Shown here in pieces: positions 1 through 64,000 of a stretch of DNA of 64,000 nucleotides. The DNA lies in the NCBI GenBank assembly GCA_018436705.1, contig JAHDLA010000022.1:124001-188000 (forward strand), read 5' to 3'. A program made the translations under genes and the position numbers. This stretch comes from Sedimentibacter sp. (lineage in GTDB: Bacteria; Bacillota; Clostridia; Tissierellales; Sedimentibacteraceae). Numbering within the stretch: the first letter of the stretch is position 1; every line of letters begins with the position of its first letter. A model generated the notes under the pieces. That model was not told the DNA's origin. It saw only the letters and a program-made list of their open reading frames with translations, and did no database searches.

Positions 1-122
1 TAATAATTTAAACAAGCGAATATGCAAAGAGTAGCAGGAGAAAAGGATTACGGTAATATATAGTATAGGCTTAGACGAATAAACCAAGACAGGCGAAACG
101 TCCCTATGTCTTCTATGTCTTC
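1..122. repeat. Partial MITE-like element, copy A
   Basis: The first 122 bases match the right-hand part of the elements at 160-435 and 24039-24324, including the stretch around AAGAGTAGCAGGAGAAAAGG and the terminal GACAGGCGAAACGTCCC followed by short TGTCTTC repeats. The left end lies outside the window. Copies A and B are separated by only about 37 bp, so this is a tandem arrangement. No protein function can be read from it. Confidence 0.75.
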
Positions 123-159
123 TTAATCTATCTCCCAAAAATTCGGGATAACATTTTCA

Positions 160-435
160 GAAGACACGGGGAAGACACGGGGACGTTTCACATGTCTTTT
201 CATGTATCTTATCAAGACAAGGATACTGAGTTATTTGCAAAAAGCAGTGCAGGAATCAACATAGTAAATAATTCAGAAAATGTAATATCACAATAATCAC
301 GTCCCTATATAATAATTTAAACGAGCGAATATGCAAAGAGTAGCAGGAGAAAAGGATTATGGTGATATATATAGTATAGGCTTAGAGGAATAAACCAAGA
401 CAGGCGAAACGTCCCGATGTCTTCCCGATGTCTTC
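160..435. repeat. MITE-like element, copy B (276 bp)
   Basis: The left end reads GAAGACACGGGGAAGACACG and the right end is its imperfect inverted complement (CGTCCCGATGTCTTCCCGATGTCTTC region). This gives terminal inverted repeats of roughly 38 bp built from short GAAGACAYSGGG units. A near-identical copy lies at 24039-24324. It carries no transposase, so a non-autonomous element moved in trans is the likely explanation. The GGGGACGTTTCA-type ends resemble repeats associated with REP/IS200-like tyrosine transposases in Clostridia, but that link is an inference. Confidence 0.75.
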
Positions 436-464
436 TGATATTGTGAAAAGAGTAAAATGAAATG

Positions 465-500
465 GGAGGGACAAGACTATAGGTTTTGTCCCTTTATTAT
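465..500. terminator. Hairpin terminator after the MITE copies
   Basis: AGGGACAA (467-474) pairs with TTGTCCCT (486-493) and is followed by TTATTATTTT. It separates the repeat region from the Fic gene. No gene is visible in the first 660 bases. Confidence 0.55.
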
Positions 501-621
501 TTTATAGTTGTATTAACAAAGCATATAAAGAAGTTACTGCTCCAATATTCGTAAAATGCCGCATACAGAAGTTGTAGCCAAGCTTAAAAAACGATAAATG
601 GGTTATACTAATGATTTGATT

Positions 622-689
622 TATTGTTCCGATAATTTTGAAAGTATTATTCCGAATGCGTTGATATTATTCCGATAATTAGGTATAAT
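622..689 (+). promoter_or_regulatory. Fic gene promoter with three direct repeats
   Basis: TTGATA (661-666) and TATAAT (684-689) are separated by 17 bp, a good vegetative promoter. Three direct repeats of a TATTnTTCCGA-type unit cover it: TTCCGATAATT at 627-637, TTCCGAAT at 650-657 and TTCCGATAATT at 670-680. The last copy sits inside the -35/-10 spacer. The repeats look like an operator array for a repressor, possibly the HTH-bearing Fic protein itself. Confidence 0.6.
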
Positions 690-713
690 ACTATGGATGG
701 AGGGGTATTTATT

Positions 714-1601
714 ATGTTTATGAGTGTAAAGCAAGCAGCAGAAATATGGGGGATTTCGGATAGAAGAATAAGAGTTCTTTGTTCTCAGGGGAGAATTCCT
801 GGTGCATATCAAGAAGGCCGAGGATGGAAAATTCCTATAGATGCAGTCAAACCTTCCGATGGAAGATATAAATCTACCGAAAGTCTGTTGGATATGATTG
901 ACCGCAAAAAGAAGGAACTGGATACTAAACGTCCTTTGACAGAGGGTGAAGTAGCTAGACTGAATGAAGAGTTCATTGTAGAGTATATATACAACTCTAA
1001 TGCTATTGAAGGTAATACATTGACATTGCGTGAAACGGATATGGTTCTTCGTGGCCTTACTATAGATAAAAAACCTTTAAAAGACCATTTGGAAGCTGTT
1101 GGTCATAAAGAAGCCTTTGGGTTTGTCAGTGAACTGGTAAAAGATAATATTCAGATGAGTGAACGGATTATTAAGAAGATTCATTATTTGGTTCTTGCTG
1201 ATAAAAAAGATGACCGTGGTGTATACCGCCGTGTACCTGTTCGCATCATGGGTGCACAAAATGAACCAGTGCAGCCGTATCTCATTCAGCCTAAGATTGA
1301 ACAGTTGATGGTTGATTTTGCTGAAAGTACAGAACACATCGTAACAAAGCTGGCTCGTTTCCATATTGAGTTTGAAAGTATTCATCCTTTCATTGATGGA
1401 AACGGAAGAACAGGACGTCTGCTTGTTAACTTGGAACTGATGAAGGCCGGTTTCCCGCCTATCGATATTAAGTTCACCGATCGTATTTTATATTATAACG
1501 CTTTTGATGAATATCATGTAAAACACAATCTCTTTGCTATGGAAAAATTGTTTGCAAGATATGTTAATGAGCGTTTAAATATGTATTTGAAAATGTTATA
1601 G
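714..1601 (+). CDS. Fic-domain protein with N-terminal HTH (predicted AMPylase)
   Basis: This predicted 295-residue protein has an N-terminal excisionase/MerR-like helix-turn-helix (about residues 3-45, SVKQAAEIWGIS) followed by a Fic domain. The full Fic motif HPFIDGNGRTGR starts at H224. An upstream inhibitory motif S-N-A-I-E-G (S95, E99, G100) fits the [ST]xxxE[GN] pattern of class II Fic enzymes, whose glutamate blocks ATP gamma-phosphate binding. Fic proteins usually transfer AMP to a hydroxyl side chain of a target protein. The start at 714 is chosen because GGAGGGG (699-705) is 8 bases away and the promoter predicts a transcript start near 696, downstream of the alternative ATG at 693. 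No separate antitoxin gene is adjacent, which fits an intramolecularly inhibited class II enzyme. The target is unknown. Confidence 0.9.
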   Translation: MFMSVKQAAEIWGISDRRIRVLCSQGRIPGAYQEGRGWKIPIDAVKPSDGRYKSTESLLDMIDRKKKELDTKRPLTEGEVARLNEEFIVEYIYNSNAIEGNTLTLRETDMVLRGLTIDKKPLKDHLEAVGHKEAFGFVSELVKDNIQMSERIIKKIHYLVLADKKDDRGVYRRVPVRIMGAQNEPVQPYLIQPKIEQLMVDFAESTEHIVTKLARFHIEFESIHPFIDGNGRTGRLLVNLELMKAGFPPIDIKFTDRILYYNAFDEYHVKHNLFAMEKLFARYVNERLNMYLKML

Positions 1602-1822
1602 TTTTCTATCAGGAAATTTCTACGTTTTGGATGAAAAAGACGATGTTCATAAAACAGGTTGAAGAATATATTTTTATATTTCTACTTACAGAAATATGCT
1701 TAAAGAAATGCAGGAAAAATAGCTTGTCACAAATGTTGGTAACGGTAGGATGATATAGATGACATAGGGTGTTTCAATAAACAACATGCTTTTTTTGGTG
1801 CTTAAGGAGGATATAAAACAAG
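1602..1822. other. Short gap with unrecognised coding remnants
   Basis: Two short readable stretches are present (one encoding NFYVLDEKDDVHKTG, another YISTYRNMLKEMQEK) but both are broken by stops and neither is recognised. GGAGG at 1806-1810 serves the next gene. Confidence 0.3.
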
Positions 1823-2461
1823 ATGAATATTAAAAAAATTGAACAACTTTCAAGTATGCCGTTGGATAAAGTTTCTGGTACAAACGAATGGTATTTTTCT
1901 GCCGAATGGACAGGTGACATTTATGAGGCTGAAGAAATAATACAAAATGGTCATGAGTTTGAAGGAACAACTATGTACCTGGTACGTTATCCTGATGGTA
2001 AAGTATTTATACCAATAGAAAAAAAGACAAATGTATATATACAGCATCCAGTTTGGGATAATGATGGAATTGCTATTTTAACAGTGGATTTCGATTGTAA
2101 GGAAATATCGGTTTATCATTTTAATGTAAATAACTGTTCGTTACAACGGGTTATCAAGCTACCTTTATCATCTGTAACTGACTGTTATAATATGAATCTA
2201 AGCATGTCTCCACTATCTTTATATAGACACGGTTCCGATGGACTGTTTGAGATTATTTGGCCCGAAAAGGTTTCATTTATGGTGAATGATTCGGAAAGTT
2301 TGGTATACAGAGATGGTGATGTTCTATACTTTTCTAGATGGTATGAGAACCCCGATTATAAAGAAGAAATTTTTGTAAGGAGTGTTCATACAGGAGATGT
2401 TGTTCGCCATTTCCCCGGTATTTTGTACGATATGCCAGATGGGACATGGTGGCTATTATAA
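1823..2461 (+). CDS. Hypothetical protein, 212 aa
   Basis: This is a soluble, acidic, aromatic-rich protein with no signal peptide or membrane segment. It is rich in beta-strand-like stretches (MYLVRYPDGKVFIPIEKK, VLYFSRWYENPDYKEEIF), so a beta-propeller or WD-like sensor fold is possible. I do not recognise the family. The start has GGAGG 12 bases upstream, slightly long but the best available. It is followed convergently by the two-component genes on the other strand, so it is probably monocistronic. Function unknown. Confidence 0.65.
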   Translation: MNIKKIEQLSSMPLDKVSGTNEWYFSAEWTGDIYEAEEIIQNGHEFEGTTMYLVRYPDGKVFIPIEKKTNVYIQHPVWDNDGIAILTVDFDCKEISVYHFNVNNCSLQRVIKLPLSSVTDCYNMNLSMSPLSLYRHGSDGLFEIIWPEKVSFMVNDSESLVYRDGDVLYFSRWYENPDYKEEIFVRSVHTGDVVRHFPGILYDMPDGTWWLL

Positions 2462-2594
2462 AGAAATAAATTATAGCAATCTTCTTTATTCAGAATATAA
2501 CATTTATTTGGTGTTTTAGTGTTACATTAGGAAGATATAATGCCTTTTGACGTTGGCGTAGGAATAAAATTTCCCGTTCCTTATATTTTTATTA

Positions 2595-3923
2595 TTATGT
2601 TACAAGTTTCAACATAACAGATGAACGAAATATTTGATCTGAAAACTCAAACTTTGATTCACCGTAATATTTATCGGATACTGCCTGAACAGAAGTAATA
2701 CCAATACCTTCTCCGTTCCGTTTTGAAGAAAGAAAGGTATTATTTTCTTTTAAAATGGACCCTTCATAACTGTTGTCTACAGTTATAATGATATATTCAC
2801 CTGCCAATGCTGCACTTACAGTGATAAATTTTTCTCCTGTTTTTTGTCGGCTACAAGCCTCCCAAGCATTTTCAAGCAAATTTCCGAAAACTACACACAA
2901 GTCACTATCAGCAATTTTAATTTTCTCAGGGAGGTTCAATAGAACATCTGTATGAACCCCTAAATGTTTAGCTTTTTCTATATAGTGGCGGACGATAGTG
3001 TCAACTGCATAATTTTTACAAAGTATGATTGAGGAATCCTCAGCAACTGTTTGCAGATACTGTCCAATGTATTCCTCAAGCTTCTGCTGTTCGCCTGCAG
3101 CTAAATACGCCTGAAGCAGTGTAAGGTGGTGGCGCAGATCATGACGTGCAGCCTTCGTTTCATCTATATGCGCTACAATCGTCTGAAAATATTCACGCTC
3201 CAATGCAATCTGGCGTTCACTCAGGTTGGCTTTTTCCTCCAGATAGATATTTTCTGCAGTTTGTTTTAGTGCTATGGAAAAAATGATACTACTTCCCATA
3301 ATACTGCCGAAACAAAATATTCGAATCAGATATTCATAGAGCGTATCTGATCGCTCAAAACCCAGACCGCTTGTTGTAAGGAATGTTCCGCTGTAAAGAA
3401 GAATAAAAATAATCCAAACTTTATGCCACGACTTTCCTGAGGCGATTTGCAACGCAGGTATGACATTCTGTTTCATATGCTTTATTGCAAAAGGAAAAAT
3501 AATGGCAATCTGTAGAGCTGAGGCAATATTAGTGAAAAAATAATAAGGGACAGAACCTCTAAAGTTTGCAAAAAACATGGTTTCCAAAAAATTAGCATTT
3601 GTCATTATGAATCCTGCTAGGGAAAATGCAATACCCCAAACAAATATTTGTTTTATTAGTTTTTCACGAACCAGAAAAAAGGATAAAATCGAATTAAAAA
3701 TGGAAAAAGCCAGTTGATAACGCTGGGTCATAGATAAATCCCAAAATGGTTGTCGGGTAGCAAAACAGAAAAGGCCTGCTTGAACTAAGATGAGAACAAT
3801 ATAGACCAGAAAAAGGGACTTAACAGAAATTCTAAGCTTATCCCTAAACGGATAAAATCGAAGTGTTGCAAAAGGAGCTACAAAAATGACGATATATATA
3901 AAATTAATGGTATCAGCAAACAC
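2595..3923 (-). CDS. AgrC-like sensor histidine kinase (GHKL)
   Basis: The 442-residue membrane sensor kinase has about six hydrophobic segments in residues 1-225, a short coiled-coil, then a cytoplasmic kinase domain. The phospho-accepting histidine lies in ARHDLRHHL (H261), typical of the HPK10/AgrC class. The ATP-binding N-box is VFGNLLENAWEAC and the G-box region is GEGIGITSVQAV. It overlaps the response regulator gene by 11 bp, so the pair is translationally coupled with the regulator first. AgrC-type kinases often sense peptides, but no pre-peptide gene or AgrB homologue is visible nearby. The adjacent SLH surface protein is a candidate target. Confidence 0.88.
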   Translation of the reverse strand: MFADTINFIYIVIFVAPFATLRFYPFRDKLRISVKSLFLVYIVLILVQAGLFCFATRQPFWDLSMTQRYQLAFSIFNSILSFFLVREKLIKQIFVWGIAFSLAGFIMTNANFLETMFFANFRGSVPYYFFTNIASALQIAIIFPFAIKHMKQNVIPALQIASGKSWHKVWIIFILLYSGTFLTTSGLGFERSDTLYEYLIRIFCFGSIMGSSIIFSIALKQTAENIYLEEKANLSERQIALEREYFQTIVAHIDETKAARHDLRHHLTLLQAYLAAGEQQKLEEYIGQYLQTVAEDSSIILCKNYAVDTIVRHYIEKAKHLGVHTDVLLNLPEKIKIADSDLCVVFGNLLENAWEACSRQKTGEKFITVSAALAGEYIIITVDNSYEGSILKENNTFLSSKRNGEGIGITSVQAVSDKYYGESKFEFSDQIFRSSVMLKLVT

Positions 3924-4641
3924 TTCTCTTCCTCCTTATTGTGCTAAAAAGATAGTCAGAATACTTTTGCCGCATTAACTGCGTATCTTTTTTTGGAATC
4001 GGGATTCTGGCGCCATCTTTCAAGACAAAGTCGGGGCCGTCCTGAGATGCGATAAAATTCATATTGACAACATAACTTCTATGACAGCGCAGAAAGTTTT
4101 CTGCTGGAAGAAGTTTCATAAACTCATCCAGTGATATATAGGTCTTCACTTCTTTGGAAAGAGTATGAATTAATAGGGTGTTGCTATATATTTCAGCAAA
4201 AATAAGGTCATTCAAAAGAATGCGGATAATTGTACGTCCTGATTTTACCTCTATGTACTGCCTAGATTGTGCGAATATCTGATTACAACGTTCCAAACCG
4301 CTTTTAATATTTTCGTAGGTTAGTGGTTTCATTAGATAATGTACTGCACCAACCTCGAACCCATCTAAAGCGTGATCTGGACTTGTTGTAGTAAAAATGA
4401 TGATGCATTTCAACCCTGCATCTCGTATGGCGTGGGCTGTTTCTACGCCATTTTTCCCTTTCATGTAAATATCCAGAAACAAGATGTCATACTGTTTATA
4501 TTTTAAATCTTCTAATAGATCCTCTCCGCTTTCAAACTTAGAGATCGTGCAGTCTATGTTGTTCGAATTCATATAACGCAAGATATATTTTTCTAAAAGT
4601 GCTAGATCTGAACATAAATCATCGCAGATACCAATGTTCAA
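3913..4641 (-). CDS. LytTR-family response regulator
   Basis: This is a two-domain regulator. An N-terminal receiver domain has the acidic pair in GICDD, the phosphorylation site D57 in FLDIYMKG and a conserved lysine near LMKPLTY. A C-terminal LytTR DNA-binding domain (about residues 135-235) carries the FLRCHRSYVVNMNFI signature. A TTG start at 4641 is preferred over the ATG at 4662: GGAGGA lies 6 bases upstream of the TTG and the protein then begins MNIGICDD, as is normal for this family. LytTR proteins bind pairs of direct repeats, and such a pair is present at 4759-4793 in front of the surface protein gene. Confidence 0.88.
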   Translation of the reverse strand: MNIGICDDLCSDLALLEKYILRYMNSNNIDCTISKFESGEDLLEDLKYKQYDILFLDIYMKGKNGVETAHAIRDAGLKCIIIFTTTSPDHALDGFEVGAVHYLMKPLTYENIKSGLERCNQIFAQSRQYIEVKSGRTIIRILLNDLIFAEIYSNTLLIHTLSKEVKTYISLDEFMKLLPAENFLRCHRSYVVNMNFIASQDGPDFVLKDGARIPIPKKDTQLMRQKYSDYLFSTIRRKRSVC

Positions 4642-4758
4642 TTGATTTCCTCCATTCTGCAATATAATATTTCATTACTAGAATATCATTTTTTTGCTAG
4701 CTTTTCTATAGAAAAGGACATAAATTTCTTTTTGCCAAGTTTTTTATAGGGCTCAATG

Positions 4759-4793
4759 TGCTTTTTACATCGAAAAGATGCTTTTCACATCGA
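4759..4793. promoter_or_regulatory. Direct-repeat pair, candidate LytTR operator
   Basis: TGCTTTTTACATCGA (4759-4773) and TGCTTTTCACATCGA (4779-4793) differ at one base and are spaced by 20 bp, about two helical turns. LytTR regulators such as AgrA bind paired direct repeats of this geometry. The pair lies between the divergent regulator gene and the SLH protein gene. A small dyad (CTGATTT 4837-4843 / AAATCAG 4850-4856) lies downstream. The rest of 4663-4987 holds no gene. Confidence 0.5.
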
Positions 4794-4987
4794 CTTTATT
4801 GAATAACTTTATCAAAAATCATAAAATCAATGTAGCCTGATTTTATTATAAATCAGAGACTTTTGTTTTCGTTATTGCTTATGAAAAAACGCGTAAGGTG
4901 GTGTGATATTGAATATCTCTATTTACAATGATGCTGTAACGGAAAGGGAAATGATAATTTGTTATATAATACAAAAAGGAGGAAAAT

Positions 4988-7900
4988 ATGCAGAAAAGAA
5001 TCTTAAGCGTACTGCTTACAGTATGTATGATTATGGCTATGTTGCCCGTGATGGCAATGGCGACTGAATACGAAAGCTGGACGGCGGCGACGGCGGACGG
5101 GGTTGCGCTGATCATCGATGACACAATCACCATTGACGGCGCAAGCTATACATACAAGGGAGATGTTAGCAACGCGGGGCTTGATTTGTCCAGCCGTACC
5201 CCCACAGAGGCGACCGCCTACATAGCGGGAGGTGGCTATATCCTATGGGGGCCGACCGTGGATACTGATAGTGATGTAACAGGTGGTACGCTGACGCTGA
5301 ACGGTGCATCTATATCTGTAACCAGCGGCACAGCCCTGAAACTTCCAAACGTAGAAATAACCATCGATGTGGAAGGAGAAAACACAATTTCAGGCGGCTC
5401 TTATGGAATTTATAAAAACAGTGGAACAACCACCATCGAAGGCAGCGGCACGCTGACCATTTCATACATCAATTATGACGCAATTTGTCAAATTAATGAT
5501 TTATTGACCATTACGGGCGATGTGACTGTTGATGCCAATTCTGCTGGATCAGAATCTTATGGCATCAATGCCCAGCGTGGTCTGACCATTACGGGCAATG
5601 CCAATGTAATGGCTTCCGGCGGTTCAGGAGATATCTACTCAAACCGCACTATTACCATTAGTACTACCGGAATCGTGAATGCACCGAATATTAGAACAAT
5701 AGCTTATTTTACATATACGAGCGGTACCATGACCGGTTCCTTGGTTTGTGAGGGAAGGGATGACTATTCTAAAAATGCTGTTTATTCGGTTTACGGCGAC
5801 TTTGAACTGACCACAGACCAAAACATTTATCCCTGTTCTGAGGAAGATGGGCTGACTGTCTTATCTGGAGCAACGCTGACCATTGACAATGAAATAACTT
5901 TGACGATAGAAAATGGTACGGAAATTACCAATAACGGCACCATTATTAACAACGGCATTATCAATTTTATGGATGAAAACATCACCGCTGAAACGATTAA
6001 TAATTTGAATTTGAGCGGCTTCGGCAAAATCCAGATAGACAGCAATAATGTTTTGCTGATTGGCGGCGAATTTAATACAGTTTACTCTGATATCAGCAAT
6101 GATAAACTTGACTTGAATACGGACACTCCCACCGAAAAACGCTTCTACACCGCAGGCGATGGCTACGTTATATGGGAACCAACGTTGGACGACAGTAGTG
6201 TGGTTACCAGCGGAACCTTGACCCTGCACAATGTGACGATTAACAACACAAGCGGTGGTGCACTGTACCTGCCTAACCTTCCTGTTACCATTGAGGTGGA
6301 AGGAGAAAACAATATCACATCATCCTCCACTGGGATTTTTCACGATAGTGGCGATACCGACATCCAGGGGAGTGGGATATTAAATGTTACATCCAATGGT
6401 AGTAGTAGCGATGGGATTTGTCAAGGCAATGATACTTTGACAATTACAGGTGATGTGACCGTAGCAAGTGCAACGGGTAATATGTCTTATGGAATCAACG
6501 CCCAGAAGGCATTGACAATCTCCGGTAATGCTAACGTAACAGTATCTGGAGTTTCAAGGGGAATTTATTCCAATGGCAGTATTACCGTCAATACCATTGG
6601 AACTGTGAACGCGCAGAGAATATCGACAGGTTACTTTTCGTACCAAAGCGGTAACTTGACTGGCTCTTGGGTCTCGGAGGGCAAGGAAAACTATTATAAT
6701 AACTTGGTTCAGACAGTTTATGGAAGTTATGAACTGACCGACGATAAAACCATTACTGCTTGGACTGATGAGGATGGGCTGACTGTGGCATACGGCGGGA
6801 CGCTGACCATTGACGATGGAGTGACCATTACGGTTGAAGACGGCACGGAAATTACAAATAATGGTACCATTGTTAATAACGGAACCATTAATTTCCAAGG
6901 CGAAACTATTTCCGCCGCAACGATTGCGGCATTGAACCTCACGGGGGACGGTAGTGTTCAGGTGAACGGCACCCCTGTTTTGGTAGTTGACGGAAAATTT
7001 TATTCCCCTAACATTGAAATCAGCAATAGTACTCTCGATTTAAGTACAGGTGCCCCAACTACTGACACTGTCTACATAGCAGGAAATGGCTATGTTTTGT
7101 GGAAACCGACGGTGGAAAATGAAGCCGTTACCGCCGGCACACTTACACTTCACAATGCGACCATGGAAGCAAACGAGTACAAAGCGTTGATTACCCTTCC
7201 AACCGTTGATGTTATTGTTGAACTTGAGGGTGAGAATAGCTTGACCAATAATGTTGATGCAAATGATATAATTGCTATTATTATGCAGGGCGGTATCGTA
7301 GTGATTGACAAGGACAATCCTGTGAAACAAGCTCCGCAGGACTACACACTGACCTTCTCAGGGGATGGAACCTTAGAAACGGAGACAAATAGTAAATTTT
7401 CAATTTCCACAGAAGGTACACTGATTATCGCAAGCAGTGGAAATATTGATACAGGAAACATCTACGCAGTTAATTTTGTCATGGATAGTGGTTATCTTAA
7501 AGGCAATTTATATTCCAGTGGAGATACCGTGATTAACGGAGGAACGATTTATAACGAAAAAGCTGGTATTTGTCAGGGAGATTTTTCTATGACGGGTGGA
7601 ACAGCCAACTATCATTCTTTAGATTCTTATGGACTGGTATGCATCGGAACAGTTACCTATACCGGCGGCACACTCAATGCCAGTGTCTTAACTGTAGATG
7701 CTGCCAATTTCATCATCACTAACACGATTTATGGTGACTGTGCATTGTCTAATGAAACAATGCAAACTGGCATATCGCAGTATTCCGCTAAATATATTCT
7801 TAGGATCTCCAGTGGCAGCAGATGGACGATCGACAGTGACTCTAAGATGTATACGGCAGGAAATGCTTCTGGATTAGTTATGTCGGGAGTAACGGCGGAT

Positions 7901-9817
7901 AACATCGGAGAATACATTATCAACAATGGGACTCTGGTTAACAATGGAATCATTCTTTTGCCGAATGGGCTGACAGAGGTTCAGGTCAAAACAATTGCCC
8001 AGAATGTTTTAAAAGCTTCAGGCACCGGCAAAATTCAGGTGTATGATGGAGTAGATGGAACAAACAATACTATTTATTCCAATAGCGGCGAACGAATTAC
8101 CGTGATTCACGGTGATCTTGATTTGGCACGCGGTGACCACAGTAGTGCAACGCTTGCAGACGATGGTTACACCTGGGTAGGCAATAGCACAGACGGCTAC
8201 ACGTTGACTTTGGGTGGTGCTTATGTGGACGGCAATCTGACCATGCCTGACAATTCCCCTGTGAAGATTCACACGACTGCAGACAGCGTCATTAATGGTG
8301 TTATCCAGGGTGCTGGCTCCTATCTTATTGATTTTACCTTTACCGGAATTGCAGAGCTGAGCATTAACGGAGATATTGTCGGTTTTACGAATGGCGATAC
8401 GATTACTGTGCAAGACGGCGCACAGTTAACGATAAACGGACTTATTTCCATCGGTGCTTCCGGAACAGACGGTACGTTGGTAGTAACTGGGGAAGGAACT
8501 ACCATGTCTATTCCTTCTACTGGTGCTTACGCCATTGGTTGCGATACTGTGCGGGTAGAAGGGGGTGCAACGTTAAATGTAAGCGCAGAGTATTACAGTA
8601 TACATACTTTAGACGGTGGCGTTTCTGTCACTGACGGATCGACACTTATAGTGGGATGTGACTACGGCGTGTATATAGAGGACGGAACCTTTACTGTGGA
8701 TGATTCCAGTATCTTCACCGCAGATGCAGCAGTCGCTGCAATTTGTGTAGTGGATAAAAGTACAACAAAATCCCAGAGTGAGACACTGAATGTGTCATCG
8801 ACGCTGCTTCCAAGCGGCACGGAAATTGCCAGTGCCATAGGCGATAGAAGTGGATATGGGTATACCTACTGGAGCATCGTAACGAGCGGTAATATCCTGT
8901 CCGCAACCAATGAAAATTACACACCAGTAACCCTTTCCAATGCAGTAGGTGAGCTGACACTGAAAAAGGCTAGTAGTTCCTCAGACGTTGAAAATAGTTC
9001 AGGCGGAAGTGGCAGCACAACATCATATACCGTCACTGCAACAGCAGGAGAAAATGGTAGTATCAGTGCAAGTGGTAAGGTCAGTGTGGTTAAAAATTCA
9101 GACAAAAGCTTTACCATTACACCTGACAGTGGGTATGATGTTTCTGATGTCTTGGTAGACGGAGTGAGTGTAGGTGCAGTAACATCCTATACCTTTGAAA
9201 ATGTTGCAAAAAATCATACTATTACAGCTAGCTTTGTTAAGTCTGCTGAGCAACCTGAAACAACTACATATGATGATGTAAAAGATAGCGATTGGTTTAA
9301 GGATGCAGTTGACTACGTTACTAATGTAGGTCTTATGAGCGGAATGGGCAATGATGAGTTTGGTCCTTATATCAACACTGACCGTGGAATGATTGTTACT
9401 ATCCTTTGGAGATTGGAAGGAGAACCTGAGGCTTCCAGTGATGCCAGTTTCTCAGACGTTACTGAAGGCAAGTATTATGATGATGCAGTCAACTGGGGGG
9501 CAGAAAATGACATCGTGGAGGGCTATGGGAATGGAAACTTTGGTCCAACGGATACTATTACTCGTGAGCAGATGGCGGCAATTTTGTATCGATATTCACA
9601 GTTTAAAGGATATGATACATCGCAAGGGGGTATGGCTGTCCGAGAATTTTCTGATTACGATATGATTTCAGCTTGGGCGCTTGAGTCGGTGACGTGGTCT
9701 GTAAACACAAAGCTAATGTCTGGTAAGGGTAATAATGTGATTGATGCACGTGGAAAGGCTACTCGTGCAGAGGTTGCGACAATTTTAATGAACTTTTGCA
9801 AGAACGTGACTAAGTAA
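4988..9817 (+). CDS. Large modular surface protein with three C-terminal SLH domains
   Basis: The 1609-residue secreted protein begins with a Sec signal peptide (KR, hydrophobic core, MAMA cleavage region near residue 25). It then has at least three related modules of about 310 residues starting near residues 37, 350 and 660. Each begins with a short strand, then a LDLSTxxPT-like segment, a G-Y-hydrophobic-W segment and a VExEGEN segment, and each ends in Asn/Gly-rich beta-helix-like repeats (TITNNGTI, TLTIDDG). A divergent fourth module starts near 1026. A single InlB-B-like repeat (VTATAGENGSISASG) precedes three SLH domains (about 1427-1609; FSDV, FGP and TREQMA motifs) that would anchor it to secondary cell-wall polysaccharide. 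GGAGG is 6 bases from the ATG. Base composition is richer in GC than the flanks. Adhesin or sugar-binding roles are guesses. Confidence 0.9.
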   Translation: MQKRILSVLLTVCMIMAMLPVMAMATEYESWTAATADGVALIIDDTITIDGASYTYKGDVSNAGLDLSSRTPTEATAYIAGGGYILWGPTVDTDSDVTGGTLTLNGASISVTSGTALKLPNVEITIDVEGENTISGGSYGIYKNSGTTTIEGSGTLTISYINYDAICQINDLLTITGDVTVDANSAGSESYGINAQRGLTITGNANVMASGGSGDIYSNRTITISTTGIVNAPNIRTIAYFTYTSGTMTGSLVCEGRDDYSKNAVYSVYGDFELTTDQNIYPCSEEDGLTVLSGATLTIDNEITLTIENGTEITNNGTIINNGIINFMDENITAETINNLNLSGFGKIQIDSNNVLLIGGEFNTVYSDISNDKLDLNTDTPTEKRFYTAGDGYVIWEPTLDDSSVVTSGTLTLHNVTINNTSGGALYLPNLPVTIEVEGENNITSSSTGIFHDSGDTDIQGSGILNVTSNGSSSDGICQGNDTLTITGDVTVASATGNMSYGINAQKALTISGNANVTVSGVSRGIYSNGSITVNTIGTVNAQRISTGYFSYQSGNLTGSWVSEGKENYYNNLVQTVYGSYELTDDKTITAWTDEDGLTVAYGGTLTIDDGVTITVEDGTEITNNGTIVNNGTINFQGETISAATIAALNLTGDGSVQVNGTPVLVVDGKFYSPNIEISNSTLDLSTGAPTTDTVYIAGNGYVLWKPTVENEAVTAGTLTLHNATMEANEYKALITLPTVDVIVELEGENSLTNNVDANDIIAIIMQGGIVVIDKDNPVKQAPQDYTLTFSGDGTLETETNSKFSISTEGTLIIASSGNIDTGNIYAVNFVMDSGYLKGNLYSSGDTVINGGTIYNEKAGICQGDFSMTGGTANYHSLDSYGLVCIGTVTYTGGTLNASVLTVDAANFIITNTIYGDCALSNETMQTGISQYSAKYILRISSGSRWTIDSDSKMYTAGNASGLVMSGVTADNIGEYIINNGTLVNNGIILLPNGLTEVQVKTIAQNVLKASGTGKIQVYDGVDGTNNTIYSNSGERITVIHGDLDLARGDHSSATLADDGYTWVGNSTDGYTLTLGGAYVDGNLTMPDNSPVKIHTTADSVINGVIQGAGSYLIDFTFTGIAELSINGDIVGFTNGDTITVQDGAQLTINGLISIGASGTDGTLVVTGEGTTMSIPSTGAYAIGCDTVRVEGGATLNVSAEYYSIHTLDGGVSVTDGSTLIVGCDYGVYIEDGTFTVDDSSIFTADAAVAAICVVDKSTTKSQSETLNVSSTLLPSGTEIASAIGDRSGYGYTYWSIVTSGNILSATNENYTPVTLSNAVGELTLKKASSSSDVENSSGGSGSTTSYTVTATAGENGSISASGKVSVVKNSDKSFTITPDSGYDVSDVLVDGVSVGAVTSYTFENVAKNHTITASFVKSAEQPETTTYDDVKDSDWFKDAVDYVTNVGLMSGMGNDEFGPYINTDRGMIVTILWRLEGEPEASSDASFSDVTEGKYYDDAVNWGAENDIVEGYGNGNFGPTDTITREQMAAILYRYSQFKGYDTSQGGMAVREFSDYDMISAWALESVTWSVNTKLMSGKGNNVIDARGKATRAEVATILMNFCKNVTK

Positions 9818-9838
9818 TTCAATCAGTTTGAATAGAAG

Positions 9839-9866
9839 GTGGTCGGGAAATTCCCGACCACTTTTG
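9839..9866 (+). terminator. Terminator of the SLH protein gene
   Basis: A perfect 11-base dyad, GTGGTCGGGAA / TTCCCGACCAC (9839-9849 and 9851-9861), is followed by TTTTG. It lies 22 bases after the stop codon. Confidence 0.85.
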
Positions 9867-10005
9867 TAATTTGGTTACTGAAAAATTAATGATTTTATAA
9901 TAATATTATGTCTATTGTTTCGAAAACATTATATTAACTAGATGAATTTATTATGAAAAAACTGATATAGCGAGACTATAGCATAAATATGATTGGAGAA
10001 AAGTT

Positions 10006-11310
10006 ATGTTTGAGGGAATTGTGGCATCAAATAGTATTAGCTTTATACTTGTATTTTTAGAAGGAATATTATCCTTTTTTTCACCTTGTGTAATACCGCT
10101 AATACCAGTTTATATAAGCTATTTAGCTGGTGGTGGGAAAAGAGTAAATGAAAATGGTATGATTGTGTATGACAGGAAAAAAGTATTTCTGAACACAATG
10201 TTTTTTGTGTTAGGAATCTCTTTTTCATTCTTTATATTAGGAATGTCCTTTACGATTCTCGGCGGTTTTTTTAGCAATAATAAGCTGCTGTTTACAAGAA
10301 TAGGCGGAATAGTTATTATTATATTAGGGCTATTTCAGCTTGAAATATTTGATTTTTCGTTTTTGCAAAAAGAAAGAAAAATACATATTGAATTAACTGA
10401 TAAGAAAATAAACCCAATTATAGCCCTTATTATGGGATTTACCTTTAGCTTTGCATGGACACCATGTATTGGACCAGCCCTTTCATCGGTGCTTATTATG
10501 GCATCAGGAGCAACAACTTCATTAGTAGGCAATCTCCTTGTACTTGTTTATGCAATTGGGTTTTTAATTCCGTTCCTTTTACTTGGAATATTTACGACAC
10601 AGGTTTTGAATTTTATAAAATCAAAACAAAGACTGTTGAAGTATACTATTAAAGCCGGAGGAATAATTCTCATCATCATGGGAAGTATGATTTTTACGGG
10701 GTGGATGAACAATGTATCAGCTTATTTGAATTCTTATAGCGATAATAAACAAAGCAGTTCACAGGACATATCAGATAAAACAGATGAATATAAAAATAGT
10801 TCGGAAACTGAGAGCCTAGATAATAATTCTGATGAAGGAAATGAAACAAGTGATGAATTCCCGGCATTTGATTTCACTTTAACAGATCAAAACGGTAATG
10901 AACATACACTTTCTGATTATAAAGGCAAAGTTGTATTTCTAAATTTTTGGGCGACTTGGTGCCCGCCCTGTAAAAAGGAAATGCCGGATGTAGAGGCACT
11001 TTACAATGAGTATAATTTAAATCAGAGTGAAGTGGTATTTTTGGGAATTGCGAATCCTAGAAGTGAAGAGTATCCAAACAACCAGGATGGCGAAAAGGAA
11101 GAGATTAAAACTTTTCTACAAGATAATGGATATACTTTCCCTACACTATTTGATGAAACAGGAGAAGTGCTACAAAATTATAACATATCAGCATTTCCAA
11201 CAACATTTATGATTGATAAAAAAGGAAATATTTTTGGTTATGTTCCTGGTATGATGACTAAAGATATCATGGTTAATATAATTAACCAAACTTTACAGTC
11301 AACAGAATAA
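10006..11310 (+). CDS. CcdA-type membrane reductase fused to a TlpA-like thioredoxin
   Basis: In this 434-residue fusion the N-terminal half (about 1-235) is a CcdA/DsbD-type transmembrane electron carrier with six hydrophobic segments and the two conserved redox cysteines in FFSPC (C28) and WTPC (C154). A Ser/Asp/Glu-rich linker (about 245-285) leads to an extracytoplasmic TlpA/ResA-type thioredoxin domain with the active site ATWCPPCKKEM (C319, C322) and a cis-proline near AFPTTFMID. Such fusions carry thiol reducing power from cytoplasmic thioredoxin to the outside face. No cytochrome c biogenesis gene is nearby, so peptide methionine sulfoxide repair or exported-protein thiol control is equally likely. 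The start is preceded by GGAGAAAAGTT. Confidence 0.92.
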   Translation: MFEGIVASNSISFILVFLEGILSFFSPCVIPLIPVYISYLAGGGKRVNENGMIVYDRKKVFLNTMFFVLGISFSFFILGMSFTILGGFFSNNKLLFTRIGGIVIIILGLFQLEIFDFSFLQKERKIHIELTDKKINPIIALIMGFTFSFAWTPCIGPALSSVLIMASGATTSLVGNLLVLVYAIGFLIPFLLLGIFTTQVLNFIKSKQRLLKYTIKAGGIILIIMGSMIFTGWMNNVSAYLNSYSDNKQSSSQDISDKTDEYKNSSETESLDNNSDEGNETSDEFPAFDFTLTDQNGNEHTLSDYKGKVVFLNFWATWCPPCKKEMPDVEALYNEYNLNQSEVVFLGIANPRSEEYPNNQDGEKEEIKTFLQDNGYTFPTLFDETGEVLQNYNISAFPTTFMIDKKGNIFGYVPGMMTKDIMVNIINQTLQSTE

Positions 11311-11360
11311 AAACAAGAATAAAAATCCTAAGTTTATCTATAATTACAAATAACAAATTT

Positions 11361-11410
11361 AAAAGCTTGGAATTCATGAAAAATATGAATTGTCACGCTT
11401 TTTTAGTTTT
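11361..11410 (+). terminator. Terminator after the ccdA-trx fusion
   Basis: AAAAGC...AATTCAT pairs imperfectly with ATGAATT...GCTTTTTT across a short A-rich loop. The run of T residues follows directly. Confidence 0.6.
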
Positions 11411-11464
11411 GTCAGTATAAAATGAAGCGCTCAATTATATGCTTTTTAATTTTTATTTTTATAA

Positions 11465-11690
11465 TTTTGTTCTTCTATGTCTAAGGATATTGCCTTAAAA
11501 ACTATTGACTATATTGCTGAAAATGGAGATCTTAATGCTGTTTATATAACTTTTTATGGTGGGAGAGTCTCTGGTAGAAATTAATCTTTTAAAGGACGTA
11601 ATAGAATATTCTAAGCAAAAACTGTCTTATAGAAAAGTATCTTTTTCTTTCACAACAAATTTGATATTATGGGTTAATTATAGTTAATTT
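11465..11690 (+). pseudogene. Decayed radical SAM (SPASM/anSME-type) gene fragment
   Basis: Reading from ATG 11477 gives SKDIALKTIDYIAENG and then VYITFYGG. After one extra base near 11565 the next frame continues ESLVEINLLKDVIEYS and FSFTTN before a stop near 11689. The TFYGG-E-S/P-L segment is the conserved GGEP-like motif of radical SAM enzymes that act on peptides. The cysteine motif that should precede it and the C-terminal SPASM region are missing. This is an internal fragment with a frameshift, not a working gene. The former substrate peptide cannot be identified. Confidence 0.6.
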
Positions 11691-11784
11691 TTAATAAATT
11701 TTAAAATATAAGTGAGACTTTTTTAAAGCATAAACAATCAATAGTTACGTTTAGCGTGATTAAACAATCTTTATTCAGTTATGG

Positions 11785-11823
11785 AGCCGATGCAAGGCTA
11801 AATTGATTTGCATCGGCTTTTTA
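11785..11823. terminator. Strong hairpin terminator
   Basis: AGCCGATGCAA (11785-11795) and TTGCATCGGCT (11808-11818) form a perfect 11-bp stem followed by TTTTAATG. It probably ended the transcript of the decayed radical SAM gene. Confidence 0.75.
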
Positions 11824-11829
11824 ATGTCC

Positions 11830-12227
11830 AGAATATAAAGCGAGGACTTTTAGATTGCTATATATGTTGTCATATACTTACAGATTACAATCCGGTATAT
11901 GAATTTGATTGACATTATAAGTATTGTTTAAATTTGTCATAATATTAAGAACTTCGGCATTAACTATAGATGAAAATGGTGATATATGGTATATTATTTC
12001 TAATAGAATTAATTATTAACTATAGTCGCTTGATAGTTATTAATTATAAGCTAGTTAGCGATGATGAGTTGGGGTGTTACATAGGGCTTTGGATAAAGAT
12101 GGAATTCCTCATAAAAGATTAAATGCGTTGTAATGATTTATTTGGGTGAAGATGCTGATGATATGGATTTCGATGCAAGAAAAGATGAACATGAACTATA
12201 TGAAATTTAGGAAATGTTGAGGTAGAT
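11830..12227. other. Gap of about 400 bp without an intact gene
   Basis: AT-rich sequence with short out-of-frame coding pieces, for example one encoding ALDKDGIPHKRLNAL and one encoding DDMDFDARKDEHELYEI just before the next gene. They are too short and broken to assign. The region reads like an eroded gene next to the diadenylate cyclase-like gene. Confidence 0.35.
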
Positions 12228-13562
12228 ATGAAAAAAAACAGTATAGATAAAATAAAAGACAGCCTATCCTTTTTACTACAAGAAATTAATGCACCAATAT
12301 CTTTTGAAATAACTATAGGCAATCAGTTTTATGATGTAGATGATTATGAGATAAAAAAAACAAACGATGACTTGCCATTGTACAAATTAGATTCTAAAAG
12401 TAAATATCAAGAATGGCAAGTCATTTTTGATTTGGGCAATAACGGAAAAGTATATAGTCGTATTTTTAGTGGATATAGAGAATTCTTATCATTAATTGAA
12501 AAGGAAGAGCCTTATAATTATTCGTTTGTTATATTACATATTCCTATTAGTGAATATATAAAAATAGGTTATAAGATTATTGAGACCAATGACACGGAAT
12601 GGCAAAGTGATAAAAACTTATTTACTTTTGCTGAGTATTTAATAGAGATTTTTTTGTATTCATATAGAGACCCGCATATGATAGCCTATAAGGATATTGT
12701 GCGTAAGGCGGGAGAAGCATTTTTGTGTAAAATTCTATATTCTGATACAGATGAAAAAAATTTAAATATACACAATGATATTAATATTATATCTGCATTA
12801 AAGTATGAAAAAGGTGAAAATAGCGGAAGTCTTTTAATTTGTAGTGATATTGAAGATGTAATTAAAAAATTAGATCTTAAATTCGATAATCCAATAAGTT
12901 TATTGAGTCATAAAAAGATAAGAAAACTTTTGGAGATTGCTAAAGATGATATATTCTTAATTGGGACGCCTAGACGGGTATTTGGATTAATTTCTCAAGA
13001 ATCATTAAGTAAAATACTACACTTTACTGGTTACCTAGTGAAAATTCATGGTGCAGGCAATTGGAGTATAACGGAATTAAGAATTGCACAAAATCAATTT
13101 ATACCTATAATTCAGTGCAAAGATTCATTTTACCAATACACACAAGCAAAATTTAATGTTCAAGATTTTCATTCTGCAATAATGAACAGATTTCCTCATG
13201 CGAATATAGAACAGTTAACTGAGATTGTAAATATAGCCATACATCAAAAGCACGGTACTACCGTTGTTATTGCAGAGAATGCTAAAGATGAAGCGAATAG
13301 GTTAATATCTTCAAGTTTTAAAATTTCGCCCACCTATTCTGAAAGAATGATAAAACATATCACATCAATAGATGGTGCTGTGCTATTTGACACAAATGGT
13401 AATTGCCATGCAATTGGTGTAATATTAGATGGCAAAGCAAGTGAAACAGAAGATATTTCAAATGGTGCAAGGCATAATTCAGCGAAGAGATATAAGAATA
13501 TAAATACTAGCTGTGTCATTATTATTGTTTCAGAAGATGGTTATGTAACAGCGCTATATTAA
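12228..13562 (+). CDS. DisA_N-type diadenylate cyclase-domain protein with an N-terminal sensor-like region
   Basis: The 444-residue protein has a C-terminal domain (about 325-444) that matches the DisA_N/DAC fold. It carries the D-G-A motif (D382, G383, A384; IDGAVLFDTNG) and an R-H motif (R415, H416 in GARHNSAKRY). In the DAC family these bind ATP and metal for synthesis of cyclic di-AMP. The third position of the usual RHR is Asn (N417), as is also found in sensor-linked DAC variants. The first 320 residues are unlike the DisA helix-hairpin-helix part and unlike the CdaA membrane anchor. They contain no membrane segment and are probably a sensory or partner-binding region. The start is preceded by GAGG seven bases upstream. 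The gene stands alone between gaps. Catalytic activity is not certain. Confidence 0.75.
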   Translation: MKKNSIDKIKDSLSFLLQEINAPISFEITIGNQFYDVDDYEIKKTNDDLPLYKLDSKSKYQEWQVIFDLGNNGKVYSRIFSGYREFLSLIEKEEPYNYSFVILHIPISEYIKIGYKIIETNDTEWQSDKNLFTFAEYLIEIFLYSYRDPHMIAYKDIVRKAGEAFLCKILYSDTDEKNLNIHNDINIISALKYEKGENSGSLLICSDIEDVIKKLDLKFDNPISLLSHKKIRKLLEIAKDDIFLIGTPRRVFGLISQESLSKILHFTGYLVKIHGAGNWSITELRIAQNQFIPIIQCKDSFYQYTQAKFNVQDFHSAIMNRFPHANIEQLTEIVNIAIHQKHGTTVVIAENAKDEANRLISSSFKISPTYSERMIKHITSIDGAVLFDTNGNCHAIGVILDGKASETEDISNGARHNSAKRYKNINTSCVIIIVSEDGYVTALY

Positions 13563-13711
13563 CTCTCTATGATGGTAAAATTGAATGGGACATTACATAA
13601 TTGATTAGATATGAAGAGGTATTGAACCATTGCATAGATAACTTTATATAGAAACGAAATAAGCATATATTCAAAATGGAAACAATATAAATAATAAAAT
13701 TAGGTGAAAAT

Positions 13712-15133
13712 ATGGATGAAAAAATAATTGATTTCGAAAATTCGTATAAAGATTTACTGGATGAATTCAATGCTATTTTGGATTCTTCCGATGATGGAAT
13801 ACATATTACAGATGGTAAAGGCGTTACTTTAAAATTTAACAAATCTTGCGAAAGAATTGACGGTGTCACAGCTGATTATATCATAGGGAAAAATATGGAG
13901 GAGTTAGTCAAAGAAGGAATTTATTCAGAGTCGGTTGCATTAGCAGTTATTAGGGATAAAAAACAAATTTCCATGCTTCAAAAAGTGAATGGCAAAGAAG
14001 TAATAGGAACAGGAACGCCAATATTTAAAAACGGTAAACTTTATCGGATAGTAATAAACTCCAGGGATATTACAGAATTAAATATATTAAAAAGAAAACT
14101 ACAAGAAGCAAAAGAAATTAATGAAGAATATCAAAATAAACTGCAGCTTTTAAGTGCAAAGGATAATGCTGCGGGATGCAATATAATTTACAACAGCAAA
14201 ACAATGGACAAGGTCATAGATTTATCGCTGCGTGTCGCGCGTGTAGATTCAACCGTCTTGATTGAAGGAGAATCCGGCGTGGGAAAGGGAGTTTTAAGTT
14301 ATTTCATTCATAAAAACAGCTTAAGACACAGTAAGCCGCTCATCAAGATTAACTGTGGTGCCATACCTGAAAATCTTTTGGAATCAGAACTTTTCGGTTA
14401 TGAGAAGGGTTCTTTTACAGGGGCGAATAAAGAAGGAAAGGTTGGATTAATTCAACTGGCTGATGGCGGAACACTGTTTCTTGATGAAATAGGAGAACTT
14501 CCCTTAAGCCTTCAGGTTAAGCTTTTAGATGTAATACAAAACAAAGAAATTACAAAAATTGGAGGAAACAATGTTATCCCTGTTAACATCAGAATAATTG
14601 CAGCAACAAACCGAAACCTGTTTGACATGGTAAAAAAACAAGAGTTTAGGGAGGATCTTTATTATAGACTTAATGTTATTCCCATAACAATACCACCTTT
14701 AAGGGATAGAAAAGAGGATTTGCCTCTTTTAATAAATTATTTTTTAAATGAATTTAACGAAAGGTATAATTATAGTAAAACAATATGTCCTGATGCCATG
14801 AAGCTTTTACTTAACTATAATTGGCCCGGTAATGTGAGGGAAGTTGAAAACCTAATTGAAAGGTTGCTGGTAACATCCGGAAAAGATGTGATTGAAAAAT
14901 ATGATCTAATACAGCTTCCTATTTTTAATGTTATAGAATACATGGATTTAGATATTTATAAAAATAAAAATTATAAAACAATTATTGATGAATTTGACAA
15001 AAAGATTTTACACGAAGTGATGAGAAACTGCAAAAGTACGGCTGAAATGTCAGAAGTATTAAATCTGGACTGTAGCACAATAAGAAAAAAGTTTAAGCGA
15101 CTAAATATAAAACTTAAGTTTAATGAGGAATAA
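13712..15133 (+). CDS. PAS-containing sigma-54-dependent transcriptional activator
   Basis: This is a 473-residue bacterial enhancer-binding protein. It has an N-terminal PAS domain (about 15-125, DSSDDGIHITDGKG), a short coiled linker, an AAA+ domain (about 160-395) and a C-terminal Fis-type HTH (about 425-470, STIRKKFKRLN). Walker A is GESGVGKG, the sigma-54 contact loop is intact as GSFTGA (233-238), and Walker B is GTLFLDEIGEL. The operon that follows 200 bp downstream has a -24/-12 promoter and three matching dyads, so this protein is very probably its activator, responding to a ligand bound by the PAS domain, perhaps agmatine or a related guanidino compound (inference). Confidence 0.92.
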   Translation: MDEKIIDFENSYKDLLDEFNAILDSSDDGIHITDGKGVTLKFNKSCERIDGVTADYIIGKNMEELVKEGIYSESVALAVIRDKKQISMLQKVNGKEVIGTGTPIFKNGKLYRIVINSRDITELNILKRKLQEAKEINEEYQNKLQLLSAKDNAAGCNIIYNSKTMDKVIDLSLRVARVDSTVLIEGESGVGKGVLSYFIHKNSLRHSKPLIKINCGAIPENLLESELFGYEKGSFTGANKEGKVGLIQLADGGTLFLDEIGELPLSLQVKLLDVIQNKEITKIGGNNVIPVNIRIIAATNRNLFDMVKKQEFREDLYYRLNVIPITIPPLRDRKEDLPLLINYFLNEFNERYNYSKTICPDAMKLLLNYNWPGNVREVENLIERLLVTSGKDVIEKYDLIQLPIFNVIEYMDLDIYKNKNYKTIIDEFDKKILHEVMRNCKSTAEMSEVLNLDCSTIRKKFKRLNIKLKFNEE

Positions 15134-15235
15134 ATTCCTTTTAGGGAAATTATTCCTCTGATTATTTTATATTGATTTTAAGCTACGTTTAACAATAATA
15201 TAACAACTATGCACGAATTCAGAGGAAATATTTCC
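15127..15235. promoter_or_regulatory. Three GGAAWWWWTTCC dyads, candidate enhancer sites
   Basis: GGAATAAATTCC (15127-15138), GGAAATTATTCC (15145-15156) and GGAAATATTTCC (15224-15235) share the pattern GGAA-4 A/T-TTCC. The first two are centred 18 bp apart and the first overlaps the activator stop codon. All lie 55-165 bp upstream of the -24 element, the usual position for enhancer-binding protein sites. Confidence 0.65.
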
Positions 15236-15290
15236 CCCTAAAGAGGTTTTGTTAATTGGTAATTTTATTGATTTTTGATTGTTATTTTTT

Positions 15291-15306
15291 TGGCATGATA
15301 AATGCA
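15291..15306 (+). promoter_or_regulatory. Sigma-54 (-24/-12) promoter of the agmatinase operon
   Basis: TGGCATGATAAATGCA matches the TGGCAYR-N4-TTGCW consensus with the invariant GG and GC 10 bp apart. Only the first T of TTGC is replaced by A. It lies 35 bases before the agmatinase start codon. Confidence 0.8.
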
Positions 15307-15340
15307 ATAGTATTAATTAACAAATTAAGGAGGAATAAAT

Positions 15341-16306
15341 ATGTCGGAAGAAAGAGTTATAAAACAACCTGCAACAGCTTTTGCGTCACCTAGATTTTGC
15401 AATTCAGGAAACTTTATGAGAATGGAACGTGTTAACAGTGCAGAGGGGTTGGATTTCGCCATTTATGGAATCCCGTTTGATACTGCATGCTCATATCGCG
15501 CAGGAACACGTTTCGGTCCACAAGGTATAAGAAATATTTCGGTAATGATGAAAGCAAACAATCCTATTCATGAGGTAAACATATTAAACTATTTGAAGGG
15601 CGCTGATATGGGGGATGTTAATGTTATTCCCGGTTATATACATCCTACATACAAAGCAATTGAAGACTTTACTGCAAAAATTGTAGAAGCTGGTGCAATT
15701 CCGGTAGCACTGGGGGGAGACCATTCTGTTACACTTGGTGAATTAAGAGCAATAGCCAAAAAATACGGACCGGTAAGCTTGATTCACTTCGACTCTCACG
15801 CTGATATTAACGATGAAGTATTCGGTGAGAAATATAACCACGGAACACCTTTTAGAAGAGCAATAGAAGAAGGTTTAATTGATCCGCACAAATCGATTCA
15901 AATAGGCATGAGAGGTTCGATATATGATGCAGGTGAATTTAAGCTTGCTGCAAGCTTGGGACTTAGAACAATTCCAAGCCACGAAGTAAGACAGATGGGA
16001 ATACCGGCAGTAATCGAGGAAATTAAAAAAAGGGTAGGAGAAAACAAGGCATTCTTAACAGTAGATATAGACTTTTTTGACCCTGCATATGCACCTGCCA
16101 CAGGAACGCCTGAAGTTGGTGGATACACATCATATGAAGGATTAACATTTATACGTTCATTACAGGATATAAATTATGTTGGATTTGACGTTGTTGAAGT
16201 GGCACCTCCGTATGATTGTGCAGAAATCACATCGCTTCTGGCGGCAAATGTAGTATTTGAATTTTTGTCGGTATTGGCACTGCAGAAAAAGAATCAGCAA
16301 AAATAG
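15341..16306 (+). CDS. speB: Agmatinase-family ureohydrolase
   Basis: The 321-residue enzyme of the arginase/agmatinase superfamily hydrolyses a guanidino group, releasing urea. All the binuclear manganese ligands are visible: H128 in GGDHS, D151, H153 and D155 in DSHADIND, and D242 and D244 in DIDFFDP. The N-terminal segment YGIPFDTACSYRAGTRFGP is typical of agmatinase and related guanidinobutyrase or guanidinopropionase, so the exact substrate is not fixed by sequence. It is the first gene of a sigma-54-controlled pair and is followed after 2-14 bp by a YjiH-type membrane protein. AAGGAGG lies just upstream of the start. Confidence 0.9.
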   Translation: MSEERVIKQPATAFASPRFCNSGNFMRMERVNSAEGLDFAIYGIPFDTACSYRAGTRFGPQGIRNISVMMKANNPIHEVNILNYLKGADMGDVNVIPGYIHPTYKAIEDFTAKIVEAGAIPVALGGDHSVTLGELRAIAKKYGPVSLIHFDSHADINDEVFGEKYNHGTPFRRAIEEGLIDPHKSIQIGMRGSIYDAGEFKLAASLGLRTIPSHEVRQMGIPAVIEEIKKRVGENKAFLTVDIDFFDPAYAPATGTPEVGGYTSYEGLTFIRSLQDINYVGFDVVEVAPPYDCAEITSLLAANVVFEFLSVLALQKKNQQK

Positions 16307-16320
16307 GAATGGTGATATAT

Positions 16321-17778
16321 ATGATCAATGTGGATAAGATTATATTAAACCAAGAAGAAATTAAAGAAAGACAATTGGATTTAAACGATTTGGCGGTGCT
16401 TGATTCTTTTGAATTATCTAAATCTGATTATTCAAAAGGTCTCATGAAATCCATAATATTTTCACTAATTGCAATTTTTATATTCTTTGTACCTGTCACA
16501 TTCAACGGAAAGACAGACATGGTTTTTGGCATAATGTATGGTACAATGATGAAAATTACAGGTAACGTCGGTTTGTGGGTTGTTACTTTTATAGTTTTGG
16601 CAACTGGAGCTTTAAGCTGCTATGGCAAATATATAGCTAAAGAAGGCAAAATACACAAATATTTTGAAGGTGATTCGGTTATACATCCTGTTTTATACCT
16701 TCTTGGGGGAGTATTCGTTTTGGCATATACAATGAGTGCAACAATGTCAATTAATATGCCGGAAATAATAGTTGGACCTGCCACAGGGGGGACAATAGTT
16801 CCTTCAATAGCAGTGGCTGTATTTTGGATAATTATAGTAAGTTCAGTGACAATGCCATTTTTATTAAACTATGGGGTAGTGGATTTTGTCGGTTCGTTAT
16901 TAGAAAAGTTTATGCGTCCTATTTGGCAGGTTCCCGGAAGGGCTGCTGTTAATGCCTTAGCATCGTTTGTTAGTTCATCTTCCGTTGGTGTATTGATTAC
17001 AAGCAAACTATACAAACAAGGAGTTTATACTGAAAAAGAAGCTGTTCTTGTAGTTACCGGTTTTAGTGCGGTAAGCGTTGGATTTGCATATATGGTAATC
17101 GATACAGCCGGATTGGCAGACAGATTTTTGCTTGTATACTTTTCATCACTCTTATTAACAATGATTGTAAGTGCTTTTATGGGAAGGATTCCTCCTTTTA
17201 ATAAAAAGAAGGATATTTATATTAACGGCAGAGTTCAAACAAGGGAAGATATAATTAATACAAGTTCCAAAGGAAATGTTTTAGGTACCGGAGTTAACAG
17301 AGCGGCAAAAAAGGCTATAACAGCACCCAACCTTGCATCTGAAATGCTCACAAGCTTGAAGGAAGGATTTGAAATAATACCAAAGGTATTAGCATTATTA
17401 TCAGCAGTAGGAGTATCCGCTCTTATTATTGCGGAAACTACACCTTTGTTCGTTATAATGGGCAAAATGTTTGAACCGCTTCTTAACTTGTTGCAAGTAC
17501 CTAATGTAGAATTAATAGCACCAAGTTTCCCGGTGGGAATAGCTGAGATGTTTCTTCCTGTATTGTTGATTAAAAATAACATTGCAATAATTGATGCAGG
17601 CGCAAGATATTTAGTAACAGCAGTATCTATAGTTCAAATGATATTCTTTTCAGAAACTATTGTAGTTATGATGTCATCAAAACTTCCTTTAAAACTTTGG
17701 GAATTAGTAATTGCATTCTTTGAAAGAACATTTTTAGCTATAATTTTAGGCTCGGTATTTATGCATCTGTTTTACTAA
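16321..17778 (+). CDS. YjiH-family membrane protein (nucleoside-recognition/Gate domain)
   Basis: The 485-residue integral membrane protein has about eleven hydrophobic segments and the Gate-type repeats seen in YjiH and spore-maturation SpmA/B proteins. It forms an operon with the agmatinase gene. ATG 16321 is preferred to ATG 16309 because GGTG (16311-16314) lies 6 bases upstream. Recognisable stretches include SFVSSSSVGVLITSKLYKQG and APSFPVGIAEMF. YjiH proteins are uncharacterised. Linkage to a ureohydrolase suggests uptake of the guanidino substrate or export of its product, but this is inference. Confidence 0.82.
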   Translation: MINVDKIILNQEEIKERQLDLNDLAVLDSFELSKSDYSKGLMKSIIFSLIAIFIFFVPVTFNGKTDMVFGIMYGTMMKITGNVGLWVVTFIVLATGALSCYGKYIAKEGKIHKYFEGDSVIHPVLYLLGGVFVLAYTMSATMSINMPEIIVGPATGGTIVPSIAVAVFWIIIVSSVTMPFLLNYGVVDFVGSLLEKFMRPIWQVPGRAAVNALASFVSSSSVGVLITSKLYKQGVYTEKEAVLVVTGFSAVSVGFAYMVIDTAGLADRFLLVYFSSLLLTMIVSAFMGRIPPFNKKKDIYINGRVQTREDIINTSSKGNVLGTGVNRAAKKAITAPNLASEMLTSLKEGFEIIPKVLALLSAVGVSALIIAETTPLFVIMGKMFEPLLNLLQVPNVELIAPSFPVGIAEMFLPVLLIKNNIAIIDAGARYLVTAVSIVQMIFFSETIVVMMSSKLPLKLWELVIAFFERTFLAIILGSVFMHLFY

Positions 17779-17856
17779 TTATCGTAGTAGATTTAAAAAT
17801 AATTTTTGTCACAATAATTAATTTTCATTAATAAATAAAGCAATATCAATAGTTTG

Positions 17857-17895
17857 AGCCCTTGAGTGTGACTATGAGCACCCAAGGGCTTTTGT
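17857..17895 (+). terminator. Terminator of the agmatinase operon
   Basis: AGCCCTTG...GTG pairs with CAC...CAAGGGCT (17857-17890) and is followed by TTTTGTGTG. Confidence 0.8.
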
Positions 17896-18647
17896 GTGTG
17901 GGAACATATCAACAGTATATAATTGTAATCAGAAGAATGGTGCACTCAACTATTTTTATTAGGTGTACAGCTCCTTTTTATAGGCTTGAGTATATTGAGT
18001 AAGCAATTTTCATAGTAAACAAATCGATAGTAGATAAATCATTTTTAATAGCTATAGATATAAGAGAAACAGATTGTGGAGCTTATAAAAGAATTATTAT
18101 GAATTAAGGAATTGAGTACCGATTAAAGAAAAAAATGTAGAATCTTACTTTTATCGACATTTAAATGTTGGTGTAACAAGCTATACCTATGATCAAATGA
18201 TATGATGTATGAAAATAATTAGGCTAAAGTGTTACAAAACTGCTTGACCACAACAATAATATTAGATACATCAAAATAGTTACAATGTTTTGTCGCGTAT
18301 CAAAATAATTTAATATTTATGTAGAAAATATAAAATATAGCTGAATTGTATTTTTGATTAATTAAGGTTAATAAAAACTAGAATATTTTAGAAAGAAATC
18401 ATTGAAAATATCGTAAAATTAGCTTAGAATAATCATAACACAATTCAATGACCTGATGACGAAATGTGGCCCTGAACAAGAAAAAAGTAGGGTTTGACCA
18501 CGATATATATCGGTGTTCAACTGATTTTGGATCAGAAAAGCAGCAAAAAAATAACGCTTTTACCCCTAAAAAAACTGTTAACTACAGATAAATTTTGTAA
18601 CCGTTTAGAAGCGCTTAGCGCAGAATAGCGGTAGCATGGAGGAAAAA
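17896..18647. other. AT-rich gap of about 750 bp, no gene recognised
   Basis: Neither strand carries an open frame of convincing length or a recognised fragment. Stop codons are dense. A GGAGG at 18638-18642 belongs to the U32 peptidase gene. A small RNA cannot be excluded. Confidence 0.4.
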
Positions 18648-20891
18648 ATGACTGAATTATTAGCTCCGGCAGGAAGTGTGGAAGCTTTAAAAGCTGCAAT
18701 TTCTAATGGTTGCGATGCAATATACTTAGGAATGCAAAAATTTGGTGCACGTGCATACTCATCTAATTTTGATTTAGAGTCGTTAAAAGAAGCTGTTGCG
18801 TATGCGCACTTGAGGAATGTTAAAATCTATGTAACAATGAATACCATTGTTTTCGAAAACGAAGTTGAAGAGATGAAAGAGCAGATGCACGAATTAAATG
18901 AAATCGGTGTTGATGGAATTATCGTCCAAGATCTGGCTGTTTTTGATTACTTAGTTAAAAACTTTGTTGATATGGAAGCACATTGCTCAACTCAAATGGG
19001 AATAGACGATTTAGACGGAACTTTATTATTTAAAGAACTTGGAGCTAAAAGAGTTGTTATGTCCCGTGAGGTTGAGATTGAAAAAGTAAAAGAAATAAGA
19101 AGAATAGCTAAAATTCCTTTAGAAATTTTTGTTCACGGTGCTTTATGTGTATCATATTCTGGAAACTGTCTAATGTCTGGATTAATCGGCTATCGAAGCG
19201 GAAATCGCGGAAGATGTGTTGGCTCATGCCGTAAGGAGTATGAACTAATTGATAAGACAACAGATACTTCTTTAGGTAAAAACTATATGCTATCTACCAA
19301 GGATTTAAAAACAATCGATTATATCAATGATTTAAAAGAAATTGATTCTTTAAAAATAGAAGGCCGAATGAAAGAGCCTGCGTATGTTGCTAATACTGTA
19401 TCAAAATATCGCATGGCACTAGATAATAAAATAACTGAAGAAGATAAGGAAAATTTGAATAAAACATTCAATAGAACATTTACTAAGGGATATTTGTTTC
19501 ACGAAGATAAGAAAGATATTACAAACATCTTAAGACCTAATAACTTTGGATATGAAGTTGGAAGAATTAGCAAGAGTATTAAAAATATGTATGAAATAAC
19601 ACTAACACGTACTTTACATCAAAACGATACAATCAGAATAAGTCATAATAATGAAGATGTTAATTTAACTGTTGTTAAACTGTACGATAAGAATGACAAT
19701 TTAATCAATAAAGCAGATGATGTGTGCTATATTAAAATCAAAGAAGATATATCTAATGGAGATTTAGTATATATTACGAAGGATTATAACTATTATAAAG
19801 AATTAGAATCAACATTTGAAAAAGAATTTAAACGGTTTAAGCTAGATATTAAAGTGTGTGCACATCCAGGTTCAAAGCTTATCATAGATGGGTCGGGCTT
19901 AGGCTTTAATTATTTATATGAAAGCGAGGAAATACTAGGGGAAGCAATTAATAAGCCAACAACAAAAGAGCAGGTAATAAAGCAATTTTCAAGATTAAAT
20001 GACACTATTTTTGAACTTAACCATGTAGATTTTGAGGAAAACAATGCATTTATTCCGGTTAAGCTGTTAAATGCAGCAAGAAGAGATATTGTACAGGGCT
20101 TATATGACTTAAAGCTTAACAGCAAAATGAAAAGAACCCAAGCTTTGAAAGCAAAAGAAAAAATAAGCTTTGTCCCTGAAAAACCATACCTTACGGCATC
20201 TGTAACGACTAAGGAACAGTATGAAGCTTGCGTGAGCTGCGGAATTAATGAAATCTATTTCGAAAATATTATTAGAAGAAACCAGAACGATTATAAGGAA
20301 AAAGAAGGGCAGCTACTAATCGGAGGATATGGCGGAATTTATCACTACAGAAAAACTAATCCTTTTGTTACGGATTATTCTCTAAACGTTGTTAATTCTA
20401 CCAGTTGCTATGAATTATATAGATTAGGTGCAAAACGAGTAACTTTATCTTATGAAATGAATAAGAGACAAATTGAAGATTTAATTAATGTATATTATGA
20501 AGAAAATGACGGCTATCCTGCACTAGAAATGATTGTGTATGGTAGGGCTCCTTTGATGTTTACAAAATATTGCCCAATGAAAAAAATGAATCAATGCGGC
20601 ATTTGCAAAAATTCGAGATATGAGTTAAAAGATGAGAAAGGAACGTTCTCTATCATTTCTCATGATGATTGTACAACGACTATCCTTAATGGCAAGACGC
20701 TTAATCTTTTAGATGACCTACAAAGTATAAAAGGAATAGAGGCATTTAGATTAAACTTCACAGTTGAATCAAAAGAGCAGGTTGTGAAAACCATTAATAA
20801 TGCTTTAAGCAAATTAAATGGATCAATGAGTAAAGCTGTCTTTAATCGGGAAACAGACACAAGAGGACATTTTAATAAAGAAATTTTGTAG
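18648..20891 (+). CDS. U32 family peptidase (long form, PrtC/RlhA-like)
   Basis: This 747-residue protein begins with a peptidase U32 domain (LLAPAGSVEALKAAI, CDAIYLG, FGARAYS) and contains the cysteine-rich segment typical of the family (GNCLMSG, GNRGRC, CRKEY). This is followed by the middle and C-terminal domains of the long U32 proteins, with a second cysteine cluster near KYCPMKKMNQCGICK. Members of this group include collagenase-annotated PrtC-like proteins and the RlhA 23S rRNA C2501 hydroxylase, so RNA hydroxylation is at least as likely as proteolysis. The start is set at ATG 18648 because GGAGG (18638-18642) is 5 bases upstream, and it overlaps the alternative ATG at 18636. The gene is isolated and followed by a tRNA-like fragment and a terminator. 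Confidence 0.88.
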   Translation: MTELLAPAGSVEALKAAISNGCDAIYLGMQKFGARAYSSNFDLESLKEAVAYAHLRNVKIYVTMNTIVFENEVEEMKEQMHELNEIGVDGIIVQDLAVFDYLVKNFVDMEAHCSTQMGIDDLDGTLLFKELGAKRVVMSREVEIEKVKEIRRIAKIPLEIFVHGALCVSYSGNCLMSGLIGYRSGNRGRCVGSCRKEYELIDKTTDTSLGKNYMLSTKDLKTIDYINDLKEIDSLKIEGRMKEPAYVANTVSKYRMALDNKITEEDKENLNKTFNRTFTKGYLFHEDKKDITNILRPNNFGYEVGRISKSIKNMYEITLTRTLHQNDTIRISHNNEDVNLTVVKLYDKNDNLINKADDVCYIKIKEDISNGDLVYITKDYNYYKELESTFEKEFKRFKLDIKVCAHPGSKLIIDGSGLGFNYLYESEEILGEAINKPTTKEQVIKQFSRLNDTIFELNHVDFEENNAFIPVKLLNAARRDIVQGLYDLKLNSKMKRTQALKAKEKISFVPEKPYLTASVTTKEQYEACVSCGINEIYFENIIRRNQNDYKEKEGQLLIGGYGGIYHYRKTNPFVTDYSLNVVNSTSCYELYRLGAKRVTLSYEMNKRQIEDLINVYYEENDGYPALEMIVYGRAPLMFTKYCPMKKMNQCGICKNSRYELKDEKGTFSIISHDDCTTTILNGKTLNLLDDLQSIKGIEAFRLNFTVESKEQVVKTINNALSKLNGSMSKAVFNRETDTRGHFNKEIL

Positions 20892-20898
20892 GGAAATA

Positions 20899-20922
20899 CC
20901 AGTTCAAATCTGGGTGTCGCCT
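20899..20922 (+). other. tRNA 3'-end fragment (Cys-like), possible attachment-site scar
   Basis: CCAGTTCAAATCTGG is a T-stem/loop (TTCAAAT loop) and is followed by GTGTCGCCT, which matches the 3' acceptor side of tRNAs starting GGCGACA, as in bacterial tRNA-Cys. No D-arm or anticodon arm lies upstream, because the U32 coding region ends there. Isolated tRNA 3' ends are typical of att sites left by integrases. No integrase gene is in the window. Confidence 0.5.
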
Positions 20923-20931
20923 ATAAGGATT

Positions 20932-20966
20932 AAATCCCAAAAATGAAAATTTGAGGGATTTTTTGT
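20932..20966 (+). terminator. Terminator downstream of the U32 gene
   Basis: AAATCCC (20932-20938) pairs with GGGATTT (20955-20961), followed by TTTTTG. Confidence 0.65.
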
Positions 20967-21053
20967 TATAGCGAAGTGAATATGTAGGAAGTATAGTGTT
21001 TCACAATTATGTTATTTGCATGTAATATAAGTTATGGAGCAAATGTTAAATAT

Positions 21054-21083
21054 AAAAAAGAGCAGGATGCTTTATCACTGCTC
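21054..21083 (-). terminator. Terminator of the ABC-F gene
   Basis: On the minus strand GAGCAG and CTGCTC (21083-21078 and 21065-21060) form a stem followed by a run of T. It lies about 45 bases after the stop codon. Confidence 0.6.
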
Positions 21084-21128
21084 ATAATGTATAAATTTGA
21101 ATATTTATTTGTCGCTTAAATACAAGAT

Positions 21129-22868
21129 TTAAAGTAATTTAATTAGTTCTTCTAGTTTTTCAGATAAAGTTTTTGCAAGCTCAAAATCAGTGTTTTTTAA
21201 AGCTAATTCTATTTCTGTTTCCACGGATTTTTTCTTTTGTTCAATTTCTAAATAGTCTTTATCAAAATGTTTGGCATATATCATCTGTCTGAATTTTCGC
21301 ATACTCATTTTTCTAATTGTCTTATTTTCAATTATTAAAACATAATCCATACAGTTTATTATAAAATTATAATCATGAGAAATCATTAAAATTGCACCAT
21401 TATAATTTTTAATGGCCTTCTCAAGTGCTATTTGTGAATAGGTGTCTAAATGGCTTGTAGGTTCATCGAGAAGCAACATGCTGGCTTTAATAGCTGAAAT
21501 TTTAGCCAATTGCAGTATGTTTTTTTCTCCACCAGATAAAGATTCTATCTTTTGATTGATTACTTTATCGTTAAAACAATAATTTGAAAGATATGATTTA
21601 ATTTCTTGATAAGTTTCAAATCCAACATCTGAAAATTCGTCAAGTATCGTATTGCTTTCGTTTAGTATTTCTCCTTGATTTTGAGATAAATAAGCAACTT
21701 TAACATCACCATTTATTTCAATGGAATCATGATCATTTTTATATATGTCTTTCAATAAAGTTGTTTTTCCTGTACCGTTTGGACCAATAAGTGCTACTTT
21801 GTCAGTAGATTTAATCTCAAAATTAACATTTTCTAAAAGTATTTCATCAAAGGCAACGCTATAATCATTAACTTTTAAAGCAATAGTTTCTTCAATTTTA
21901 TTGTCAGTAGCTAAATTGATATCTGGCTGTTTAATGTCTACGAATGGCGTTTTAATTCTTCGTTCAATTAATCTTTGTTGAATTTTAACTCTAGCTTTCA
22001 AGGCTCTTCCTTTAGAAGCATCAGCAAGTTCAGTTGCAGTTAACCTTAATTTATTGATTAAAATCTCGTTTCTCTTGATTTCTTCATCATCAGCAGCAGC
22101 AAGCTCTTGTAACTCAATTTTAGTTTGCAGTAATGAGAAGTTATAATCAATATATGTTCCGTCGAATTCCTGAAGTTCCATGTTTTCAAGGTGTAAAATT
22201 TTATTAAAGCAATGATTCAATAGATATCTGTTGTGAGTAATAACTAAAATTGTTTCCTTGTGAGAATTAATTAGGTTTTTAAGCGAATTAATATTTTCAA
22301 AGTCTAAAAACACATCTGGTTCATCCATAATTATTAAGTCAGGACGATTAAGCATTTCCTTAATAACTTGAACAAGTTTAAATTCGCCACCACTAAGTTC
22401 AGATATCATTAGATCCTTATGATTGCTTAAGTCTGCAAGATTTAGTTTTTTATTAATGTTGCTTTCAAATTCATCTCCATTAATTGCATCAAATGCGTCT
22501 TGTGCTTGTTGGTACTTTTCTAGCAAAGTATCTATATCCGAAGATGTTTCCATTTCAGTACAAATGGATGTTATTTCATTTTGTAGTTTAATAAATTTTT
22601 CGCCTATATATTCAAAAACAGTAGTTTCTTTTGGTTTGTCTAGTTGTGAGAACTGACTTACATACCCAATTCTACAATTTGGGTCTATCTCTAACTTACC
22701 ATCAAACATATATTTTTCCGGATCCATAATTATATTTATCAGGGTGCTTTTTCCGCTTCCACTTGTGCCTATAAAAGCGCAATGTTGACCATCTTCTAAT
22801 GTAAATGAAATCTTATTATATAGATTTTTTTGTGGAAATGAGTAGGACAAGTTTTCAACTTTTATCAT
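21129..22868 (-). CDS. ABC-F ATPase, probable ribosome-protection (antibiotic resistance) protein
   Basis: The 579-residue soluble protein has two ATP-binding cassettes and no membrane domain. First cassette: Walker A GTSGSGKS, signature LSGGE, Walker B LIIMDEP. The interdomain linker (about 245-320) is charged and helical. Second cassette: GPNGTGKT, LSGGEKN, LLLDEPTSHLD. A short C-terminal basic/coiled segment follows. ABC-F proteins act in the ribosomal E site. This one resembles the Lsa/Vga/VmlR resistance group in overall size and in having an attenuated leader, but sequence alone cannot separate resistance from housekeeping. The start ATG 22868 is preceded by AAAGAAAGG, 8 bases away. Upstream are a promoter, a short leader ORF and a hairpin that suggest drug-inducible expression. 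Confidence 0.88.
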   Translation of the reverse strand: MIKVENLSYSFPQKNLYNKISFTLEDGQHCAFIGTSGSGKSTLINIIMDPEKYMFDGKLEIDPNCRIGYVSQFSQLDKPKETTVFEYIGEKFIKLQNEITSICTEMETSSDIDTLLEKYQQAQDAFDAINGDEFESNINKKLNLADLSNHKDLMISELSGGEFKLVQVIKEMLNRPDLIIMDEPDVFLDFENINSLKNLINSHKETILVITHNRYLLNHCFNKILHLENMELQEFDGTYIDYNFSLLQTKIELQELAAADDEEIKRNEILINKLRLTATELADASKGRALKARVKIQQRLIERRIKTPFVDIKQPDINLATDNKIEETIALKVNDYSVAFDEILLENVNFEIKSTDKVALIGPNGTGKTTLLKDIYKNDHDSIEINGDVKVAYLSQNQGEILNESNTILDEFSDVGFETYQEIKSYLSNYCFNDKVINQKIESLSGGEKNILQLAKISAIKASMLLLDEPTSHLDTYSQIALEKAIKNYNGAILMISHDYNFIINCMDYVLIIENKTIRKMSMRKFRQMIYAKHFDKDYLEIEQKKKSVETEIELALKNTDFELAKTLSEKLEELIKLL

Positions 22869-22893
22869 ATTATTACCTTTCTTTATCACCTTA

Positions 22894-22919
22894 AAAGAGC
22901 TTATAAAAATAAGCTCTTT
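22894..22919 (-). promoter_or_regulatory. Attenuator-like hairpin in the ABC-F leader
   Basis: On the minus strand AAAGAGCTTA and TAAGCTCTTT form a perfect 10-bp stem (22919-22910 / 22903-22894) ending in a T-rich run. It sits between the leader ORF and the ribosome binding site of the ABC-F gene, where it could terminate transcription. Confidence 0.65.
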
Positions 22920-22956
22920 AATATATAATCTTCCCAATTGTAACTCTGAAATTCAT
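22918..22956 (-). CDS. Candidate 12-residue leader peptide of the ABC-F gene
   Basis: ATG at 22956 opens a short frame encoding MNFRVTIGKIIY and its TAA stop (22920-22918) overlaps the first base pairs of the attenuator stem. A ribosome stalled on this peptide would cover or leave the stem and change folding, as in known ribosome-mediated attenuation of resistance ABC-F genes. No strong ribosome binding site precedes it, so translation is uncertain. Confidence 0.45.
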   Translation of the reverse strand: MNFRVTIGKIIY

Positions 22957-22993
22957 TATTGTGCAGTAATGACACTTTTCGGTTACCTTGAGT

Positions 22994-23022
22994 AGCATAC
23001 CATTTTTTATGACTAAATTCAA
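22994..23022 (-). promoter_or_regulatory. Promoter of the ABC-F gene
   Basis: On the minus strand TTGAAT (23022-23017) and TATGCT (22999-22994) are 17 bp apart. Transcription would start near 22987, giving a leader of about 120 bases. A further AAAGAGCTTAT copy near 23085-23095 lies upstream of this start. The stretch 23100-23480 shows no gene. Confidence 0.65.
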
Positions 23023-23487
23023 TCATTTCATTTTAGAATTTTTCAGAAATGTACATGAGTGATATTGCATTATACGAGTGACTATAAGCTCTTTTTATTA
23101 GATGATAATATGATGATGAAATAATTAGTCTGTTAAGTTGGCGGCTGGTTCAGTTACGATTGGTTCTTTTCTAAGTTTATAATTTAATGCTGCAAAAAGT
23201 AAAAAGAATATCCTGGATACTTAACGATATTATACTGAAAACGGGCCGTGATACGACTCAAATTGATCAAAAAGGCTTAATAATAAGCAGCTAATTTATA
23301 GAATGGAACTTTTGATTGATTTCAACGTCTAACTTATTGATTACACTGTTTTTCGGGTTGTGTGGAGGCTCTGGCAGAAAATATGGCTTGTGTCGTGGAG
23401 AAAATTAGTACTGCTTATATGCAACAGATTACTTTAGCATATAAGAGTATAAAGTTTAGAGATCATAAGATAAGTGAGGTTAGTATT

Positions 23488-24000
23488 GTGAAAACAATTA
23501 AAGAACGTCTTTTGAATTATGGGGTGGTACTGGCTGGTTTGGGATGGATACTCTCGCACATACTATTTATATATTTGAACGATAGCTACAGTCTATTTGA
23601 TGTACATTACAATTATAATGCCTCTGTATATATCTCATTGCTGGTTTATATGATAAGTTTATTTCTATTTGATATATTGTTATTTATTCTCAGATATAGT
23701 GAAGTAAATTGGTTAATGAAGCGTTGTTGGGCCATTTATTCTGTTCTAATGGTAATCTGGCAAATTTTTTTCATGGAAGCCTTTATGACTACTGAGTCGG
23801 GAGCTAGTATGGTAGTAACTCTTTTTGTCTGGCTGTTGACGCCTTTCATACCTATGCTGCCGATAAGTTACTTATTTTTCTTCAAGATTCTAGGTATGGA
23901 ATGGAGAATGGTTATAGGTTTGAACAGCATTATTGTTTCGTTTCTATGCATTGCTCATTTCTTTTATTTTTACTGGTTGTTACAGAGAGAGTCGCAATAA
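23488..24000 (+). CDS. Hypothetical membrane protein, 170 aa
   Basis: A short cytoplasmic head is followed by about five hydrophobic segments, with many aromatic residues in the last two. No family is recognised. The GTG start at 23488 is chosen because GTGAGG lies 8 bases upstream, whereas the longer frame reaching back to 23362 has no ribosome binding site and a non-membrane N-terminus. A MITE-like element begins 38 bp after the stop codon. Function unknown. Confidence 0.6.
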   Translation: MKTIKERLLNYGVVLAGLGWILSHILFIYLNDSYSLFDVHYNYNASVYISLLVYMISLFLFDILLFILRYSEVNWLMKRCWAIYSVLMVIWQIFFMEAFMTTESGASMVVTLFVWLLTPFIPMLPISYLFFFKILGMEWRMVIGLNSIIVSFLCIAHFFYFYWLLQRESQ

Positions 24001-24038
24001 AAATATGGTGCCAATTGTATTTGCTACTAGGGTGATAC

Positions 24039-24324
24039 GAAGACACGGGGAAGACACGGGGACGTTTCACATGTCTTTCCATGTATCTTATCAAGACAAG
24101 GATACTGAGTTATTGGCAAAAAGCAGTGTAGGAATCAGCATAGTAGAATAATTCAGAAAATGTAATGTTACAATAACCCCGTCCCTATATAATAATTTAA
24201 ACGAGCGAATATGCAAAGAGTAGCAGGAGAAAAGGATTACGGTAATATATAGTATAGGCTTAGACGAATAAACCAAGACAGGCGAAACGTCCCGATGTCT
24301 TCCCGATGTCTTCCCGATGTCTTC
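24039..24324. repeat. MITE-like element, copy C (286 bp)
   Basis: This is a near-identical copy of the 160-435 element in the same orientation, with one extra TGTCTTCCCGA unit at its right end. The terminal inverted repeats are GAAGACACGGGGAAGACACG on the left and the complement-like CCCGATGTCTTC units on the right. It contains a short frame encoding MSFHVSYQDKDTELL that is also present in copy B. That frame is repeat-borne and not counted as a gene. Confidence 0.8.
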
Positions 24325-24380
24325 AGAATCACTGCCACAAGGCATGTGGAAACAATTTGTCTACTAAAAAAATAGTTGGT

Positions 24381-24436
24381 ATCAAAGGGACAGTTCTAGT
24401 AATTTAGTTCTTGTATCATTAGAACTATTCCTTTTA
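24381..24436. repeat. 56-nt hairpin repeat, left copy
   Basis: It starts ATCAAAGGGACAGTTCTAGT and ends with a degenerate inverted copy (AGAACTATTCCTTTTAT). The same 56-nt unit occurs in inverted orientation at 26147-26202. Together they flank the AraC and DUF1905-C39 genes. Confidence 0.7.
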
Positions 24437-24579
24437 TTCCAGCATTGATGCACCCTTCAAAAAGATGAAGTTTGAAATTAAACTTTCTTTATTATATAAT
24501 CAAAACTAGATAAAATGCGGCACAAAATGTCGAGTGGATTTGATTTAAAAGACATATGATTATAGCAGGAGGAATGGTT

Positions 24580-25461
24580 ATGGACTGGATTAAGCAACTT
24601 AATGAAGTTATGAGTTACATAGAAGAAAATCTTGTGGGCGAAATTTCTCATGAAGAAATATCAAGAATTGCAAGATGTTCTATTTATAATTTTCAAAGAA
24701 TGTTTTCATATATAGCTGATAAATCTTTATCGGAATACATAAGAAGTAGACGTTTAACACTTGCAGCCTTTGATATCCTAAATAACTCAGAAAGAATAAT
24801 TGATATTGCGTTAAAATATGGGTATGAATCTCAAGATGCATTTTCACGTGCATTTAGAGGTTTTCATGGTATTTTACCTTCCGTGGCAAGGAATGAAACA
24901 GTACAGTTAAAATCTTGTCCTAAGCTCTCTTTCCAAATTACGATTAAAGGAGAAAATCATATGAATTATCAAATTGAACAGTGGCCTGCATTTAAAGTGA
25001 TGGGAATATCAAATAAGATTAAAACTTCAAAAGCTTTTGAAATTGTTCCCCAAATATGGGAGAGTGCATGGAAAGATGGCACTATGAAAAGGCTTATTGA
25101 ACACTTCCCAGATTATAGACCTGCTGGATTTTTGGGAATTGCTGCTGGAGGTCAATGGGGAAACTCTGAGTATATGGATTATATAATTGCAGTAACTAAT
25201 TTTGTTGATGTTCCTGAATGCCAACACATTACTGCTCTTGAAGGTATGGTGGAAATTTCTTATCCTGCTGCAACTTGGGCAATTTTTGAGGCTAATGGTG
25301 AACTTCCAGAAGCAACACAGAAGGTATATAAACAGTTTTATACAGAATGGCTTCCTAATTCGGGATATGCATTGGCGGATCTTCCTGTTATTGAATGTTA
25401 TATGCAAGAAAATCATCAAGAGATTTGGATAGCAATTCATAAAAATAAGGAAGGAAGATAA
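24580..25461 (+). CDS. AraC-family regulator with GyrI-like effector domain
   Basis: The 293-residue protein resembles Rob. The N-terminal AraC-type double HTH (about 1-105) includes SEYIRSRRLTLAAFDIL and an IALKYGYESQDAFSRAFR recognition region. A GyrI-like small-molecule-binding domain (about 130-290) includes YQIEQWPAFKVMGIS and a C-terminal E-W-I-A-I-H strand. The start is ATG 24580, seven bases after GGAGG, not the upstream ATG at 24556. It is separated by 2 bp from the next gene, so the two form an operon. Regulators of this kind respond to hydrophobic cations, drugs or peptides. The target genes are not known. Confidence 0.88.
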   Translation: MDWIKQLNEVMSYIEENLVGEISHEEISRIARCSIYNFQRMFSYIADKSLSEYIRSRRLTLAAFDILNNSERIIDIALKYGYESQDAFSRAFRGFHGILPSVARNETVQLKSCPKLSFQITIKGENHMNYQIEQWPAFKVMGISNKIKTSKAFEIVPQIWESAWKDGTMKRLIEHFPDYRPAGFLGIAAGGQWGNSEYMDYIIAVTNFVDVPECQHITALEGMVEISYPAATWAIFEANGELPEATQKVYKQFYTEWLPNSGYALADLPVIECYMQENHQEIWIAIHKNKEGR

Positions 25462-25463
25462 AT

Positions 25464-26132
25464 ATGTTATATTCATTTAAGTCAGCCTTGCTAAAGGAAG
25501 GCAATAGAGCATATTTAAGTATCCCTTTTAATGTTTGGGAAACCTGTGGCCAAAAAGGACTGATACCTGTAGAAGTAGAAATTTCAGGTAACATTTTTGA
25601 ATGTAAATTAATTCCTAAAGGAAATGGAAAATACCTTATTCCAGTTACTAAACAAGTATATAAGAATATTATTAATTCATTAGAAGAAATAGATGTTGAA
25701 TTTAAGCTTATTGATGGCCTTAGTCGAATTAATTCTAATAGTCCATACACTAAAGAAAATCCTATTAGAAAAATAGATGATATAAACTATATACAGCAAC
25801 CGCAGAATGGATTTTGTGGACAAGCATGTCTTGCGATGCTTGCCGGAATTTCTATTGATGAAGTAATTAAAATAATGAAAAGCACAAAATGGCAAGCGAG
25901 TCTTAGCAAAGTTATAGAAACGTTAGATTACTTTGGATTTTCCTATGGAAGACCAATTTATACAAGAGGAAAAATGGTTAACTTGCCAAACTGTTGTATT
26001 TTGAATGTTAGAGGTTGTAAAAAAAGTCATTTGTTAATTCATTATAATGGTGAGTACTATGACCCTACCTTTGGAATCTTACAAGAGTATCAATTTGAAA
26101 ACATAATAAGCTATTTGGAGATAAATATATAA
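25464..26132 (+). CDS. DUF1905 domain fused to a C39-like cysteine peptidase domain
   Basis: The N-terminal 85 residues follow the DUF1905/YdeI-like beta-barrel pattern (GLIPVEVEISGNIFECKLIP). The rest (about 110-222) looks like a papain-fold C39-type peptidase: catalytic cysteine in QNGFCGQACLAMLAG and a histidine in HLLIHYNGEYYDP. There is no signal peptide and no ABC transporter domain, so this is not a bacteriocin-processing exporter. Cotranscription with the AraC/GyrI regulator suggests a stress or peptide-related role. The product may be a cytoplasmic protease or a deamidase. The domain calls rest on motif reading only. Confidence 0.7.
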   Translation: MLYSFKSALLKEGNRAYLSIPFNVWETCGQKGLIPVEVEISGNIFECKLIPKGNGKYLIPVTKQVYKNIINSLEEIDVEFKLIDGLSRINSNSPYTKENPIRKIDDINYIQQPQNGFCGQACLAMLAGISIDEVIKIMKSTKWQASLSKVIETLDYFGFSYGRPIYTRGKMVNLPNCCILNVRGCKKSHLLIHYNGEYYDPTFGILQEYQFENIISYLEINI

Positions 26133-26146
26133 TGTACATTAGGAAT

Positions 26147-26202
26147 ATCAAAGGGACGGTTGTAATGATTCAATATTACATTACTAGAACTGTCCCTTTG
26201 AT
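26147..26202. repeat. 56-nt hairpin repeat, right copy (inverted); also a terminator
   Basis: ATCAAAGGGAC (from 26147) pairs with GTCCCTTTGAT (to 26202). Read on the minus strand it aligns along its whole length with the copy at 24381-24436. Followed by TTAATT, it can also terminate the two-gene transcript. Confidence 0.75.
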
Positions 26203-26423
26203 TTAATTATTTGAATACTTATTCTGATAAGTCAGTTAAAGAATTGTATTAGATTAGAGAGTGATATAAGACTGAAGAATTATTTTAAGTTTAAAAATAT
26301 ACCTTACCACCAAGGGATTATTGTCTACTTAATACATTATTAAGAAAAAATTGCTTCTTTGGCAATTCTGCAGAAAACATGCAAATTAGAAAGACAAACA
26401 GGAATTTATGGAAGGACGAAACA

Positions 26424-26960
26424 ATGGGAAATTATATCATAGAAACAGAACAGCTTGCACTAAGAGAATTAACAATGAATGATTTTCAGTCTTGGTATCA
26501 AATATTATCGGACCAAGAAACAATGCAATATTACCCAAGAGCATTCGATATGGATAAAACAAGAATTTGGATTGACTGGAATCTTGATAACTATCGCAGA
26601 TATGGCTTCGGATTGTGGGCAATTATTTTAAAGGAAAAAAATCAGTTTATTGGAGATTGCGGAATTACCATGCAGAACATTCATGGTGATGGAAATTTGT
26701 TCCCTGAAATCGGCTACCATATTGATAAGCGGTTTTGGTGTAAAGGGTATGCTTCACAAGCAGCAAAAGCCTGTTTGAGCTATGCTTTTGAAAACATGAA
26801 TTTTGATGAAATTTTTTCGTATCAAAAGTGGGAAAATACTCCATCAAGAAAAGTGGCTGAAAAGATGGGTATGTCATTGCGTGAGGTAAATGCAGACGAG
26901 AAAAATATAAAGACAAGTGTGTATTCCATTACTAGAACGGAATTTTATGCAACGACATAA
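26424..26960 (+). CDS. GNAT N-acetyltransferase (RimJ/RimL-like)
   Basis: The 178-residue acetyltransferase of the Acetyltransf_3 type has IIETEQLALRELTMNDF at the start, a core IGDCGITMQ strand, acetyl-CoA loop residues around YHIDKRFWCKGYASQAA, and a final ENTPSRKVAEKMGM motif typical of RimJ/L-like enzymes. These acetylate N-termini, amino sugars or other small amines. The substrate here is unknown. ATG 26424 is used because GGAAGGA lies about 8 bases upstream; the longer frame from 26379 lacks one. No operon partner. Confidence 0.85.
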   Translation: MGNYIIETEQLALRELTMNDFQSWYQILSDQETMQYYPRAFDMDKTRIWIDWNLDNYRRYGFGLWAIILKEKNQFIGDCGITMQNIHGDGNLFPEIGYHIDKRFWCKGYASQAAKACLSYAFENMNFDEIFSYQKWENTPSRKVAEKMGMSLREVNADEKNIKTSVYSITRTEFYATT

Positions 26961-27195
26961 AAGATACAATGGGGTTATGATATTTTGTGATTCATTCTAT
27001 AACCAAAAAGGTGAATTACTTTAATTAAGTATGATTCTTTATATTAGATGTCTTGCTTGTTAAAACTAAATATTTCATAAGTATAATAGGAACAGTCCAT
27101 CAAGGCTAAGGGCCACATTTTATAACTAATAGCTCTTTTTCAATATCATTTTTGCAGCGGCACCCACAGTCTCTCGGAGCTTCGGCGTTTATTGT

Positions 27196-27777
27196 TTAAT
27201 CGAGCACAAGCGCTATAGCGCAATAAATTAAGATGAGCGCCATAGAGATGTTGAATGGGCGGTAAAATTTTGCCAAAAACTTTTGGAATACTTTGCCGGC
27301 GGTGGCCCATGTGAGATTACCAGATATTCCAATCGCCGTGATACAAACGGCATGAACTAATAGCGAAAGCAACCCGGATTCATGGGGTAGAACATAGCCT
27401 GTATAAATGGTAATTGCATACAGAATAATCTTCACATTTGCAAATTCTAAAAAAAATCCCTGCCAGAAAGATATTGTCTGCTGATTGTCGGCGTCCGGCT
27501 TACTTCGTGCCACATGAATTGCAAGCCAAACGATATAAGCGGAGCCTACATATTTTAAAACTCCTACAGCGGAGGGAACATATTTCGCTAATTCATAGCA
27601 GAACAGGGCACATAGAACCATAACACACAGAAAACCAACTGCAATTCCAAGCAATACATTTTTTCCCTTGCGCCACCCATTTTGGCTGACCGCATACAAA
27701 GACACAATGTTATTAGGGCCGGGAGTATAGGCTGTAACAACTGCGTAGGGCAAATATGAAATAATAATTGTAAACAT
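27196..27777 (-). CDS. LysE/RhtB-family amino acid exporter
   Basis: The 193-residue membrane protein has about six hydrophobic segments. The LysE family N-terminal signature YTPGPNNIVSLYAVSQNGW is intact, followed by LLGIAVGFLCVMVL. These transporters export amino acids or related compounds. The start ATG 27777 has GAGGAGGAAT just upstream, and the frame that continues upstream is not coding. It is divergent from a LysR-type gene, the usual arrangement for ligand-controlled LysE exporters. GC content is higher than in the neighbours, which may indicate transfer. Confidence 0.9.
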   Translation of the reverse strand: MFTIIISYLPYAVVTAYTPGPNNIVSLYAVSQNGWRKGKNVLLGIAVGFLCVMVLCALFCYELAKYVPSAVGVLKYVGSAYIVWLAIHVARSKPDADNQQTISFWQGFFLEFANVKIILYAITIYTGYVLPHESGLLSLLVHAVCITAIGISGNLTWATAGKVFQKFLAKFYRPFNISMALILIYCAIALVLD

Positions 27778-27851
27778 CTTGCATTCCTCCTCACTTATGT
27801 GTATAATACATCTAAAATATTGTTTAGTCAATTTGAAATTATTAAATTTAA

Positions 27852-27870
27852 ACTTCAATATATTTGAAGT
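27852..27870. promoter_or_regulatory. 19-bp palindrome, candidate LysR binding site
   Basis: ACTTCAATATATTTGAAGT is a perfect interrupted dyad (ACTTCAA-N5-TTGAAGT) in the divergent region between lysE and lysR, 22 bp before the LysR start. It fits the T-N11-A pattern of LysR-type sites. Confidence 0.6.
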
Positions 27871-27891
27871 ATATGTAAAGGAGCAGTTAGC

Positions 27892-28782
27892 ATGGAATTC
27901 AAATTTTTGAATACCTTTCGTACTATTGTTGATGAAGGAAGTTTTACCAAAGCTGCTGAAAAGTTGAATTATACACAATCTACGATTACTTTCCAAATAG
28001 GACAGCTTGAGCAAGAACTTTCTGCAAGTCTTTTTGAAAAGATTGGGAGAAAAATGGTGCTGACAAAAGCTGGTGAACATTTGATCCCCTATGTAAATGA
28101 AGTGCTTCAATCGGTGGAAAAGTTACGCTGTTTTGAAGAGGATTTGGCTGAATGCCAAGGTGATTTACGAGTTGGAATTGGTGAAACATTGCTGTGTTAT
28201 CATTTTCCTGCTATTTTGAAAGAGTTTCACAGGCAAGCACCGAAGGCTCGCTTGTTTTTGCGCTCTATGAATTGTTATGATATTCGGGATGAGCTTTTTA
28301 ACGGCACGTTGGATTTGGGAGTGTTCTATGAAGATGTAGGCGGTTTCGGGACCAGCCTTACTACACAGACCTTAGGAACTTGTTCAGTGGTACTAGTTGC
28401 CTCTCCTGAAACTAAGGAAATTTACCCGGATTTTATAACGCCAGACAGAGTAATACCGATTCCATTAATTATCAATGAACCAAATTGTGTGTTTCGGCAG
28501 ATATTTGAGCAGTATCTTCGCGAAAAATCAATCATTCTTGATCATACAATTGAGTTGTGGAGTATTCCTACCATCAAGAAACTCGTAAAGAATGATGTTG
28601 GCATATCGTTTCTTCCTAAGTTTTCGGTTCAAGAAGAACTTGATCGTGGAGAGTTGGTTATAATACCAACTGAGATTGCTAATGCAAAGATTTCTGCTGT
28701 TTGTGGCCATCATAAAAATAAATGGATCAGTCCACTTATGCAGCTATTTCTGGATTTATCCAATGGCATGACTATAAAATAA
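27892..28782 (+). CDS. LysR-family transcriptional regulator
   Basis: The 296-residue regulator has an N-terminal winged HTH (FLNTFRTIVDEGSFTKAAEK, TQSTITFQIGQLEQEL) and a periplasmic-binding-protein-like effector domain (about 90-290). The divergent LysE exporter is its probable target and the amino acid exported its probable ligand. The start follows AAAGGAG by 8 bases. Family length is normal. Confidence 0.92.
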   Translation: MEFKFLNTFRTIVDEGSFTKAAEKLNYTQSTITFQIGQLEQELSASLFEKIGRKMVLTKAGEHLIPYVNEVLQSVEKLRCFEEDLAECQGDLRVGIGETLLCYHFPAILKEFHRQAPKARLFLRSMNCYDIRDELFNGTLDLGVFYEDVGGFGTSLTTQTLGTCSVVLVASPETKEIYPDFITPDRVIPIPLIINEPNCVFRQIFEQYLREKSIILDHTIELWSIPTIKKLVKNDVGISFLPKFSVQEELDRGELVIIPTEIANAKISAVCGHHKNKWISPLMQLFLDLSNGMTIK

Positions 28783-29060
28783 ATAAAAGCCAGAGATGTG
28801 ATTCTTACAGGTTAAGAGAAAACCTTTCAAAAGTAAAAGTGGAGATGTTGATAATGTTAAACGAATGGTTGCAGTATTCCAATTGTAATGTAAGTAATGC
28901 GCATAACTCAAAAAATATATAATGAAATTCTATTTTCAAAAATTTAAAAAGAATATAGAAATTGTAACAAATTGATGATAAACTTTTGGTGGAGATTAAT
29001 ATATCTATTACCTAGAAAGTAACATTATAATTACTTAGAGAAATAGAGGTGGGAACTGAG
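28783..29060. other. Gap without a recognised gene
   Basis: It contains a short frame after ATG near 28854 (MLNEWLQYSNCNV...) of about 22 codons with no recognisable relatives. GAGGTGG near 29046-29052 is the ribosome binding site for the CPBP gene. Confidence 0.3.
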
Positions 29061-29810
29061 ATGAAAATTAAAAGACTGTCATTCATGGAATTAGCTTTCA
29101 TTAGTGTATGTATGATTTTCATTTTTTTGGTTCGTACAAAGTATGCGTTACCATTTATAGTTTCTTTATTGGGATTAATTGTTTTTGAAAACCAATTAAC
29201 AAATTACAAAGTTGAAATAAAGAAGGAAAAAAATTTTTTATATGCATTTATTTTAGTTTTTTTTGTATATATGGTTATTCAGATTATTGCTAATTTCGTG
29301 AATACAGATCATTATACGCTTAATCAATTGAGACTGTCATTTCAAGTGCCATTGACAATGACTATTTTATTAGGATATTTATTTAAAGTTAGGCTGAACG
29401 ATTTCAACTGGGATATTACTACTAAAAGTTTTTTTATAGTTGTAATGATATTTATTTTGTTAGAGTCAGTAACAATTGTTGACTTGCAGACGGAGAGCAA
29501 TACGATTAGTTTTTATATCAAAAATTTCATACAGAAATTATTTTATCCAAGTGTAATAGAGGAAGTACTTTTTAGAGGCTTTTTCATAAACGGGCTGCTT
29601 GCATTTCATATAAGAGAAGATAAAGCAAATATATTTCAATCTATTATTTTTGGTATAGTTCATATTATTGGTTATAAAGAAATATCTATAGGCATCATTC
29701 TATCAACTTGCATTCAAATGTTTATAGGATTTATATTTGGAAAAATATACATTCAAACAAAGTCATTAACGCCATGTATATTATTACATGCACTTATAGA
29801 TACAATTTAG
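29061..29810 (+). CDS. CPBP-family intramembrane metalloprotease
   Basis: The 249-residue polytopic membrane protein has the CPBP (Abi) motifs EEVLFRGFF (EExxxR), IIFGIVHII (FxxxH) and a final histidine in LLHALIDTI, which form the metal site within the membrane. Members include bacteriocin self-immunity proteins and CAAX prenyl protease relatives. No bacteriocin peptide gene is visible nearby. The start is ATG 29061 with GAGGTGG 8 bases upstream, in preference to GTG 29049. Confidence 0.85.
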   Translation: MKIKRLSFMELAFISVCMIFIFLVRTKYALPFIVSLLGLIVFENQLTNYKVEIKKEKNFLYAFILVFFVYMVIQIIANFVNTDHYTLNQLRLSFQVPLTMTILLGYLFKVRLNDFNWDITTKSFFIVVMIFILLESVTIVDLQTESNTISFYIKNFIQKLFYPSVIEEVLFRGFFINGLLAFHIREDKANIFQSIIFGIVHIIGYKEISIGIILSTCIQMFIGFIFGKIYIQTKSLTPCILLHALIDTI

Positions 29811-29972
29811 AGAACAGGAAACAGAGGAACTCAGGAAAATTCGGCTTTGTCGACAGCAAATTAAAGTCCTTCGTAAAACGAATTTCGAAGAGAATTTTCA
29901 AGAAATATGAGCTGACGCCAAGGGGATATCTGAATTGTATGAAAAAGCACATAAAGAAGATGGAGAGGTATT
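29811..29972. other. Remnant coding sequence between CPBP and MGMT-like genes
   Basis: A readable but broken frame encodes KIRLCRQQIKVLRKTNFEE, then a stop, then ADAKGISELYEKAHKEDGEV. The charged, helical composition suggests the tail of a lost gene. The family is not recognised. Confidence 0.3.
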
Positions 29973-30281
29973 ATGAAGAGAGTGTTAGAAGAAGATTTGA
30001 TTTATGAGATTCTTTCTGTTGTAGAAGAAATTCCGGAGGGTAGTGTTGCTACCTACGGACAAATTGCAAGGCTAATTGGAAGAGATAAAAATGCAAGACT
30101 TGTTGGGAAAGTACTCAGCAGGGCAGAATGTTATGGAGACTATCCTTGTCATAGAGTAGTTAATCATGCTGGTAGACTGGCGCCAGGATGGGGTGAACAA
30201 GGTGCATTGCTTCGCAACGAGGGTATTCCTTTGAAAGATGAAACCCATGTTGACTTAAAGAAATGTCAATGGGACTGCTAA
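29973..30281 (+). CDS. Small MGMT-family DNA alkyltransferase-like protein
   Basis: At 102 residues it covers only the DNA-binding/active-site domain of O6-alkylguanine-DNA alkyltransferase, like ATL proteins. Unlike classical ATLs, which have Trp, it keeps the acceptor cysteine (C59 in PCHRVV) with the NHAGRLAPG loop. The HTH part is ATYGQIARLIG and the asparagine hinge appears as NHAG. It may therefore be a true minimal alkyltransferase or a damage-sensing ATL that retains Cys. GGAGAGG lies 6 bases upstream of the ATG. Confidence 0.85.
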   Translation: MKRVLEEDLIYEILSVVEEIPEGSVATYGQIARLIGRDKNARLVGKVLSRAECYGDYPCHRVVNHAGRLAPGWGEQGALLRNEGIPLKDETHVDLKKCQWDC

Positions 30282-30380
30282 TGGGTTTAATTCAGCAAAA
30301 GATATATAACAGTTTTTGCTTAGTACTTATTTAAATGAAGAAAATATATAGGAACCTTACAGCTACCTCAGGCTGTAGAT

Positions 30381-30418
30381 AAAGTCGTAAGATTAAAATT
30401 AAATCTTGCGACTTTGAT
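30381..30418 (+). terminator. Hairpin terminator 1 in the gap after the MGMT-like gene
   Basis: AAAGTCG-T-AAGATT (30381-30394) pairs with AATCTT-G-CGACTTT (to 30415). The T run is short. Confidence 0.45.
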
Positions 30419-30550
30419 GCTTTGAAATGTGCAAAGATTGTTAAAAATGAATACTATCAAGCAATTTTGTAGTAAGTTAAAAGTAAAAAAATTAGCGGTG
30501 TTTACCATGATGAACTAAGAAGCAGATACTGTATGGCTAAAATAACATTT

Positions 30551-30592
30551 CACCATCCTTGCAAAAAATGCTTAGATGGTGTTTTTATTTGT
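30551..30592. terminator. Hairpin terminator 2 before the GntR gene end
   Basis: CACCATC (30551-30557) pairs with GATGGTG (30575-30581), followed by TTTTTATTTG. It serves rightward transcription. The rest of 30282-30626 shows no gene. Confidence 0.6.
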
Positions 30593-30626
30593 TTGATAAT
30601 TTAAATTATTGGTATTTTTGTACAAT

Positions 30627-31352
30627 TTAATTGCCTTGATTAAGAGTATAATCTAGTAGCTCCTTATCAAGTACTATTGAGTTAAATGTTTTTAGCACAA
30701 GTTCTTTTAAATATACAAAGAGATTATCTAAATGTTTTATAACTTCGGTGGTAGACTCGTTATTTGCTATTGAACGCATTAGCTTGATATGACCATAATT
30801 TATATTATTAGTCATTTCGTCATCTGTATAGTAACGGTAAAAGTAAATTCTACGCGAAGATGGTTGCAATGGTTTAATAGCTCCTGCTGCATATACGTTA
30901 CGAGCACAATCTGCAATAAAAAAATTGAATTCATCGTCTATTCTCATTGAAGAAATCGCATCTTTATTTTTTGTAGCTATTTCATAACGGTTAGCTAGTT
31001 CCAATAAGTGTTCCCTTTCTTTTGGAGTTGAAAATTTAGTTGCTCTTAACATGATAAGTTTTTCTAGTAATCCTCTAACTTCCATTTGGAGTAACGCTTC
31101 TTCTAATCTTATAGGGGATATAGTAATTCCATTTCTAGGAATGATTTCGATAACTCTAGTTTGTTCTAATTTTTTTATAGCTTCTCTAACGGGTGTCCTA
31201 CCAATATTAATAAAACTGCTTAGTTCCTTTTCTGAATAAGATTGGCCAGGCTTTAGTTCCAAAGTAACAATCGCCTCTTCAAGGATATAATAAGCTTTTT
31301 CAGTCAGATTTGTAAAAGACATATTTTCAAAGTAATCAAGCCTTTTATACAT
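30627..31352 (-). CDS. GntR-family regulator, FCD (FadR) subfamily
   Basis: The 241-residue regulator has a winged HTH in the first 75 residues (SEKELSSFINIGRTPVREAI) and an all-helical FCD effector domain (about 90-225), where the metal-ligand pattern D...H is only partly visible (IDDEFNFFIADCARN, YGHIKLMRSI). It is divergent from the BCCT operon and is very probably its repressor, released by the substrate or an intermediate. Start: AAGGAGG 8 bases upstream of ATG 31352. Confidence 0.9.
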   Translation of the reverse strand: MYKRLDYFENMSFTNLTEKAYYILEEAIVTLELKPGQSYSEKELSSFINIGRTPVREAIKKLEQTRVIEIIPRNGITISPIRLEEALLQMEVRGLLEKLIMLRATKFSTPKEREHLLELANRYEIATKNKDAISSMRIDDEFNFFIADCARNVYAAGAIKPLQPSSRRIYFYRYYTDDEMTNNINYGHIKLMRSIANNESTTEVIKHLDNLFVYLKELVLKTFNSIVLDKELLDYTLNQGN

Positions 31353-31486
31353 TTAGGTGCCTCCTTAAATTCTTTCTATTGTTATTATTTTAATATAAAT
31401 ACTTATAAAATACAATGAGTTATAGTTGATAAGAATAATTTTAAGAATAGTATTTGCGAAAAATAAAACAATAATTATAAAAGCGC

Positions 31487-31536
31487 TTGCACAATAATGT
31501 ATTTGTGATATAATATAAATATATTAATAATATATT
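31487..31536 (+). promoter_or_regulatory. Promoter and palindromic operator of the BCCT operon
   Basis: TTGCAC (31487-31492) and TATAAT (31509-31514) are 16 bp apart. Directly downstream, at the start of the transcript, lies a perfect 19-bp palindrome AATATATTAATAATATATT (31518-31536). Its position suits repression by the divergent GntR protein, though such an AT-only dyad can also be chance. Confidence 0.55.
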
Positions 31537-31554
31537 ATAAAAAGGAGCGAGATT

Positions 31555-33117
31555 ATGGATAAAAAGAAATCAAGATTTGCTAATGTTGACCACAAATTAA
31601 TGTGGCCGTCGATTATTTTTGTTTTAGCAGTTATGATATTAGCTGCACTTTTTCCAGAGACATTAAATGCTTGTACTGCAAAGGGAGCTGGATTTATTAC
31701 ACATCAGCTTGGATTTATTATACAAATAGTTGCTTTAGGTTGCGTTGGAGTTTTAGGCTGGTTAGCTTTTGGAAAATATAGTTCAGTGCGTTTTGGTGGG
31801 AAGGATGCTAAACCGGAATTTTCGTTTATAAGTTTTGCATTTATGATGTTTACAGCCGGTGTAGGTGCAGGATTAGTATATTGGGCTATAGGAGAACCAA
31901 TATATTATATGCAATGGCCACCATATGGAGCTGAAGCAATGAGCGTTGAAGCAAGTACTTGGTCAATTGCTTACTCTATTTACCATTGGAATATTATAGG
32001 GTGGAGTATTTTTTTACTTCCGGCACTGCCATATGCATATTATTTACACAATCGCAAAAAAACGAATTTAAGACTTAGTGCTTTATGTACTGAAGTAATA
32101 GGCGAAAAACATGAAAGTTCATGGTTGGGATATTTGATTAATATTTTTGCTATTTTTGGGACGCTAGGTGCTTTTTCAACATCGATGGGAGTTTCAGCTG
32201 ATTTATTAAGCGCTGGATTAAATAAATTGTTTAATATTGAACCTACTGTTGGAGTAAAAGTTTCAATTGTTGCATCTTTTATAATTTTTTATGCAATAAT
32301 TATGTTGCTAGGACTTAAAAAAGGAATTAGCAAATTAGCTAATATGTGTGTTTATATAGCTGTAGGTATGATTGCATTTATACTGATAGCTGGTCCTACT
32401 TCATTTATCATAAATTATACTACTGATAGCGTTGGAATGATATTAAATAACTTTTTTAGAATGTCGTTTTATACAGATCCAGTAATGGGGTCTGGATTTC
32501 CTCAAGACTGGACAATTTTTTATTGGGCATGGTATTTTGCTTATTTAGTAATGATGGGACTATTTATTGCAAAAGTATCTTATGGTAGAAAAATGAAGGA
32601 AGTAATATTGACATGTGTTGTAGGATCATCGTTTGGCTGCTTGCTATTTTTAGGAATTTTAGGAGGTTATACTGTAGATGGGATATTAACAAATAAATTG
32701 CCAATAATGGACTGGTTTAATAACTTAGGTTTAGCTGGAGCTATTATAGAAGTAATTGCGTCTGTTCCGTTTGGAGCCGTTGTTTTGGTAATATTCTTAA
32801 TTGCTGCATATTTCTTAATAACAACAACTATGACTTCTGCAACTTATGCAGTATCTATGATGACAACTAAAAATCTAAAATCAAATGAAGATCCAGATTT
32901 AGCAGTTAGATTAATTTGGTGTGTTGCAGTTGGTGCTATTTCTATGGTGGCTTTATTAATGGGAGGTGCTATTAATACTATAAAATCAATGGCAATTATC
33001 TCAGCACCACCAATGATTATTCTTTATATAATTATGTTTATCTGCTTATTAAGGTGGCTTAAAAAAGATTATAAAATAAAAGAAAGATTAGAGGAAGTTT
33101 CCGGTGATAACAATTAA
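31555..33117 (+). CDS. BCCT-family transporter (betaine/carnitine/choline type)
   Basis: The 520-residue transporter has twelve predicted membrane segments and BCCT signature stretches: FMMFTAGVGAGLVYWAIGEP, the Trp-rich WSIAYSIYHWNIIGW and SMMTTKNLKSNEDP. BCCT proteins take up or exchange quaternary or tertiary amines such as glycine betaine, carnitine, choline or proline betaine. It is the first gene of a three-gene operon with an FAD oxidoreductase and an enolase-superfamily enzyme, so it probably brings in a catabolic substrate, not an osmolyte. GGAG lies 9 bases upstream. The 3' end overlaps the next gene by 14 bp. Confidence 0.92.
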   Translation: MDKKKSRFANVDHKLMWPSIIFVLAVMILAALFPETLNACTAKGAGFITHQLGFIIQIVALGCVGVLGWLAFGKYSSVRFGGKDAKPEFSFISFAFMMFTAGVGAGLVYWAIGEPIYYMQWPPYGAEAMSVEASTWSIAYSIYHWNIIGWSIFLLPALPYAYYLHNRKKTNLRLSALCTEVIGEKHESSWLGYLINIFAIFGTLGAFSTSMGVSADLLSAGLNKLFNIEPTVGVKVSIVASFIIFYAIIMLLGLKKGISKLANMCVYIAVGMIAFILIAGPTSFIINYTTDSVGMILNNFFRMSFYTDPVMGSGFPQDWTIFYWAWYFAYLVMMGLFIAKVSYGRKMKEVILTCVVGSSFGCLLFLGILGGYTVDGILTNKLPIMDWFNNLGLAGAIIEVIASVPFGAVVLVIFLIAAYFLITTTMTSATYAVSMMTTKNLKSNEDPDLAVRLIWCVAVGAISMVALLMGGAINTIKSMAIISAPPMIILYIIMFICLLRWLKKDYKIKERLEEVSGDNN

Positions 33118-34498
33118 TACAACTTCAGTAAAAAAGTCTGAAAATACAATTTATCAAAAGGAACAAATAACTTGTGATAATATTGAATTAATTGGACAAT
33201 ATGATGTAGTCGTAGTAGGTGGGGGACCAGCTGGTGTAGCTGCAGCTGAAACTACTGCAAGGAAAGGTTTAAAAACATTATTAGTAGAAAAAAATGGGTT
33301 TTTAGGAGGACAAGCTGTTGGTGGGTTGTCAGGAACTATTTGTGGCCTTTATTTAACAAATGAAGAATGGACTTGCAAGAATGGCCCAAAACAAATAGTC
33401 TTTGGATTTGCTGAAAAACTAAGGAAAAGATTATTAAAAAATGGAGGATTATCTGAGCCTCAACTTTATGGTAACACTTATGTAGAAGCTCATGACCCTT
33501 TCGTTTGGAAGTATTCAGCAGAAGAATTATTAATGGAAGCTGGAGCTGAAATCTTGTACCATACTGTAGTAACTGATGTTAAGGTAGAAAAAAGAAATAT
33601 AAAAGAAATAGTTGTAAATACAGCTGATGGTTATGGATTAGTTCAAGCGGATTATTTTATTGATACTTCTGGGGATGCAGTACTTGTCGCAAATTCTGGT
33701 GGCGAGTTTAGAATGGGACAAAACGGTGTTGTGCAGAATCCATCATTAATTTTTATGATTAATGGAGTTGATGATGAAAGGTTTTGGAATTATTTTGGAG
33801 AAAATACTATTTGCAGTGATGATTTTTCTGAAAAAATAAGAGAAGCTGAGAAAAAATTTGGTGTAAGTTTACCAAGAAAAAAAATCTGGATTTTTAAATG
33901 TCCAAATAAAGGACAATTATATATCAATGCAACGAGTGTGTCTAAAAAAGATGGAAACTGTTTAAATTGTATTGATGCAGAGGAGAAGACTTTTGCTGAA
34001 ATAAATTCAAGAAAGCAAGCTTTAGCTTACTTTAGGCTATTAAAAGAATATATCCCAGGCTGTGAAAATAGTTATATTACAGTTACAGGAAGTGAAGTAG
34101 GCGTTAGACAAACACGATCTATTGTTGCCAAAAAGACTTTATTAAATAAAGATGTTGAAAATTGTATAAAATCTGACGAGGGTATTGCAAAGAGTTCTTG
34201 GCCAATTGAATTACACCGTGGAGAAAAGCCTAAATTATATTGGTTACAAGATGATTATTATGAAATTCCATTTGGAACTATGGTTCCTGATTGTTTAGAT
34301 AATGTTTTAGTAGCGGGTAGATGTATTGATGCAGAACATGAAGCATTAGCATCGTCAAGAGTTACTGCACAGTGTTTTTCAGAGGGCCATGCAGCTGGAA
34401 TTGCGGTAGTATTATCAAAAAATAGTGGAATTAAAGTTTATGATATAGAAGGTAAAGATGTAAGAAAAGCGTTAAATAATGATGGCGCTAGATTATAA
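33104..34498 (+). CDS. FAD-dependent oxidoreductase (FAD_oxidored family)
   Basis: This 464-residue flavoprotein has an N-terminal dinucleotide-binding motif VVGGGPAGVAAAE (Gly-rich loop from about residue 38), then GGQAVGGLSGTICG, the substrate-side region and a C-terminal FAD-binding segment (NVLVAGRCIDAEHEALAS). It matches the family of FAD-dependent oxidoreductases with unknown substrates, often annotated near catabolic genes in anaerobes. Translation starts at GTG 33104 with GAGGAAG upstream and overlaps the BCCT gene, so the two are coupled. It probably oxidises or reduces the transported substrate or a product (inference). Confidence 0.85.
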   Translation: MITINTTSVKKSENTIYQKEQITCDNIELIGQYDVVVVGGGPAGVAAAETTARKGLKTLLVEKNGFLGGQAVGGLSGTICGLYLTNEEWTCKNGPKQIVFGFAEKLRKRLLKNGGLSEPQLYGNTYVEAHDPFVWKYSAEELLMEAGAEILYHTVVTDVKVEKRNIKEIVVNTADGYGLVQADYFIDTSGDAVLVANSGGEFRMGQNGVVQNPSLIFMINGVDDERFWNYFGENTICSDDFSEKIREAEKKFGVSLPRKKIWIFKCPNKGQLYINATSVSKKDGNCLNCIDAEEKTFAEINSRKQALAYFRLLKEYIPGCENSYITVTGSEVGVRQTRSIVAKKTLLNKDVENCIKSDEGIAKSSWPIELHRGEKPKLYWLQDDYYEIPFGTMVPDCLDNVLVAGRCIDAEHEALASSRVTAQCFSEGHAAGIAVVLSKNSGIKVYDIEGKDVRKALNNDGARL

Positions 34499-34511
34499 AT
34501 GGAGGAAAAAG

Positions 34512-35669
34512 ATGAAAGATAATTTAATTAAATCAATTGAGTTTTTACCAGTTAATATTTCAGCATCAAACTGGAGCCAAAATACTTGTATTGTTAAAGT
34601 AACAGATAATGCAGGGAGATATGGTATTGGAGAAGCAGATGGTTCACCAAGCGTAATTGCAGCATTTGCAGATTGTGAAACCGAACATAAGTGGCTATCA
34701 AATCTTACAGAATCATTAATAGGAAGAGATCCTATTGAATTTGATGCTAACTGGGATTTGATGTACGAAACTACACGATGGATTGGAATGCGTGGATTTG
34801 GTATGTTTGCTATTTCTGGTATTGATATGGCTTTATATGATTTAGCTGGGAAACAACATAATTTACCAGCATATAAATTACTTGGTGGAGAATTCAGAGA
34901 TAAAATAACACCTTATTTCACTTTGTATCCAGATTGTGCATCAGATTCTGAACCAGAAGTAGCATTAAAATCTTATGAATCTTTATTAAAAAAAGCTAGA
35001 GATAAAAAAGTTAAAGCTGTTAAAATTTGCATTATGCAAGATGCAAAGATGACTAAACAACAAGTTGTAGATTATTTAAAAGAATGTCGTAAAATGTTAG
35101 GCAATGATATTGATATGATGTGCGATTTTCTGTATAGATTTACTGATTGGCAGGAATGTAGATGGATTTTAGATAGAATTAAGGATGTAGATTTATTCTT
35201 TGCTGAAGCGATGTTACCTCATGATGATTTGGAAGGACATAGAAAATTATCAGAAGCAGTTTCTACAAGAATTTGTGGTGCTGAAATGGCAACAACTAGA
35301 TTTGAATGCGAACAATGGTTAAAATATTCTGGAGTTTCAATCATTCAGCCTGATTATAATAGATCAGGTGGGTTAACGGAATTACGTAGAATCATGCACA
35401 TGGCAGAGCAATATAATGTTCAGGTTTCACCTCATCAATGGAAAACAGGTATTACTGCAGCTGCATGTAGACATTTGCACATAGCTAATAAATTCACAAC
35501 ATATGTAGAATATTTGCACCCAGATTTTTATGATGGATCACTAAGAAAAAATCTTACTACAAATGAAGCTCCTATTATTGATGGATGTTTAGAAAAACCT
35601 GAAGCCCCAGGCTTAGGAATTGATATTAATAGAGAATTTTATAAAGAAATAACAGGAAAAGAATTTTAG
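34512..35669 (+). CDS. Enolase-superfamily enzyme (mandelate racemase subgroup-like)
   Basis: The 385-residue protein has an N-terminal capping domain and a C-terminal barrel. The metal ligands are visible as D in MMCDFLYRF, E in FFAEAMLP and E in CGAEMATTRFE. A D/H pair in QPDYNRSGG and SPHQWKTG fits the mandelate racemase subgroup, whose members dehydrate or epimerise carboxylates through proton abstraction alpha to COOH. The usual KxK on strand two is KIC here, so it is not a textbook mandelate racemase. An acid-sugar dehydratase or betaine-type epimerase is possible. ATG 34512 has GGAGG 6 bases upstream; the frame from 34479 has none. Confidence 0.85.
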   Translation: MKDNLIKSIEFLPVNISASNWSQNTCIVKVTDNAGRYGIGEADGSPSVIAAFADCETEHKWLSNLTESLIGRDPIEFDANWDLMYETTRWIGMRGFGMFAISGIDMALYDLAGKQHNLPAYKLLGGEFRDKITPYFTLYPDCASDSEPEVALKSYESLLKKARDKKVKAVKICIMQDAKMTKQQVVDYLKECRKMLGNDIDMMCDFLYRFTDWQECRWILDRIKDVDLFFAEAMLPHDDLEGHRKLSEAVSTRICGAEMATTRFECEQWLKYSGVSIIQPDYNRSGGLTELRRIMHMAEQYNVQVSPHQWKTGITAAACRHLHIANKFTTYVEYLHPDFYDGSLRKNLTTNEAPIIDGCLEKPEAPGLGIDINREFYKEITGKEF

Positions 35670-35684
35670 TTTTAAAACATATAG

Positions 35685-35720
35685 GAGATACCTTAAAATG
35701 TTATGAGGTATCTCTTTTTA
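35685..35720 (+). terminator. Terminator of the BCCT operon
   Basis: GAGATACCT (35685-35693) and AGGTATCTC (35706-35714) form a perfect 9-bp stem followed by TTTTTA. Confidence 0.85.
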
Positions 35721-35843
35721 TAATGTTTATTGTGATTATGCTTTACTTTTAGTAGACATTTTTATATTGTTAATTACATATGGGAAATCGGTAAATATTC
35801 TGTTTTCGTAAAAAAGAATTAAATATAAATATGAAATTTAGCA

Positions 35844-35901
35844 TTGACATATTAGTCTATAGAAGATAGACTAATAGCATAAGGTCGATATTGTATAGAC
35901 C
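35844..35901 (+). promoter_or_regulatory. blaI-type promoter with two dyad operators
   Basis: TTGACA (35844-35849) and TAGACT (35867-35872) are 17 bp apart. A perfect dyad ATTAGTCTAT-N5-ATAGACTAAT (35851-35875) covers the spacer and -10. A second dyad, GGTCGATA...TATAGACC (35883-35901), lies downstream. Both share the core GTCTATA, as expected for paired operators of a BlaI-type repressor. Confidence 0.75.
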
Positions 35902-35914
35902 AAGGAGGCTTGTC

Positions 35915-36277
35915 ATGAAAGAATATAAACTTACTGAGAGTGAAGAAAAGTTTGCGGATATCATTTGGCAGAATGAGCCCATAGGTTCTGGTGATCTCGT
36001 CAAGCTATGTGAAAAAGAAATGAAATGGAAAAAGTCCACAACATATACAGTACTTAAAAAATTATGTGAAAAAGGCATTTTTCAAAATAAAGATGCTGTT
36101 GTTACATCGATAATCATAAAGGAAGAGTATTACTCAAATCAAAGTAAACGCTTTGTTGAAGATACTTTTGGAGGGTCATTACCTAAATTTTTGACAGCTT
36201 TTATTGGCGGTAAAAAATTAAGTAACCATCAAGCAGAAGAATTGAAAAAGCTGATTGATGATCATAGGGAGGTATGA
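35915..36277 (+). CDS. BlaI/MecI/CopY-family repressor
   Basis: The 120-residue winged-helix repressor has the typical family start LTESEEKFADIIWQNEP and the recognition region KSTTYTVLKKLCEKG. The C-terminal half would dimerise and carry the site cleaved after signal transduction. It begins at ATG 35915, 8 bases after AAGGAGG, and is followed after one base by the BlaR1-like sensor gene. The two dyads upstream make autoregulation likely. No beta-lactamase or penicillin-binding protein gene is adjacent. Confidence 0.9.
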   Translation: MKEYKLTESEEKFADIIWQNEPIGSGDLVKLCEKEMKWKKSTTYTVLKKLCEKGIFQNKDAVVTSIIIKEEYYSNQSKRFVEDTFGGSLPKFLTAFIGGKKLSNHQAEELKKLIDDHREV

Positions 36278-36278
36278 A

Positions 36279-38363
36279 ATGAGTGAACTATTTCTTGCTA
36301 TTTTGAACATGAGTATTACGGCTAGTTATGTAATTATTTTTGTTATACTCATCAGACTGGCGATTCAAAAAGCTCCAAAAGTTATTTCCTATGCATTGTG
36401 GGCTGTGGTAGCTTTTCGCCTTGTTATTCCATTTTCATTTGAGAGTGTATTCAGTTTATTACCACAGACTGCTACTCCTATTCCTCATGATATAATTTAT
36501 CAGCAAAAGCCACAGATAAGTAGTGGAATACTATCTGTTGATACGATGGTTAACGAAGTACTTCCTTCACCGGTTATAGTTGGTAGTGTAAACCCTATGC
36601 ATATTTATATAGAAATAGGAGCATATATTTGGGTTATAGGCATTATTGCATTACTTGCGTATAGTCTTATTTCTATTTTTCGCCTAAAAAAGCTATTAAA
36701 AAATGCACAATTAATGGAGCAAAATATTTATGAAGCTGATAATTTAAAAACACCCTTTGTATTAGGTATTATAAGACCCAAAATTTACCTACCAGCTGGA
36801 CTAGATAAAGAAGAATGGCAATATATTCTTTTGCATGAACAGACACACATTTATCGAAAAGACCACATCATTAAGATAACAGCCTTCATAATATTGACAA
36901 TACACTGGTTTAATCCTCTTGTGTGGGTTGCATTCATGTTAATGAGTATGGATATGGAACTTTCCTGTGACGAACGAGTATTGAAAGAAATTAATATTGA
37001 TATTAAAAAATCTTACGCTAATTCATTATTGACACTTGCAACCAGAAAACGTATTTTAAATGGAAGTCCTCTTGCTTTTGGCGAGGGTAATGTGAAGTGG
37101 AGGATAAAAAATGTGTTAAATTATAAAAAACCAAGATTTTGGGTTGTTGCTATTTCAACTATCGTTGTAACAGCGGTTGGAATTGGTCTAATAGCAAATC
37201 CTAAAATTGGCCCGTCAAATAATGCTATTACAGATTTAAGGCCAATGATTATGGTTAACGGTGAGCTATATCTTGATACAGGAAAACAAATACCTGTTGA
37301 AATTGATGAAAGTGCAATAATTGGTGAAGTCAGGTCTTCAGTTAACCAGTCAGAAAAACCAACTGAAGAAGGCCAAACCAACTTTGGAAACATAGGTTCA
37401 AAGTATGCTCATTTTGAAGATAATATTGTTGTTTTAATTAATAATGAATGGGTCCTTTTTGAGAAGGAAACAACGGATTACGCTGAAGAAGATCACGAGA
37501 ATACTAATTATGATAAAATAAGTGCATACTTGAAAGAAGAATTCATAAATGTTTTTTCACCTTATTATGAATTATTAGATTTCATAATCTCTGATTATAA
37601 GGAAGAAGTCATCAATGGAAATGTTGAAGCAGTTTTTAATTATAAAGTGATAGATAAAAATTATGACAGAGACCCGGATACTGTAGAGTACATTAAAGAA
37701 GCCAAGGAACGAGGCGACAAGAATTATCAACAATTATATGATGAATATTTGCAGCCTAAAGAAAGCAATTTCTATTTCAAAGCTGTTTTTGATAAAAATG
37801 GTGAGATAACTTTATATACTAAAAACCCTGCAATAGATAGTATATGGGAAGAAGTAGAAATATCAAATTATATTATTAAAAGCCCAGAAAAAATATCAGA
37901 AATAAATGAACATCTTAAGAAAAACAGCAATGAACTAATAGAGAATGATATTGCTGAATACATAACCTATAACTATGAGAATAGGTCAATGTATATTGTG
38001 GGACTAAATACCTATGATGAGTTCAGTACAGAAGAATTTGGATTTCTTAATGAAGGCGGCGTCAATATAAATTCTGAAAATGTTTTAGAATTTCATATAA
38101 CATATTCCACAGGTCCTTATTTAGCTACCGGATCTATTACAGGTCCAGAGGTGCGTTTTAAAATGGATCTTGATACAAACGAAATTGTTGAAAAAGAGTT
38201 TACACCAGCACCAAATTATGCCGAAGCTGCTGAGCTTTATCCTGAATATATTAACCCTGAATCTATTAAGTATAGCGAAAAAGTAGTTGAATTAAGTGAT
38301 GAACGTATGATGGAAATTGGAATGTATTTTAAGGACTATATTTTGGAGATAGAATCAAAATGA
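36279..38363 (+). CDS. BlaR1-like M56 metallopeptidase sensor with long extracellular domain
   Basis: This 694-residue membrane protein has four hydrophobic segments in the first 320 residues and a cytoplasmic zinc-protease site HEQTHIYRKDH (H186, E187, H190) followed by a distal E in MDMELSCDERVLKE. The extracellular C-terminal part (about 325-694) is not a penicillin-binding sensor domain. It has no SxxK-type signature and instead looks like a DUF4179/copper-amine-oxidase-like beta domain (RPMIMVNGELYLDTGKQIP) plus acidic repeats. It therefore senses something other than a beta-lactam. GGGAGG lies 6 bases upstream and it is coupled to blaI. On signal it should inactivate the repressor. Confidence 0.87.
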   Translation: MSELFLAILNMSITASYVIIFVILIRLAIQKAPKVISYALWAVVAFRLVIPFSFESVFSLLPQTATPIPHDIIYQQKPQISSGILSVDTMVNEVLPSPVIVGSVNPMHIYIEIGAYIWVIGIIALLAYSLISIFRLKKLLKNAQLMEQNIYEADNLKTPFVLGIIRPKIYLPAGLDKEEWQYILLHEQTHIYRKDHIIKITAFIILTIHWFNPLVWVAFMLMSMDMELSCDERVLKEINIDIKKSYANSLLTLATRKRILNGSPLAFGEGNVKWRIKNVLNYKKPRFWVVAISTIVVTAVGIGLIANPKIGPSNNAITDLRPMIMVNGELYLDTGKQIPVEIDESAIIGEVRSSVNQSEKPTEEGQTNFGNIGSKYAHFEDNIVVLINNEWVLFEKETTDYAEEDHENTNYDKISAYLKEEFINVFSPYYELLDFIISDYKEEVINGNVEAVFNYKVIDKNYDRDPDTVEYIKEAKERGDKNYQQLYDEYLQPKESNFYFKAVFDKNGEITLYTKNPAIDSIWEEVEISNYIIKSPEKISEINEHLKKNSNELIENDIAEYITYNYENRSMYIVGLNTYDEFSTEEFGFLNEGGVNINSENVLEFHITYSTGPYLATGSITGPEVRFKMDLDTNEIVEKEFTPAPNYAEAAELYPEYINPESIKYSEKVVELSDERMMEIGMYFKDYILEIESK

Positions 38364-38470
38364 AGTGATAATAGTTTGCATGAAACCAAGTATACTGCAC
38401 TGCATGCTACAATAAACTACCAATTAACATGGTTAAAGGCACGGCGATAACCACAATCTATAAGATTATA

Positions 38471-38505
38471 AGGCGCGACGCGAGATTTATACGCGGCGCG
38501 CTTTA
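38471..38505. terminator. GC-rich hairpin between convergent operons
   Basis: GGCGCG-ACGCG (from 38472) pairs with CGCG-GCGCGC (to 38501). It lies between the BlaR1-like gene and the ABC permease gene and may serve both strands. Confidence 0.5.
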
Positions 38506-38514
38506 TGGACGTTG

Positions 38515-39522
38515 TCAGTGTTCCAGTCCCTTGCGTATGCGGGGAGCCGTATAGGCGAATACCAGAGCTGTAATTGCTAGTACAACACCACTGGTCAGCA
38601 GCAGGTTAATCCATGTCATACTACCGTTTAGTATGGCAATGTTGCCCTTGTATATCCAGTAGAAGGGAGACCAATACAGCACCCATTGCCATTTAGCCGC
38701 TAGAAATTCGTATCCGGCGACCGACGCCGCTAACGGGAGCATAATCATCTTGGTAGATGCCATTGCCGTCATAACATCATCGCTATTTAGCCCTTCCAGG
38801 AAGCCAATCATAATGCTTATCAGCGAAGATACTAACACGAAGATTAACAGCTGGATAAAGTTTACATTACCCGCTACTCCCATAATCAACACCATGGCTA
38901 TACAACCTGCCAGTGCTAGTAAGATGCCGAGCAGGCTTTTACTGAATATCCATACCATACGCGAAACAGGCGTTACGTTAATTGCGCTGACGGTATTGTC
39001 CATCTTCTCGTCTACTATATTCAATGAAATTAGCATGCCTGCCAGCACTGTCATTAGAAGAATTCCAATGTTTGCCCATAGCATCTTGACAGGCGGTGTC
39101 TTTACACCAAACTCTTTTATTGTCGCAGTGGAATCTTCTGGCTGGCGGTCGTATTCGAAGAAGGTCTTGAGTATTTTTGCATATTCCACTACCTCATTTG
39201 GCTCGTTTCCCTGCACCAGAATATAGGAGGCACTTCCTTCACTGACGATGCCAACAAGGTTATCTCTTTTCATGATCCGCTCCTTAAGCGCTTCGTAGTC
39301 CTCATACTGCTGAACATTGGCATATTCTTTGAGATATGAAACCATTTCCGGGTTTTTCCCTTTGAGGAAGGCAAGATTAACGGTTGTATCTTCGATTCCG
39401 GGTGCAAATAGATTTACTGCAATGGCAAGAATAATGGGGATAGCAATCATCATTAGAGACATAAAATCACGTATGCTCATATTAAGGTCTCTTCCAAATA
39501 TAGCAAATATCTTTTTTAACAT
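38515..39522 (-). CDS. ABC-2 type transporter permease
   Basis: The 335-residue permease has one N-terminal hydrophobic segment, a large extracellular loop (about 45-160) and five to six C-terminal segments (LLMTVLAGMLISLNIVDEKMD is characteristic of ABC-2 permeases). It is the third gene of the operon with an ATPase and another permease. Base composition is clearly richer in GC than in flanking genes. The substrate is unknown; drug, peptide or lipid export is usual for this class. Confidence 0.88.
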   Translation of the reverse strand: MLKKIFAIFGRDLNMSIRDFMSLMMIAIPIILAIAVNLFAPGIEDTTVNLAFLKGKNPEMVSYLKEYANVQQYEDYEALKERIMKRDNLVGIVSEGSASYILVQGNEPNEVVEYAKILKTFFEYDRQPEDSTATIKEFGVKTPPVKMLWANIGILLMTVLAGMLISLNIVDEKMDNTVSAINVTPVSRMVWIFSKSLLGILLALAGCIAMVLIMGVAGNVNFIQLLIFVLVSSLISIMIGFLEGLNSDDVMTAMASTKMIMLPLAASVAGYEFLAAKWQWVLYWSPFYWIYKGNIAILNGSMTWINLLLTSGVVLAITALVFAYTAPRIRKGLEH

Positions 39523-39532
39523 ACTGTACCTC

Positions 39533-40639
39533 CTATATCAATAGTGTCCGTTTAAAGCGGGAATTTGACCATGCGAACAGAAGTACGGCTGCCGCAAGAT
39601 ATCCAAGTGCAATCAGCAGGACAAATCCCATATCGCCTTTGATAAAAATTTCTTTGAAACCCGACACGATATAATAACTGGGGATGAACTTCAGCCACAA
39701 TGGGTCCCAACTTGGCGCGAAGTATGCAAGGACCGGAATGCCCATGGCAATCATAATCAGATACATGACCCCAAATGATTTGACCATGCTGTTATAGTAT
39801 CCTGCTATCATAAGGCCCAGCCCGGAGGCAAACAGTCCCGTGGGTATCAGGAAAGCTATCAGTATAAAGTAGTTGATACGCATACCCATAAGAGGTATGA
39901 TTATCACAAGGGATGTCAGCAGCATAGTCATTGTCAGAACCATGACTTTGCTTAACAGGTACTTCCATACCGGGGATGGTGTGACGGCATAGGCTTTTAT
40001 AACGCCTTCCTTTTTATCCAGAAAAATGTAGGCCGCAATAATAAAAAAGCCCATCAGAGCCCCGTTGAATGTTAGAAAAACGGGCAGCAGGTTTTCCCTG
40101 TCTGTAAGTTGTGTGCCTGCACTGGCTAGACTGCGTACCTCCTGATTCTCCACCGCATTGCTAAGCAACTCGTCATCCTGTCCGTGGATGATCATCAGTA
40201 AACTTTTTAGTCTATCTGTTTCATTACCCTGCAGATAGTAGGTGTAATGCATTTCGTAATTGCCTTCGTCCATGGTGACGGCGGCTCCAATCTCATGTTT
40301 GGTTTCGGCCAGCAGTATCATGTCTTCCTTGGACTCCAAGACGTATATCTTCTTATCCGCTGTTTCATAGAGTAGGGTGTCGATTTCGTCTTTTCCAGCT
40401 TTCAGTGTTACGGCTTCCGGCTGTCCGTCCAAATCTTCGAATGCTTCGATGTATGATTCTTTAATAGATGCAGTTGGGAAGTCCAGATACAGGTATTCAT
40501 TTTCTTTGCTGTCGAATTGCTCCGGCACTACAAACAACAGTAACAACAGCATGATAAATGCCATCGCCACCTCGATGTAAAAATAGAATCCCCGTAATGC
40601 GATAGTTAGTTCCTTGATGAAACTGGACCACAGTTTCAT
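39533..40639 (-). CDS. ABC-2 type transporter permease
   Basis: This 368-residue permease has the same architecture as its neighbour: an N-terminal anchor, an extracellular loop of about 150 residues and six hydrophobic segments, with the family stretch FFIIAAYIFLDKKEGVIKAY. It starts immediately after the ATPase stop codon, so translation is coupled. The two permeases probably form a heterodimer with two ATPase copies. Elevated GC is shared with the operon. Confidence 0.88.
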   Translation of the reverse strand: MKLWSSFIKELTIALRGFYFYIEVAMAFIMLLLLLFVVPEQFDSKENEYLYLDFPTASIKESYIEAFEDLDGQPEAVTLKAGKDEIDTLLYETADKKIYVLESKEDMILLAETKHEIGAAVTMDEGNYEMHYTYYLQGNETDRLKSLLMIIHGQDDELLSNAVENQEVRSLASAGTQLTDRENLLPVFLTFNGALMGFFIIAAYIFLDKKEGVIKAYAVTPSPVWKYLLSKVMVLTMTMLLTSLVIIIPLMGMRINYFILIAFLIPTGLFASGLGLMIAGYYNSMVKSFGVMYLIMIAMGIPVLAYFAPSWDPLWLKFIPSYYIVSGFKEIFIKGDMGFVLLIALGYLAAAVLLFAWSNSRFKRTLLI

Positions 40640-41494
40640 TTACATCAACTCCCTTCCGGTCACTTTTATGAAAATCTCTTCCAGTGTTGCCTCTTTGGTA
40701 TGCATGGTACGAATATTCTCGTTTTCAATCAGTTCTATGAGTTTTTTTCTGTCATTTTCATCTGTGGTGGATAAGGTTTTGCTTTGTAAACGGCTGTTTT
40801 CTCCATATTCCACTTTGATCAAGTCTTGACCGTACTTGAGCTTCAAATTTTGGGGACTATCAATAAGCTTAATCTCACCTTCGACAATAAAAGCTACGCG
40901 ATCACAGAGCTCATCGGCTATATACATGTTGTGAGTAGTTAGAAAAATAGTGACTCCCTTCCTATTCTCTTCTCTAATAATACCTTTAATAATCGAGGCA
41001 ATGGCTGGATCCAATCCGGTGGTGGGTTCATCCAAAAACCACAGTTCAGGATTGTTAAGCATGGAACGGGCAAATGTGAGCCGATGCTTCATTCCCTTGG
41101 AGAATTCACTGGCTCGGATATCACCTTTGCTATTCAGGCCTACCAACTCTAACAGCTCTTGGGGGTTTCTTGTAGGAACATCAAACAGTTGGGCATAAAA
41201 TTTTAGATTCTCTAAAGCAGTCATTTTGCTGTATACATTGGATTGCTCGAAGGACACGCCAATCTGATTGAACATTTCCTGTTTAATCTTTTCTACATCG
41301 TAACCGGCTACTGAAACATGGCCTTTTTGCAACTTCAAAAGCCCAGTCAGAATACCCTGAGCCGTTGATTTTCCAGCTCCAGACGGGCCGAGAAAACCAA
41401 AGACTTCGCCTTTGGGAATTTCAAAACTTACATCTTTAACAGCATATATTTCGTCATCTGAATAGGAATGATAGAGGTGTTCTACTGTAATCAT
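40640..41494 (-). CDS. ABC transporter ATP-binding protein
   Basis: The 284-residue ATPase of the drug/multidrug exporter type has Walker A GPSGAGKS, Q-loop VSFEQSNVY, signature FSKGMKHR, Walker B LWFLDEPTTGLD and H-loop LTTHNM. The signature lacks the usual LSGG start, as in several ABC-2 exporters. AAGGAGGG lies upstream of the ATG. It is the first gene of the three-gene exporter operon, and a decayed TetR-like gene lies just upstream on the same strand, which would once have controlled it. Confidence 0.92.
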   Translation of the reverse strand: MITVEHLYHSYSDDEIYAVKDVSFEIPKGEVFGFLGPSGAGKSTAQGILTGLLKLQKGHVSVAGYDVEKIKQEMFNQIGVSFEQSNVYSKMTALENLKFYAQLFDVPTRNPQELLELVGLNSKGDIRASEFSKGMKHRLTFARSMLNNPELWFLDEPTTGLDPAIASIIKGIIREENRKGVTIFLTTHNMYIADELCDRVAFIVEGEIKLIDSPQNLKLKYGQDLIKVEYGENSRLQSKTLSTTDENDRKKLIELIENENIRTMHTKEATLEEIFIKVTGRELM

Positions 41495-41521
41495 ATAATT
41501 ATCCCTCCTTGTAATACGTAA

Positions 41522-41728
41522 TTAGCTATAAAAAGCATCTTTTAATATATCTATATAATGTCTTAGGTCTGTTGCTGTGTGGCTGTAATCCAGTATGTTT
41601 TCCTCTCCAAGACATTCTTGTTTTATATTCTGCATAATCTTATGAAAACTATACAGAAGAAAAACTAATTGTAGAATCAATGCTCTTACCGTAGGATACG
41701 GTACGATTTTGAGGATAATATTCCTAAG
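41522..41728 (-). pseudogene. C-terminal remnant of a TetR-like regulator
   Basis: An open frame without start encodes about 68 residues, ending LRHYIDILKDAFYS before a TAA stop. It contains ALILQLVFLLYSFHKIMQ and a helical, acidic tail. The arrangement (regulator fragment directly upstream of an ABC-2 exporter, same strand) and the helical composition suggest the ligand-binding domain of a TetR protein whose DNA-binding part is lost. The family call is tentative. The rest of the gap to 41940 is empty. Confidence 0.4.
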
Positions 41729-41940
41729 TCATTAACGCGGTGATACATGTTGATATAACGGAAATGACCGGAAAATATTATTCGTACAAGCAGAAAATTA
41801 AAATTGATAAATTGCCAGATTAATTATATAATTAGTGCGTATTTGTAAAATATTTCAAAAATAGGTAATTTATATATGGGGGCAGAAATAGTATTTAACA
41901 AGATTAAGGCTTAGTTGATATAAAGATTGAAGGTATGGCT

Positions 41941-42861
41941 GTGAAAAAAAACATAAAAACAAAAATTGGTTGGATTGGTGTATTTATTACACTTATATTT
42001 TCAAGTATTTGGGCTTATTGGGGTGCGGTTGAAAATTTTCATGAAGGTTGGTATTCTTCTTCGATTTTGGAGAATTTATTCATGATGTTCTTTCAATATT
42101 TATTATTCACCATACTCTTTGTAACCTTGGCTATTATCATTTTAAAATGGAAGAAATTTGGGCTGGTATTACATTTTATTGTAGCTGCGTTCAGTGTTTG
42201 GTTCTTTTCTGGAGCCAGCTTCAGTGTTCTTGGATTGATGATTGTTATCCCAATAATTGCAATAGGTTTAATTTATTATTATGGTGAGCCTGAGCCGAAG
42301 CAGTGGGCTTATAGAATTCTAATATTTGTTCCGCTTATTATCATTCTTGCTATTTCAATACCACAAGGAATAAAGGTTTCCCAGAGGATCAATGATAACA
42401 ATTTTGGAGTAAGAATTGTTGAATTTAATGGCGTGACTTTGGCCTGGGCACCAAGAGGACCTGGATGGCCGGATAAAGGAATTTCGTGGTATGAAGCACA
42501 AAAAATCTGTCGTTATTTATCAGAAGATGGAACTACAATTATGGATGAAGAGCAAAATATTTGGCGTCTGCCGACTGTAGATGAAGCAGTTAGTTCCATG
42601 ATGCTTCATGGTCAAAATGCAGGTGGTGTTTGGGATCCTGTAGAGGAAAAAGCCAAATATGAAAGAACACCAGATAAAGAAACGCCATTATGGGATTTAC
42701 ATTCGAAGGTGATTTATTATTGGACAGGAGATACATCTATTCAAGATGAGCGGCAGGCCTACATTATTGTATATCATGGTGGTGTGTATGATAAAAGAAA
42801 GATAGATGGACAAGGCTATCTGAGTTTTCGAGCAGTTAAAGAAGTGGAATCAGAAAATTGA
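41941..42861 (+). CDS. Membrane protein with DUF1566/FGE-like extracytoplasmic domain
   Basis: The 306-residue protein has four to five hydrophobic segments in the first 145 residues and a C-terminal domain (about 160-303) with the pattern VTLAWAPRGPGW, ISWYEAQKICRYL, WRLPTVDEAVSSM and YYWTGD. This pattern is seen in DUF1566 and formylglycine-generating-enzyme/sulfatase-modifying-like domains. The Cys pair of the true enzyme is absent, so catalysis is unlikely and a binding role is more probable. GTG 41941 is favoured, 7 bases after GAAGG; ATG 41935 is too close. Function unknown. Confidence 0.65.
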   Translation: MKKNIKTKIGWIGVFITLIFSSIWAYWGAVENFHEGWYSSSILENLFMMFFQYLLFTILFVTLAIIILKWKKFGLVLHFIVAAFSVWFFSGASFSVLGLMIVIPIIAIGLIYYYGEPEPKQWAYRILIFVPLIIILAISIPQGIKVSQRINDNNFGVRIVEFNGVTLAWAPRGPGWPDKGISWYEAQKICRYLSEDGTTIMDEEQNIWRLPTVDEAVSSMMLHGQNAGGVWDPVEEKAKYERTPDKETPLWDLHSKVIYYWTGDTSIQDERQAYIIVYHGGVYDKRKIDGQGYLSFRAVKEVESEN

Positions 42862-43134
42862 TCATTGTGACTGCTGATAAAGCAAGTTTGCTAAGCACTG
42901 GGCTTACTAATCGCAATAAAATTGTTAAATATCTTGAGTACTACATTTCTTTTCTGGAAAACGGATTAGGCAAGAAAGGGTAATGCTCAAATTTTTTTAC
43001 AATGAATTCAAAGAGCGCTAGATGCTTGGTTTTTGTTTCAAAACGAGCGTGTATATCTTTATATTTAGTTTAAGCTCGGTGGTATAGGGTATATAATTTG
43101 ATAAAAAATAAATAGGCAAATAATTGATGTTGGA

Positions 43135-43187
43135 TTGACATATACCTCACTTGGATATAATATGTAATTAAAGTGAGGTGCTTTTTT
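43135..43187 (+). promoter_or_regulatory. Palindrome-embedded promoter before a decayed gene
   Basis: TTGACA (43135-43140) is followed by TATAAT (43156-43161) with a short 15-bp spacer, or TAATAT with 17. An inverted repeat ACCTCACTT (43144-43152) / AAGTGAGGT (43171-43179) brackets the -10 region. GAGGTG (43174-43179) would also be the ribosome binding site for ATG 43188. The upstream part of the gap (42862-43134) shows no gene. Confidence 0.5.
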
Positions 43188-43403
43188 ATGGGGAGAAAAA
43201 TTAAATTAGCTAAGCAGGGGTAGGGAAAATGCTGCTGAATGGTATAGGCAGATGTGAAAGAACAAGATAAAGTGGAAGAAGGAGTGGGAGTCTATATAGT
43301 TCATTGTGTCAAAATGAGAAAAGATTTATTAAGTAGTAAAACATTACATAAGATAGCTATCGAAGAGTCACATTGGAATACAAGAAATGTAAAATTATTA
43401 TAA
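43188..43403 (+). pseudogene. Decayed small gene of unknown family
   Basis: ATG 43188 encodes MGRKIKLAKQG and then a TAG. One frame over the reading continues RENAAEWYRQM and stops. From a third position it continues VKEQDKVEEGVGVYIVH, then MRKDLLSSKTLHKIA and ESHWNTRNVKLL before a stop near 43403. The pieces look like one basic protein of about 70 residues broken by two frameshifts. The family is not recognised. Confidence 0.4.
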
Positions 43404-43501
43404 AGACTTCTTAATATATTTTAAGAATGAAAATTCCATATACCTAAGTGGTATCTTAAATTAGATATGTGATTGCTTTGATTAAGGAAATAGGAGGAAT
43501 T

Positions 43502-45292
43502 ATGTCAATATTACAGAATGTTAAGCCAGTCCTTGAAAACGTTACAAATGCTATTAGTGTCATTTTAGGTACAGATATTGTAATTTGTGATGATGAGGGT
43601 AACTATATTGCACTTAATGAAACATACCTGTCAAGAAAAGGAACTCAAGCCTATAAACCTTTTATTTATGGTGTAATAGAAGGAGGAGTGCCTATTATTG
43701 TAGACAATCCTGGAGATCATTATTTATGTAAGGGATGTTCTAATGAAGGAAAGTGCCCGCAAAAGATTGAGGTAATAGTCCCTTTTACATATAAAGAAAG
43801 GACGATTGGCTATATTAGCGCAATATCTTTCTCTGAAGAAATGAAATTAAACATACTTAACAGAAAAACTGAAAATATAATTTTTCTTGAGCAAATGCAA
43901 GGTCTAATTGTAAAAGCTGTAACAGAATATGATTTGACAAGGAAACTAAATCATACAATGAATGAGATGCTAACGATGATGAATTCAGTCAATAGTGGTT
44001 TGATTAGCTGTAACATGGATGGTAAGATAATTAACTGTAATGATGTTTTTTTGAACCAGATTAAATGTTTAAGGGATGATATTATTGGTGAGAATCTTCA
44101 CCAAGTTTTTCCTAATTCCCATACAGTCGAGTATGTTCTTAATAATGGAATTAACTGTGAAGAGCATGAGTATACTTATTTCAAAAATGGTTCCAACTAC
44201 AAATTGGTGATTGCTGGAAGGGTTATCAAGAATAAAGACAGAAACATTGAGGGAGCGGTTTTCGTAGTAAGTAGAATGACAGATATTCATAAAATGATAT
44301 ATAACACACAAGGTAAGACGATAGAATACAAGCCAGATGATATTATTGGGGTAAGCGAAGACATCCAAGAATTAAAGAGAAAAATTAGAACAATCGCACC
44401 GAGTTGTTCGACAGTCTTTATTAGAGGGGAAACAGGGACAGGCAAAGAACTTGTCGCTAGAGCGATTCATGCATTGAGTCAAAGGTGTGATAAACCATTT
44501 GTTGCCATAAACTGTGCGGCAATACCTGATTCCTTGTTGGAAGGAGAATTGTTTGGATATGAAGATGGCAGTTTTACGGGAGGGAGAAGCGGTGGAAAAG
44601 CAGGTAAGTTTGAGTATGCCAATGGTGGGACAATATTTCTAGATGAAATCGGAGATATGAAATTACATCTACAAGCAAAAATTTTACGAACTTTGCAGGA
44701 AAAATCTGTAATACGTATTGGTGGGTGTAATCCAATTAAACTTGATATACGAATAATATCCGCAACGCATCAAGATGTTGAAAGCAAGATTAAGTTGAAT
44801 GAATTTAGAGAAGATTTGTATTACAGGCTTAACGTTATTCCGCTTTCAATACCTCCGTTAAACAAACGTAAAGAAGATATAATTCCATTGGCACGATTCT
44901 TCATGGAGACGTATAATAAACTGGCTAATAAGAATGTTCAAGGAATCAGCAAGGAATTCTCTGATGCGTTGATGCAATATTGCTGGCCTGGTAACATTAG
45001 ACAATTGCAGAATGTTATTGAATATGCGATTGCATTTGCAGAGAGTGATGAACTGACATTCGACAATTTATCCCCAATAATTAAGTCGTTCATTAAGGAT
45101 AAGAATGATGGAAGAGAGTTTAATCTTGAAAACCAAGTGGAAGATTTTGAAAAGGAATTAATCATGAAAGCAATAAGAATATATAGTGATGATCCTAAAG
45201 GGATAACGAAAGTAATAGAGATTTTAGGCATAAGTAGATCAACTTTTTATAGAAAAGCAAAAAAACTTGGCATTAATGATTTAATTGAATAA
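43502..45292 (+). CDS. Sigma-54-dependent activator with Cys-containing sensory and PAS domains
   Basis: This 596-residue enhancer-binding protein has an N-terminal sensory domain (about 1-150) with the cluster CKGCSNEGKC (C-x2-C-x5-C), which may bind a metal or sense redox state. A PAS domain (about 165-285), an AAA+ domain (about 310-540) and a Fis-type HTH (about 560-596, GISRSTFYRKAKKLG) follow. Walker A is GETGTGKE, the loop is GSFTGG (356-361; final Ala of GAFTGA replaced by Gly) and Walker B is GTIFLDEIGDM. The start ATG 43502 follows AGGAGG by 4-5 bases. Position and the -24/-12 site at 45548 make it the probable activator of the ortAB operon. Confidence 0.92.
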   Translation: MSILQNVKPVLENVTNAISVILGTDIVICDDEGNYIALNETYLSRKGTQAYKPFIYGVIEGGVPIIVDNPGDHYLCKGCSNEGKCPQKIEVIVPFTYKERTIGYISAISFSEEMKLNILNRKTENIIFLEQMQGLIVKAVTEYDLTRKLNHTMNEMLTMMNSVNSGLISCNMDGKIINCNDVFLNQIKCLRDDIIGENLHQVFPNSHTVEYVLNNGINCEEHEYTYFKNGSNYKLVIAGRVIKNKDRNIEGAVFVVSRMTDIHKMIYNTQGKTIEYKPDDIIGVSEDIQELKRKIRTIAPSCSTVFIRGETGTGKELVARAIHALSQRCDKPFVAINCAAIPDSLLEGELFGYEDGSFTGGRSGGKAGKFEYANGGTIFLDEIGDMKLHLQAKILRTLQEKSVIRIGGCNPIKLDIRIISATHQDVESKIKLNEFREDLYYRLNVIPLSIPPLNKRKEDIIPLARFFMETYNKLANKNVQGISKEFSDALMQYCWPGNIRQLQNVIEYAIAFAESDELTFDNLSPIIKSFIKDKNDGREFNLENQVEDFEKELIMKAIRIYSDDPKGITKVIEILGISRSTFYRKAKKLGINDLIE

Positions 45293-45310
45293 AATTTGAA
45301 AATGAACTAT

Positions 45311-45346
45311 GCTCGAACATTATTTAATAATGTTCGAGCTTTTTAT
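45311..45346 (+). terminator. Terminator of the activator gene
   Basis: GCTCGAACATTATT (45311-45324) and AATAATGTTCGAGC (45326-45339) form a perfect stem followed by TTTTTAT. Confidence 0.9.
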
Positions 45347-45547
45347 ATTATTTATAATAAACGAAGTGTCAATTATGAAACAAACAGCTTCTACATCTTG
45401 AAAATATTGAGTTTAATCGAATGCGCATTAAGGTCATAAATGTTACGTGTTTCAAATGTGAGACTAGAGAAAAATATGTCTTTTATTGTCGATTCGTAGA
45501 AGTGAGCAATTTCAATAGTAGGGGGGAACGGGCAAAAATAATAAAAG

Positions 45548-45563
45548 TGGCATAAAATTTGCT
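45548..45563 (+). promoter_or_regulatory. Sigma-54 (-24/-12) promoter of the ortAB operon
   Basis: TGGCATAAAATTTGCT matches TGGCAYR-N4-TTGCW at every defined position, with GG and GC 10 bp apart. It lies about 110 bases before the aminotransferase start. I could not define enhancer dyads between 45350 and 45540. Confidence 0.85.
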
Positions 45564-45674
45564 ATATATATTGCTGTAATTTTTCAAATTGCAGATATGT
45601 TTAATTAGAAGTTAGAGGCTGCAATGTGAGAGTATTAATGCCAAACTTATAATTTTAATTGAAGGAGGAATTTT

Positions 45675-46871
45675 ATGAAGTACTTATCAAATGTAGCTAA
45701 GAATTATCCTGCATCAGTTATACGCGAAATGTTTGAGATTGCCAGAAAATATGATGATGTAGTTAACCTTACCGTTGGTGAACCAAATTTTGATACTCCA
45801 AAACATGTAATTGAAGAAGCAAAAAAAGCATTAGATAATGGCTATACCCATTATAATCCCAATGCTGGATTATTGGAGTTAAGAGAAGCTGTGGCTTCAT
45901 TTTATGGAAAATACAATCAAGGGTATAAAGCGGAAAATGTAATGATAACTGTTGGAGGCATGGAAGCAATTTTCCTTAGCATGATGGCAACGGTAAATCC
46001 TGGAGATGAAGTAATTATTCCTGATCCATGTTTCGCAAATTATTCTGGCCAAGTTATGATGATTGGTGCAAAACCTGTAAGTGTTCCATTGTATGAAAAG
46101 AATGATTTCAAGATTCAAGCTGCTGATATTGAAAAAGTAATTACTAGTAAGACAAAGTCAATACTCTTGAATTCACCAAGCAATCCATTGGGTTCGGTTC
46201 TTGAAGAAAAAGACATTATTGAAATTGCTGAAGTGATTAAGAAATATGATCTTATTGTATATTCAGACGAAGTTTATGATCGAATCATGTATGATGGAAA
46301 GACTTGCCCTAGCATGGCGCAGTTACCAGATATGAGAGATAAAACAATGATTATTAACAGTTTATCAAAATCGTTTGCTATGACAGGCTGGAGGCTAGGT
46401 TACATCGTTGCGGATGAAAATATCATTGCGAACTTGCCAAAACTGCAAGAAGGAATTGTATCATGTGTTCCTACATTTATCCAAAAAGCCGCAGTGTCTG
46501 CAATGACAGGATCACAAAGCGTGGTTGGAGATATGCTTGATCATTATAAAAGACGCAGAGATATCTTAATTGATGGAATTAATGAGATCCCAGGGTTCTC
46601 ATGCTTGAAGTCACCTGGTAGTTTTTATGCCTTTGTAAACATAAAATCTTTTGGTAAGACTTCAATGGAATTTGCAAAAGAATTAATTGAGGGAGCAAGG
46701 GTTGTGACTGTGCCAGGATCGGCTTTTGGAAAAATGGGAGAAGGATATCTTAGAATTGTTTTTGCGGTGTCAGATGAAGAGCTTTATGAAGCCTTAAATC
46801 GTATTGGTGCATATGTTGAAGAAAACTATATACAAAATGAAAACGGTAAGATGGAGAGAAAAGAGGGATAG
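45675..46871 (+). CDS. Class I/II aminotransferase (PLP)
   Basis: The 398-residue fold-type I aminotransferase of the aspartate/aromatic group has TVGEPNFDTP at the start, NSPSNPLGSVL (Asn for the PLP oxygen), YSDEVYD (Asp for the ring nitrogen), the Schiff-base lysine K232 in SLSKSFAMTGWRLGY and a C-terminal arginine in GYLRIVFA. It interconverts an amino acid with its 2-oxo acid. It is the first gene of the sigma-54-controlled operon, so it probably acts on the imported amino acid or on a 4-substituted intermediate. AAGGAGGA lies 8 bases upstream. Confidence 0.92.
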   Translation: MKYLSNVAKNYPASVIREMFEIARKYDDVVNLTVGEPNFDTPKHVIEEAKKALDNGYTHYNPNAGLLELREAVASFYGKYNQGYKAENVMITVGGMEAIFLSMMATVNPGDEVIIPDPCFANYSGQVMMIGAKPVSVPLYEKNDFKIQAADIEKVITSKTKSILLNSPSNPLGSVLEEKDIIEIAEVIKKYDLIVYSDEVYDRIMYDGKTCPSMAQLPDMRDKTMIINSLSKSFAMTGWRLGYIVADENIIANLPKLQEGIVSCVPTFIQKAAVSAMTGSQSVVGDMLDHYKRRRDILIDGINEIPGFSCLKSPGSFYAFVNIKSFGKTSMEFAKELIEGARVVTVPGSAFGKMGEGYLRIVFAVSDEELYEALNRIGAYVEENYIQNENGKMERKEG

Positions 46872-46872
46872 T

Positions 46873-47643
46873 ATGATTAATAAAATGAAAAGAGATTTTA
46901 AAAATGGTGAAGTGAAAATAGGCTCATTTGTAACTTGTGAATCGCCTGATATGGTAGAAATAATGGCTTTGGGTGGATTTGACTTTATTATTATTGACAA
47001 TGAGCACGGTTGTCTATCTGTTGAAAGTACAAAAAATTTAGTTCGTGCAGCAGAATATAGAGGAATAACACCAATAGTAAGGGTTACAGAAAATCAAGAA
47101 ACGATGATTTTAAGAGCTCTGGATGTAGGTGCTCATGGTGTACAGGTTCCTCAAGTCAATACAGTTGCAGATGCTGAATATGCAGTTAGATCATCAAAGT
47201 ACGCACCAGTAGGAAACAGAGGAATAGCATTGACAAGGGCAGCAGAGTACGGCGGTATCAGTGCTTTTGATCATTTTGAAAATGCGAATCAGGAAACTAT
47301 GATTGTAATTCACTGTGAAAATATTGAAGGATTTAATAATCTGGAGGAGATTATCAAAAATCCATATATTGATGTAGTCTTCCTTGGGCCATTTGATATG
47401 TCACAATCTTTAGGGATACCTGGACAATTTGAGGATCCCAAAATTAAAGAAATCTCAAAAGAAATAATTAGAATGACAAAGGAAGCTGGGAAAGCTGCTG
47501 GAATATTTGTAAAAACAGCAGAGCAGGCAAAAGTAAAAGCTGATGAAGGTTTCCAATACATTGCATTGGAAATGTTTGATACGTTTGTTTTGGAAGCATG
47601 TAGAAAAGAGATTGCAATTGCAAAAGGAATTGACAAAAAATAA
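46873..47643 (+). CDS. HpcH/HpaI-family class II aldolase
   Basis: The 256-residue metal-dependent aldolase of the 4-hydroxy-2-oxoacid type (HpaI, GarL, RhmA relatives) has the catalytic His in IDNEHG (E44, H45), the substrate Arg in IVRVTEN, the metal Glu region and the GPFDMSQSLGIPGQ motif. These enzymes split 4-hydroxy-2-oxo acids into pyruvate and an aldehyde, with broad aldehyde tolerance. It begins one base after the aminotransferase stop codon, with AGAGGG upstream; the frame that extends back to 46804 overlaps the aminotransferase and is not used. Confidence 0.9.
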   Translation: MINKMKRDFKNGEVKIGSFVTCESPDMVEIMALGGFDFIIIDNEHGCLSVESTKNLVRAAEYRGITPIVRVTENQETMILRALDVGAHGVQVPQVNTVADAEYAVRSSKYAPVGNRGIALTRAAEYGGISAFDHFENANQETMIVIHCENIEGFNNLEEIIKNPYIDVVFLGPFDMSQSLGIPGQFEDPKIKEISKEIIRMTKEAGKAAGIFVKTAEQAKVKADEGFQYIALEMFDTFVLEACRKEIAIAKGIDKK

Positions 47644-47657
47644 TCAAGGAGGCTGAC

Positions 47658-48554
47658 ATGTATTTCTTAAACTATGATTATGATTGCAAACAAAGAATTG
47701 GAGTTCTTAATAATTCGAAGAACGCAGTAATACCCTTGAAAGAATTCTTCTTGAAAGAAGGCATAAAAGAACTGAATAGTATAAATGTGCTGATTCAGAC
47801 AATGAATGAAGAAAATATAAATAAATTGGAAGATTTTGTGGATGGATATGAAGGAAAAACGCTTCCTCTTGATGAAGTGAAAATCTTGGCTCCTATACCT
47901 TTCCCTATAAGGGATATCATTTGTTTGGGGCTGAATTATTTGGATCACGCAAATGAGATTACAAACATGCCAGGAGCTGAAAAAAATATACCTAAATTCC
48001 CTGTATATTTCAATAAAAGAGCGATGCCTGCGATTGGCAATGGCGACTTGATTGATAGTCACCCAACTTTAACTAATGAATTGGATTATGAAGTGGAGCT
48101 TGCTGTGGTTATTGGAAAGGATGGCGAAAATATTAAGAAAGAGGAAGTTGAAGATTTCATTTTTGGATATACAATTGTCAATGATATTTCTGCAAGGGAT
48201 ATACAACGAAATCATACTCAATGGTTTAAAGGAAAAAGCCTTACTACACATTGCTCAATGGGGCCATACATTGTGCACAAAAATAGCATGAGATTTCCTG
48301 TCGAGCTCAATATAGAGACAAAAGTAAATGGTGAGATTAGGCAAAAATCAAATACAAGAAACTTTATATTTGATATACCAACAATTATAAGTGATCTTTC
48401 GAAAGGTATGCCATTATTGGCTGGAGATATTATTATTACTGGTACTCCTGCTGGTGTTGGGCTTGGATTTAATCCGCCAAGATTTCTTGAATCAGGTGAT
48501 ATTGTTGAATGTTCTATTGAAAAGATTGGAACTTTAACAAATAAAGTAAAATAG
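47658..48554 (+). CDS. Fumarylacetoacetate hydrolase (FAH)-family protein
   Basis: In this 298-residue protein the catalytic C-terminal FAH domain (about 85-298) has GLNYLDHANE, the metal Glu pair in DYEVELAVVIG, DISARDIQ, and the closing motif GTPAGVGLGF. The N-terminal 75 residues form a small cap, as in the acylpyruvase/HpaG group. Family members hydrolyse C-C bonds of 2,4-dioxo acids (acylpyruvates), decarboxylate oxaloacetate or isomerise dienoates. AAGGAGG is 6 bases upstream. In this operon an acylpyruvase role fits the 4-oxo chemistry of the ortAB product branch (inference). Confidence 0.9.
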   Translation: MYFLNYDYDCKQRIGVLNNSKNAVIPLKEFFLKEGIKELNSINVLIQTMNEENINKLEDFVDGYEGKTLPLDEVKILAPIPFPIRDIICLGLNYLDHANEITNMPGAEKNIPKFPVYFNKRAMPAIGNGDLIDSHPTLTNELDYEVELAVVIGKDGENIKKEEVEDFIFGYTIVNDISARDIQRNHTQWFKGKSLTTHCSMGPYIVHKNSMRFPVELNIETKVNGEIRQKSNTRNFIFDIPTIISDLSKGMPLLAGDIIITGTPAGVGLGFNPPRFLESGDIVECSIEKIGTLTNKVK

Positions 48555-48658
48555 AAAAAAATGTGATTGGTTATATAGAAAAGAAAAAAGCTTCCTAGGA
48601 AGAGTGAACTGCGCTCAATGCAGAGCAGAACACAAAAATGTATAAAGATGTTAAATGA

Positions 48659-48883
48659 ACTGAAAATAACATCCAGAGATACAGTTTATACGATGGTTCC
48701 GGGATTCAAACGATAGTATTTCTGAAAGGTTGCCTATTGAAATGTCTATAGTGTTCGAATCCCGAATCACAAAAAATTAAAATTCAGATGATGGGGATAG
48801 AAACAGTGAGATCTGTTGGTGATGAAAAGCATAGAGAATTCATTGGTGTATCCAATAAAAATACCAGTAATACCTATGTCTGA
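48659..48883 (+). pseudogene. Decayed glycyl-radical-enzyme activase fragment
   Basis: The frame encodes [20 protein letters not shown] followed by GCLLKCL, an in-frame TAG, and then CSNPES. This matches the N-terminus of pyruvate formate-lyase-activating-type radical SAM proteins, whose consensus is DGPGIRT, then GCPLRCxWCxNPES. The Trp codon inside the CxxxCxxC cluster motif has become TAG. The frame then runs through unrelated-looking sequence to a stop at 48881. The ferredoxin-like and C-terminal parts are absent. No glycyl radical enzyme gene is in the window. This explains the 350-bp gap inside the operon. Confidence 0.7.
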
Positions 48884-48906
48884 AGTTTTACGAAAGGAGT
48901 AATATT

Positions 48907-49224
48907 ATGAATGCAAAAAAAGGCGACTGGGTTGAGATTGAAAACGTAATCCTCAAGCCTGTGGAAAGAACGGGTAATCTACCTGAGGAAACAAAAAAGA
49001 CGCCGCTTGTAATGTGGTGTAGAGGTTTCCTGGAATCTGAGAAAGCGGTGATTGGTGAATCTGTTGAAATATTGACTCTGTCTGGAAGAAAATTAACTGG
49101 AAATTTGATTAAAACTAATCCAAGACATGAATATGACTATGGAGATACAGTAATTGAACTTTTACAAGTTGGCGAGGAATTGAAAAGAGAACTTTGTAAA
49201 ATTATGGATGAGGGGGGATTTTAA
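48907..49224 (+). CDS. ortA: 2-amino-4-oxopentanoate thiolase, small subunit OrtA
   Basis: The 105-residue protein matches OrtA in length and in the pattern KKGDWVEIENVILKPVERTG, LPEETKKTPLVMWCRGFL and the strand TLSGRKLTGNL. OrtA and OrtB together carry out CoA-dependent thiolysis of 2-amino-4-oxopentanoate to acetyl-CoA and alanine in the clostridial ornithine pathway. AAAGGAG lies 7 bases upstream. Its stop codon overlaps the ortB start (TAATG), so the subunits are translationally coupled. The usual neighbours ord, oraS and oraE are not present here. Confidence 0.88.
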   Translation: MNAKKGDWVEIENVILKPVERTGNLPEETKKTPLVMWCRGFLESEKAVIGESVEILTLSGRKLTGNLIKTNPRHEYDYGDTVIELLQVGEELKRELCKIMDEGGF

Positions 49225-50630
49225 TGAAAGACATGTCTTATGAAAGTATGATGGGAAGAAAGAATAAGATAATGAAAGATGCTGTTGGAATTGACTATTC
49301 TAATTTAGAGTATGGAATTTTGGCTTTTGATTATGAGAAATTGATGAAGATGGTACCTTATTCTTTTGAGAAAATCCAGAAGATCCAAAAGGAATCAAAA
49401 GTTGGTAATACACCATTGTTTGAACTTAAAAACTTGACAAGAATGGTAAGAAGCGTAAGCCCGAAAGGAAAGGGAGCAAGAATATTCGTCAAAGATGAAT
49501 CTGCGAATGGTTCAGGTTCATTTAAGGACAGGCGTGCATCGTTATCGGTATATCATGCAAAAAAAATGGGTTATAAAGGAGCAATTGCGGCTACATCTGG
49601 AAATTATGGTGCAGCAGTGGCTTCCCAGGCTTCACAAAGAGGAATAAAATCCATTGTAATACAAGAGGTGTTTGATTCGAGGAAAGTAGGACAGCCTGAA
49701 ATTCTTGAGAAAGCCAGAAAATGTGAAGCTTTAGGATCAGAAGTAGTTCAACTTACAACAGGACCTGAACTATTTTATGTTTTCTTGAGATTATTAGAAG
49801 AAACAGGATACTTCAATTCATCGCTGTATACACCGTATGGAATAGCAGGAGTTGAAACACTTGGATATGAGATAGCAGAGGAGATTATGAAGAACGAGGG
49901 AAGGTTTCCGGATGCTGTAGTAGTGACTCATGCAGGAGGAGGAAACTTGACTGGGACAGCAAGAGGATTAATTCGAGCTGGAGCAAAAGAAACAAAAGTA
50001 ATCGGTGCTTCTGTAAATCTAAAGGGTTTACATATGGCGTCTGACCATGATTTTAACAAAAAGTCATTTACTACTGGTCATACTGGTTTTGGAATCCCTT
50101 TTATTACACTTCCTGATCGGTCGGATGTCCCGCGTAACGCTGCAAGGGCATTACGATATATTGATAGGTACGTGACGGTAAATCAGGGCGAGGTATTCTA
50201 TGTCACTCAAGCATTAGCAATTCTTGAGGGGCTTGAAAGAGGACCAGCTGGTAATACTTCCCTTGCAGCGGCAATTTCTATTGCTGGAGAGATGGATGAA
50301 GACCAAATAGTTGTTGTACAGGAAACGGAATATACTGGAGCTGGAAAACATCCCACTTCACAACTGACATTTGCAAGAGAGAATGGAATAGAAGTTAGAA
50401 GAGGAAATCCGAGAGAAGAAGTACCTGGGGAAAGTGTAATAATTCCAGAAACATTCGATCAAATTAAAGCGGTAACTTTAGACCTTGAAAAACTGAAGCA
50501 GTCCTATATAAAATCTGCCGTTAGCAATGTTGATATTAATGATTTAACAGAAAAAGACATTGATTTTTTGGTGGAAGATTCAAATTGGGATAAAGAAAAA
50601 GTAGTGAACTATCTTGAATTTTTGAAATAA
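49224..50630 (+). CDS. ortB: 2-amino-4-oxopentanoate thiolase, large PLP subunit OrtB
   Basis: This 468-residue fold-type II PLP protein related to threonine synthase is the OrtB subunit. The Schiff-base lysine is K101 in SGSFKDRRASL, the substrate/phosphate loop is ATSGNYGAAVA and the Gly-rich PLP-phosphate loop is HAGGGNLTGTA. The N-terminus SYESMMGRKNKIMKDAVGIDY is typical of OrtB. With OrtA it cleaves a 2-amino-4-oxo acid with CoA. In this operon its substrate may be the normal 2-amino-4-oxopentanoate or a homologue made by the flanking aminotransferases. Confidence 0.9.
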   Translation: MKDMSYESMMGRKNKIMKDAVGIDYSNLEYGILAFDYEKLMKMVPYSFEKIQKIQKESKVGNTPLFELKNLTRMVRSVSPKGKGARIFVKDESANGSGSFKDRRASLSVYHAKKMGYKGAIAATSGNYGAAVASQASQRGIKSIVIQEVFDSRKVGQPEILEKARKCEALGSEVVQLTTGPELFYVFLRLLEETGYFNSSLYTPYGIAGVETLGYEIAEEIMKNEGRFPDAVVVTHAGGGNLTGTARGLIRAGAKETKVIGASVNLKGLHMASDHDFNKKSFTTGHTGFGIPFITLPDRSDVPRNAARALRYIDRYVTVNQGEVFYVTQALAILEGLERGPAGNTSLAAAISIAGEMDEDQIVVVQETEYTGAGKHPTSQLTFARENGIEVRRGNPREEVPGESVIIPETFDQIKAVTLDLEKLKQSYIKSAVSNVDINDLTEKDIDFLVEDSNWDKEKVVNYLEFLK

Positions 50631-50649
50631 TAATTAAAGAAGGTGCAGG

Positions 50650-52005
50650 ATGAAGAGAATTATAACTGAGATGACAAATGATATTATTGATATCGAGAAG
50701 AAATACATGTCATATACGACAAGAGTGCCATATTTTCCTCTTGTTGTAGATGAAGCTAAAGGGTTGACTGTAACAGATATTGAGGGTAATGAGTTTATTG
50801 ATTTCCTTTCTAGTGCTGCAGTAATCAATACTGGCCATAATCATCCAAGAATAGTTGAAGCTATTAAGAAGCAAGTAGATAAATGCATTCATTATACACC
50901 CGCTTATATGTATCATGAGCCGCATACAAAATTGGCGCAAAAAATAGTTGAAATTACTCCAGGAAATTATGAAAAAAGAGTTGCATTTGGAATTTCAGGT
51001 TCTTCCTCTGTTGATGGAGCGATAAAAGCCGCAAAAGCTTATACAAAAAGAAGCAGAATTGTATCATTTTTGAGATCCTATCATGGTACCACTGTGGGAG
51101 CTATAAGCGTATCTGGAATTAGTCTAGGGATGAGAAAAGATATTGGACCACTTATGTCTGATGTTTATTTTATTCCATATCCTGATTCATACAGAGGAAA
51201 TATTGGTATGTCTATTGACGATGTTGGGTCAAATTGCATTAATTATTTTAAAGAACTATTAGAGACGGTTCTGCCTGCTGATGAGATAGCTGCAGTAATA
51301 TACGAGCCCATTCAAGGTGATGCTGGAGTACTTATTCCCCCAAATGGTTTTTATAAGGAGTTGGAGAGCATTTGCAGAAAAAGTGGAATATTGCTTATTG
51401 CAGATGAAGTCCAGACCGGATTTGGAAGGACTGGCAAGATGTTTGCCACAGAATATTTTGATATAGAACCAGATATTTTGGTTTTTGGTAAAGCGATTGC
51501 ATCAGGGATGCCGTTGAGTGGTATTGTGGCAAGAAAAGAAATTTTTGAGAGCTGGGGAGCTCCTGCACATTTTTTCAATACTGCGGGAAATCCGATTTCT
51601 TGTGTTGCTGCCATTGAAACAATACAGATAATAAAAGATGAAAAACTTATGGATAATGCGAATAAAATTGGTGAATACATAATGAGCAGATTCACTTCCA
51701 TGATGGATGAATACGAGTGTGTTGGAGATGTTAGAGGAAAGGGTTTGCTAATAGGTGTTGATATTGTAAAAAACAGATCGACAAAAGAACGTGATATAAA
51801 AATGACGGCAAAAATTTGTTGGAGATGTTGGGAAAAGGGACTTATTTTAGCATTTTTTAGTGGATCAGTTTTAAGAATAGCTCCTCCGCTGACTATAAGC
51901 ATTGATGAAGCGAAAAAAGCTATTGATATTATTGAAGAGTCAATAAAGGAAGCTGAAGCGGGACTTGTTTCTGATGAGGTATTAGAGGTAATAAAAGGTT
52001 GGTAA
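50650..52005 (+). CDS. Class III aminotransferase (omega-amino acid type)
   Basis: The 451-residue class III PLP aminotransferase has the PLP Asp in LIADEVQTGFGRTG, Schiff-base lysine K281 in VFGKAIASGMPLSG, FNTAGNPISC and a C-terminal ISIDEAKKAIDII segment. Class III members use 4-aminobutyrate, ornithine, beta-alanine or alanine as donors, and some accept D-alanine, the product reported for OrtAB. AGAAGG lies upstream, 19 bp after ortB. The precise donor/acceptor pair is not deducible. Confidence 0.88.
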   Translation: MKRIITEMTNDIIDIEKKYMSYTTRVPYFPLVVDEAKGLTVTDIEGNEFIDFLSSAAVINTGHNHPRIVEAIKKQVDKCIHYTPAYMYHEPHTKLAQKIVEITPGNYEKRVAFGISGSSSVDGAIKAAKAYTKRSRIVSFLRSYHGTTVGAISVSGISLGMRKDIGPLMSDVYFIPYPDSYRGNIGMSIDDVGSNCINYFKELLETVLPADEIAAVIYEPIQGDAGVLIPPNGFYKELESICRKSGILLIADEVQTGFGRTGKMFATEYFDIEPDILVFGKAIASGMPLSGIVARKEIFESWGAPAHFFNTAGNPISCVAAIETIQIIKDEKLMDNANKIGEYIMSRFTSMMDEYECVGDVRGKGLLIGVDIVKNRSTKERDIKMTAKICWRCWEKGLILAFFSGSVLRIAPPLTISIDEAKKAIDIIEESIKEAEAGLVSDEVLEVIKGW

Positions 52006-52120
52006 AGTATTATTTATTACTTGATATAGGTATATAATTAAATTAGAATGTCATAAAAACTTATTTTTTAAAATTGTTGTAATGTAAAAACAAATAAAAT
52101 TAATATTATAAGGAGAGTTT

Positions 52121-53572
52121 ATGGATATTATTAATAAGATAAATGCTTTGTTGTGGAGTACACCGATGTTGGCTCTTGTGCTAGGTGGAGGATTATTTTT
52201 CACTTTCAAGACAAGATTTATGCAGATAAGGTTGATAAAAGAAATGTCATCGCTAATGTTCTCAGGAATAAAGGGCGGAAAAACAGAGAATGGAGTATCT
52301 TCATTCCAGGCGCTTTCAATGTCAGTAGCATCGCGAGTTGGAACTGGAAATATCGCAGGTGTGGCAACTGCAATTGCTTTAGGTGGACCTGGAGCGATTT
52401 TCTGGATGTGGGTGGTAGCAATATTGGGTGCTGCGACTTCATTTGTTGAATGTACGTTATCACAAATATATAAAGTTAAGCATGGTAATGAGTTTAGAGG
52501 AGGACCAGCATATTACTTGGAACGTGGTTTAAAAAGCAAAGTGCTTGCTGTTTTCTTTGCAGTTGCAACATTAATCGGTTATGGATGGTGCCTATTCACA
52601 CCACAATCAAATACAATTGCAGCGTCTATGAATCAAGCTTTTGGAATCCCTGTTGCTGTATCTGGAGCAGTGCTGTGTGTATTATTTGCAGTTATCATTT
52701 TTGGTGGAGTAAAGAGAATTGCATCATTTGCAGAAAAGGTTGTACCTTTTATGGCAATTGCTTATATAATTGTTTCTATAATTATCATAGTTGCAAACTT
52801 TAAAGCTATTCCATCAGTAATTGCATTAATAGTTAAAAGCGCTTTCAATGCTGAAACAGCTTTTGCCGGAATGATTGGTAGTGCAATTTCTTGGGGAGTA
52901 AAAAGAGGAATCTATTCAAATGAAGCTGGACAAGGTACTGCTCCACATGCAGCTGCAGCAGCTGATGTAAAGCACCCTGCTGAACAAGGGCTTGTACAAG
53001 CGCTCTCTGTTTATATAGACACATTATTTGTATGTAGCGCAACAGCATTCATGATATTGATAACAAACAAGTACAATGTAATTGGTCCTGATGGTGAATT
53101 TATTGTAAATAATATTGGTAATATTGATATTGGTCCGGTTTATACTCAGTTGGCGGTTGATTCATTATTCACAAATTGGGGTTCGATGTTTGTAGCTGTA
53201 GCAGTATTTTTCTTTGCATTTACTTCAATAATAGCTGCATATTATTATGGAGAAACTAATTTAGTTTATCTATTAAAGAAAGAAAACAAAAATGCAATAA
53301 CAGTTTTAAGGTTTATTGTTATGGGAGCTGTGTTCTTTGGTGCTGTAAAAACGTCTTCATTGATATGGGGGTTTGCTGATATAGGTGTAGGAGTCATGGC
53401 GTGGGTGAATATTATTGGTATTCTTATATTCCATAAACCTGCATTGAAAGCTCTCGAGGACTATGAGAAACAAAAATCACAAGGTATTAATAAACCTGTT
53501 TTTGATCCTGTAAAGTTAGGAATCGAGGATGCCGATTATTGGGTAGTAAATAATCAACAAAAGTCAGTATAA
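52121..53572 (+). CDS. Sodium:alanine/glycine symporter (AGCS family)
   Basis: The 483-residue transporter has about eleven membrane segments and clear AGCS motifs: GGGLFFTFKTRFMQ near the start, SVASRVGTGNIAGVATAI, RGIYSNEAGQGTAPHAAA and YYYGETN. It imports small amino acids with sodium, or may export alanine. As the last gene of the ortAB operon it probably brings in the substrate or removes alanine formed by thiolysis. AAGGAGAG is 6 bases upstream. A 115-bp gap separates it from the aminotransferase, so a separate promoter is possible. Confidence 0.92.
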   Translation: MDIINKINALLWSTPMLALVLGGGLFFTFKTRFMQIRLIKEMSSLMFSGIKGGKTENGVSSFQALSMSVASRVGTGNIAGVATAIALGGPGAIFWMWVVAILGAATSFVECTLSQIYKVKHGNEFRGGPAYYLERGLKSKVLAVFFAVATLIGYGWCLFTPQSNTIAASMNQAFGIPVAVSGAVLCVLFAVIIFGGVKRIASFAEKVVPFMAIAYIIVSIIIIVANFKAIPSVIALIVKSAFNAETAFAGMIGSAISWGVKRGIYSNEAGQGTAPHAAAAADVKHPAEQGLVQALSVYIDTLFVCSATAFMILITNKYNVIGPDGEFIVNNIGNIDIGPVYTQLAVDSLFTNWGSMFVAVAVFFFAFTSIIAAYYYGETNLVYLLKKENKNAITVLRFIVMGAVFFGAVKTSSLIWGFADIGVGVMAWVNIIGILIFHKPALKALEDYEKQKSQGINKPVFDPVKLGIEDADYWVVNNQQKSV

Positions 53573-53618
53573 AAGCAAACTTACATAAATCCAAATTAAA
53601 CTATAAATACCTATATAA

Positions 53619-53696
53619 GCCCAGTGCTAGAACCAGATAGATATTATCAGTGTTGCACTGTTCGTATCAGGGAGCTCTAGCTGCTTGGGCATTTTT
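53619..53696. terminator. Long hairpin terminator of the ortAB operon
   Basis: GCCCAGTGCTAGA (from 53619) pairs with TCTAGCTGCTTGGGC (to 53690) around a large loop, followed by ATTTTTC. It lies between convergent genes. Confidence 0.7.
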
Positions 53697-53715
53697 CACA
53701 CAAATTACGATTTAA

Positions 53716-54384
53716 TCAGTTCTTATGGATAATTAGAAATAGGCTAGATTCATCCACCTCTTGCACCCGGTAGGGATATCCTGACTCTTCGCCAATTTTC
53801 TGTAAATCCTCAGGTGAATAGGTTGTTGCCTTAAAGCCTCCTTTGCAGACAATCACACCGTTTTGGGTTTTTGTATAGTCAATTTCCCCTAAAAGCTCTT
53901 TGGAGGCTTGCTCTTCAAACCATTTCAGGCGAAAATCCCAAAAACTAGCGCTATAACTGCTGAAATAAGCCGTTCCGCCCGGCGCTAATGTCTCAAAAAT
54001 TTTGTGGATTACGGTGGAATCAGCGCGCATGGCAGACAACCCGTTTTGCAGGCACAAAATGACATCAAAAAGCTTGGAAAATTCCATCTTGTGAACGTTC
54101 ATCGCAACTATGCTCGCGTTTGGGGAGTCTTTGAGATACTCCTTGCCTAACTCAACGCTTTCCGCTGAGATATCTATTCCGACAATAGATCCGCAGAAGG
54201 GAGCCAATTCCTTAATAATTCGACCATATCCGGCTCCAAGCTCCAAAACGCTTTGTGTTTTTGATAGATTTTCCTTGACAAAATCTATCTCCGCTTGTAA
54301 GTACTGCTTGACACGAGGAATTTGTGTTTCATATACTTGAAACAACATTTGAGAATTTAATTTTCCGGCATAGTAATTATCCAT
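53716..54384 (-). CDS. Class I SAM-dependent methyltransferase
   Basis: The 222-residue Rossmann-fold methyltransferase has motif I VLELGAGYGRIIKEL, motif II with the acidic residue in IVGIDIS, and motif IV region FDVILCLQNGLSA. The closest general type is ubiquinone/menaquinone-like Methyltransf_11/25 proteins. The substrate is unknown. The gene is monocistronic with a GGAT-containing leader. It is convergent with the ortAB operon and divergent from the XRE-def pair. Confidence 0.85.
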   Translation of the reverse strand: MDNYYAGKLNSQMLFQVYETQIPRVKQYLQAEIDFVKENLSKTQSVLELGAGYGRIIKELAPFCGSIVGIDISAESVELGKEYLKDSPNASIVAMNVHKMEFSKLFDVILCLQNGLSAMRADSTVIHKIFETLAPGGTAYFSSYSASFWDFRLKWFEEQASKELLGEIDYTKTQNGVIVCKGGFKATTYSPEDLQKIGEESGYPYRVQEVDESSLFLIIHKN

Positions 54385-54515
54385 ATTCCATATCCTTTCT
54401 CTTTATGGTAAATTAGTTCATTTAGCATTGATGTAATTTTAATATATTTTTACAAATATTACAATAGTTGTTAAAGGAAGCAGACAAAAGCGTTTTTGTA
54501 TGAGGTTTGACTTTT

Positions 54516-54575
54516 GTAATGTTAACTTGACATATACTATAACTGTTGATAAAATTAAAGTAAGGTTAACATTAC
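54516..54575 (+). promoter_or_regulatory. Promoter framed by a perfect 11-bp inverted repeat
   Basis: TTGACA (54527-54532) and TAAAAT (54550-54555) are 17 bp apart. GTAATGTTAAC (54516-54526) abuts the -35 and GTTAACATTAC (54565-54575) lies at the transcript start. The two arms are exact complements 38 bp apart. This suits repression by a dimeric XRE protein that bridges both sites. Confidence 0.75.
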
Positions 54576-54607
54576 TTTGCAATTAGCAAAAGGAGAAAAA
54601 TTGGCTT

Positions 54608-54844
54608 ATGAAAAATCGTATTAAGGAACTACGAGAGCAAAAAGGGATGACACAGGAACAATTGGGCAGATTAATAGGTACATCTAGACAAGCTGTTAAT
54701 GCTATTGAAACAGAGAAATTTGAACCATCTATCTGGATTGCATATGACATTGCACAGGTGTTTGGTTGTGCAATTGAGGAAATTTTTTTGTTTGAGGAAA
54801 GCACCAAAAAATCACGTGCTGAAAGAAGCAGGGGGGGATTATAA
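54608..54844 (+). CDS. Small XRE-family HTH regulator
   Basis: The 78-residue protein consists of a Cro/CI-type HTH (MTQEQLGRLIGTSRQAVNAIE) with a short basic tail, as in the YozG/XRE mini-regulators. Its stop codon overlaps the start of the peptide deformylase gene (TAATG), so the two are translationally coupled. The perfect inverted repeat around the promoter is the likely operator, giving autoregulation. GGAG lies about 13 bases upstream of the ATG. Confidence 0.9.
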   Translation: MKNRIKELREQKGMTQEQLGRLIGTSRQAVNAIETEKFEPSIWIAYDIAQVFGCAIEEIFLFEESTKKSRAERSRGGL

Positions 54845-55296
54845 TGGCAATTCGTGAGATTCGTTTTGATGGTGATGAAATATTAGAAAAAAGATGCAAG
54901 GAAGTTATTATAATAGATGATCATATACGCACTCTTTTAGATGATATGATGGAAACGCTTCATACAACTCCTAATGGAGCTGCATTAGCAGCTAATCAAG
55001 TGGGTATTTTGCGTCGCCTTGTAGTAATTGATTTTGATGGTAAGTGTTTAAAATTAGTTAACCCTAAAATTATTGGCAGCAGCGGCTCTCAGGAATGTAT
55101 TGAAGGTTGCCTGAGTTATCCGGGACGTTTTGGAAAAACAATTCGTCCACAATCGGTCACGATTCAAGCACTTGATGAGAACGGAGAGAAAATAATTTTG
55201 ACCGAAGAGGGAGAAATGGCAAAATGCTTTTGTCATGAAATTGAGCATTTAGATGGTGAGATTTTTTTAGATAAGGTAATTGAGTTTTTAAAGTAA
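54844..55296 (+). CDS. def: Peptide deformylase
   Basis: The 150-residue metalloenzyme removes the N-formyl group from new polypeptides. All three motifs are intact: AALAANQVG (motif I), EGCLSYPG with metal ligand C89 (motif II) and CHEIEHLDG with H131, E132, H135 (motif III, HExxH). Glu in place of the usual Phe/Tyr within HEIEH is a small variation. It lies outside the normal def-fmt-priA context and is coupled to an XRE repressor, so it is probably a second, regulated deformylase, perhaps conferring tolerance to deformylase inhibitors such as actinonin. Confidence 0.92.
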   Translation: MAIREIRFDGDEILEKRCKEVIIIDDHIRTLLDDMMETLHTTPNGAALAANQVGILRRLVVIDFDGKCLKLVNPKIIGSSGSQECIEGCLSYPGRFGKTIRPQSVTIQALDENGEKIILTEEGEMAKCFCHEIEHLDGEIFLDKVIEFLK

Positions 55297-55486
55297 AGTT
55301 GCATTGAGAGTGTTAAGATAAAGGCAACAGAATGACTATTTTTTCTTTGGTCATTACTCTTGTGTTTGAATTTCTTTCTCAAATACGGATTGTAGCTAAA
55401 ATCTAAATATGGTATAATGAAATAAATGGAATTTAAGCAATATGATAAAAAGTTAATTTATATTATTTGTGAAGGAAGTTTTTTCT

Positions 55487-56137
55487 GTGTTTGAAATGAT
55501 TTTTGATAATAACAAAGTATTAAGTGCCATATTATTAATAGCTGTTTTAGGAGACTTTATAGTTCCGTATACTCTTGCTCCATTTTATAAAGGTTATTCA
55601 CATTCAACTTTTGTTATGAGTTCTTTAGGAAATCCTAATAGTCCAGTACATAAAATATATAATTTTTGGTTAATTCTTCTAGGAGTATTATTACTGTTAT
55701 CCAGTAAATTAATATATATTAAATATCAGTTTATTTCTACAGGGCTAACAATTTCTGTTATTATGTTGTTGAGCACTTTTGCAATAGGAGCAGGAATAAT
55801 TTCAGGGTTATTCAGTGTCAATGAAAGTAAAGAGGTTGTCACAACAGCATCAAAGGTTCATGGAGTTGGTGCATCAATTGGTTTTATATTTTTGTTATTT
55901 GTACCTTTAATGTTATCGATACTTTCCTTCAAAGGTAAAATTATATATGACGGAATAATATTTCTTGTATGTTTTATCTTAGCTTTTATTTTTTTTATAT
56001 TATTTATTGTAGCAGAAAAGCCTAAATTTAAGAATACTATAATTGCAAGAGAGGGTATGTGGCAAAGGCTAACATTATTATTTATGTATATGCCCTTAAT
56101 GTGTATTGCTATTTCAGAATTAATGTGCATAAAATAA
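55487..56137 (+). CDS. DUF998-family membrane protein
   Basis: The 216-residue protein has six hydrophobic segments, with the DUF998-like order of a first segment ILLIAVLGDFIVPYTLAPFY, then SSLGNPNSPVHKIYNFW, a hallmark of the family, and a conserved His in SKVHGVGASIGFI. Function unknown. GTG 55487 is chosen because GAAGGAAG lies 8 bases upstream; the frame extends to GTG 55469 without a ribosome binding site. Confidence 0.78.
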   Translation: MFEMIFDNNKVLSAILLIAVLGDFIVPYTLAPFYKGYSHSTFVMSSLGNPNSPVHKIYNFWLILLGVLLLLSSKLIYIKYQFISTGLTISVIMLLSTFAIGAGIISGLFSVNESKEVVTTASKVHGVGASIGFIFLLFVPLMLSILSFKGKIIYDGIIFLVCFILAFIFFILFIVAEKPKFKNTIIAREGMWQRLTLLFMYMPLMCIAISELMCIK

Positions 56138-56395
56138 GCAATACACATGTCTCTTAAACTTAAACATAATCCGATTACAACATGCAATCTTTCAATTTGA
56201 GAGGTTGTTTTTTATATTCTAAATCGAGAAGTGTGCTTGTTTGTATAAATGCGATAAAGAGCAATGATACAAGGAAAAATTGTATGGAAAGGAAAGTTGA
56301 AAATAAATTTTAAAATAACTATTGACTCTCACATTATGATATACTCTACAATATAGATGAGCTCAAAAATACACATATATGTGAGGAAATAAAAA

Positions 56396-57214
56396 ATGTT
56401 AAGAATAGGTGATTTTTCGAAATTATCAAGGATTAGTATACGAATGCTACGGCATTACGATGAAATCGGTTTGCTTATACCAAAGACGACTGATAGCTTC
56501 ACTGGATACCGACATTATGGTGAAGATCAACTGCCAACAGCGGGTAGGATTACATCTTTAAAGGATATGGGTTTTAGTCTTTCTGCCATTGGAGAAATTC
56601 TCAAAAGCTATGATAATCCACAGGCACTGGCTGAATTCTTGACAATAAAATATGCAGAAGTCCTAGAAGAGACTAAAGAAACAAACCGTCGTTTACTGCT
56701 TCTTGATACAGCCATTCAAAGAATGAGAAAGGATGAAACTGCTATGAATTACAATGTGTCTTTAAAAACTTTACCTGAGCGATATGTTGCAAGCGTAAGA
56801 AAAACAATTCCTTCTTATGAGCATGAGGGAATGTTATGGGGAATCTTAATGCAGGAAACTGCAATGCTTAAAATGCAGGATGGCGATCCTTGCTACACCA
56901 TGGCTATCTTCCATGATGGAGAGTACAAGGAGTCTGATGTGGATGTAGAGGTTCAGAAATCTGTTAAAGGCAAATATTCTAATACAGAAAATGTGATTTT
57001 TAAAACTGAACCTCCGATAGAGATTGCTTCTGCAATCTACAAGGGAAACTATGGAAAAGTAGATGAAGTAAATGAAACTGTAGCTACTTGGGTAAGAGAT
57101 AATGGATATGATTTTGATGGTTTATCCTTCAATATCTATCATGTAAGCCCACATGAAACACAAAACCCGAATGAATACGTCACTGAGGTTTGCTATCCCG
57201 TTAAAAAGAAATAA
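56396..57214 (+). CDS. MerR-family regulator with GyrI-like effector domain
   Basis: The 272-residue regulator is similar in layout to BmrR. The MerR HTH (IGDFSKLSRISIRMLRHYDEIGLL) is followed by the wing, a long dimerisation helix (about 75-115) and a GyrI-like ligand-binding domain (about 120-270, ending TEVCYPVKKK). Such proteins respond to lipophilic cations or drugs by untwisting promoters with long spacers. The target is not obvious: the divergent or downstream gene typical for BmrR (an efflux pump) is missing. The start has GAGG 9 bases upstream. Confidence 0.88.
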   Translation: MLRIGDFSKLSRISIRMLRHYDEIGLLIPKTTDSFTGYRHYGEDQLPTAGRITSLKDMGFSLSAIGEILKSYDNPQALAEFLTIKYAEVLEETKETNRRLLLLDTAIQRMRKDETAMNYNVSLKTLPERYVASVRKTIPSYEHEGMLWGILMQETAMLKMQDGDPCYTMAIFHDGEYKESDVDVEVQKSVKGKYSNTENVIFKTEPPIEIASAIYKGNYGKVDEVNETVATWVRDNGYDFDGLSFNIYHVSPHETQNPNEYVTEVCYPVKKK

Positions 57215-57227
57215 CATGATTATGAAG

Positions 57228-57262
57228 ATGCCGTCTGCTGAAATTGCAGGCGGTATTTTTAT
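57228..57262 (+). terminator. Terminator of the MerR gene
   Basis: ATGCCGTCTGC (57228-57238) pairs with GCAGGCGGTAT (57246-57256), followed by TTTTTATG. Confidence 0.8.
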
Positions 57263-57300
57263 GAGGAAACATTTTATACTATTTTGCGTTTCAAGTTCTG

Positions 57301-57329
57301 TTGACATATATTTATAGCTGTAATATAGT
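57301..57329 (+). promoter_or_regulatory. Promoter of the guanine deaminase gene
   Basis: TTGACA (57301-57306) and TATAGT (57324-57329) are 17 bp apart. No purine riboswitch fold is visible in the leader of about 80 bases. Confidence 0.55.
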
Positions 57330-57419
57330 TATTTAAACAATAAATTTGTAAGACACAATATTGATTTGTTAAATACATAGATATGTTTTTTAGATGCTAG
57401 AATACGTGGAGGATAAATT

Positions 57420-58766
57420 ATGTTTAATAATATGGCTATTCAAGGAAATGCTTTTTATTGCATTGATTTCAACAAAACAAAATATGTTAACAAAGGTATA
57501 TTTTGTATAAATGACGAAGGTTATATAGAGGAAGTTTACGAAGAAGGTCATGAAAATTACGATTTAATTAGATCTAAGTATTTAAAGAGTGGAAAATTAA
57601 GAATACTTTCCGATTCGGAAGTTATGCTTCCGGGATTTGTAGATTTACATATTCATGCCTCTCAATGGCCACAGGCAGGTACCGCTTTAGACAGGCCACT
57701 TGAGACATGGCTTGGTGAATATACATTTCCTTTGGAATCAAAGTTTAAAGATTTAGAATTTGCAAATGAAGTATATCGAGATGTTGTTAGCACTACGCTA
57801 AAGCACGGTACAACGACAGCCATGTATTTTGCTACTGCAGATAGAAAATCATCCACATTATTAGCAAGCTTATGCGGAGAGTTGGGGCAGCGCGGTTTGA
57901 TTGGAAAAGTTGCAATGGATGACCCAAATGGTAATTTAGAGTTCTATAGGGATGCTACTCCGGAGGAAGCTGTTTATGAAACAGAAAAATTTATAAATGA
58001 AGTATTTGAAATACAAAACCTATACAAGCAGAAGGTTTATCCTGTTGTAACACCAAGATTTATTCCGAGCTGTACTTCTGAGGCTTTAGCAGGTTTAGGG
58101 AGGTTAGCAAAGAAGTATGATGTTCATATACAGACACACTGCAGTGAAAGTGACTGGGCGCATCAATTTGCTAAAGATAAGTATGGCGTAAATGATACAC
58201 AAGCACTAGATAATTTTGGCTTAATAACTGAAAAAACTGTTATTGCACATGCGCCATTTTTAGAGCCTGATGATTTAAAGACTATAGCTAATAAAAAAAC
58301 AAGCATAGCACATAGCCCATTGTCAAATGTTTATTTTGCAAATGCTGTGCTACCTTTTAACGAATTTAGCAGTAAGGGTGTCAACATAGGGATGGCAACA
58401 GATATATCAGGGGGCTACAGCCCAAGCATGTATCAATCTATAAGGCAAGCTGTAATATCTTCAAGAATGCTGCAAGAGGGTGTTAATCCTTCGCTTCCAC
58501 GTGATGAAAGAGGACGAACAAGCTCTTCCATAACCATTAATAATGCTTTTTATTCTGCTACTGTTGCAGGTGGTAAAGCACTGAATTTACCAATAGGAAA
58601 ACTTGAAAAAGGCTATTCATTTGATGCACAGATGATAAACATAGAAAATAATATACCAAAATTTTATAAAGAAAAAAATTCTGAAGATTTGCTTCATAAA
58701 ATACTGCTACTATCAGAGTCATCTAATATTAAAGAAGTATGGGTTCAAGGAAGCAGAGTAAGATGA
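57420..58766 (+). CDS. guaD: Guanine deaminase-like amidohydrolase
   Basis: The 448-residue metal-dependent amidohydrolase has metal ligands in PGFVDLHIHASQWPQAG (HxH motif), HCSESDWAH, a His in VIAHAPFLE and the catalytic Asp in MATDISGGYSPSM. The stretch ASQWPQAGTALDRPLETWL is characteristic of guanine deaminases, which convert guanine to xanthine. Length is normal for the family. Upstream is a vegetative promoter; GGAGG is 6 bases before the ATG. No xanthine or purine transport gene is adjacent, so its link to purine fermentation is open. Confidence 0.9.
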   Translation: MFNNMAIQGNAFYCIDFNKTKYVNKGIFCINDEGYIEEVYEEGHENYDLIRSKYLKSGKLRILSDSEVMLPGFVDLHIHASQWPQAGTALDRPLETWLGEYTFPLESKFKDLEFANEVYRDVVSTTLKHGTTTAMYFATADRKSSTLLASLCGELGQRGLIGKVAMDDPNGNLEFYRDATPEEAVYETEKFINEVFEIQNLYKQKVYPVVTPRFIPSCTSEALAGLGRLAKKYDVHIQTHCSESDWAHQFAKDKYGVNDTQALDNFGLITEKTVIAHAPFLEPDDLKTIANKKTSIAHSPLSNVYFANAVLPFNEFSSKGVNIGMATDISGGYSPSMYQSIRQAVISSRMLQEGVNPSLPRDERGRTSSSITINNAFYSATVAGGKALNLPIGKLEKGYSFDAQMINIENNIPKFYKEKNSEDLLHKILLLSESSNIKEVWVQGSRVR

Positions 58767-58810
58767 GCCTTACTTTCCAGATGTTTATGTGATGTTGCTT
58801 ATTAATCAGG

Positions 58811-58850
58811 TAAAATAGGAGATTACAGAAATGTAAACTCCTATTTTATA
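58811..58850. terminator. Bidirectional terminator
   Basis: TAAAATAGGAG (58811-58821) and CTCCTATTTTA (58838-58848) form a perfect 11-bp stem with A- and T-rich ends, serving both convergent genes. Confidence 0.85.
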
Positions 58851-58885
58851 AATTGCCACAAGCTTTAAAATTTACTGCAAACAAG

Positions 58886-59302
58886 TTAAATTGGGCAGAT
58901 AGCCTGCAAATCAAGTGAAGCACCATATTTTTGACAAGCTGTTATAAAGCATATTAAAGCTAAAAGCTCAGAAATCTCACTGTCACTGAATTCATTTTTT
59001 AGTTTATCAAAATGTTCATTATCAATATATTGGCTTTTAGAAACAATACCTGCAATTTTAGTAGCGATTAAAACTTTTGAATCAGTCACCTTATCAGAAG
59101 GCTTACCTTTAGACATACAATATTGGCATCCGTTATTAAAAGCAAGAGTACGCCTTACCTCTTCTTTCAATTCATGAGTGAATGTATTGCTGTTAAATAA
59201 GCATTCTTCTAAGGAAGTCCATTTTTCCATTATATATTTGTTATGACCTAATAATTGTTGAAATGGTGTAAGGCCTTCTTGTGAAAAAGTAATTTTTGCC
59301 AT
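58886..59302 (-). CDS. AhpD-like / carboxymuconolactone decarboxylase-family protein
   Basis: The 138-residue all-helical protein has the AhpD-type redox motif C-x2-C in NNGCQYCMSKGK and the following helical pattern IATKIAGIVSKSQYID. AhpD-like proteins reduce peroxides through the CxxC pair, while the CMD family also includes decarboxylases. The role here is probably thiol redox. It is divergent from an Lrp-type gene, which may control it. AAAGGAGAG precedes the start. Confidence 0.82.
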   Translation of the reverse strand: MAKITFSQEGLTPFQQLLGHNKYIMEKWTSLEECLFNSNTFTHELKEEVRRTLAFNNGCQYCMSKGKPSDKVTDSKVLIATKIAGIVSKSQYIDNEHFDKLKNEFSDSEISELLALICFITACQKYGASLDLQAICPI

Positions 59303-59440
59303 AGTATCTCTCCTTTAAAAATATTTTTTATTATCAATTAATATTATAGCAATTATAATGTAAATATTGTATTATGGATGATATATAATATAATAATATA
59401 CTTATCATTTGAAATAAAAATTTACTATTAGGAGTAACGA

Positions 59441-59890
59441 ATGAAATTAGACGAAATAGATGTATTAATTTTGCAAGAGTTACAAAAAGATAGCAGGCTA
59501 TCTATAAGAGAATTATCTAAGCGCATAAATCTTTCACCGCCATCAGTTACTGAAAGAGTAAGGAGACTCGAAGATGACGGGGTTATTGAAGGGTATACAA
59601 TTAAAATAAATAAAAAGAAGCTTGGATTGACTATTGACTGTATAGTCAAGGTAACTATGAAAAATGGGCAATATGAAAAATTCAAGACATTTATTAAGGG
59701 ATATAAACGAAGTGAAAGGTGCTATAGAATTGCTGGTGACGGATGCTTTTTAGTTAAACTATCAGTTAAATCTTTAAATAACATAGAAGAATTCATAAAT
59801 GACATATCTTCATATGCAACAACAGAAACTATTATAGTATTTTCAGAAGTGCCAATAGCTACAAACATTAACAAATTTTTAGGAGAATAA
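59441..59890 (+). CDS. Lrp/AsnC-family transcriptional regulator
   Basis: The 149-residue regulator has an N-terminal winged HTH (LDEIDVLILQELQKDSRLS, LSPPSVTERVRRLEDDGVI) and a C-terminal RAM ligand-binding domain (about 65-145, CYRIAGDGCFLVKL). It binds an amino acid and controls metabolism genes. The divergent AhpD-like gene is the nearest candidate target. AGGAG lies 8 bases upstream. Confidence 0.92.
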   Translation: MKLDEIDVLILQELQKDSRLSIRELSKRINLSPPSVTERVRRLEDDGVIEGYTIKINKKKLGLTIDCIVKVTMKNGQYEKFKTFIKGYKRSERCYRIAGDGCFLVKLSVKSLNNIEEFINDISSYATTETIIVFSEVPIATNINKFLGE

Positions 59891-60052
59891 GGCATAGGAT
59901 AATTAGTATCGTTAAGTCTATGAAAAGTATTGAAAGCTACAAAAAAATTAGAAATTCAAAATCAAGAAGATTTTTTGTTTATCTCCTGTTAAAATTAAAT
60001 AGTAAATAAATGGTACCTTAGATAAACGTAAATTTAGGCAGGAGGAAGTATA

Positions 60053-60709
60053 ATGATGAAAACGTATTTTAATCCAGGCTGTGCCTTGAGCATATATAAG
60101 CCTGAGGTTGAAAATAAAATTATAGAGTTCTTGAATAAAAACTATGGGGAAGTTGAATTGCATAAAATATGCTGTCGTCATAATCCACAACTTAAATCAG
60201 GTTCGCTGATTATCAATGTATGTGCTGGATGCGACAGGCGATTTAGAAGCTTATATGAGGGTATATCAACTATTTCTTTATGGGAAGTGATTGATAAATT
60301 GGATGCCTTTCATTATCCTGACTACAAAGGTTTAGAGCTGTCGGTGCATGATCCTTGCCCAATTCGTGAAAAGCCACAAGTACATGATGCAGTGCGCAAT
60401 CTTCTTAAGAAAATGAACATTAATATTGTAGAAGCAGAATTTTCAGGTACAAGATCGATATGTTGCGGAGATGATTTTTATCCTAAAATACCTATTGAAA
60501 AGGTCCGCGAAAAAATGAAAAAACGAGCAGAGTCAATGCCTTGCCATGAAGTTTGTGTATATTGCGTTTCGTGTGTAAAGTCAATGCATATTGGAGGGAA
60601 AAAACCTAGACATTTGATCGATCTTTTAATGATGGAAATAACTGAACCGCAGATATATGACACTATAAAGTGGCATGAACAATTACAAGATTATATTGAT
60701 AAGCACTAA
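60053..60709 (+). CDS. CCG-domain iron-sulfur protein (heterodisulfide reductase-like)
   Basis: The 218-residue protein has cysteine-rich CCG-type motifs: FNPGCALSIY near the start, KICCRH, NVCAGCDRR, HDPCPIREKP, SICCGDDF, and VYCVSCVKSM. The CX(n)CCG pattern binds an unusual [4Fe-4S] cluster in HdrB and GlpC/LldE-type proteins and supports electron transfer or disulfide chemistry. It is shorter than HdrB. It precedes the Ada-type gene by 10 bp, so the two are cotranscribed. AGGAGGA is 8 bases upstream of the start. Confidence 0.8.
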   Translation: MMKTYFNPGCALSIYKPEVENKIIEFLNKNYGEVELHKICCRHNPQLKSGSLIINVCAGCDRRFRSLYEGISTISLWEVIDKLDAFHYPDYKGLELSVHDPCPIREKPQVHDAVRNLLKKMNINIVEAEFSGTRSICCGDDFYPKIPIEKVREKMKKRAESMPCHEVCVYCVSCVKSMHIGGKKPRHLIDLLMMEITEPQIYDTIKWHEQLQDYIDKH

Positions 60710-60719
60710 GGGGTAGTTT

Positions 60720-61271
60720 ATGACAAATGAAGAAAAATGGAAAGCGGTAATTAAAAATAATGCTGACAGTGACGGTGAATTTTTTTATGCAGTTAAAACT
60801 ACAAGGATTTTTTGCAGGCCATCATGCAAATCAAAATCTCCTCTTAAAACTAATGTAGTTTTCTTTGATAATAAACTGCAGGCAATGGACGCCGGATATC
60901 GTCCCTGTAAAAGATGCCGGCCTGATCTTTTGGAGTTTTGCCCAACGGAGGAATTGACTAGGAAAGCCAAAGATGTTATAGATACGCATTTCGCCGACAA
61001 TGAAAAGCTTACAAAACATATTAAAAATCTTGGTGTGAACAAAAGCTATCTTAATAAATTATTTTTACAATCCTATGGAAAAACAATGGCAGAATATTTG
61101 CGTTTTGTACGGATAAGTAAAGCTAAAGAAATGTTGCTTGAAGGAGCAGCTATTGTTGATAGTGTTTTTGAATGTGGTTTTGGAAGTGTGTCTACCTTTT
61201 ATTCGAACTTCAAAAAAGAAACAGGATATTCTCCGAAAAACTTTTTAGTAATAACAAAAAATAATTTATAA
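60720..61271 (+). CDS. Ada-type methylphosphotriester-sensing AraC regulator
   Basis: The 183-residue protein joins an Ada zinc domain (about 1-80) to an AraC HTH (about 90-180). The four zinc cysteines are present: C32 and C36 in FCRPSC, C63 and C66 in CKRC; the first is the methyl acceptor that repairs methylphosphotriesters and switches on DNA binding. The HTH part reads KAKEMLLEGAAIVDSVFECG, then FGSVSTFYSNFKKETGYSP. No alkyltransferase domain is fused, as in Bacillus AdaA, and no adaB gene is adjacent. It shares a transcript with the CCG protein. Confidence 0.9.
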   Translation: MTNEEKWKAVIKNNADSDGEFFYAVKTTRIFCRPSCKSKSPLKTNVVFFDNKLQAMDAGYRPCKRCRPDLLEFCPTEELTRKAKDVIDTHFADNEKLTKHIKNLGVNKSYLNKLFLQSYGKTMAEYLRFVRISKAKEMLLEGAAIVDSVFECGFGSVSTFYSNFKKETGYSPKNFLVITKNNL

Positions 61272-61328
61272 AACAGGTAAAATAATTTGTTTCTTTAAAC
61301 AATATTTTCCGAACGCTCTGAACATTTC

Positions 61329-61345
61329 TGAACACTAAGTGTTCA
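61329..61345. promoter_or_regulatory. Perfect palindrome upstream of the AraC gene
   Basis: TGAACACTAAGTGTTCA is a 17-bp perfect dyad. Two related half sites (GAACGCT, GAACATT) lie just upstream at about 10-bp spacing. It lies in the 234-bp gap between the Ada-type gene and the next regulator and may be an operator for either. Confidence 0.5.
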
Positions 61346-61505
61346 ATCGTTTAAAAAACAACCGTTAAATAATTTAAAACACTTAGTCATTAAGAAATTA
61401 ATAATTATCTTTAAATTATACTTGGAAAATATTATAATAGAAATAATCAATATAGTTGGTACAGATGAAATATATTATAAATATAATCCAAGGAGTAATA
61501 TAAGT

Positions 61506-62402
61506 ATGATGCAATCTAATTATTTATATTTAGTACAAACCATTGATTATATCGAACTACATATTAAAGACAAAATCACTATTGATGATATTGCCAATAA
61601 TATCAATCTATCAAAATATCACTTGCATAGAATTATTACTTCCGTTATTGGACGACCTTTAATGGACTATGTTAGAGCTAGAAAGCTAGCTGAAAGTTTG
61701 GATATGCTCATTTACACCAACTGTAGAATTATTGATATTTGTGAAACTTATGGCTTTAGTTATGAACAATCATATATAAAGGCTTTTAAAAAAGAATTTA
61801 GTATCACGCCAAATGCCTATAGGAAAGGGCAAATACCGATTACAGTTACCGAAAAATTTGATCTAACGCGATTGACGCAGATGAAAGATGGCTTAATAGC
61901 AAAGCCATTCTTTACCTCTAAACAACAAATGACGCTCGTTGGCATAAAAAATTACTTTAGCCATACAGTAAATAAAATCAACAATACAGCAACTGTTGTA
62001 GGTACAGACTTCTTTTTTAATCACAGAGATGAAATCAAAAATCCCAAAAACTCAGATATATATATTGGCTACTCCATACGTAAAAAAGATGACCCTGAAT
62101 ATAATATGTATATGCCTTCTCTCGAAGTTTCTAATGCAGATGTCATTCCAAAAGGGATGGACGTACTTATTATTGAACCTCATCATTATGCTGTATTCAG
62201 ATACATTGGTAATATACATTCTCGATATATTACCTGGAAGCATTTAAAGGATATAAAAGCATGTATCTCAAAATGGCTAGAAACCTCTACTTATGAAATG
62301 ATTAATGAGTTTGATTTTGAATATATTGATTCATCTATTGCTACAGAGAATTATAGTGAAGTAGATATCTACATACCAGTAAAGGGAATTGAAGATATTT
62401 AA
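61506..62402 (+). CDS. AraC-family regulator with C-terminal effector domain
   Basis: The 298-residue regulator has an N-terminal AraC double HTH (about 8-110; ISLHxI-type spacing seen in IDDIANNINLSKYHLHRII and a second recognition segment FGFSYEQSYIKAFKKEF), then a GyrI-like effector domain (about 130-298) with FFTSKQQMTLVGIKNYFS. ATG 61506 is chosen because AAGGAG lies about 10 bases upstream; the frame from 61422 has no ribosome binding site. The regulon is not known. Confidence 0.85.
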   Translation: MMQSNYLYLVQTIDYIELHIKDKITIDDIANNINLSKYHLHRIITSVIGRPLMDYVRARKLAESLDMLIYTNCRIIDICETYGFSYEQSYIKAFKKEFSITPNAYRKGQIPITVTEKFDLTRLTQMKDGLIAKPFFTSKQQMTLVGIKNYFSHTVNKINNTATVVGTDFFFNHRDEIKNPKNSDIYIGYSIRKKDDPEYNMYMPSLEVSNADVIPKGMDVLIIEPHHYAVFRYIGNIHSRYITWKHLKDIKACISKWLETSTYEMINEFDFEYIDSSIATENYSEVDIYIPVKGIEDI

Positions 62403-62435
62403 TCAAAAAATATTAAAGTATGTTTTTTAATTTCT

Positions 62436-64000
62436 TTATGCAATCATTATTTGGTTCAACAAATCATATAGATCCTCTTGTTGTTCTGATGAAGAAGCTA
62501 ACACAATCAACTTATCAAGTGTATTAAACAACTCAGCAACATTGCCTAGCCACGGTTGTTGTTCAAGCTGCCTCATAATATCAAGCAACTCAAATTGCTT
62601 AAATCCATTCTCTTCTATAAAGGAAGACACTCTTTTTTCTGATATAATACGAATATCTTCTCTTCGCTCCCTTAATGGGGGAATATACAATTGGAGTAAT
62701 TCAAGCTCATTGAAAAGAGGCTCATAAATACTGGAATAGTCGGTTGTGGATAGACATACAATAATTCGCACGTTAAAATGAAGTTGTTTTTTGCCACCTA
62801 AGCGTCTTATCTTTCCATTCACCAAAAACTTATATAATTTCTTTTGAATGTCTTCAGGCAGTGCATCTAAGTGCTCTATAATTAACGACCCTCCAGTCAC
62901 TTGTTCAATGAGACCTTTCTTTTCTTGTTTAGGTACACCGTCCACTAAAGACTCATATCCAAATAATGTTATTTCCATAAGTTCAGAGGGAATAGATTTA
63001 CAATCAAACGTAATACATGGTGCATTTCGTCGCTTACTTTCATTGTGAATACAGCGTGCTAATGTTTTCTTGCCGCTGCCAACTTCTCCCTTTAAAATGA
63101 CTGGTGTATCTAAATTTGATATATTTCGAGCAATGTCTTTGACTGCTTGCCATTGCCTTGATTCTCCTAAAATTGTATCAAAGGTTTCAATGTTTCTAGA
63201 AGTCGGTTTGTTTTCAAGAATGAATTGCTCTTCATCCATTTTCTTGTTGAAATACATATTATTTTTCTTAATTACTAAGGATTCATACAAACGAGCTAAA
63301 CTATAAATGATGTTGAGTGTATCCGTTGTAATAGAAGTATGAACAAAGGAAGCATTCACTGTACCTATTAAAGTCATCCCATCATATATAGGTGCAGCCA
63401 CACAACTAAATTCATGAAAAGATTTTTTATAATGTTCAGGACCAATCACCATACAAGGCATATTTTCAGCTATTGCCAAACTGGTTGAGTTTGTTCCAAT
63501 AAAGTGTTCTGAAACATCTTTAAAATACCCAATTTGAGGATATAATTTTTCATACATCGGATCAATATTAATGATGTATTTTAACCTAGCATGCGCATCG
63601 TAAATACTAATATCTAACTCTAAATTCTTGACAATAAACCTAAATGTTTTAAAACCTTCTTCGCTATATTCGGGTAAATAATTCAAAACATATTTTAATG
63701 TTTCGTCAGGTTTAACTAAATTATCTATATCTATATCATACAGAGATACTCCTTTTTGCTGACATCTTACCCATGACTGCCGTACCTCTCTCTTAATCTC
63801 TAGTTCATCAAAATTTCTATGACTTATAAAGCACTGCCATGCTTTACTATAATCACGAATCATAGTATCCGGATTAAAGTTTGTATTCTTCCCTAAAGCT
63901 TCAACATCAAAAATCATACGCTCATTTTTTTTTGTAGGCAAGAATGCATATTTTAATGAATATCCCTCTAGCAAGTACACATGCCCTTTTTGATTATCTC
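62436..64000 (-). CDS. AcoR-like GAF/AAA+ regulator lacking GAFTGA and HTH (partial at window end)
   Basis: The frame is open to the window edge, so the N-terminus is not included. An AcoR-like sensory region (WVRCQQKGVSLYD, GAF-like domain up to about residue 230) is followed by an AAA+ module with Walker A GEVGSGKK. The sigma-54 loop GAFTGA is replaced by unrelated sequence after LFGYES, and Walker B reads LIIEHLDALP, without the Asp-Glu pair. No Fis-type HTH follows; the protein ends NQIMIA soon after the AAA+ lid. It cannot be a normal sigma-54 activator. It might act by protein contact or be an eroding paralogue. Confidence 0.75.
   Translation of the reverse strand, partial: DNQKGHVYLLEGYSLKYAFLPTKKNERMIFDVEALGKNTNFNPDTMIRDYSKAWQCFISHRNFDELEIKREVRQSWVRCQQKGVSLYDIDIDNLVKPDETLKYVLNYLPEYSEEGFKTFRFIVKNLELDISIYDAHARLKYIINIDPMYEKLYPQIGYFKDVSEHFIGTNSTSLAIAENMPCMVIGPEHYKKSFHEFSCVAAPIYDGMTLIGTVNASFVHTSITTDTLNIIYSLARLYESLVIKKNNMYFNKKMDEEQFILENKPTSRNIETFDTILGESRQWQAVKDIARNISNLDTPVILKGEVGSGKKTLARCIHNESKRRNAPCITFDCKSIPSELMEITLFGYESLVDGVPKQEKKGLIEQVTGGSLIIEHLDALPEDIQKKLYKFLVNGKIRRLGGKKQLHFNVRIIVCLSTTDYSSIYEPLFNELELLQLYIPPLRERREDIRIISEKRVSSFIEENGFKQFELLDIMRQLEQQPWLGNVAELFNTLDKLIVLASSSEQQEDLYDLLNQIMIA

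Follow-up and report, generated by a model that had tools for sequence, protein, structure and literature searches.

The window considered here is a stretch of 64,000 nucleotides from one contig of a Sedimentibacter sp. genome. On its forward strand, positions 12228-13562 form an open frame of 444 codons that starts with ATG. The preliminary description of this DNA had placed a gene at these positions, and it is indeed a real, intact one. At the local base composition, 444 open codons would occur by chance with a probability of about 1e-19. The codon usage is gene-like, matching that of the neighbouring genes in the gene's own frame only (0.55, versus -0.32 and -0.49 in the other frames). The features discussed below are the following.

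11311-12227, no strand assigned: non-coding, probably decayed stretch upstream of the gene; congener identity stops at 11331
12219-12223, forward strand: GAGG-like ribosome-binding site immediately 5′ of the ATG
12228-13562, forward strand: DACNH-DAC protein of 444 residues, predicted stand-alone diadenylate cyclase of the E. coli DS-2 cyclase family
12228-12677, forward strand: variable N-terminus (residues 1-150), pLDDT mostly below 60, without family match
12753-13163, forward strand: DACNH domain (residues 176-312), predicted DAC-like fold without DGA and RH motifs
13146-13559, forward strand: predicted catalytic DAC domain (residues 307-444), from Pfam match and predicted structure
13371-13379, forward strand: DGA motif (residues 382-384)
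13470-13478, forward strand: RHN motif (residues 415-417), replacing the RHR of classical DACs

The gene is flanked by a ccdA-tlpA fusion gene and by a sigma-54 activator gene. In the nearest congener, the fusion gene is 95% identical and the match stops at window position 11331. From 11332 to about 18550, no high-identity match is found in 24 congeners, and from 18636 onward a U32 peptidase gene is 90-92% identical in three of them. The gene is thus in an accessory stretch, as had been proposed. It is absent from the 24 congeners, hence present in one of 25 genomes of the genus, and a search of 100 relatives' genomes yielded a homologue in only one other genome, belonging to another family. 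The accessory stretch also holds the PAS/sigma-54 activator, an agmatinase and a Gate-domain transporter, none of which is partner-like. The gene had further been described as lying between decayed sequences. This applies at most to the upstream side, where 11311-12227 contains no open reading frame of at least 80 codons and only fragments without a Pfam match; downstream, the sigma-54 activator gene is intact and starts 149 bp after position 13562. By eye, broken frames at 11460-11690 resemble part of a radical SAM peptide maturase, with a YGG-type motif. A maturase remnant was not retained, the upstream fragments having no match in Pfam. The fusion gene (10006-11310) encodes a CcdA-like membrane domain joined to a TlpA-like thioredoxin. 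Because its gene context in the nearest congener is different and the remaining congeners match the membrane half only, the fusion gene may itself be mobile.

No CD-NTase or effector was found among the window genes, and no CD-NTase was detected in the whole genome with either SMODS or PADLOC PDLC00823, the model that matches six of the proteins flanking relatives (see below). A PADLOC scan of the window protein returned nothing, with a 2023 library that is older than DS-2. Among the window genes, the PADLOC matches were to RtcR/PspF-type sigma-54 activator models, AAA/ABC ATPase-like models and candidate families; these were read as general families and not as defence genes. Within the window, no known defence-system gene was convincingly found around 12228-13562.

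The protein had been presented as a diadenylate cyclase-like domain behind an unfamiliar N-terminus of 320 residues. Residues 1 to about 150 indeed match nothing, but residues 181-263 correspond to the Pfam domain DACNH (PF21750; 51 bits, gathering score 27), which Pfam describes as a 'probable sensor domain'. Pfam DAC (PF02457) matches residues 338-441 of 444 (55 bits, gathering score 27). The protein therefore has the domain order of the DACNH-DAC proteins in Pfam, with both domains above their gathering scores. PMC13092281 credits this architecture to Galperin 2023 (J Bacteriol 205 e00023-23). An AlphaFold2 model of the full protein, built from 39 sequences (the window protein and relatives' loci), is predicted with a pLDDT near 90 for most residues from 180 onward. 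When compared with the PDB, the predicted structure of residues 307-444 gives Z-scores of 12.8 with 2fb5 from Bacillus cereus, 12.2 with DisA and 11.7 with CdaA. These alignments cover 118-131 residues, and the next unrelated entry is at Z 2.9. The preliminary description had made its assignment dependent on a DAC fold, and the structure prediction supports such a fold.

The closest characterised counterpart is the third gene of DS-2, an E. coli anti-phage system whose CBASS operon encodes a phospholipase and a CD-NTase besides the DAC (DefensePredictor, PMC13092281). Two predicted catalytic residues of the DS-2 DAC were mutated, and defence was lost each time (PMC13092281). Our own search of 5426 complete E. 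coli genomes detected these three genes together in 18. The NCBIfam model of the DS-2 cyclase (NF053872, DS2_3_antiphage) matches residues 151-441 of the window protein with 211 bits, a third of the cut-off of 630 bits and thus below it, and leaves the N-terminal 150 residues outside the match; the E. coli DS-2 DAC itself, taken from strain AR_0128, scores 818 bits. The likeness resides in the DACNH-DAC core, the IDG(A/T) and G(A/S)R-x-N motifs, the cytosolic character and the accessory or mobile distribution. The differences concern both gene and locus. The DS-2 cyclase has 581 residues and the window protein 444, with a different and shorter N-terminus (residues 1-150 differ in length and sequence) and without the C-terminal extension of about 90 residues. 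Moreover, the phospholipase and the CD-NTase of DS-2 have no counterpart at the window locus.

The DGA and RH motifs had been noted as conserved, with Asn as third residue, and they are seen at residues 382-384 and 415-417. The oddity that was implied for the Asn has to be given up, since Asn is the rule in the DACNH-DAC family, DS-2 cyclase included (GSRYNSG, i.e. R-x-N as well). Alignments of 13, 39 and 45 relatives show no exception to the Asn of G(A/S)R-x-N, and the same holds for IDG, the DG of ILDG and other residues. The window protein retains all the family-invariant residues. A simple motif count finds R-x-N in 92 of 99 proteins. The CdaA of the same genome carries the classical RHR (GTRHRAA). 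The fold, the motifs DGA and R-x-N and the family membership together suggest that the C-terminal DAC domain would make c-di-AMP from ATP.

By its architecture, the protein is neither DisA, CdaA nor CdaS, in agreement with the preliminary description, which had seen it as stand-alone. The DAC fold is shared with DisA (Z about 12), and both proteins are soluble. However, in DisA the DAC domain is N-terminal and is followed by a linker and an HhH DNA-binding part, whereas in the window protein it is C-terminal, with neither linker nor HhH region, and the chain ends there. With CdaA/DacA the likeness is again that of the DAC fold (Z about 11.7), but these proteins have N-terminal membrane helices and a cdaR neighbour, which the window protein lacks. 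Its maximal hydropathy over 19-residue stretches is 1.24, versus 2.15 for the CdaA of the genome. The best structural match, 2fb5, is an enzyme that we take to be the CdaS-type DAC of Bacillus; here, both proteins are soluble and have a C-terminal DAC. The N-terminus of CdaS is short and helical, about 60 residues long, and inhibitory, whereas about 310 residues, including DACNH, precede the DAC of the window protein. Finally, a single further DAC is encoded in the genome, namely a CdaA of 275 residues whose gene is followed by a CdaR-like gene, and there is no disA. The presence of this separate cdaA-cdaR pair is in line with the earlier proposal that the gene does not serve the housekeeping supply of c-di-AMP.

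The order of helices and strands in DACNH is similar to that of the DAC domain. DACNH was therefore folded separately. By itself (residues 176-312), it is predicted with a pLDDT of 90, and its structural alignment with the PDB puts DAC domains (CdaA, DacA, CdaM, DisA; Z 8.2-6.4) in all of the first 33 places. The alignments span 101-119 residues, almost the entire domain on both sides, and the next entry is at Z 3.0. Foldseek also ranks 18 DAC chains at the top, but with E-values of 0.14 or worse. Sequence comparison is silent on this point. The DGA and RH motifs are absent from DACNH, hhalign of DACNH against DAC gives no match, and the best path between the two profiles keeps to the expected register over 67 columns but is not significant, as 30 of 120 shuffled-column alignments reach its score. 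Because a Z near 7 can reflect a common arrangement, kinship between DACNH and DAC is held as likely, no more. DACNH is thus likely to be a diverged, catalytically dead DAC-like domain, and the protein would then combine a dead cyclase domain with a live one in tandem. By extension, it may be proposed, with the balance evenly poised, that the entire family, including the anti-phage DS-2 cyclase, consists of cyclase/pseudo-cyclase tandems in which the degenerate second copy controls the live one. If so, the dead copy might pair with the live DAC in place of a second live domain, and stand-alone members such as the window protein would act outside CBASS operons as self-contained alarm enzymes that make c-di-AMP when induced. 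DACNH-DAC proteins as such are already known; the new point is this pseudo-cyclase interpretation of DACNH. A PDB profile match to a cyclodipeptide synthase (E 0.058) was weak and was taken as chance, and a comparison with predicted viral structures gave nothing usable.

A scan of genome contigs with the single protein found no relative; an alignment-based scan found 258. No relative was found in the INPHARED phage genome records. Relatives occur on plasmids of Priestia, Citrobacter, Gluconobacter, Phycisphaera and Dyadobacter, in viral contigs and in many Bacteroidota chromosomes. One of those in viral contigs (locus L019) stands directly behind three serine recombinase genes. The tree places the window protein among mostly Bacillota sequences and outside the DS-2 clade, and the branches are long. 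Its join with L019 unites two such branches and is unsure; only the wider placement is used. According to PMC13092281, 15 of 30 homologues adjoin a CBASS. In the present set, a CD-NTase adjoins the DAC in six loci (L005, L009, L011, L022, L029 and L034), which fall in separate branches of the tree. Among 98 proteins flanking 33 relatives, PADLOC recognised CBASS cyclases (6), patatin effectors (2) and 2TM/Cap15 effectors (2), as well as E1-E2 and JAB partners; Pfam gave SMODS (3), Cap15 (2) and patatin (2). The link of DACNH-DAC proteins to CBASS is real, and it is not general. Chromosomal genes of Hymenobacter account for over half of the 80 loci kept. Since many chromosomal members, in Hymenobacter and other Bacteroidota, have no adjacent CBASS, the family is not solely a part of CBASS.

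Taking these data together, the gene would have been acquired horizontally and would encode an accessory DACNH-DAC enzyme that makes c-di-AMP and is regulated via its pseudo-DAC half, with a role in defence that is plausible and unproven. We give this reading a probability of roughly 0.5. Mechanistically, the C-terminal DAC would bind ATP, and two DAC domains placed face to face would join two ATP into c-di-AMP. The DACNH domain would most likely serve as a regulatory pseudo-cyclase, pairing with the catalytic domains or keeping them apart until a signal reaches them by way of the variable first 150 residues. Because the host already has cdaA, the output would more probably be a burst on demand than a basal supply. 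By analogy with DS-2, one may speculate that phage infection is the most likely demand. With neither a CD-NTase nor a CBASS effector close by, the burst might work through c-di-AMP targets of the host itself or through a distant effector. A sensory or defence role had been suggested from the start. Defence is made plausible by the family, but no convincing defence gene surrounds this member in the window, and the argument for defence here therefore rests on kinship and not on context.

The chief rival is an accessory c-di-AMP synthase unrelated to defence, in which a metabolite or stress sensor (osmotic, nucleotide or envelope) would tune c-di-AMP beside CdaA. The chromosomal copies in Hymenobacter and Pedobacter may be of this kind. 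Such a role would agree with the 'probable sensor domain' of Pfam, with the lack of a CD-NTase in the genome according to two profiles, and with the predominance of chromosomal Hymenobacter genes among the loci, two of which coexist in some genomes. Against it, however, stand the sporadic presence of the gene (one genome of 25 in the genus), the plasmid and viral-contig locations of relatives, their repeated adjacency to CBASS and the validated defence role of one member (PMC13092281). On balance, a sensor of this type is a possible but tentative explanation.

The two remaining explanations are less likely than the accessory stress or metabolite sensor. It may be imagined that the cyclase is the orphan of a former CBASS-like operon, open but functionless after the loss of its partners, as the decayed appearance of 11311-12227 and the absence of partner genes would have it. 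This is improbable for a frame of 444 intact codons with normal codon usage and all the family-invariant residues, the more so as other members remain intact though they have no adjacent CD-NTase (e.g. L004, L030 and L062). As for a catalytically dead DAC-like protein that would bind c-di-AMP and not make it, the idea starts from the third residue of the motif, Asn in the window protein versus Arg in classical DACs such as the CdaA of the genome. Yet Asn is invariant at this position throughout the family. The DS-2 cyclase has it too, and defence by that system requires the predicted catalytic residues of its cyclase. The Asn is thus no argument against catalysis, and a dead enzyme appears very improbable.

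As a messenger, c-di-AMP is known chiefly for housekeeping duties. An accessory DAC family that is carried by plasmids and viral contigs, and of which one member is required for phage defence, prompts the question of what turns these enzymes on. If the 'sensor' domain is a dead cyclase copy, this question becomes directly testable, and the lone members, the present one included, would offer the simplest study cases, since no second cyclase accompanies them. The family being known and partly characterised, the interest of the present gene lies in its being a compact member that stands alone, and in the pseudo-cyclase interpretation of DACNH.

Several minor observations concern other members of the family. 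In E. coli AR_0128 (L143:4999-13676), one of the 18 genomes mentioned above, a DS-2-like operon of patatin, CD-NTase and DAC genes lies directly upstream of a second, complete CBASS containing DncV, an E2/UBC protein and Cap3 (dncV, cap3), so that two CBASS-like systems abut. The DACNH-DAC gene L021:5392-7200, in a viral contig, is found within a phage structural cluster, a typical place for cargo genes, beside large terminase-like and portal-like genes and ahead of capsid-like genes, all named by eye. Two long proteins of about 880 and 865 residues (L013:697-3332 and L023:5143-7737, one of them in a viral contig) carry behind the DAC a long, repeat-like C-terminal extension, TPR-like by eye, an architecture that differs from that of the window protein. 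In Hymenobacter and its kin (L050-L103), DACNH-DAC genes are very common, and the genomes with two loci include HSC-4F20 (L050, L076) and UV11 (L067, L070). The Hymenobacter proteins have no adjacent CD-NTase of the kinds tested and may serve purposes other than defence. In the window itself, positions 1-436 and 24039-24313, about 24 kb apart, carry near-identical copies (96-98%) of a sequence that the nearest congener also has, at 95% identity; they probably represent a small element that is mobile or repeated.

Follow-up and report, generated by a model that had tools for sequence, protein, structure and literature searches.

OrtAB beside an aminotransferase-aldolase pair in a Sedimentibacter operon: a tentative pathway for gamma-oxygenated amino acids

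What does an OrtAB thiolase do in an operon that has no ord, oraS or oraE gene? The question is raised by a group of eight genes in a stretch of 64,000 nucleotides from a Sedimentibacter sp. contig (hereafter referred to as the window), and we know of no enzyme of this operon that produces 2-amino-4-oxopentanoate. A first-pass annotation had read the group as a pathway for a 4-hydroxy- or 4-oxo-2-amino acid; the place, strand and order of the eight genes were all as it described. We tentatively propose, with slightly less than even confidence, that two older modules have come together here in an operon under a sigma-54 switch, the enzymes of which would break down alpha-amino acids oxygenated at the gamma position (C4-OH or C4=O). 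The features are as follows.

41657..53710, no strand assigned: accessory block, in the place of which about 1.5 kb stands in the sister species G021
43502..45292, plus strand: sigma-54-dependent activator with a PAS domain, PrdR-like (PF00158, 224 bits)
45311..45339, plus strand: terminator-like hairpin 3' of the activator gene (14-nt perfect inverted repeat, then a T run)
45548..45563, plus strand: sigma-54-type (-24/-12) promoter TGGCATAAAATTTGCT, the only exact consensus match in the 64-kb window
45675..46871, plus strand: AT1, class I/II aminotransferase (PF00155, 268 bits; K232 and R360 present)
46873..47643, plus strand: HpaI-type class II pyruvate aldolase (PF03328, 104 bits)
47658..48554, plus strand: FAH-family protein of the YisK/FAHD type (PF01557, 234 bits; best solved relative 8sky, 271 bits)
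48555..48906, no strand assigned: intergenic gap of 352 bp from the FAH gene to ortA, predicted to form a long hairpin and occurring once in the genome
48907..49224, plus strand: ortA, 2-amino-4-oxopentanoate thiolase small subunit (NF040739, 121.4 bits, cut-off 70)
49224..50630, plus strand: ortB, 2-amino-4-oxopentanoate thiolase PLP subunit (NF040741, 823.7 bits, cut-off 550)
50650..52005, plus strand: AT3, a predicted racemase/epimerase of amino acids with the class III fold (from sequence, predicted fold, and the Lys and Asp residues)
52121..53572, plus strand: AGCS-family sodium/amino-acid symporter (PF01235, 532 bits; TIGR00835, 495 bits, cut-off 272.65)

The sigma-54-type promoter that had been claimed for this operon is a perfect match to TGGCAYN5TTGCW, lying downstream of the activator's terminator-like hairpin. 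Exact matches are expected 0.245 times per 64 kb under a first-order Markov model; sites with at most one mismatch were not enriched in the window (8 observed versus 5.56 expected), and a search for activator-binding repeats yielded weak inverted repeats only. The activator is not PrdR itself, as it scored 379 bits with the PrdR model, for which the cut-off is 795. Sigma-54-type sites are also found upstream of ord on contig C25 and of the genes for a glycyl radical enzyme (GRE) and a racemase on contig C2, so such control is not peculiar to the window operon. In the 352-bp gap, the hairpin had a z-score of -2.9 against 100 shuffles (stretch 48552-48906), the single copy in the genome excludes a repeat, and no known RNA was matched in Rfam at E ≤ 1; the sole match at that threshold sits elsewhere (45616-45650), far below the gathering score. 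No terminator-like site was reported in the gap, and one operon-long transcript is therefore likely, with the FAH and ortA sides on it; the gap may nevertheless be a boundary between two transcripts. The operon is not a compositional outlier: its genes have a GC content of 33.6-38.1%, close to the 34.4% of the window, and thus give no clear compositional signal.

The identities of ortA and ortB were confirmed, both subunits scoring above the curated NCBIfam cut-offs and being encoded by adjacent genes that overlap by one base. OrtB carries its presumed PLP lysine in an SFKDR motif and keeps 187 of the 193 columns that are near-invariant among 45 ornithine-linked OrtBs, with six columns changed versus 16 in the OrtB beside a true HplG. 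This conservation makes 2-amino-4-oxopentanoate the likely substrate, as judged from the sequence. In the OrtB tree, the window protein is sister to that of G038, among non-ornithine OrtBs and apart from the other two copies of the same genome. The two sisters have M40L, A93S, L141I and E329Q in common, and identity between the window OrtA and the genome's two others is no more than 36-38%. These divergences would fit the thiolysis of another, longer or substituted 2-amino-4-oxo acid, with an aldolase and FAH protein fitted to that skeleton. We regard this as very unlikely, however, because OrtB shows only a few changes, most of them conservative, and because the OrtB linked to HplG has E329Q as well.

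The absence of ord, oraS and oraE that had been noted holds for the eight genes of the operon, but not for the genome. The first-pass annotation had named their presence elsewhere, combined with co-induction by ornithine, as evidence against its pathway; the genes, at least, are there, in a full ornithine operon on C25 (activator-ord-ortA-ortB-oraS-oraE-mutL-like-racemase, with ord called by model and the remaining genes by similarity and order). The genome has three OrtB copies above the cut-off. The third OrtAB locus, on C2, contains the GRE, its activase, an activator, AT3, AGCS and ortAB; its AT3 and AGCS are 68% and 49% identical to those of the window, and its OrtAB closely matches that of the ornithine type (91% for OrtB). 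The C2 GRE is not HplG (368 bits to HplG, versus 1102 for that of G017), and it falls below the cut-offs for HypD and CutC. The presence of both candidate sources within one genome would suit an auxiliary operon that deals with 2-amino-4-oxopentanoate and alanine made elsewhere (from ornithine at C25, by the GRE at C2), clearing the L form, the deaminated form and D-alanine, as would the occurrence of a C2-type GRE in all six genomes with this type of AT3 (a contig-end fragment only in G234). Such a role is unlikely, given that the operon's own symporter and activator suggest an external substrate and that G021, although it carries operons of the C25 and C2 types, has neither the window block at this site nor, as far as seen, a second AT3 of the window type.

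AT3 had been taken for a second aminotransferase. It has the class III fold, yet its nearest characterised relatives are amino-acid racemases, and it is most likely one itself, on the basis of its sequence and modelled fold. Its five best solved relatives are all racemases (three of the five being one enzyme, isoleucine 2-epimerase), with scores of 404-442 bits, versus 321 for 7vno, named as a hypothetical 4-aminobutyrate aminotransferase, and 271 for GABA aminotransferase. In structural comparisons of the AT3 model, ranks 1 to 16 were occupied by chains of three racemases, 7vno following at rank 17. The putative catalytic K281 and D224 are invariant in 19 aligned sequences, the window's included; the corresponding pairs are given in PMC6047364 as K280/D222 in ILEP and K291/D234 in ASR, and the Ala/Ser racemase is described there as dead once its catalytic Asp is lost. 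AT3 thus resembles the isoleucine 2-epimerase/BAR/Ala-Ser racemase family in sequence, fold and essential Lys and Asp, its activity being a prediction. For one Pyrococcus homologue, PH1423, the same paper records that 13 amino acids were tried and none was racemised (PMC6047364). Moreover, AT3 is below the cut-offs of both racemase models listed (Leu/Met racemase, 458 bits versus 800; Ala/Ser racemase family, 424 versus 639), and above that of a model named merely "aspartate aminotransferase family protein" (632.7 versus 608). The class III aminotransferase annotation would accordingly be better read as a likely racemase. AT3-type genes accompany OrtB and AGCS in G000 (two loci), G021, G007 and G038, and the OrtBs concerned fall at three positions in the tree, so that this partnership either arose repeatedly or had its thiolase swapped.

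In the front half, the residues listed for AT1, together with H45, R70, E149 and D175 of the aldolase and H97, E100, E145, E147, D176 and K193 of the FAH protein, are those that we take to be the key residues, and all are present. AT1 scored below all 25 NCBIfam cut-offs among the models listed (25 of 105), and the aldolase and FAH protein below every NCBIfam cut-off among those listed. The aldolase ORF starts at 46873, rather than at an upstream TTG. It is not HpaI in the strict sense (4-hydroxy-2-oxoheptanedioate aldolase; TIGR02311, 167.1 bits versus a cut-off of 368.8); the PF03328 fold family and the four conserved residues place it in the broad HpcH/HpaI class II pyruvate aldolases. It has HCE where solved HpaI has QIE, as do eight of 12 aligned relatives with the window protein counted.

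We inspected the neighbours of HpaI matches above about 42% identity, plus two lower ones in G000. At 20 other HpaI loci, an aminotransferase gene adjoins HpaI in six and an aldehyde ferredoxin oxidoreductase lies in the same cluster in three, with no FAH or OrtAB label nearby at any. Four of the six pairs belong to the window's own genus, the aminotransferase being only 25-28% like AT1 in three of these. In G398 (locus L361), the pair is 68% and 64% identical to that of the window, again without OrtAB. This recurrence fits the conversion of a 4-hydroxy-2-amino acid to a 4-hydroxy-2-oxo acid and then to pyruvate and an aldehyde.

For the FAH protein, the family assigned by the first-pass annotation stands (PF01557), and the proposed action on 2,4-dioxo acids, as an acylpyruvase, is weakened by its best solved relative, 8sky, which we take to be YisK. 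FAHD enzymes so far tested, YisK included, are presented as oxaloacetate tautomerases in PMC10825186, which terms the acylpyruvase activity of human FAHD1 more modest even than its minor decarboxylase activity. The 2,4-dioxo-acid hydrolase role is therefore only putative. The tautomerase assignment would also suit two unrelated modules, AT1-HpaI-FAH and OrtAB-racemase-AGCS, sharing a place in the accessory block with separate substrates; the front half might then act on aspartate/oxaloacetate or another 4-hydroxy-2-oxo acid, with the FAH protein as an oxaloacetate tautomerase. The 352-bp gap divides precisely these halves, the block is accessory, and each half occurs without the other: AT1-HpaI without OrtAB, as above, and OrtAB without AT1, HpaI or FAH labels in all 80 loci examined (best 80 of 169 relatives). 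We consider this separation doubtful, since there is a single promoter-like site in front, all genes are on one strand and the gap has no terminator-like site. Furthermore, the OrtAB, aldolase and FAH families all act on C4-oxygenated backbones, with C1-C3 released as pyruvate or alanine.

The reading we prefer, a single operon for gamma-oxygenated amino acids, draws on the OrtB columns, the aldolase residues and the aminotransferase-aldolase pairs; the ord/oraSE genes of the genome, the racemase-like AT3 and the YisK/FAHD type of the FAH protein detract from the pathway as originally drawn. The operon looks composite, OrtAB, racemase and AGCS resembling the cassette that accompanies the GRE, and AT1 and aldolase forming a separate front pair. 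On induction, AGCS would take up the gamma-oxygenated amino acid, and AT3 would interconvert its L and D forms, or those of the product alanine. OrtAB, with CoA, would convert 2-amino-4-oxopentanoate (predicted stereochemistry, 2R) to acetyl-CoA and alanine. AT1 would deaminate the gamma-hydroxy form to a 4-hydroxy-2-oxo acid, which the aldolase would cleave to pyruvate and an aldehyde, and the FAH protein might release pyruvate plus an acid by hydrolysis of a 2,4-dioxo acid; alternatively, its role might be confined to the tautomerisation or repair of 2-oxo acids. One carbon bond would probably be cut by up to three different operon enzymes.

A narrower version, quite unlikely in our estimation, envisages a single gamma-hydroxy amino acid of five carbons that bears a leaving group at C5 (4,5-dihydroxynorvaline or 4-hydroxyornithine, for example) and two alternative routes with a shared racemase-AGCS-OrtAB cassette. 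In one route, elimination of this leaving group by the C2 GRE would supply OrtAB with 2-amino-4-oxopentanoate; in the other, AT1 in the window would yield the 4-hydroxy-2-oxo acid (2-keto-3-deoxypentonate from the diol) for cleavage by the HpaI-type aldolase.

The same gene order without ord/oraSE, which the first-pass annotation had suggested looking for in other genomes, was not found as a second full copy in those sampled (samples of 248-249, 391 and 347 genomes for the gene-order and class searches). OrtB relatives came from one genome-contig scan with six OrtB octapeptides; some of the 80 records are just 4-8 kb long, and relatives close to the window's genome may be missing from them. 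Genes at loci in other genomes were labelled with a greedy ORF caller and BLAST against a few reference proteins; this caller loses genes beneath longer antisense ORFs in GC-rich loci, so absences there are soft. Among the literature matches listed for OrtAB, its substrate, FAH and acetylpyruvate, OrtAB appeared only in ornithine degradation, and no comparable pathway was included.

The operon shares the OrtA and OrtB families and a sigma-54-type promoter with the oxidative ornithine fermentation operon (orr, oraSE, ord, ortAB). It differs in that ord, oraS, oraE and an ornithine racemase are all lacking, that its OrtB belongs to another clade, and that an aminotransferase, aldolase, FAH protein, class III racemase-like enzyme and AGCS are additional. 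The hydroxyproline C-N lyase pathway, reportedly described as HplG with OrtAB by Duan et al. in 2022, a study that PMC11528403 cites, likewise places OrtAB outside ornithine degradation, but the window operon has no GRE, and in G017 (L069) HplG and OrtAB lie with a different transporter and without an AT3 label. In vitro cascades of an aldolase and a transaminase yield gamma-hydroxy-alpha-amino acids, according to PMC8482765; these combine the same two reaction types as the window, but in a man-made synthesis with another aldolase (HBPA), whereas the window is predicted to work towards breakdown. If our reading is correct, OrtAB would be a terminal module beyond ornithine, joined to mutase, radical eliminase or aminotransferase-aldolase front ends that serve the bacterial use of non-protein amino acids, and a short list of testable substrates would follow. 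The C2 locus, which also has AT3, AGCS and OrtAB, differs from the window in having a GRE in place of AT1-HpaI-FAH, and the comparison brings this glycyl radical enzyme of the same genome to notice.

The gene set and order claimed by the first-pass annotation were borne out, with all eight genes found on the + strand at 43502-53572: a sigma-54 activator, a class I/II aminotransferase (AT1), an HpaI-type aldolase (HpaI), a FAH-family protein (FAH), ortA, ortB, a class III-fold gene (AT3) and an AGCS symporter. The features between these genes are as follows:

45311-45339: strong terminator-like hairpin, 3' of the activator gene
45548-45563: sigma-54-type promoter site, the sole exact TGGCAYN5TTGCW match in the window
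48555-48906: intergenic gap between FAH and ortA, single copy in the genome, predicted to form a long and stable hairpin (GGGATTC...GAATCCC)

The sigma-54-type promoter expected ahead of the aminotransferase gene was thus recovered as an exact consensus match, ending 111 bases 5' of AT1 (0.245 matches expected per 64 kb under a Markov model, versus one observed). Spacings were 1 base for AT1-HpaI, 14 for HpaI-FAH, 19 for ortB-AT3 and 115 for AT3-AGCS, and ortA and ortB overlap by 1 base. The FAH-ortA gap, of 352 bases, folds more strongly than shuffled sequences (z -2.9) and contained no terminator-like site. The operon is real, intact, accessory and of the sigma-54 type, and it joins OrtAB (2-amino-4-oxopentanoate thiolase) to an aminotransferase-aldolase pair. 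Its predicted targets are most likely gamma-hydroxy- or gamma-oxo-alpha-amino acids.

OrtB scored over the cut-off at three loci of the genome: the window and contigs C25 and C2. At C25 lies a full ornithine operon, composed of activator, ord, ortA, ortB, oraS, oraE, mutL-like gene and racemase (ord was named with an NCBIfam model and the remaining genes by similarity and order). The absence of ord and oraSE noted previously therefore holds for the window operon only, not for the genome. The C2 locus carries a glycyl radical enzyme (GRE), activase, activator, AT3 homologue (68% to AT3), AGCS symporter (49%), ortA and ortB. The C2 and C25 OrtBs are near-copies (91% identical), and the window OrtB is 64% identical to either. 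As OrtAB also functions beyond ornithine degradation, in the pathway of the hydroxyproline C-N lyase HplG (an HplG-OrtAB locus is present in a genus mate, G017), and ornithine is served by a separate operon of this genome, the window operon is less strange than first held.

AT3, initially called a second aminotransferase, is probably a racemase, as judged from its sequence and predicted fold. Among solved structures it scored highest with a broad-specificity racemase (442 bits), isoleucine 2-epimerase (ILEP; 411, three constructs) and alanine/serine racemase (ASR; 404); next came 7vno (321), which bears the name of a hypothetical aminotransferase, and then GABA aminotransferase (271). With the AlphaFold model (mean pLDDT 83.5), PDB matches 1-16 were chains of the same three racemases, with 7vno at rank 17. 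Residues K281 and D224 align with K280 and D222 of ILEP and with K291 and D234 of ASR; ASR activity was abolished in the K291A and D234A mutants, according to PMC6047364. D224 was invariant in all 19 sequences of one alignment; in a wider alignment, this column was Asp in 32/32 rows at ≥43% identity, and Glu (GEGG) in seven, Ser or Ala in six and Asp in four of the 17 rows at ≤41%. The same paper reports no activity on proline for any enzyme studied and none on 13 amino acids for the homologue PH1423. Counting against a racemase, AT3 fell below the cut-offs of the two racemase models listed (458 of 800 and 424 of 639) and, with 632.7 bits against 608, exceeded that of a model whose name says no more than "aspartate aminotransferase family protein". 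The alanine expected from OrtAB is the D form; the ornithine paper gives L-alanine as the product (PMC8803604). A racemase, as predicted for AT3, would bridge a D product and the metabolism of L forms.

AT3 homologues at ≥60% were detected in six of 248 genomes of the order (G000, which carries the window, with two loci; G021, G007, G019, G038 and G234), and in G000 only among a sample of 391 genomes of the class (next best 55%). AT3 appears to travel with the C2-type GRE, which was found (≥67%, E ≤ 1e-150) in five of these six genomes (next best match among the 248 genomes, 39%), although G038, G234 and G019 speak against a simple story. The GRE of G038 is on a separate contig, adjoining what we read as a transposase-like remnant, and no ortA was seen in the 361 bases 5' of its ortB. 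In G234, the GRE is a contig-end fragment and AT3 is truncated, with neither OrtAB nor AGCS 3' of it. In G019, GRE and AGCS are each split into two ORFs, and the contig ends within AGCS. The C2 GRE passes only the broad PFL2-3 model; it scored 585 bits to glycerol dehydratase and 368 to HplG, and lies under the HypD (623 of 1100) and CutC (548 of 1050) cut-offs. At this locus (L053, C2:87000-106900; 16005-19185 and 9140-13807), GRE and activase stand beside the racemase-like AT3, AGCS and the near-copy of ornithine-type OrtAB, and the GRE may offer a novel radical path to 2-amino-4-oxopentanoate.

The OrtB tree included 85 of 143 collected sequences (all 40 without an ornithine-linked label and, from 103 ornithine-linked ones, the C25 copy plus a random draw of 44), with rough labels from neighbours within seven genes. 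The window OrtB was sister to that of G038, from another family of the same order (100/100), in a clade (99/81) apart from the C2 and C25 copies and mostly adjoining an NhaC-like permease (PF03553; 7/9 other rows). Permease-linked OrtBs also occurred outside this clade, the label changing six times over the tree. OrtBs linked to AT3 in C2/G021 and in G007 branched at separate positions, in both cases among ornithine OrtBs from the genus to which the window belongs. The window OrtB differs at 6 of 193 near-invariant ornithine-type columns, and the G017 OrtB beside true HplG at 16. That locus (L069, contig C72, 8974-14273) contains HplG (1102 bits to 7vua), activase and OrtAB, as a hydroxyproline C-N lyase locus. 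At 12 loci (L040, L041, L042, L061, L063, L065, L067, L116, L117, L118, L166, L183), an NhaC-like permease and a sigma-54 activator lie near OrtAB, often with a histidine kinase and with no evident substrate-making enzyme; might these loci take up 2-amino-4-oxopentanoate, or something closely related to it? Five contigs (L175, L178, L180, L187, L188), four from Riflebacteria and one from an uncultured bacterium, have an ord-like gene near ortB and no oraSE label there, a soft negative given that the ORF caller drops genes in GC-rich loci; this suggests 2,4-diaminopentanoate from a source other than ornithine mutase.

The AT1-aldolase pair recurs in G398 (L361; 68% and 64%), with genes overlapping by a few bases; across its 20-kb stretch, neither FAH nor OrtAB was labelled. 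Neighbours were compared at 20 further HpaI-type loci, drawn from the order-genome search (the ten top matches in genomes other than G000, plus two in G000) and the class-genome search (all eight non-own matches). An aminotransferase gene adjoins HpaI in six of them: L361, L109 (46% to AT1), L115 (in G000 itself; 33%) and L104, L106 and L108 (one genus, distant at 25-28%; gene split in L108). No FAH or OrtAB label was found near HpaI at any of the 20, several being short contigs. L107 (G008 C8, 9630-19454) has an aminotransferase-like gene in the same cluster, with 4-hydroxy-2-oxovalerate aldolase and acetaldehyde dehydrogenase, both over cut-off; this cluster also includes the HpaI-type aldolase, a hydratase, an alpha/beta hydrolase and, in our reading, TRAP-like transporter genes. 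Aldehyde ferredoxin oxidoreductase occurs in L109, L363 and L365, and these aldehyde-enzyme neighbours fit a predicted aldehyde-releasing aldolase. In vitro, the same two reactions run in reverse yield gamma-hydroxy-alpha-amino acids, as PMC8482765 describes; that cascade works in the making direction, whereas the window pair is predicted to work in the opposite one.

The best solved relative of FAH is 8sky (271 bits), which we take to be YisK. A hydrolase of 2,4-dioxo acids, as previously proposed, is possible for FAH, but the data do not favour it. FAHD enzymes including YisK are described in PMC10825186 as oxaloacetate tautomerases with little decarboxylase activity. A FAH-type gene (51-61%) was present in 8/8 genomes checked, with two in G000, which makes the window gene an additional paralogue. 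No Ort-type OrtB, HpaI or AT3 label was found in 20 FAH neighbourhoods, one being that of G000's own second copy.

The gene order of the operon, which the first-pass annotation had proposed to seek elsewhere, was not found in the samples: no AT1-, HpaI- or FAH-labelled gene lay near OrtB in the best 80 loci of one GTDB scan (a soft negative), no further HpaI match exceeded 51% in 249 order genomes, and the one 64% match in 347 class genomes was without OrtAB. The sister species G021, the one genome compared at this site, resembles the window on both flanks (92.6% as far as 41656, 93.8% from 53711 onward), with about 1.5 kb holding an alpha/beta-hydrolase-like ORF (our reading) in place of the 12-kb block, and retains the C25-type and C2-type operons. 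The kinship of OrtB and AT3 with G038 suggests that the block was gained by transfer; loss in G021 is a possible alternative, and GC content was of no help. The block also includes a 308-aa ORF (41935-42861) with no Pfam match at 1e-10. At the place in G021 (L351) matching 54.9 kb of the window (about 54902), we read a 430-aa transposase-like ORF, apparently inserted inside a gene of 150 aa in the window (54844-55296).
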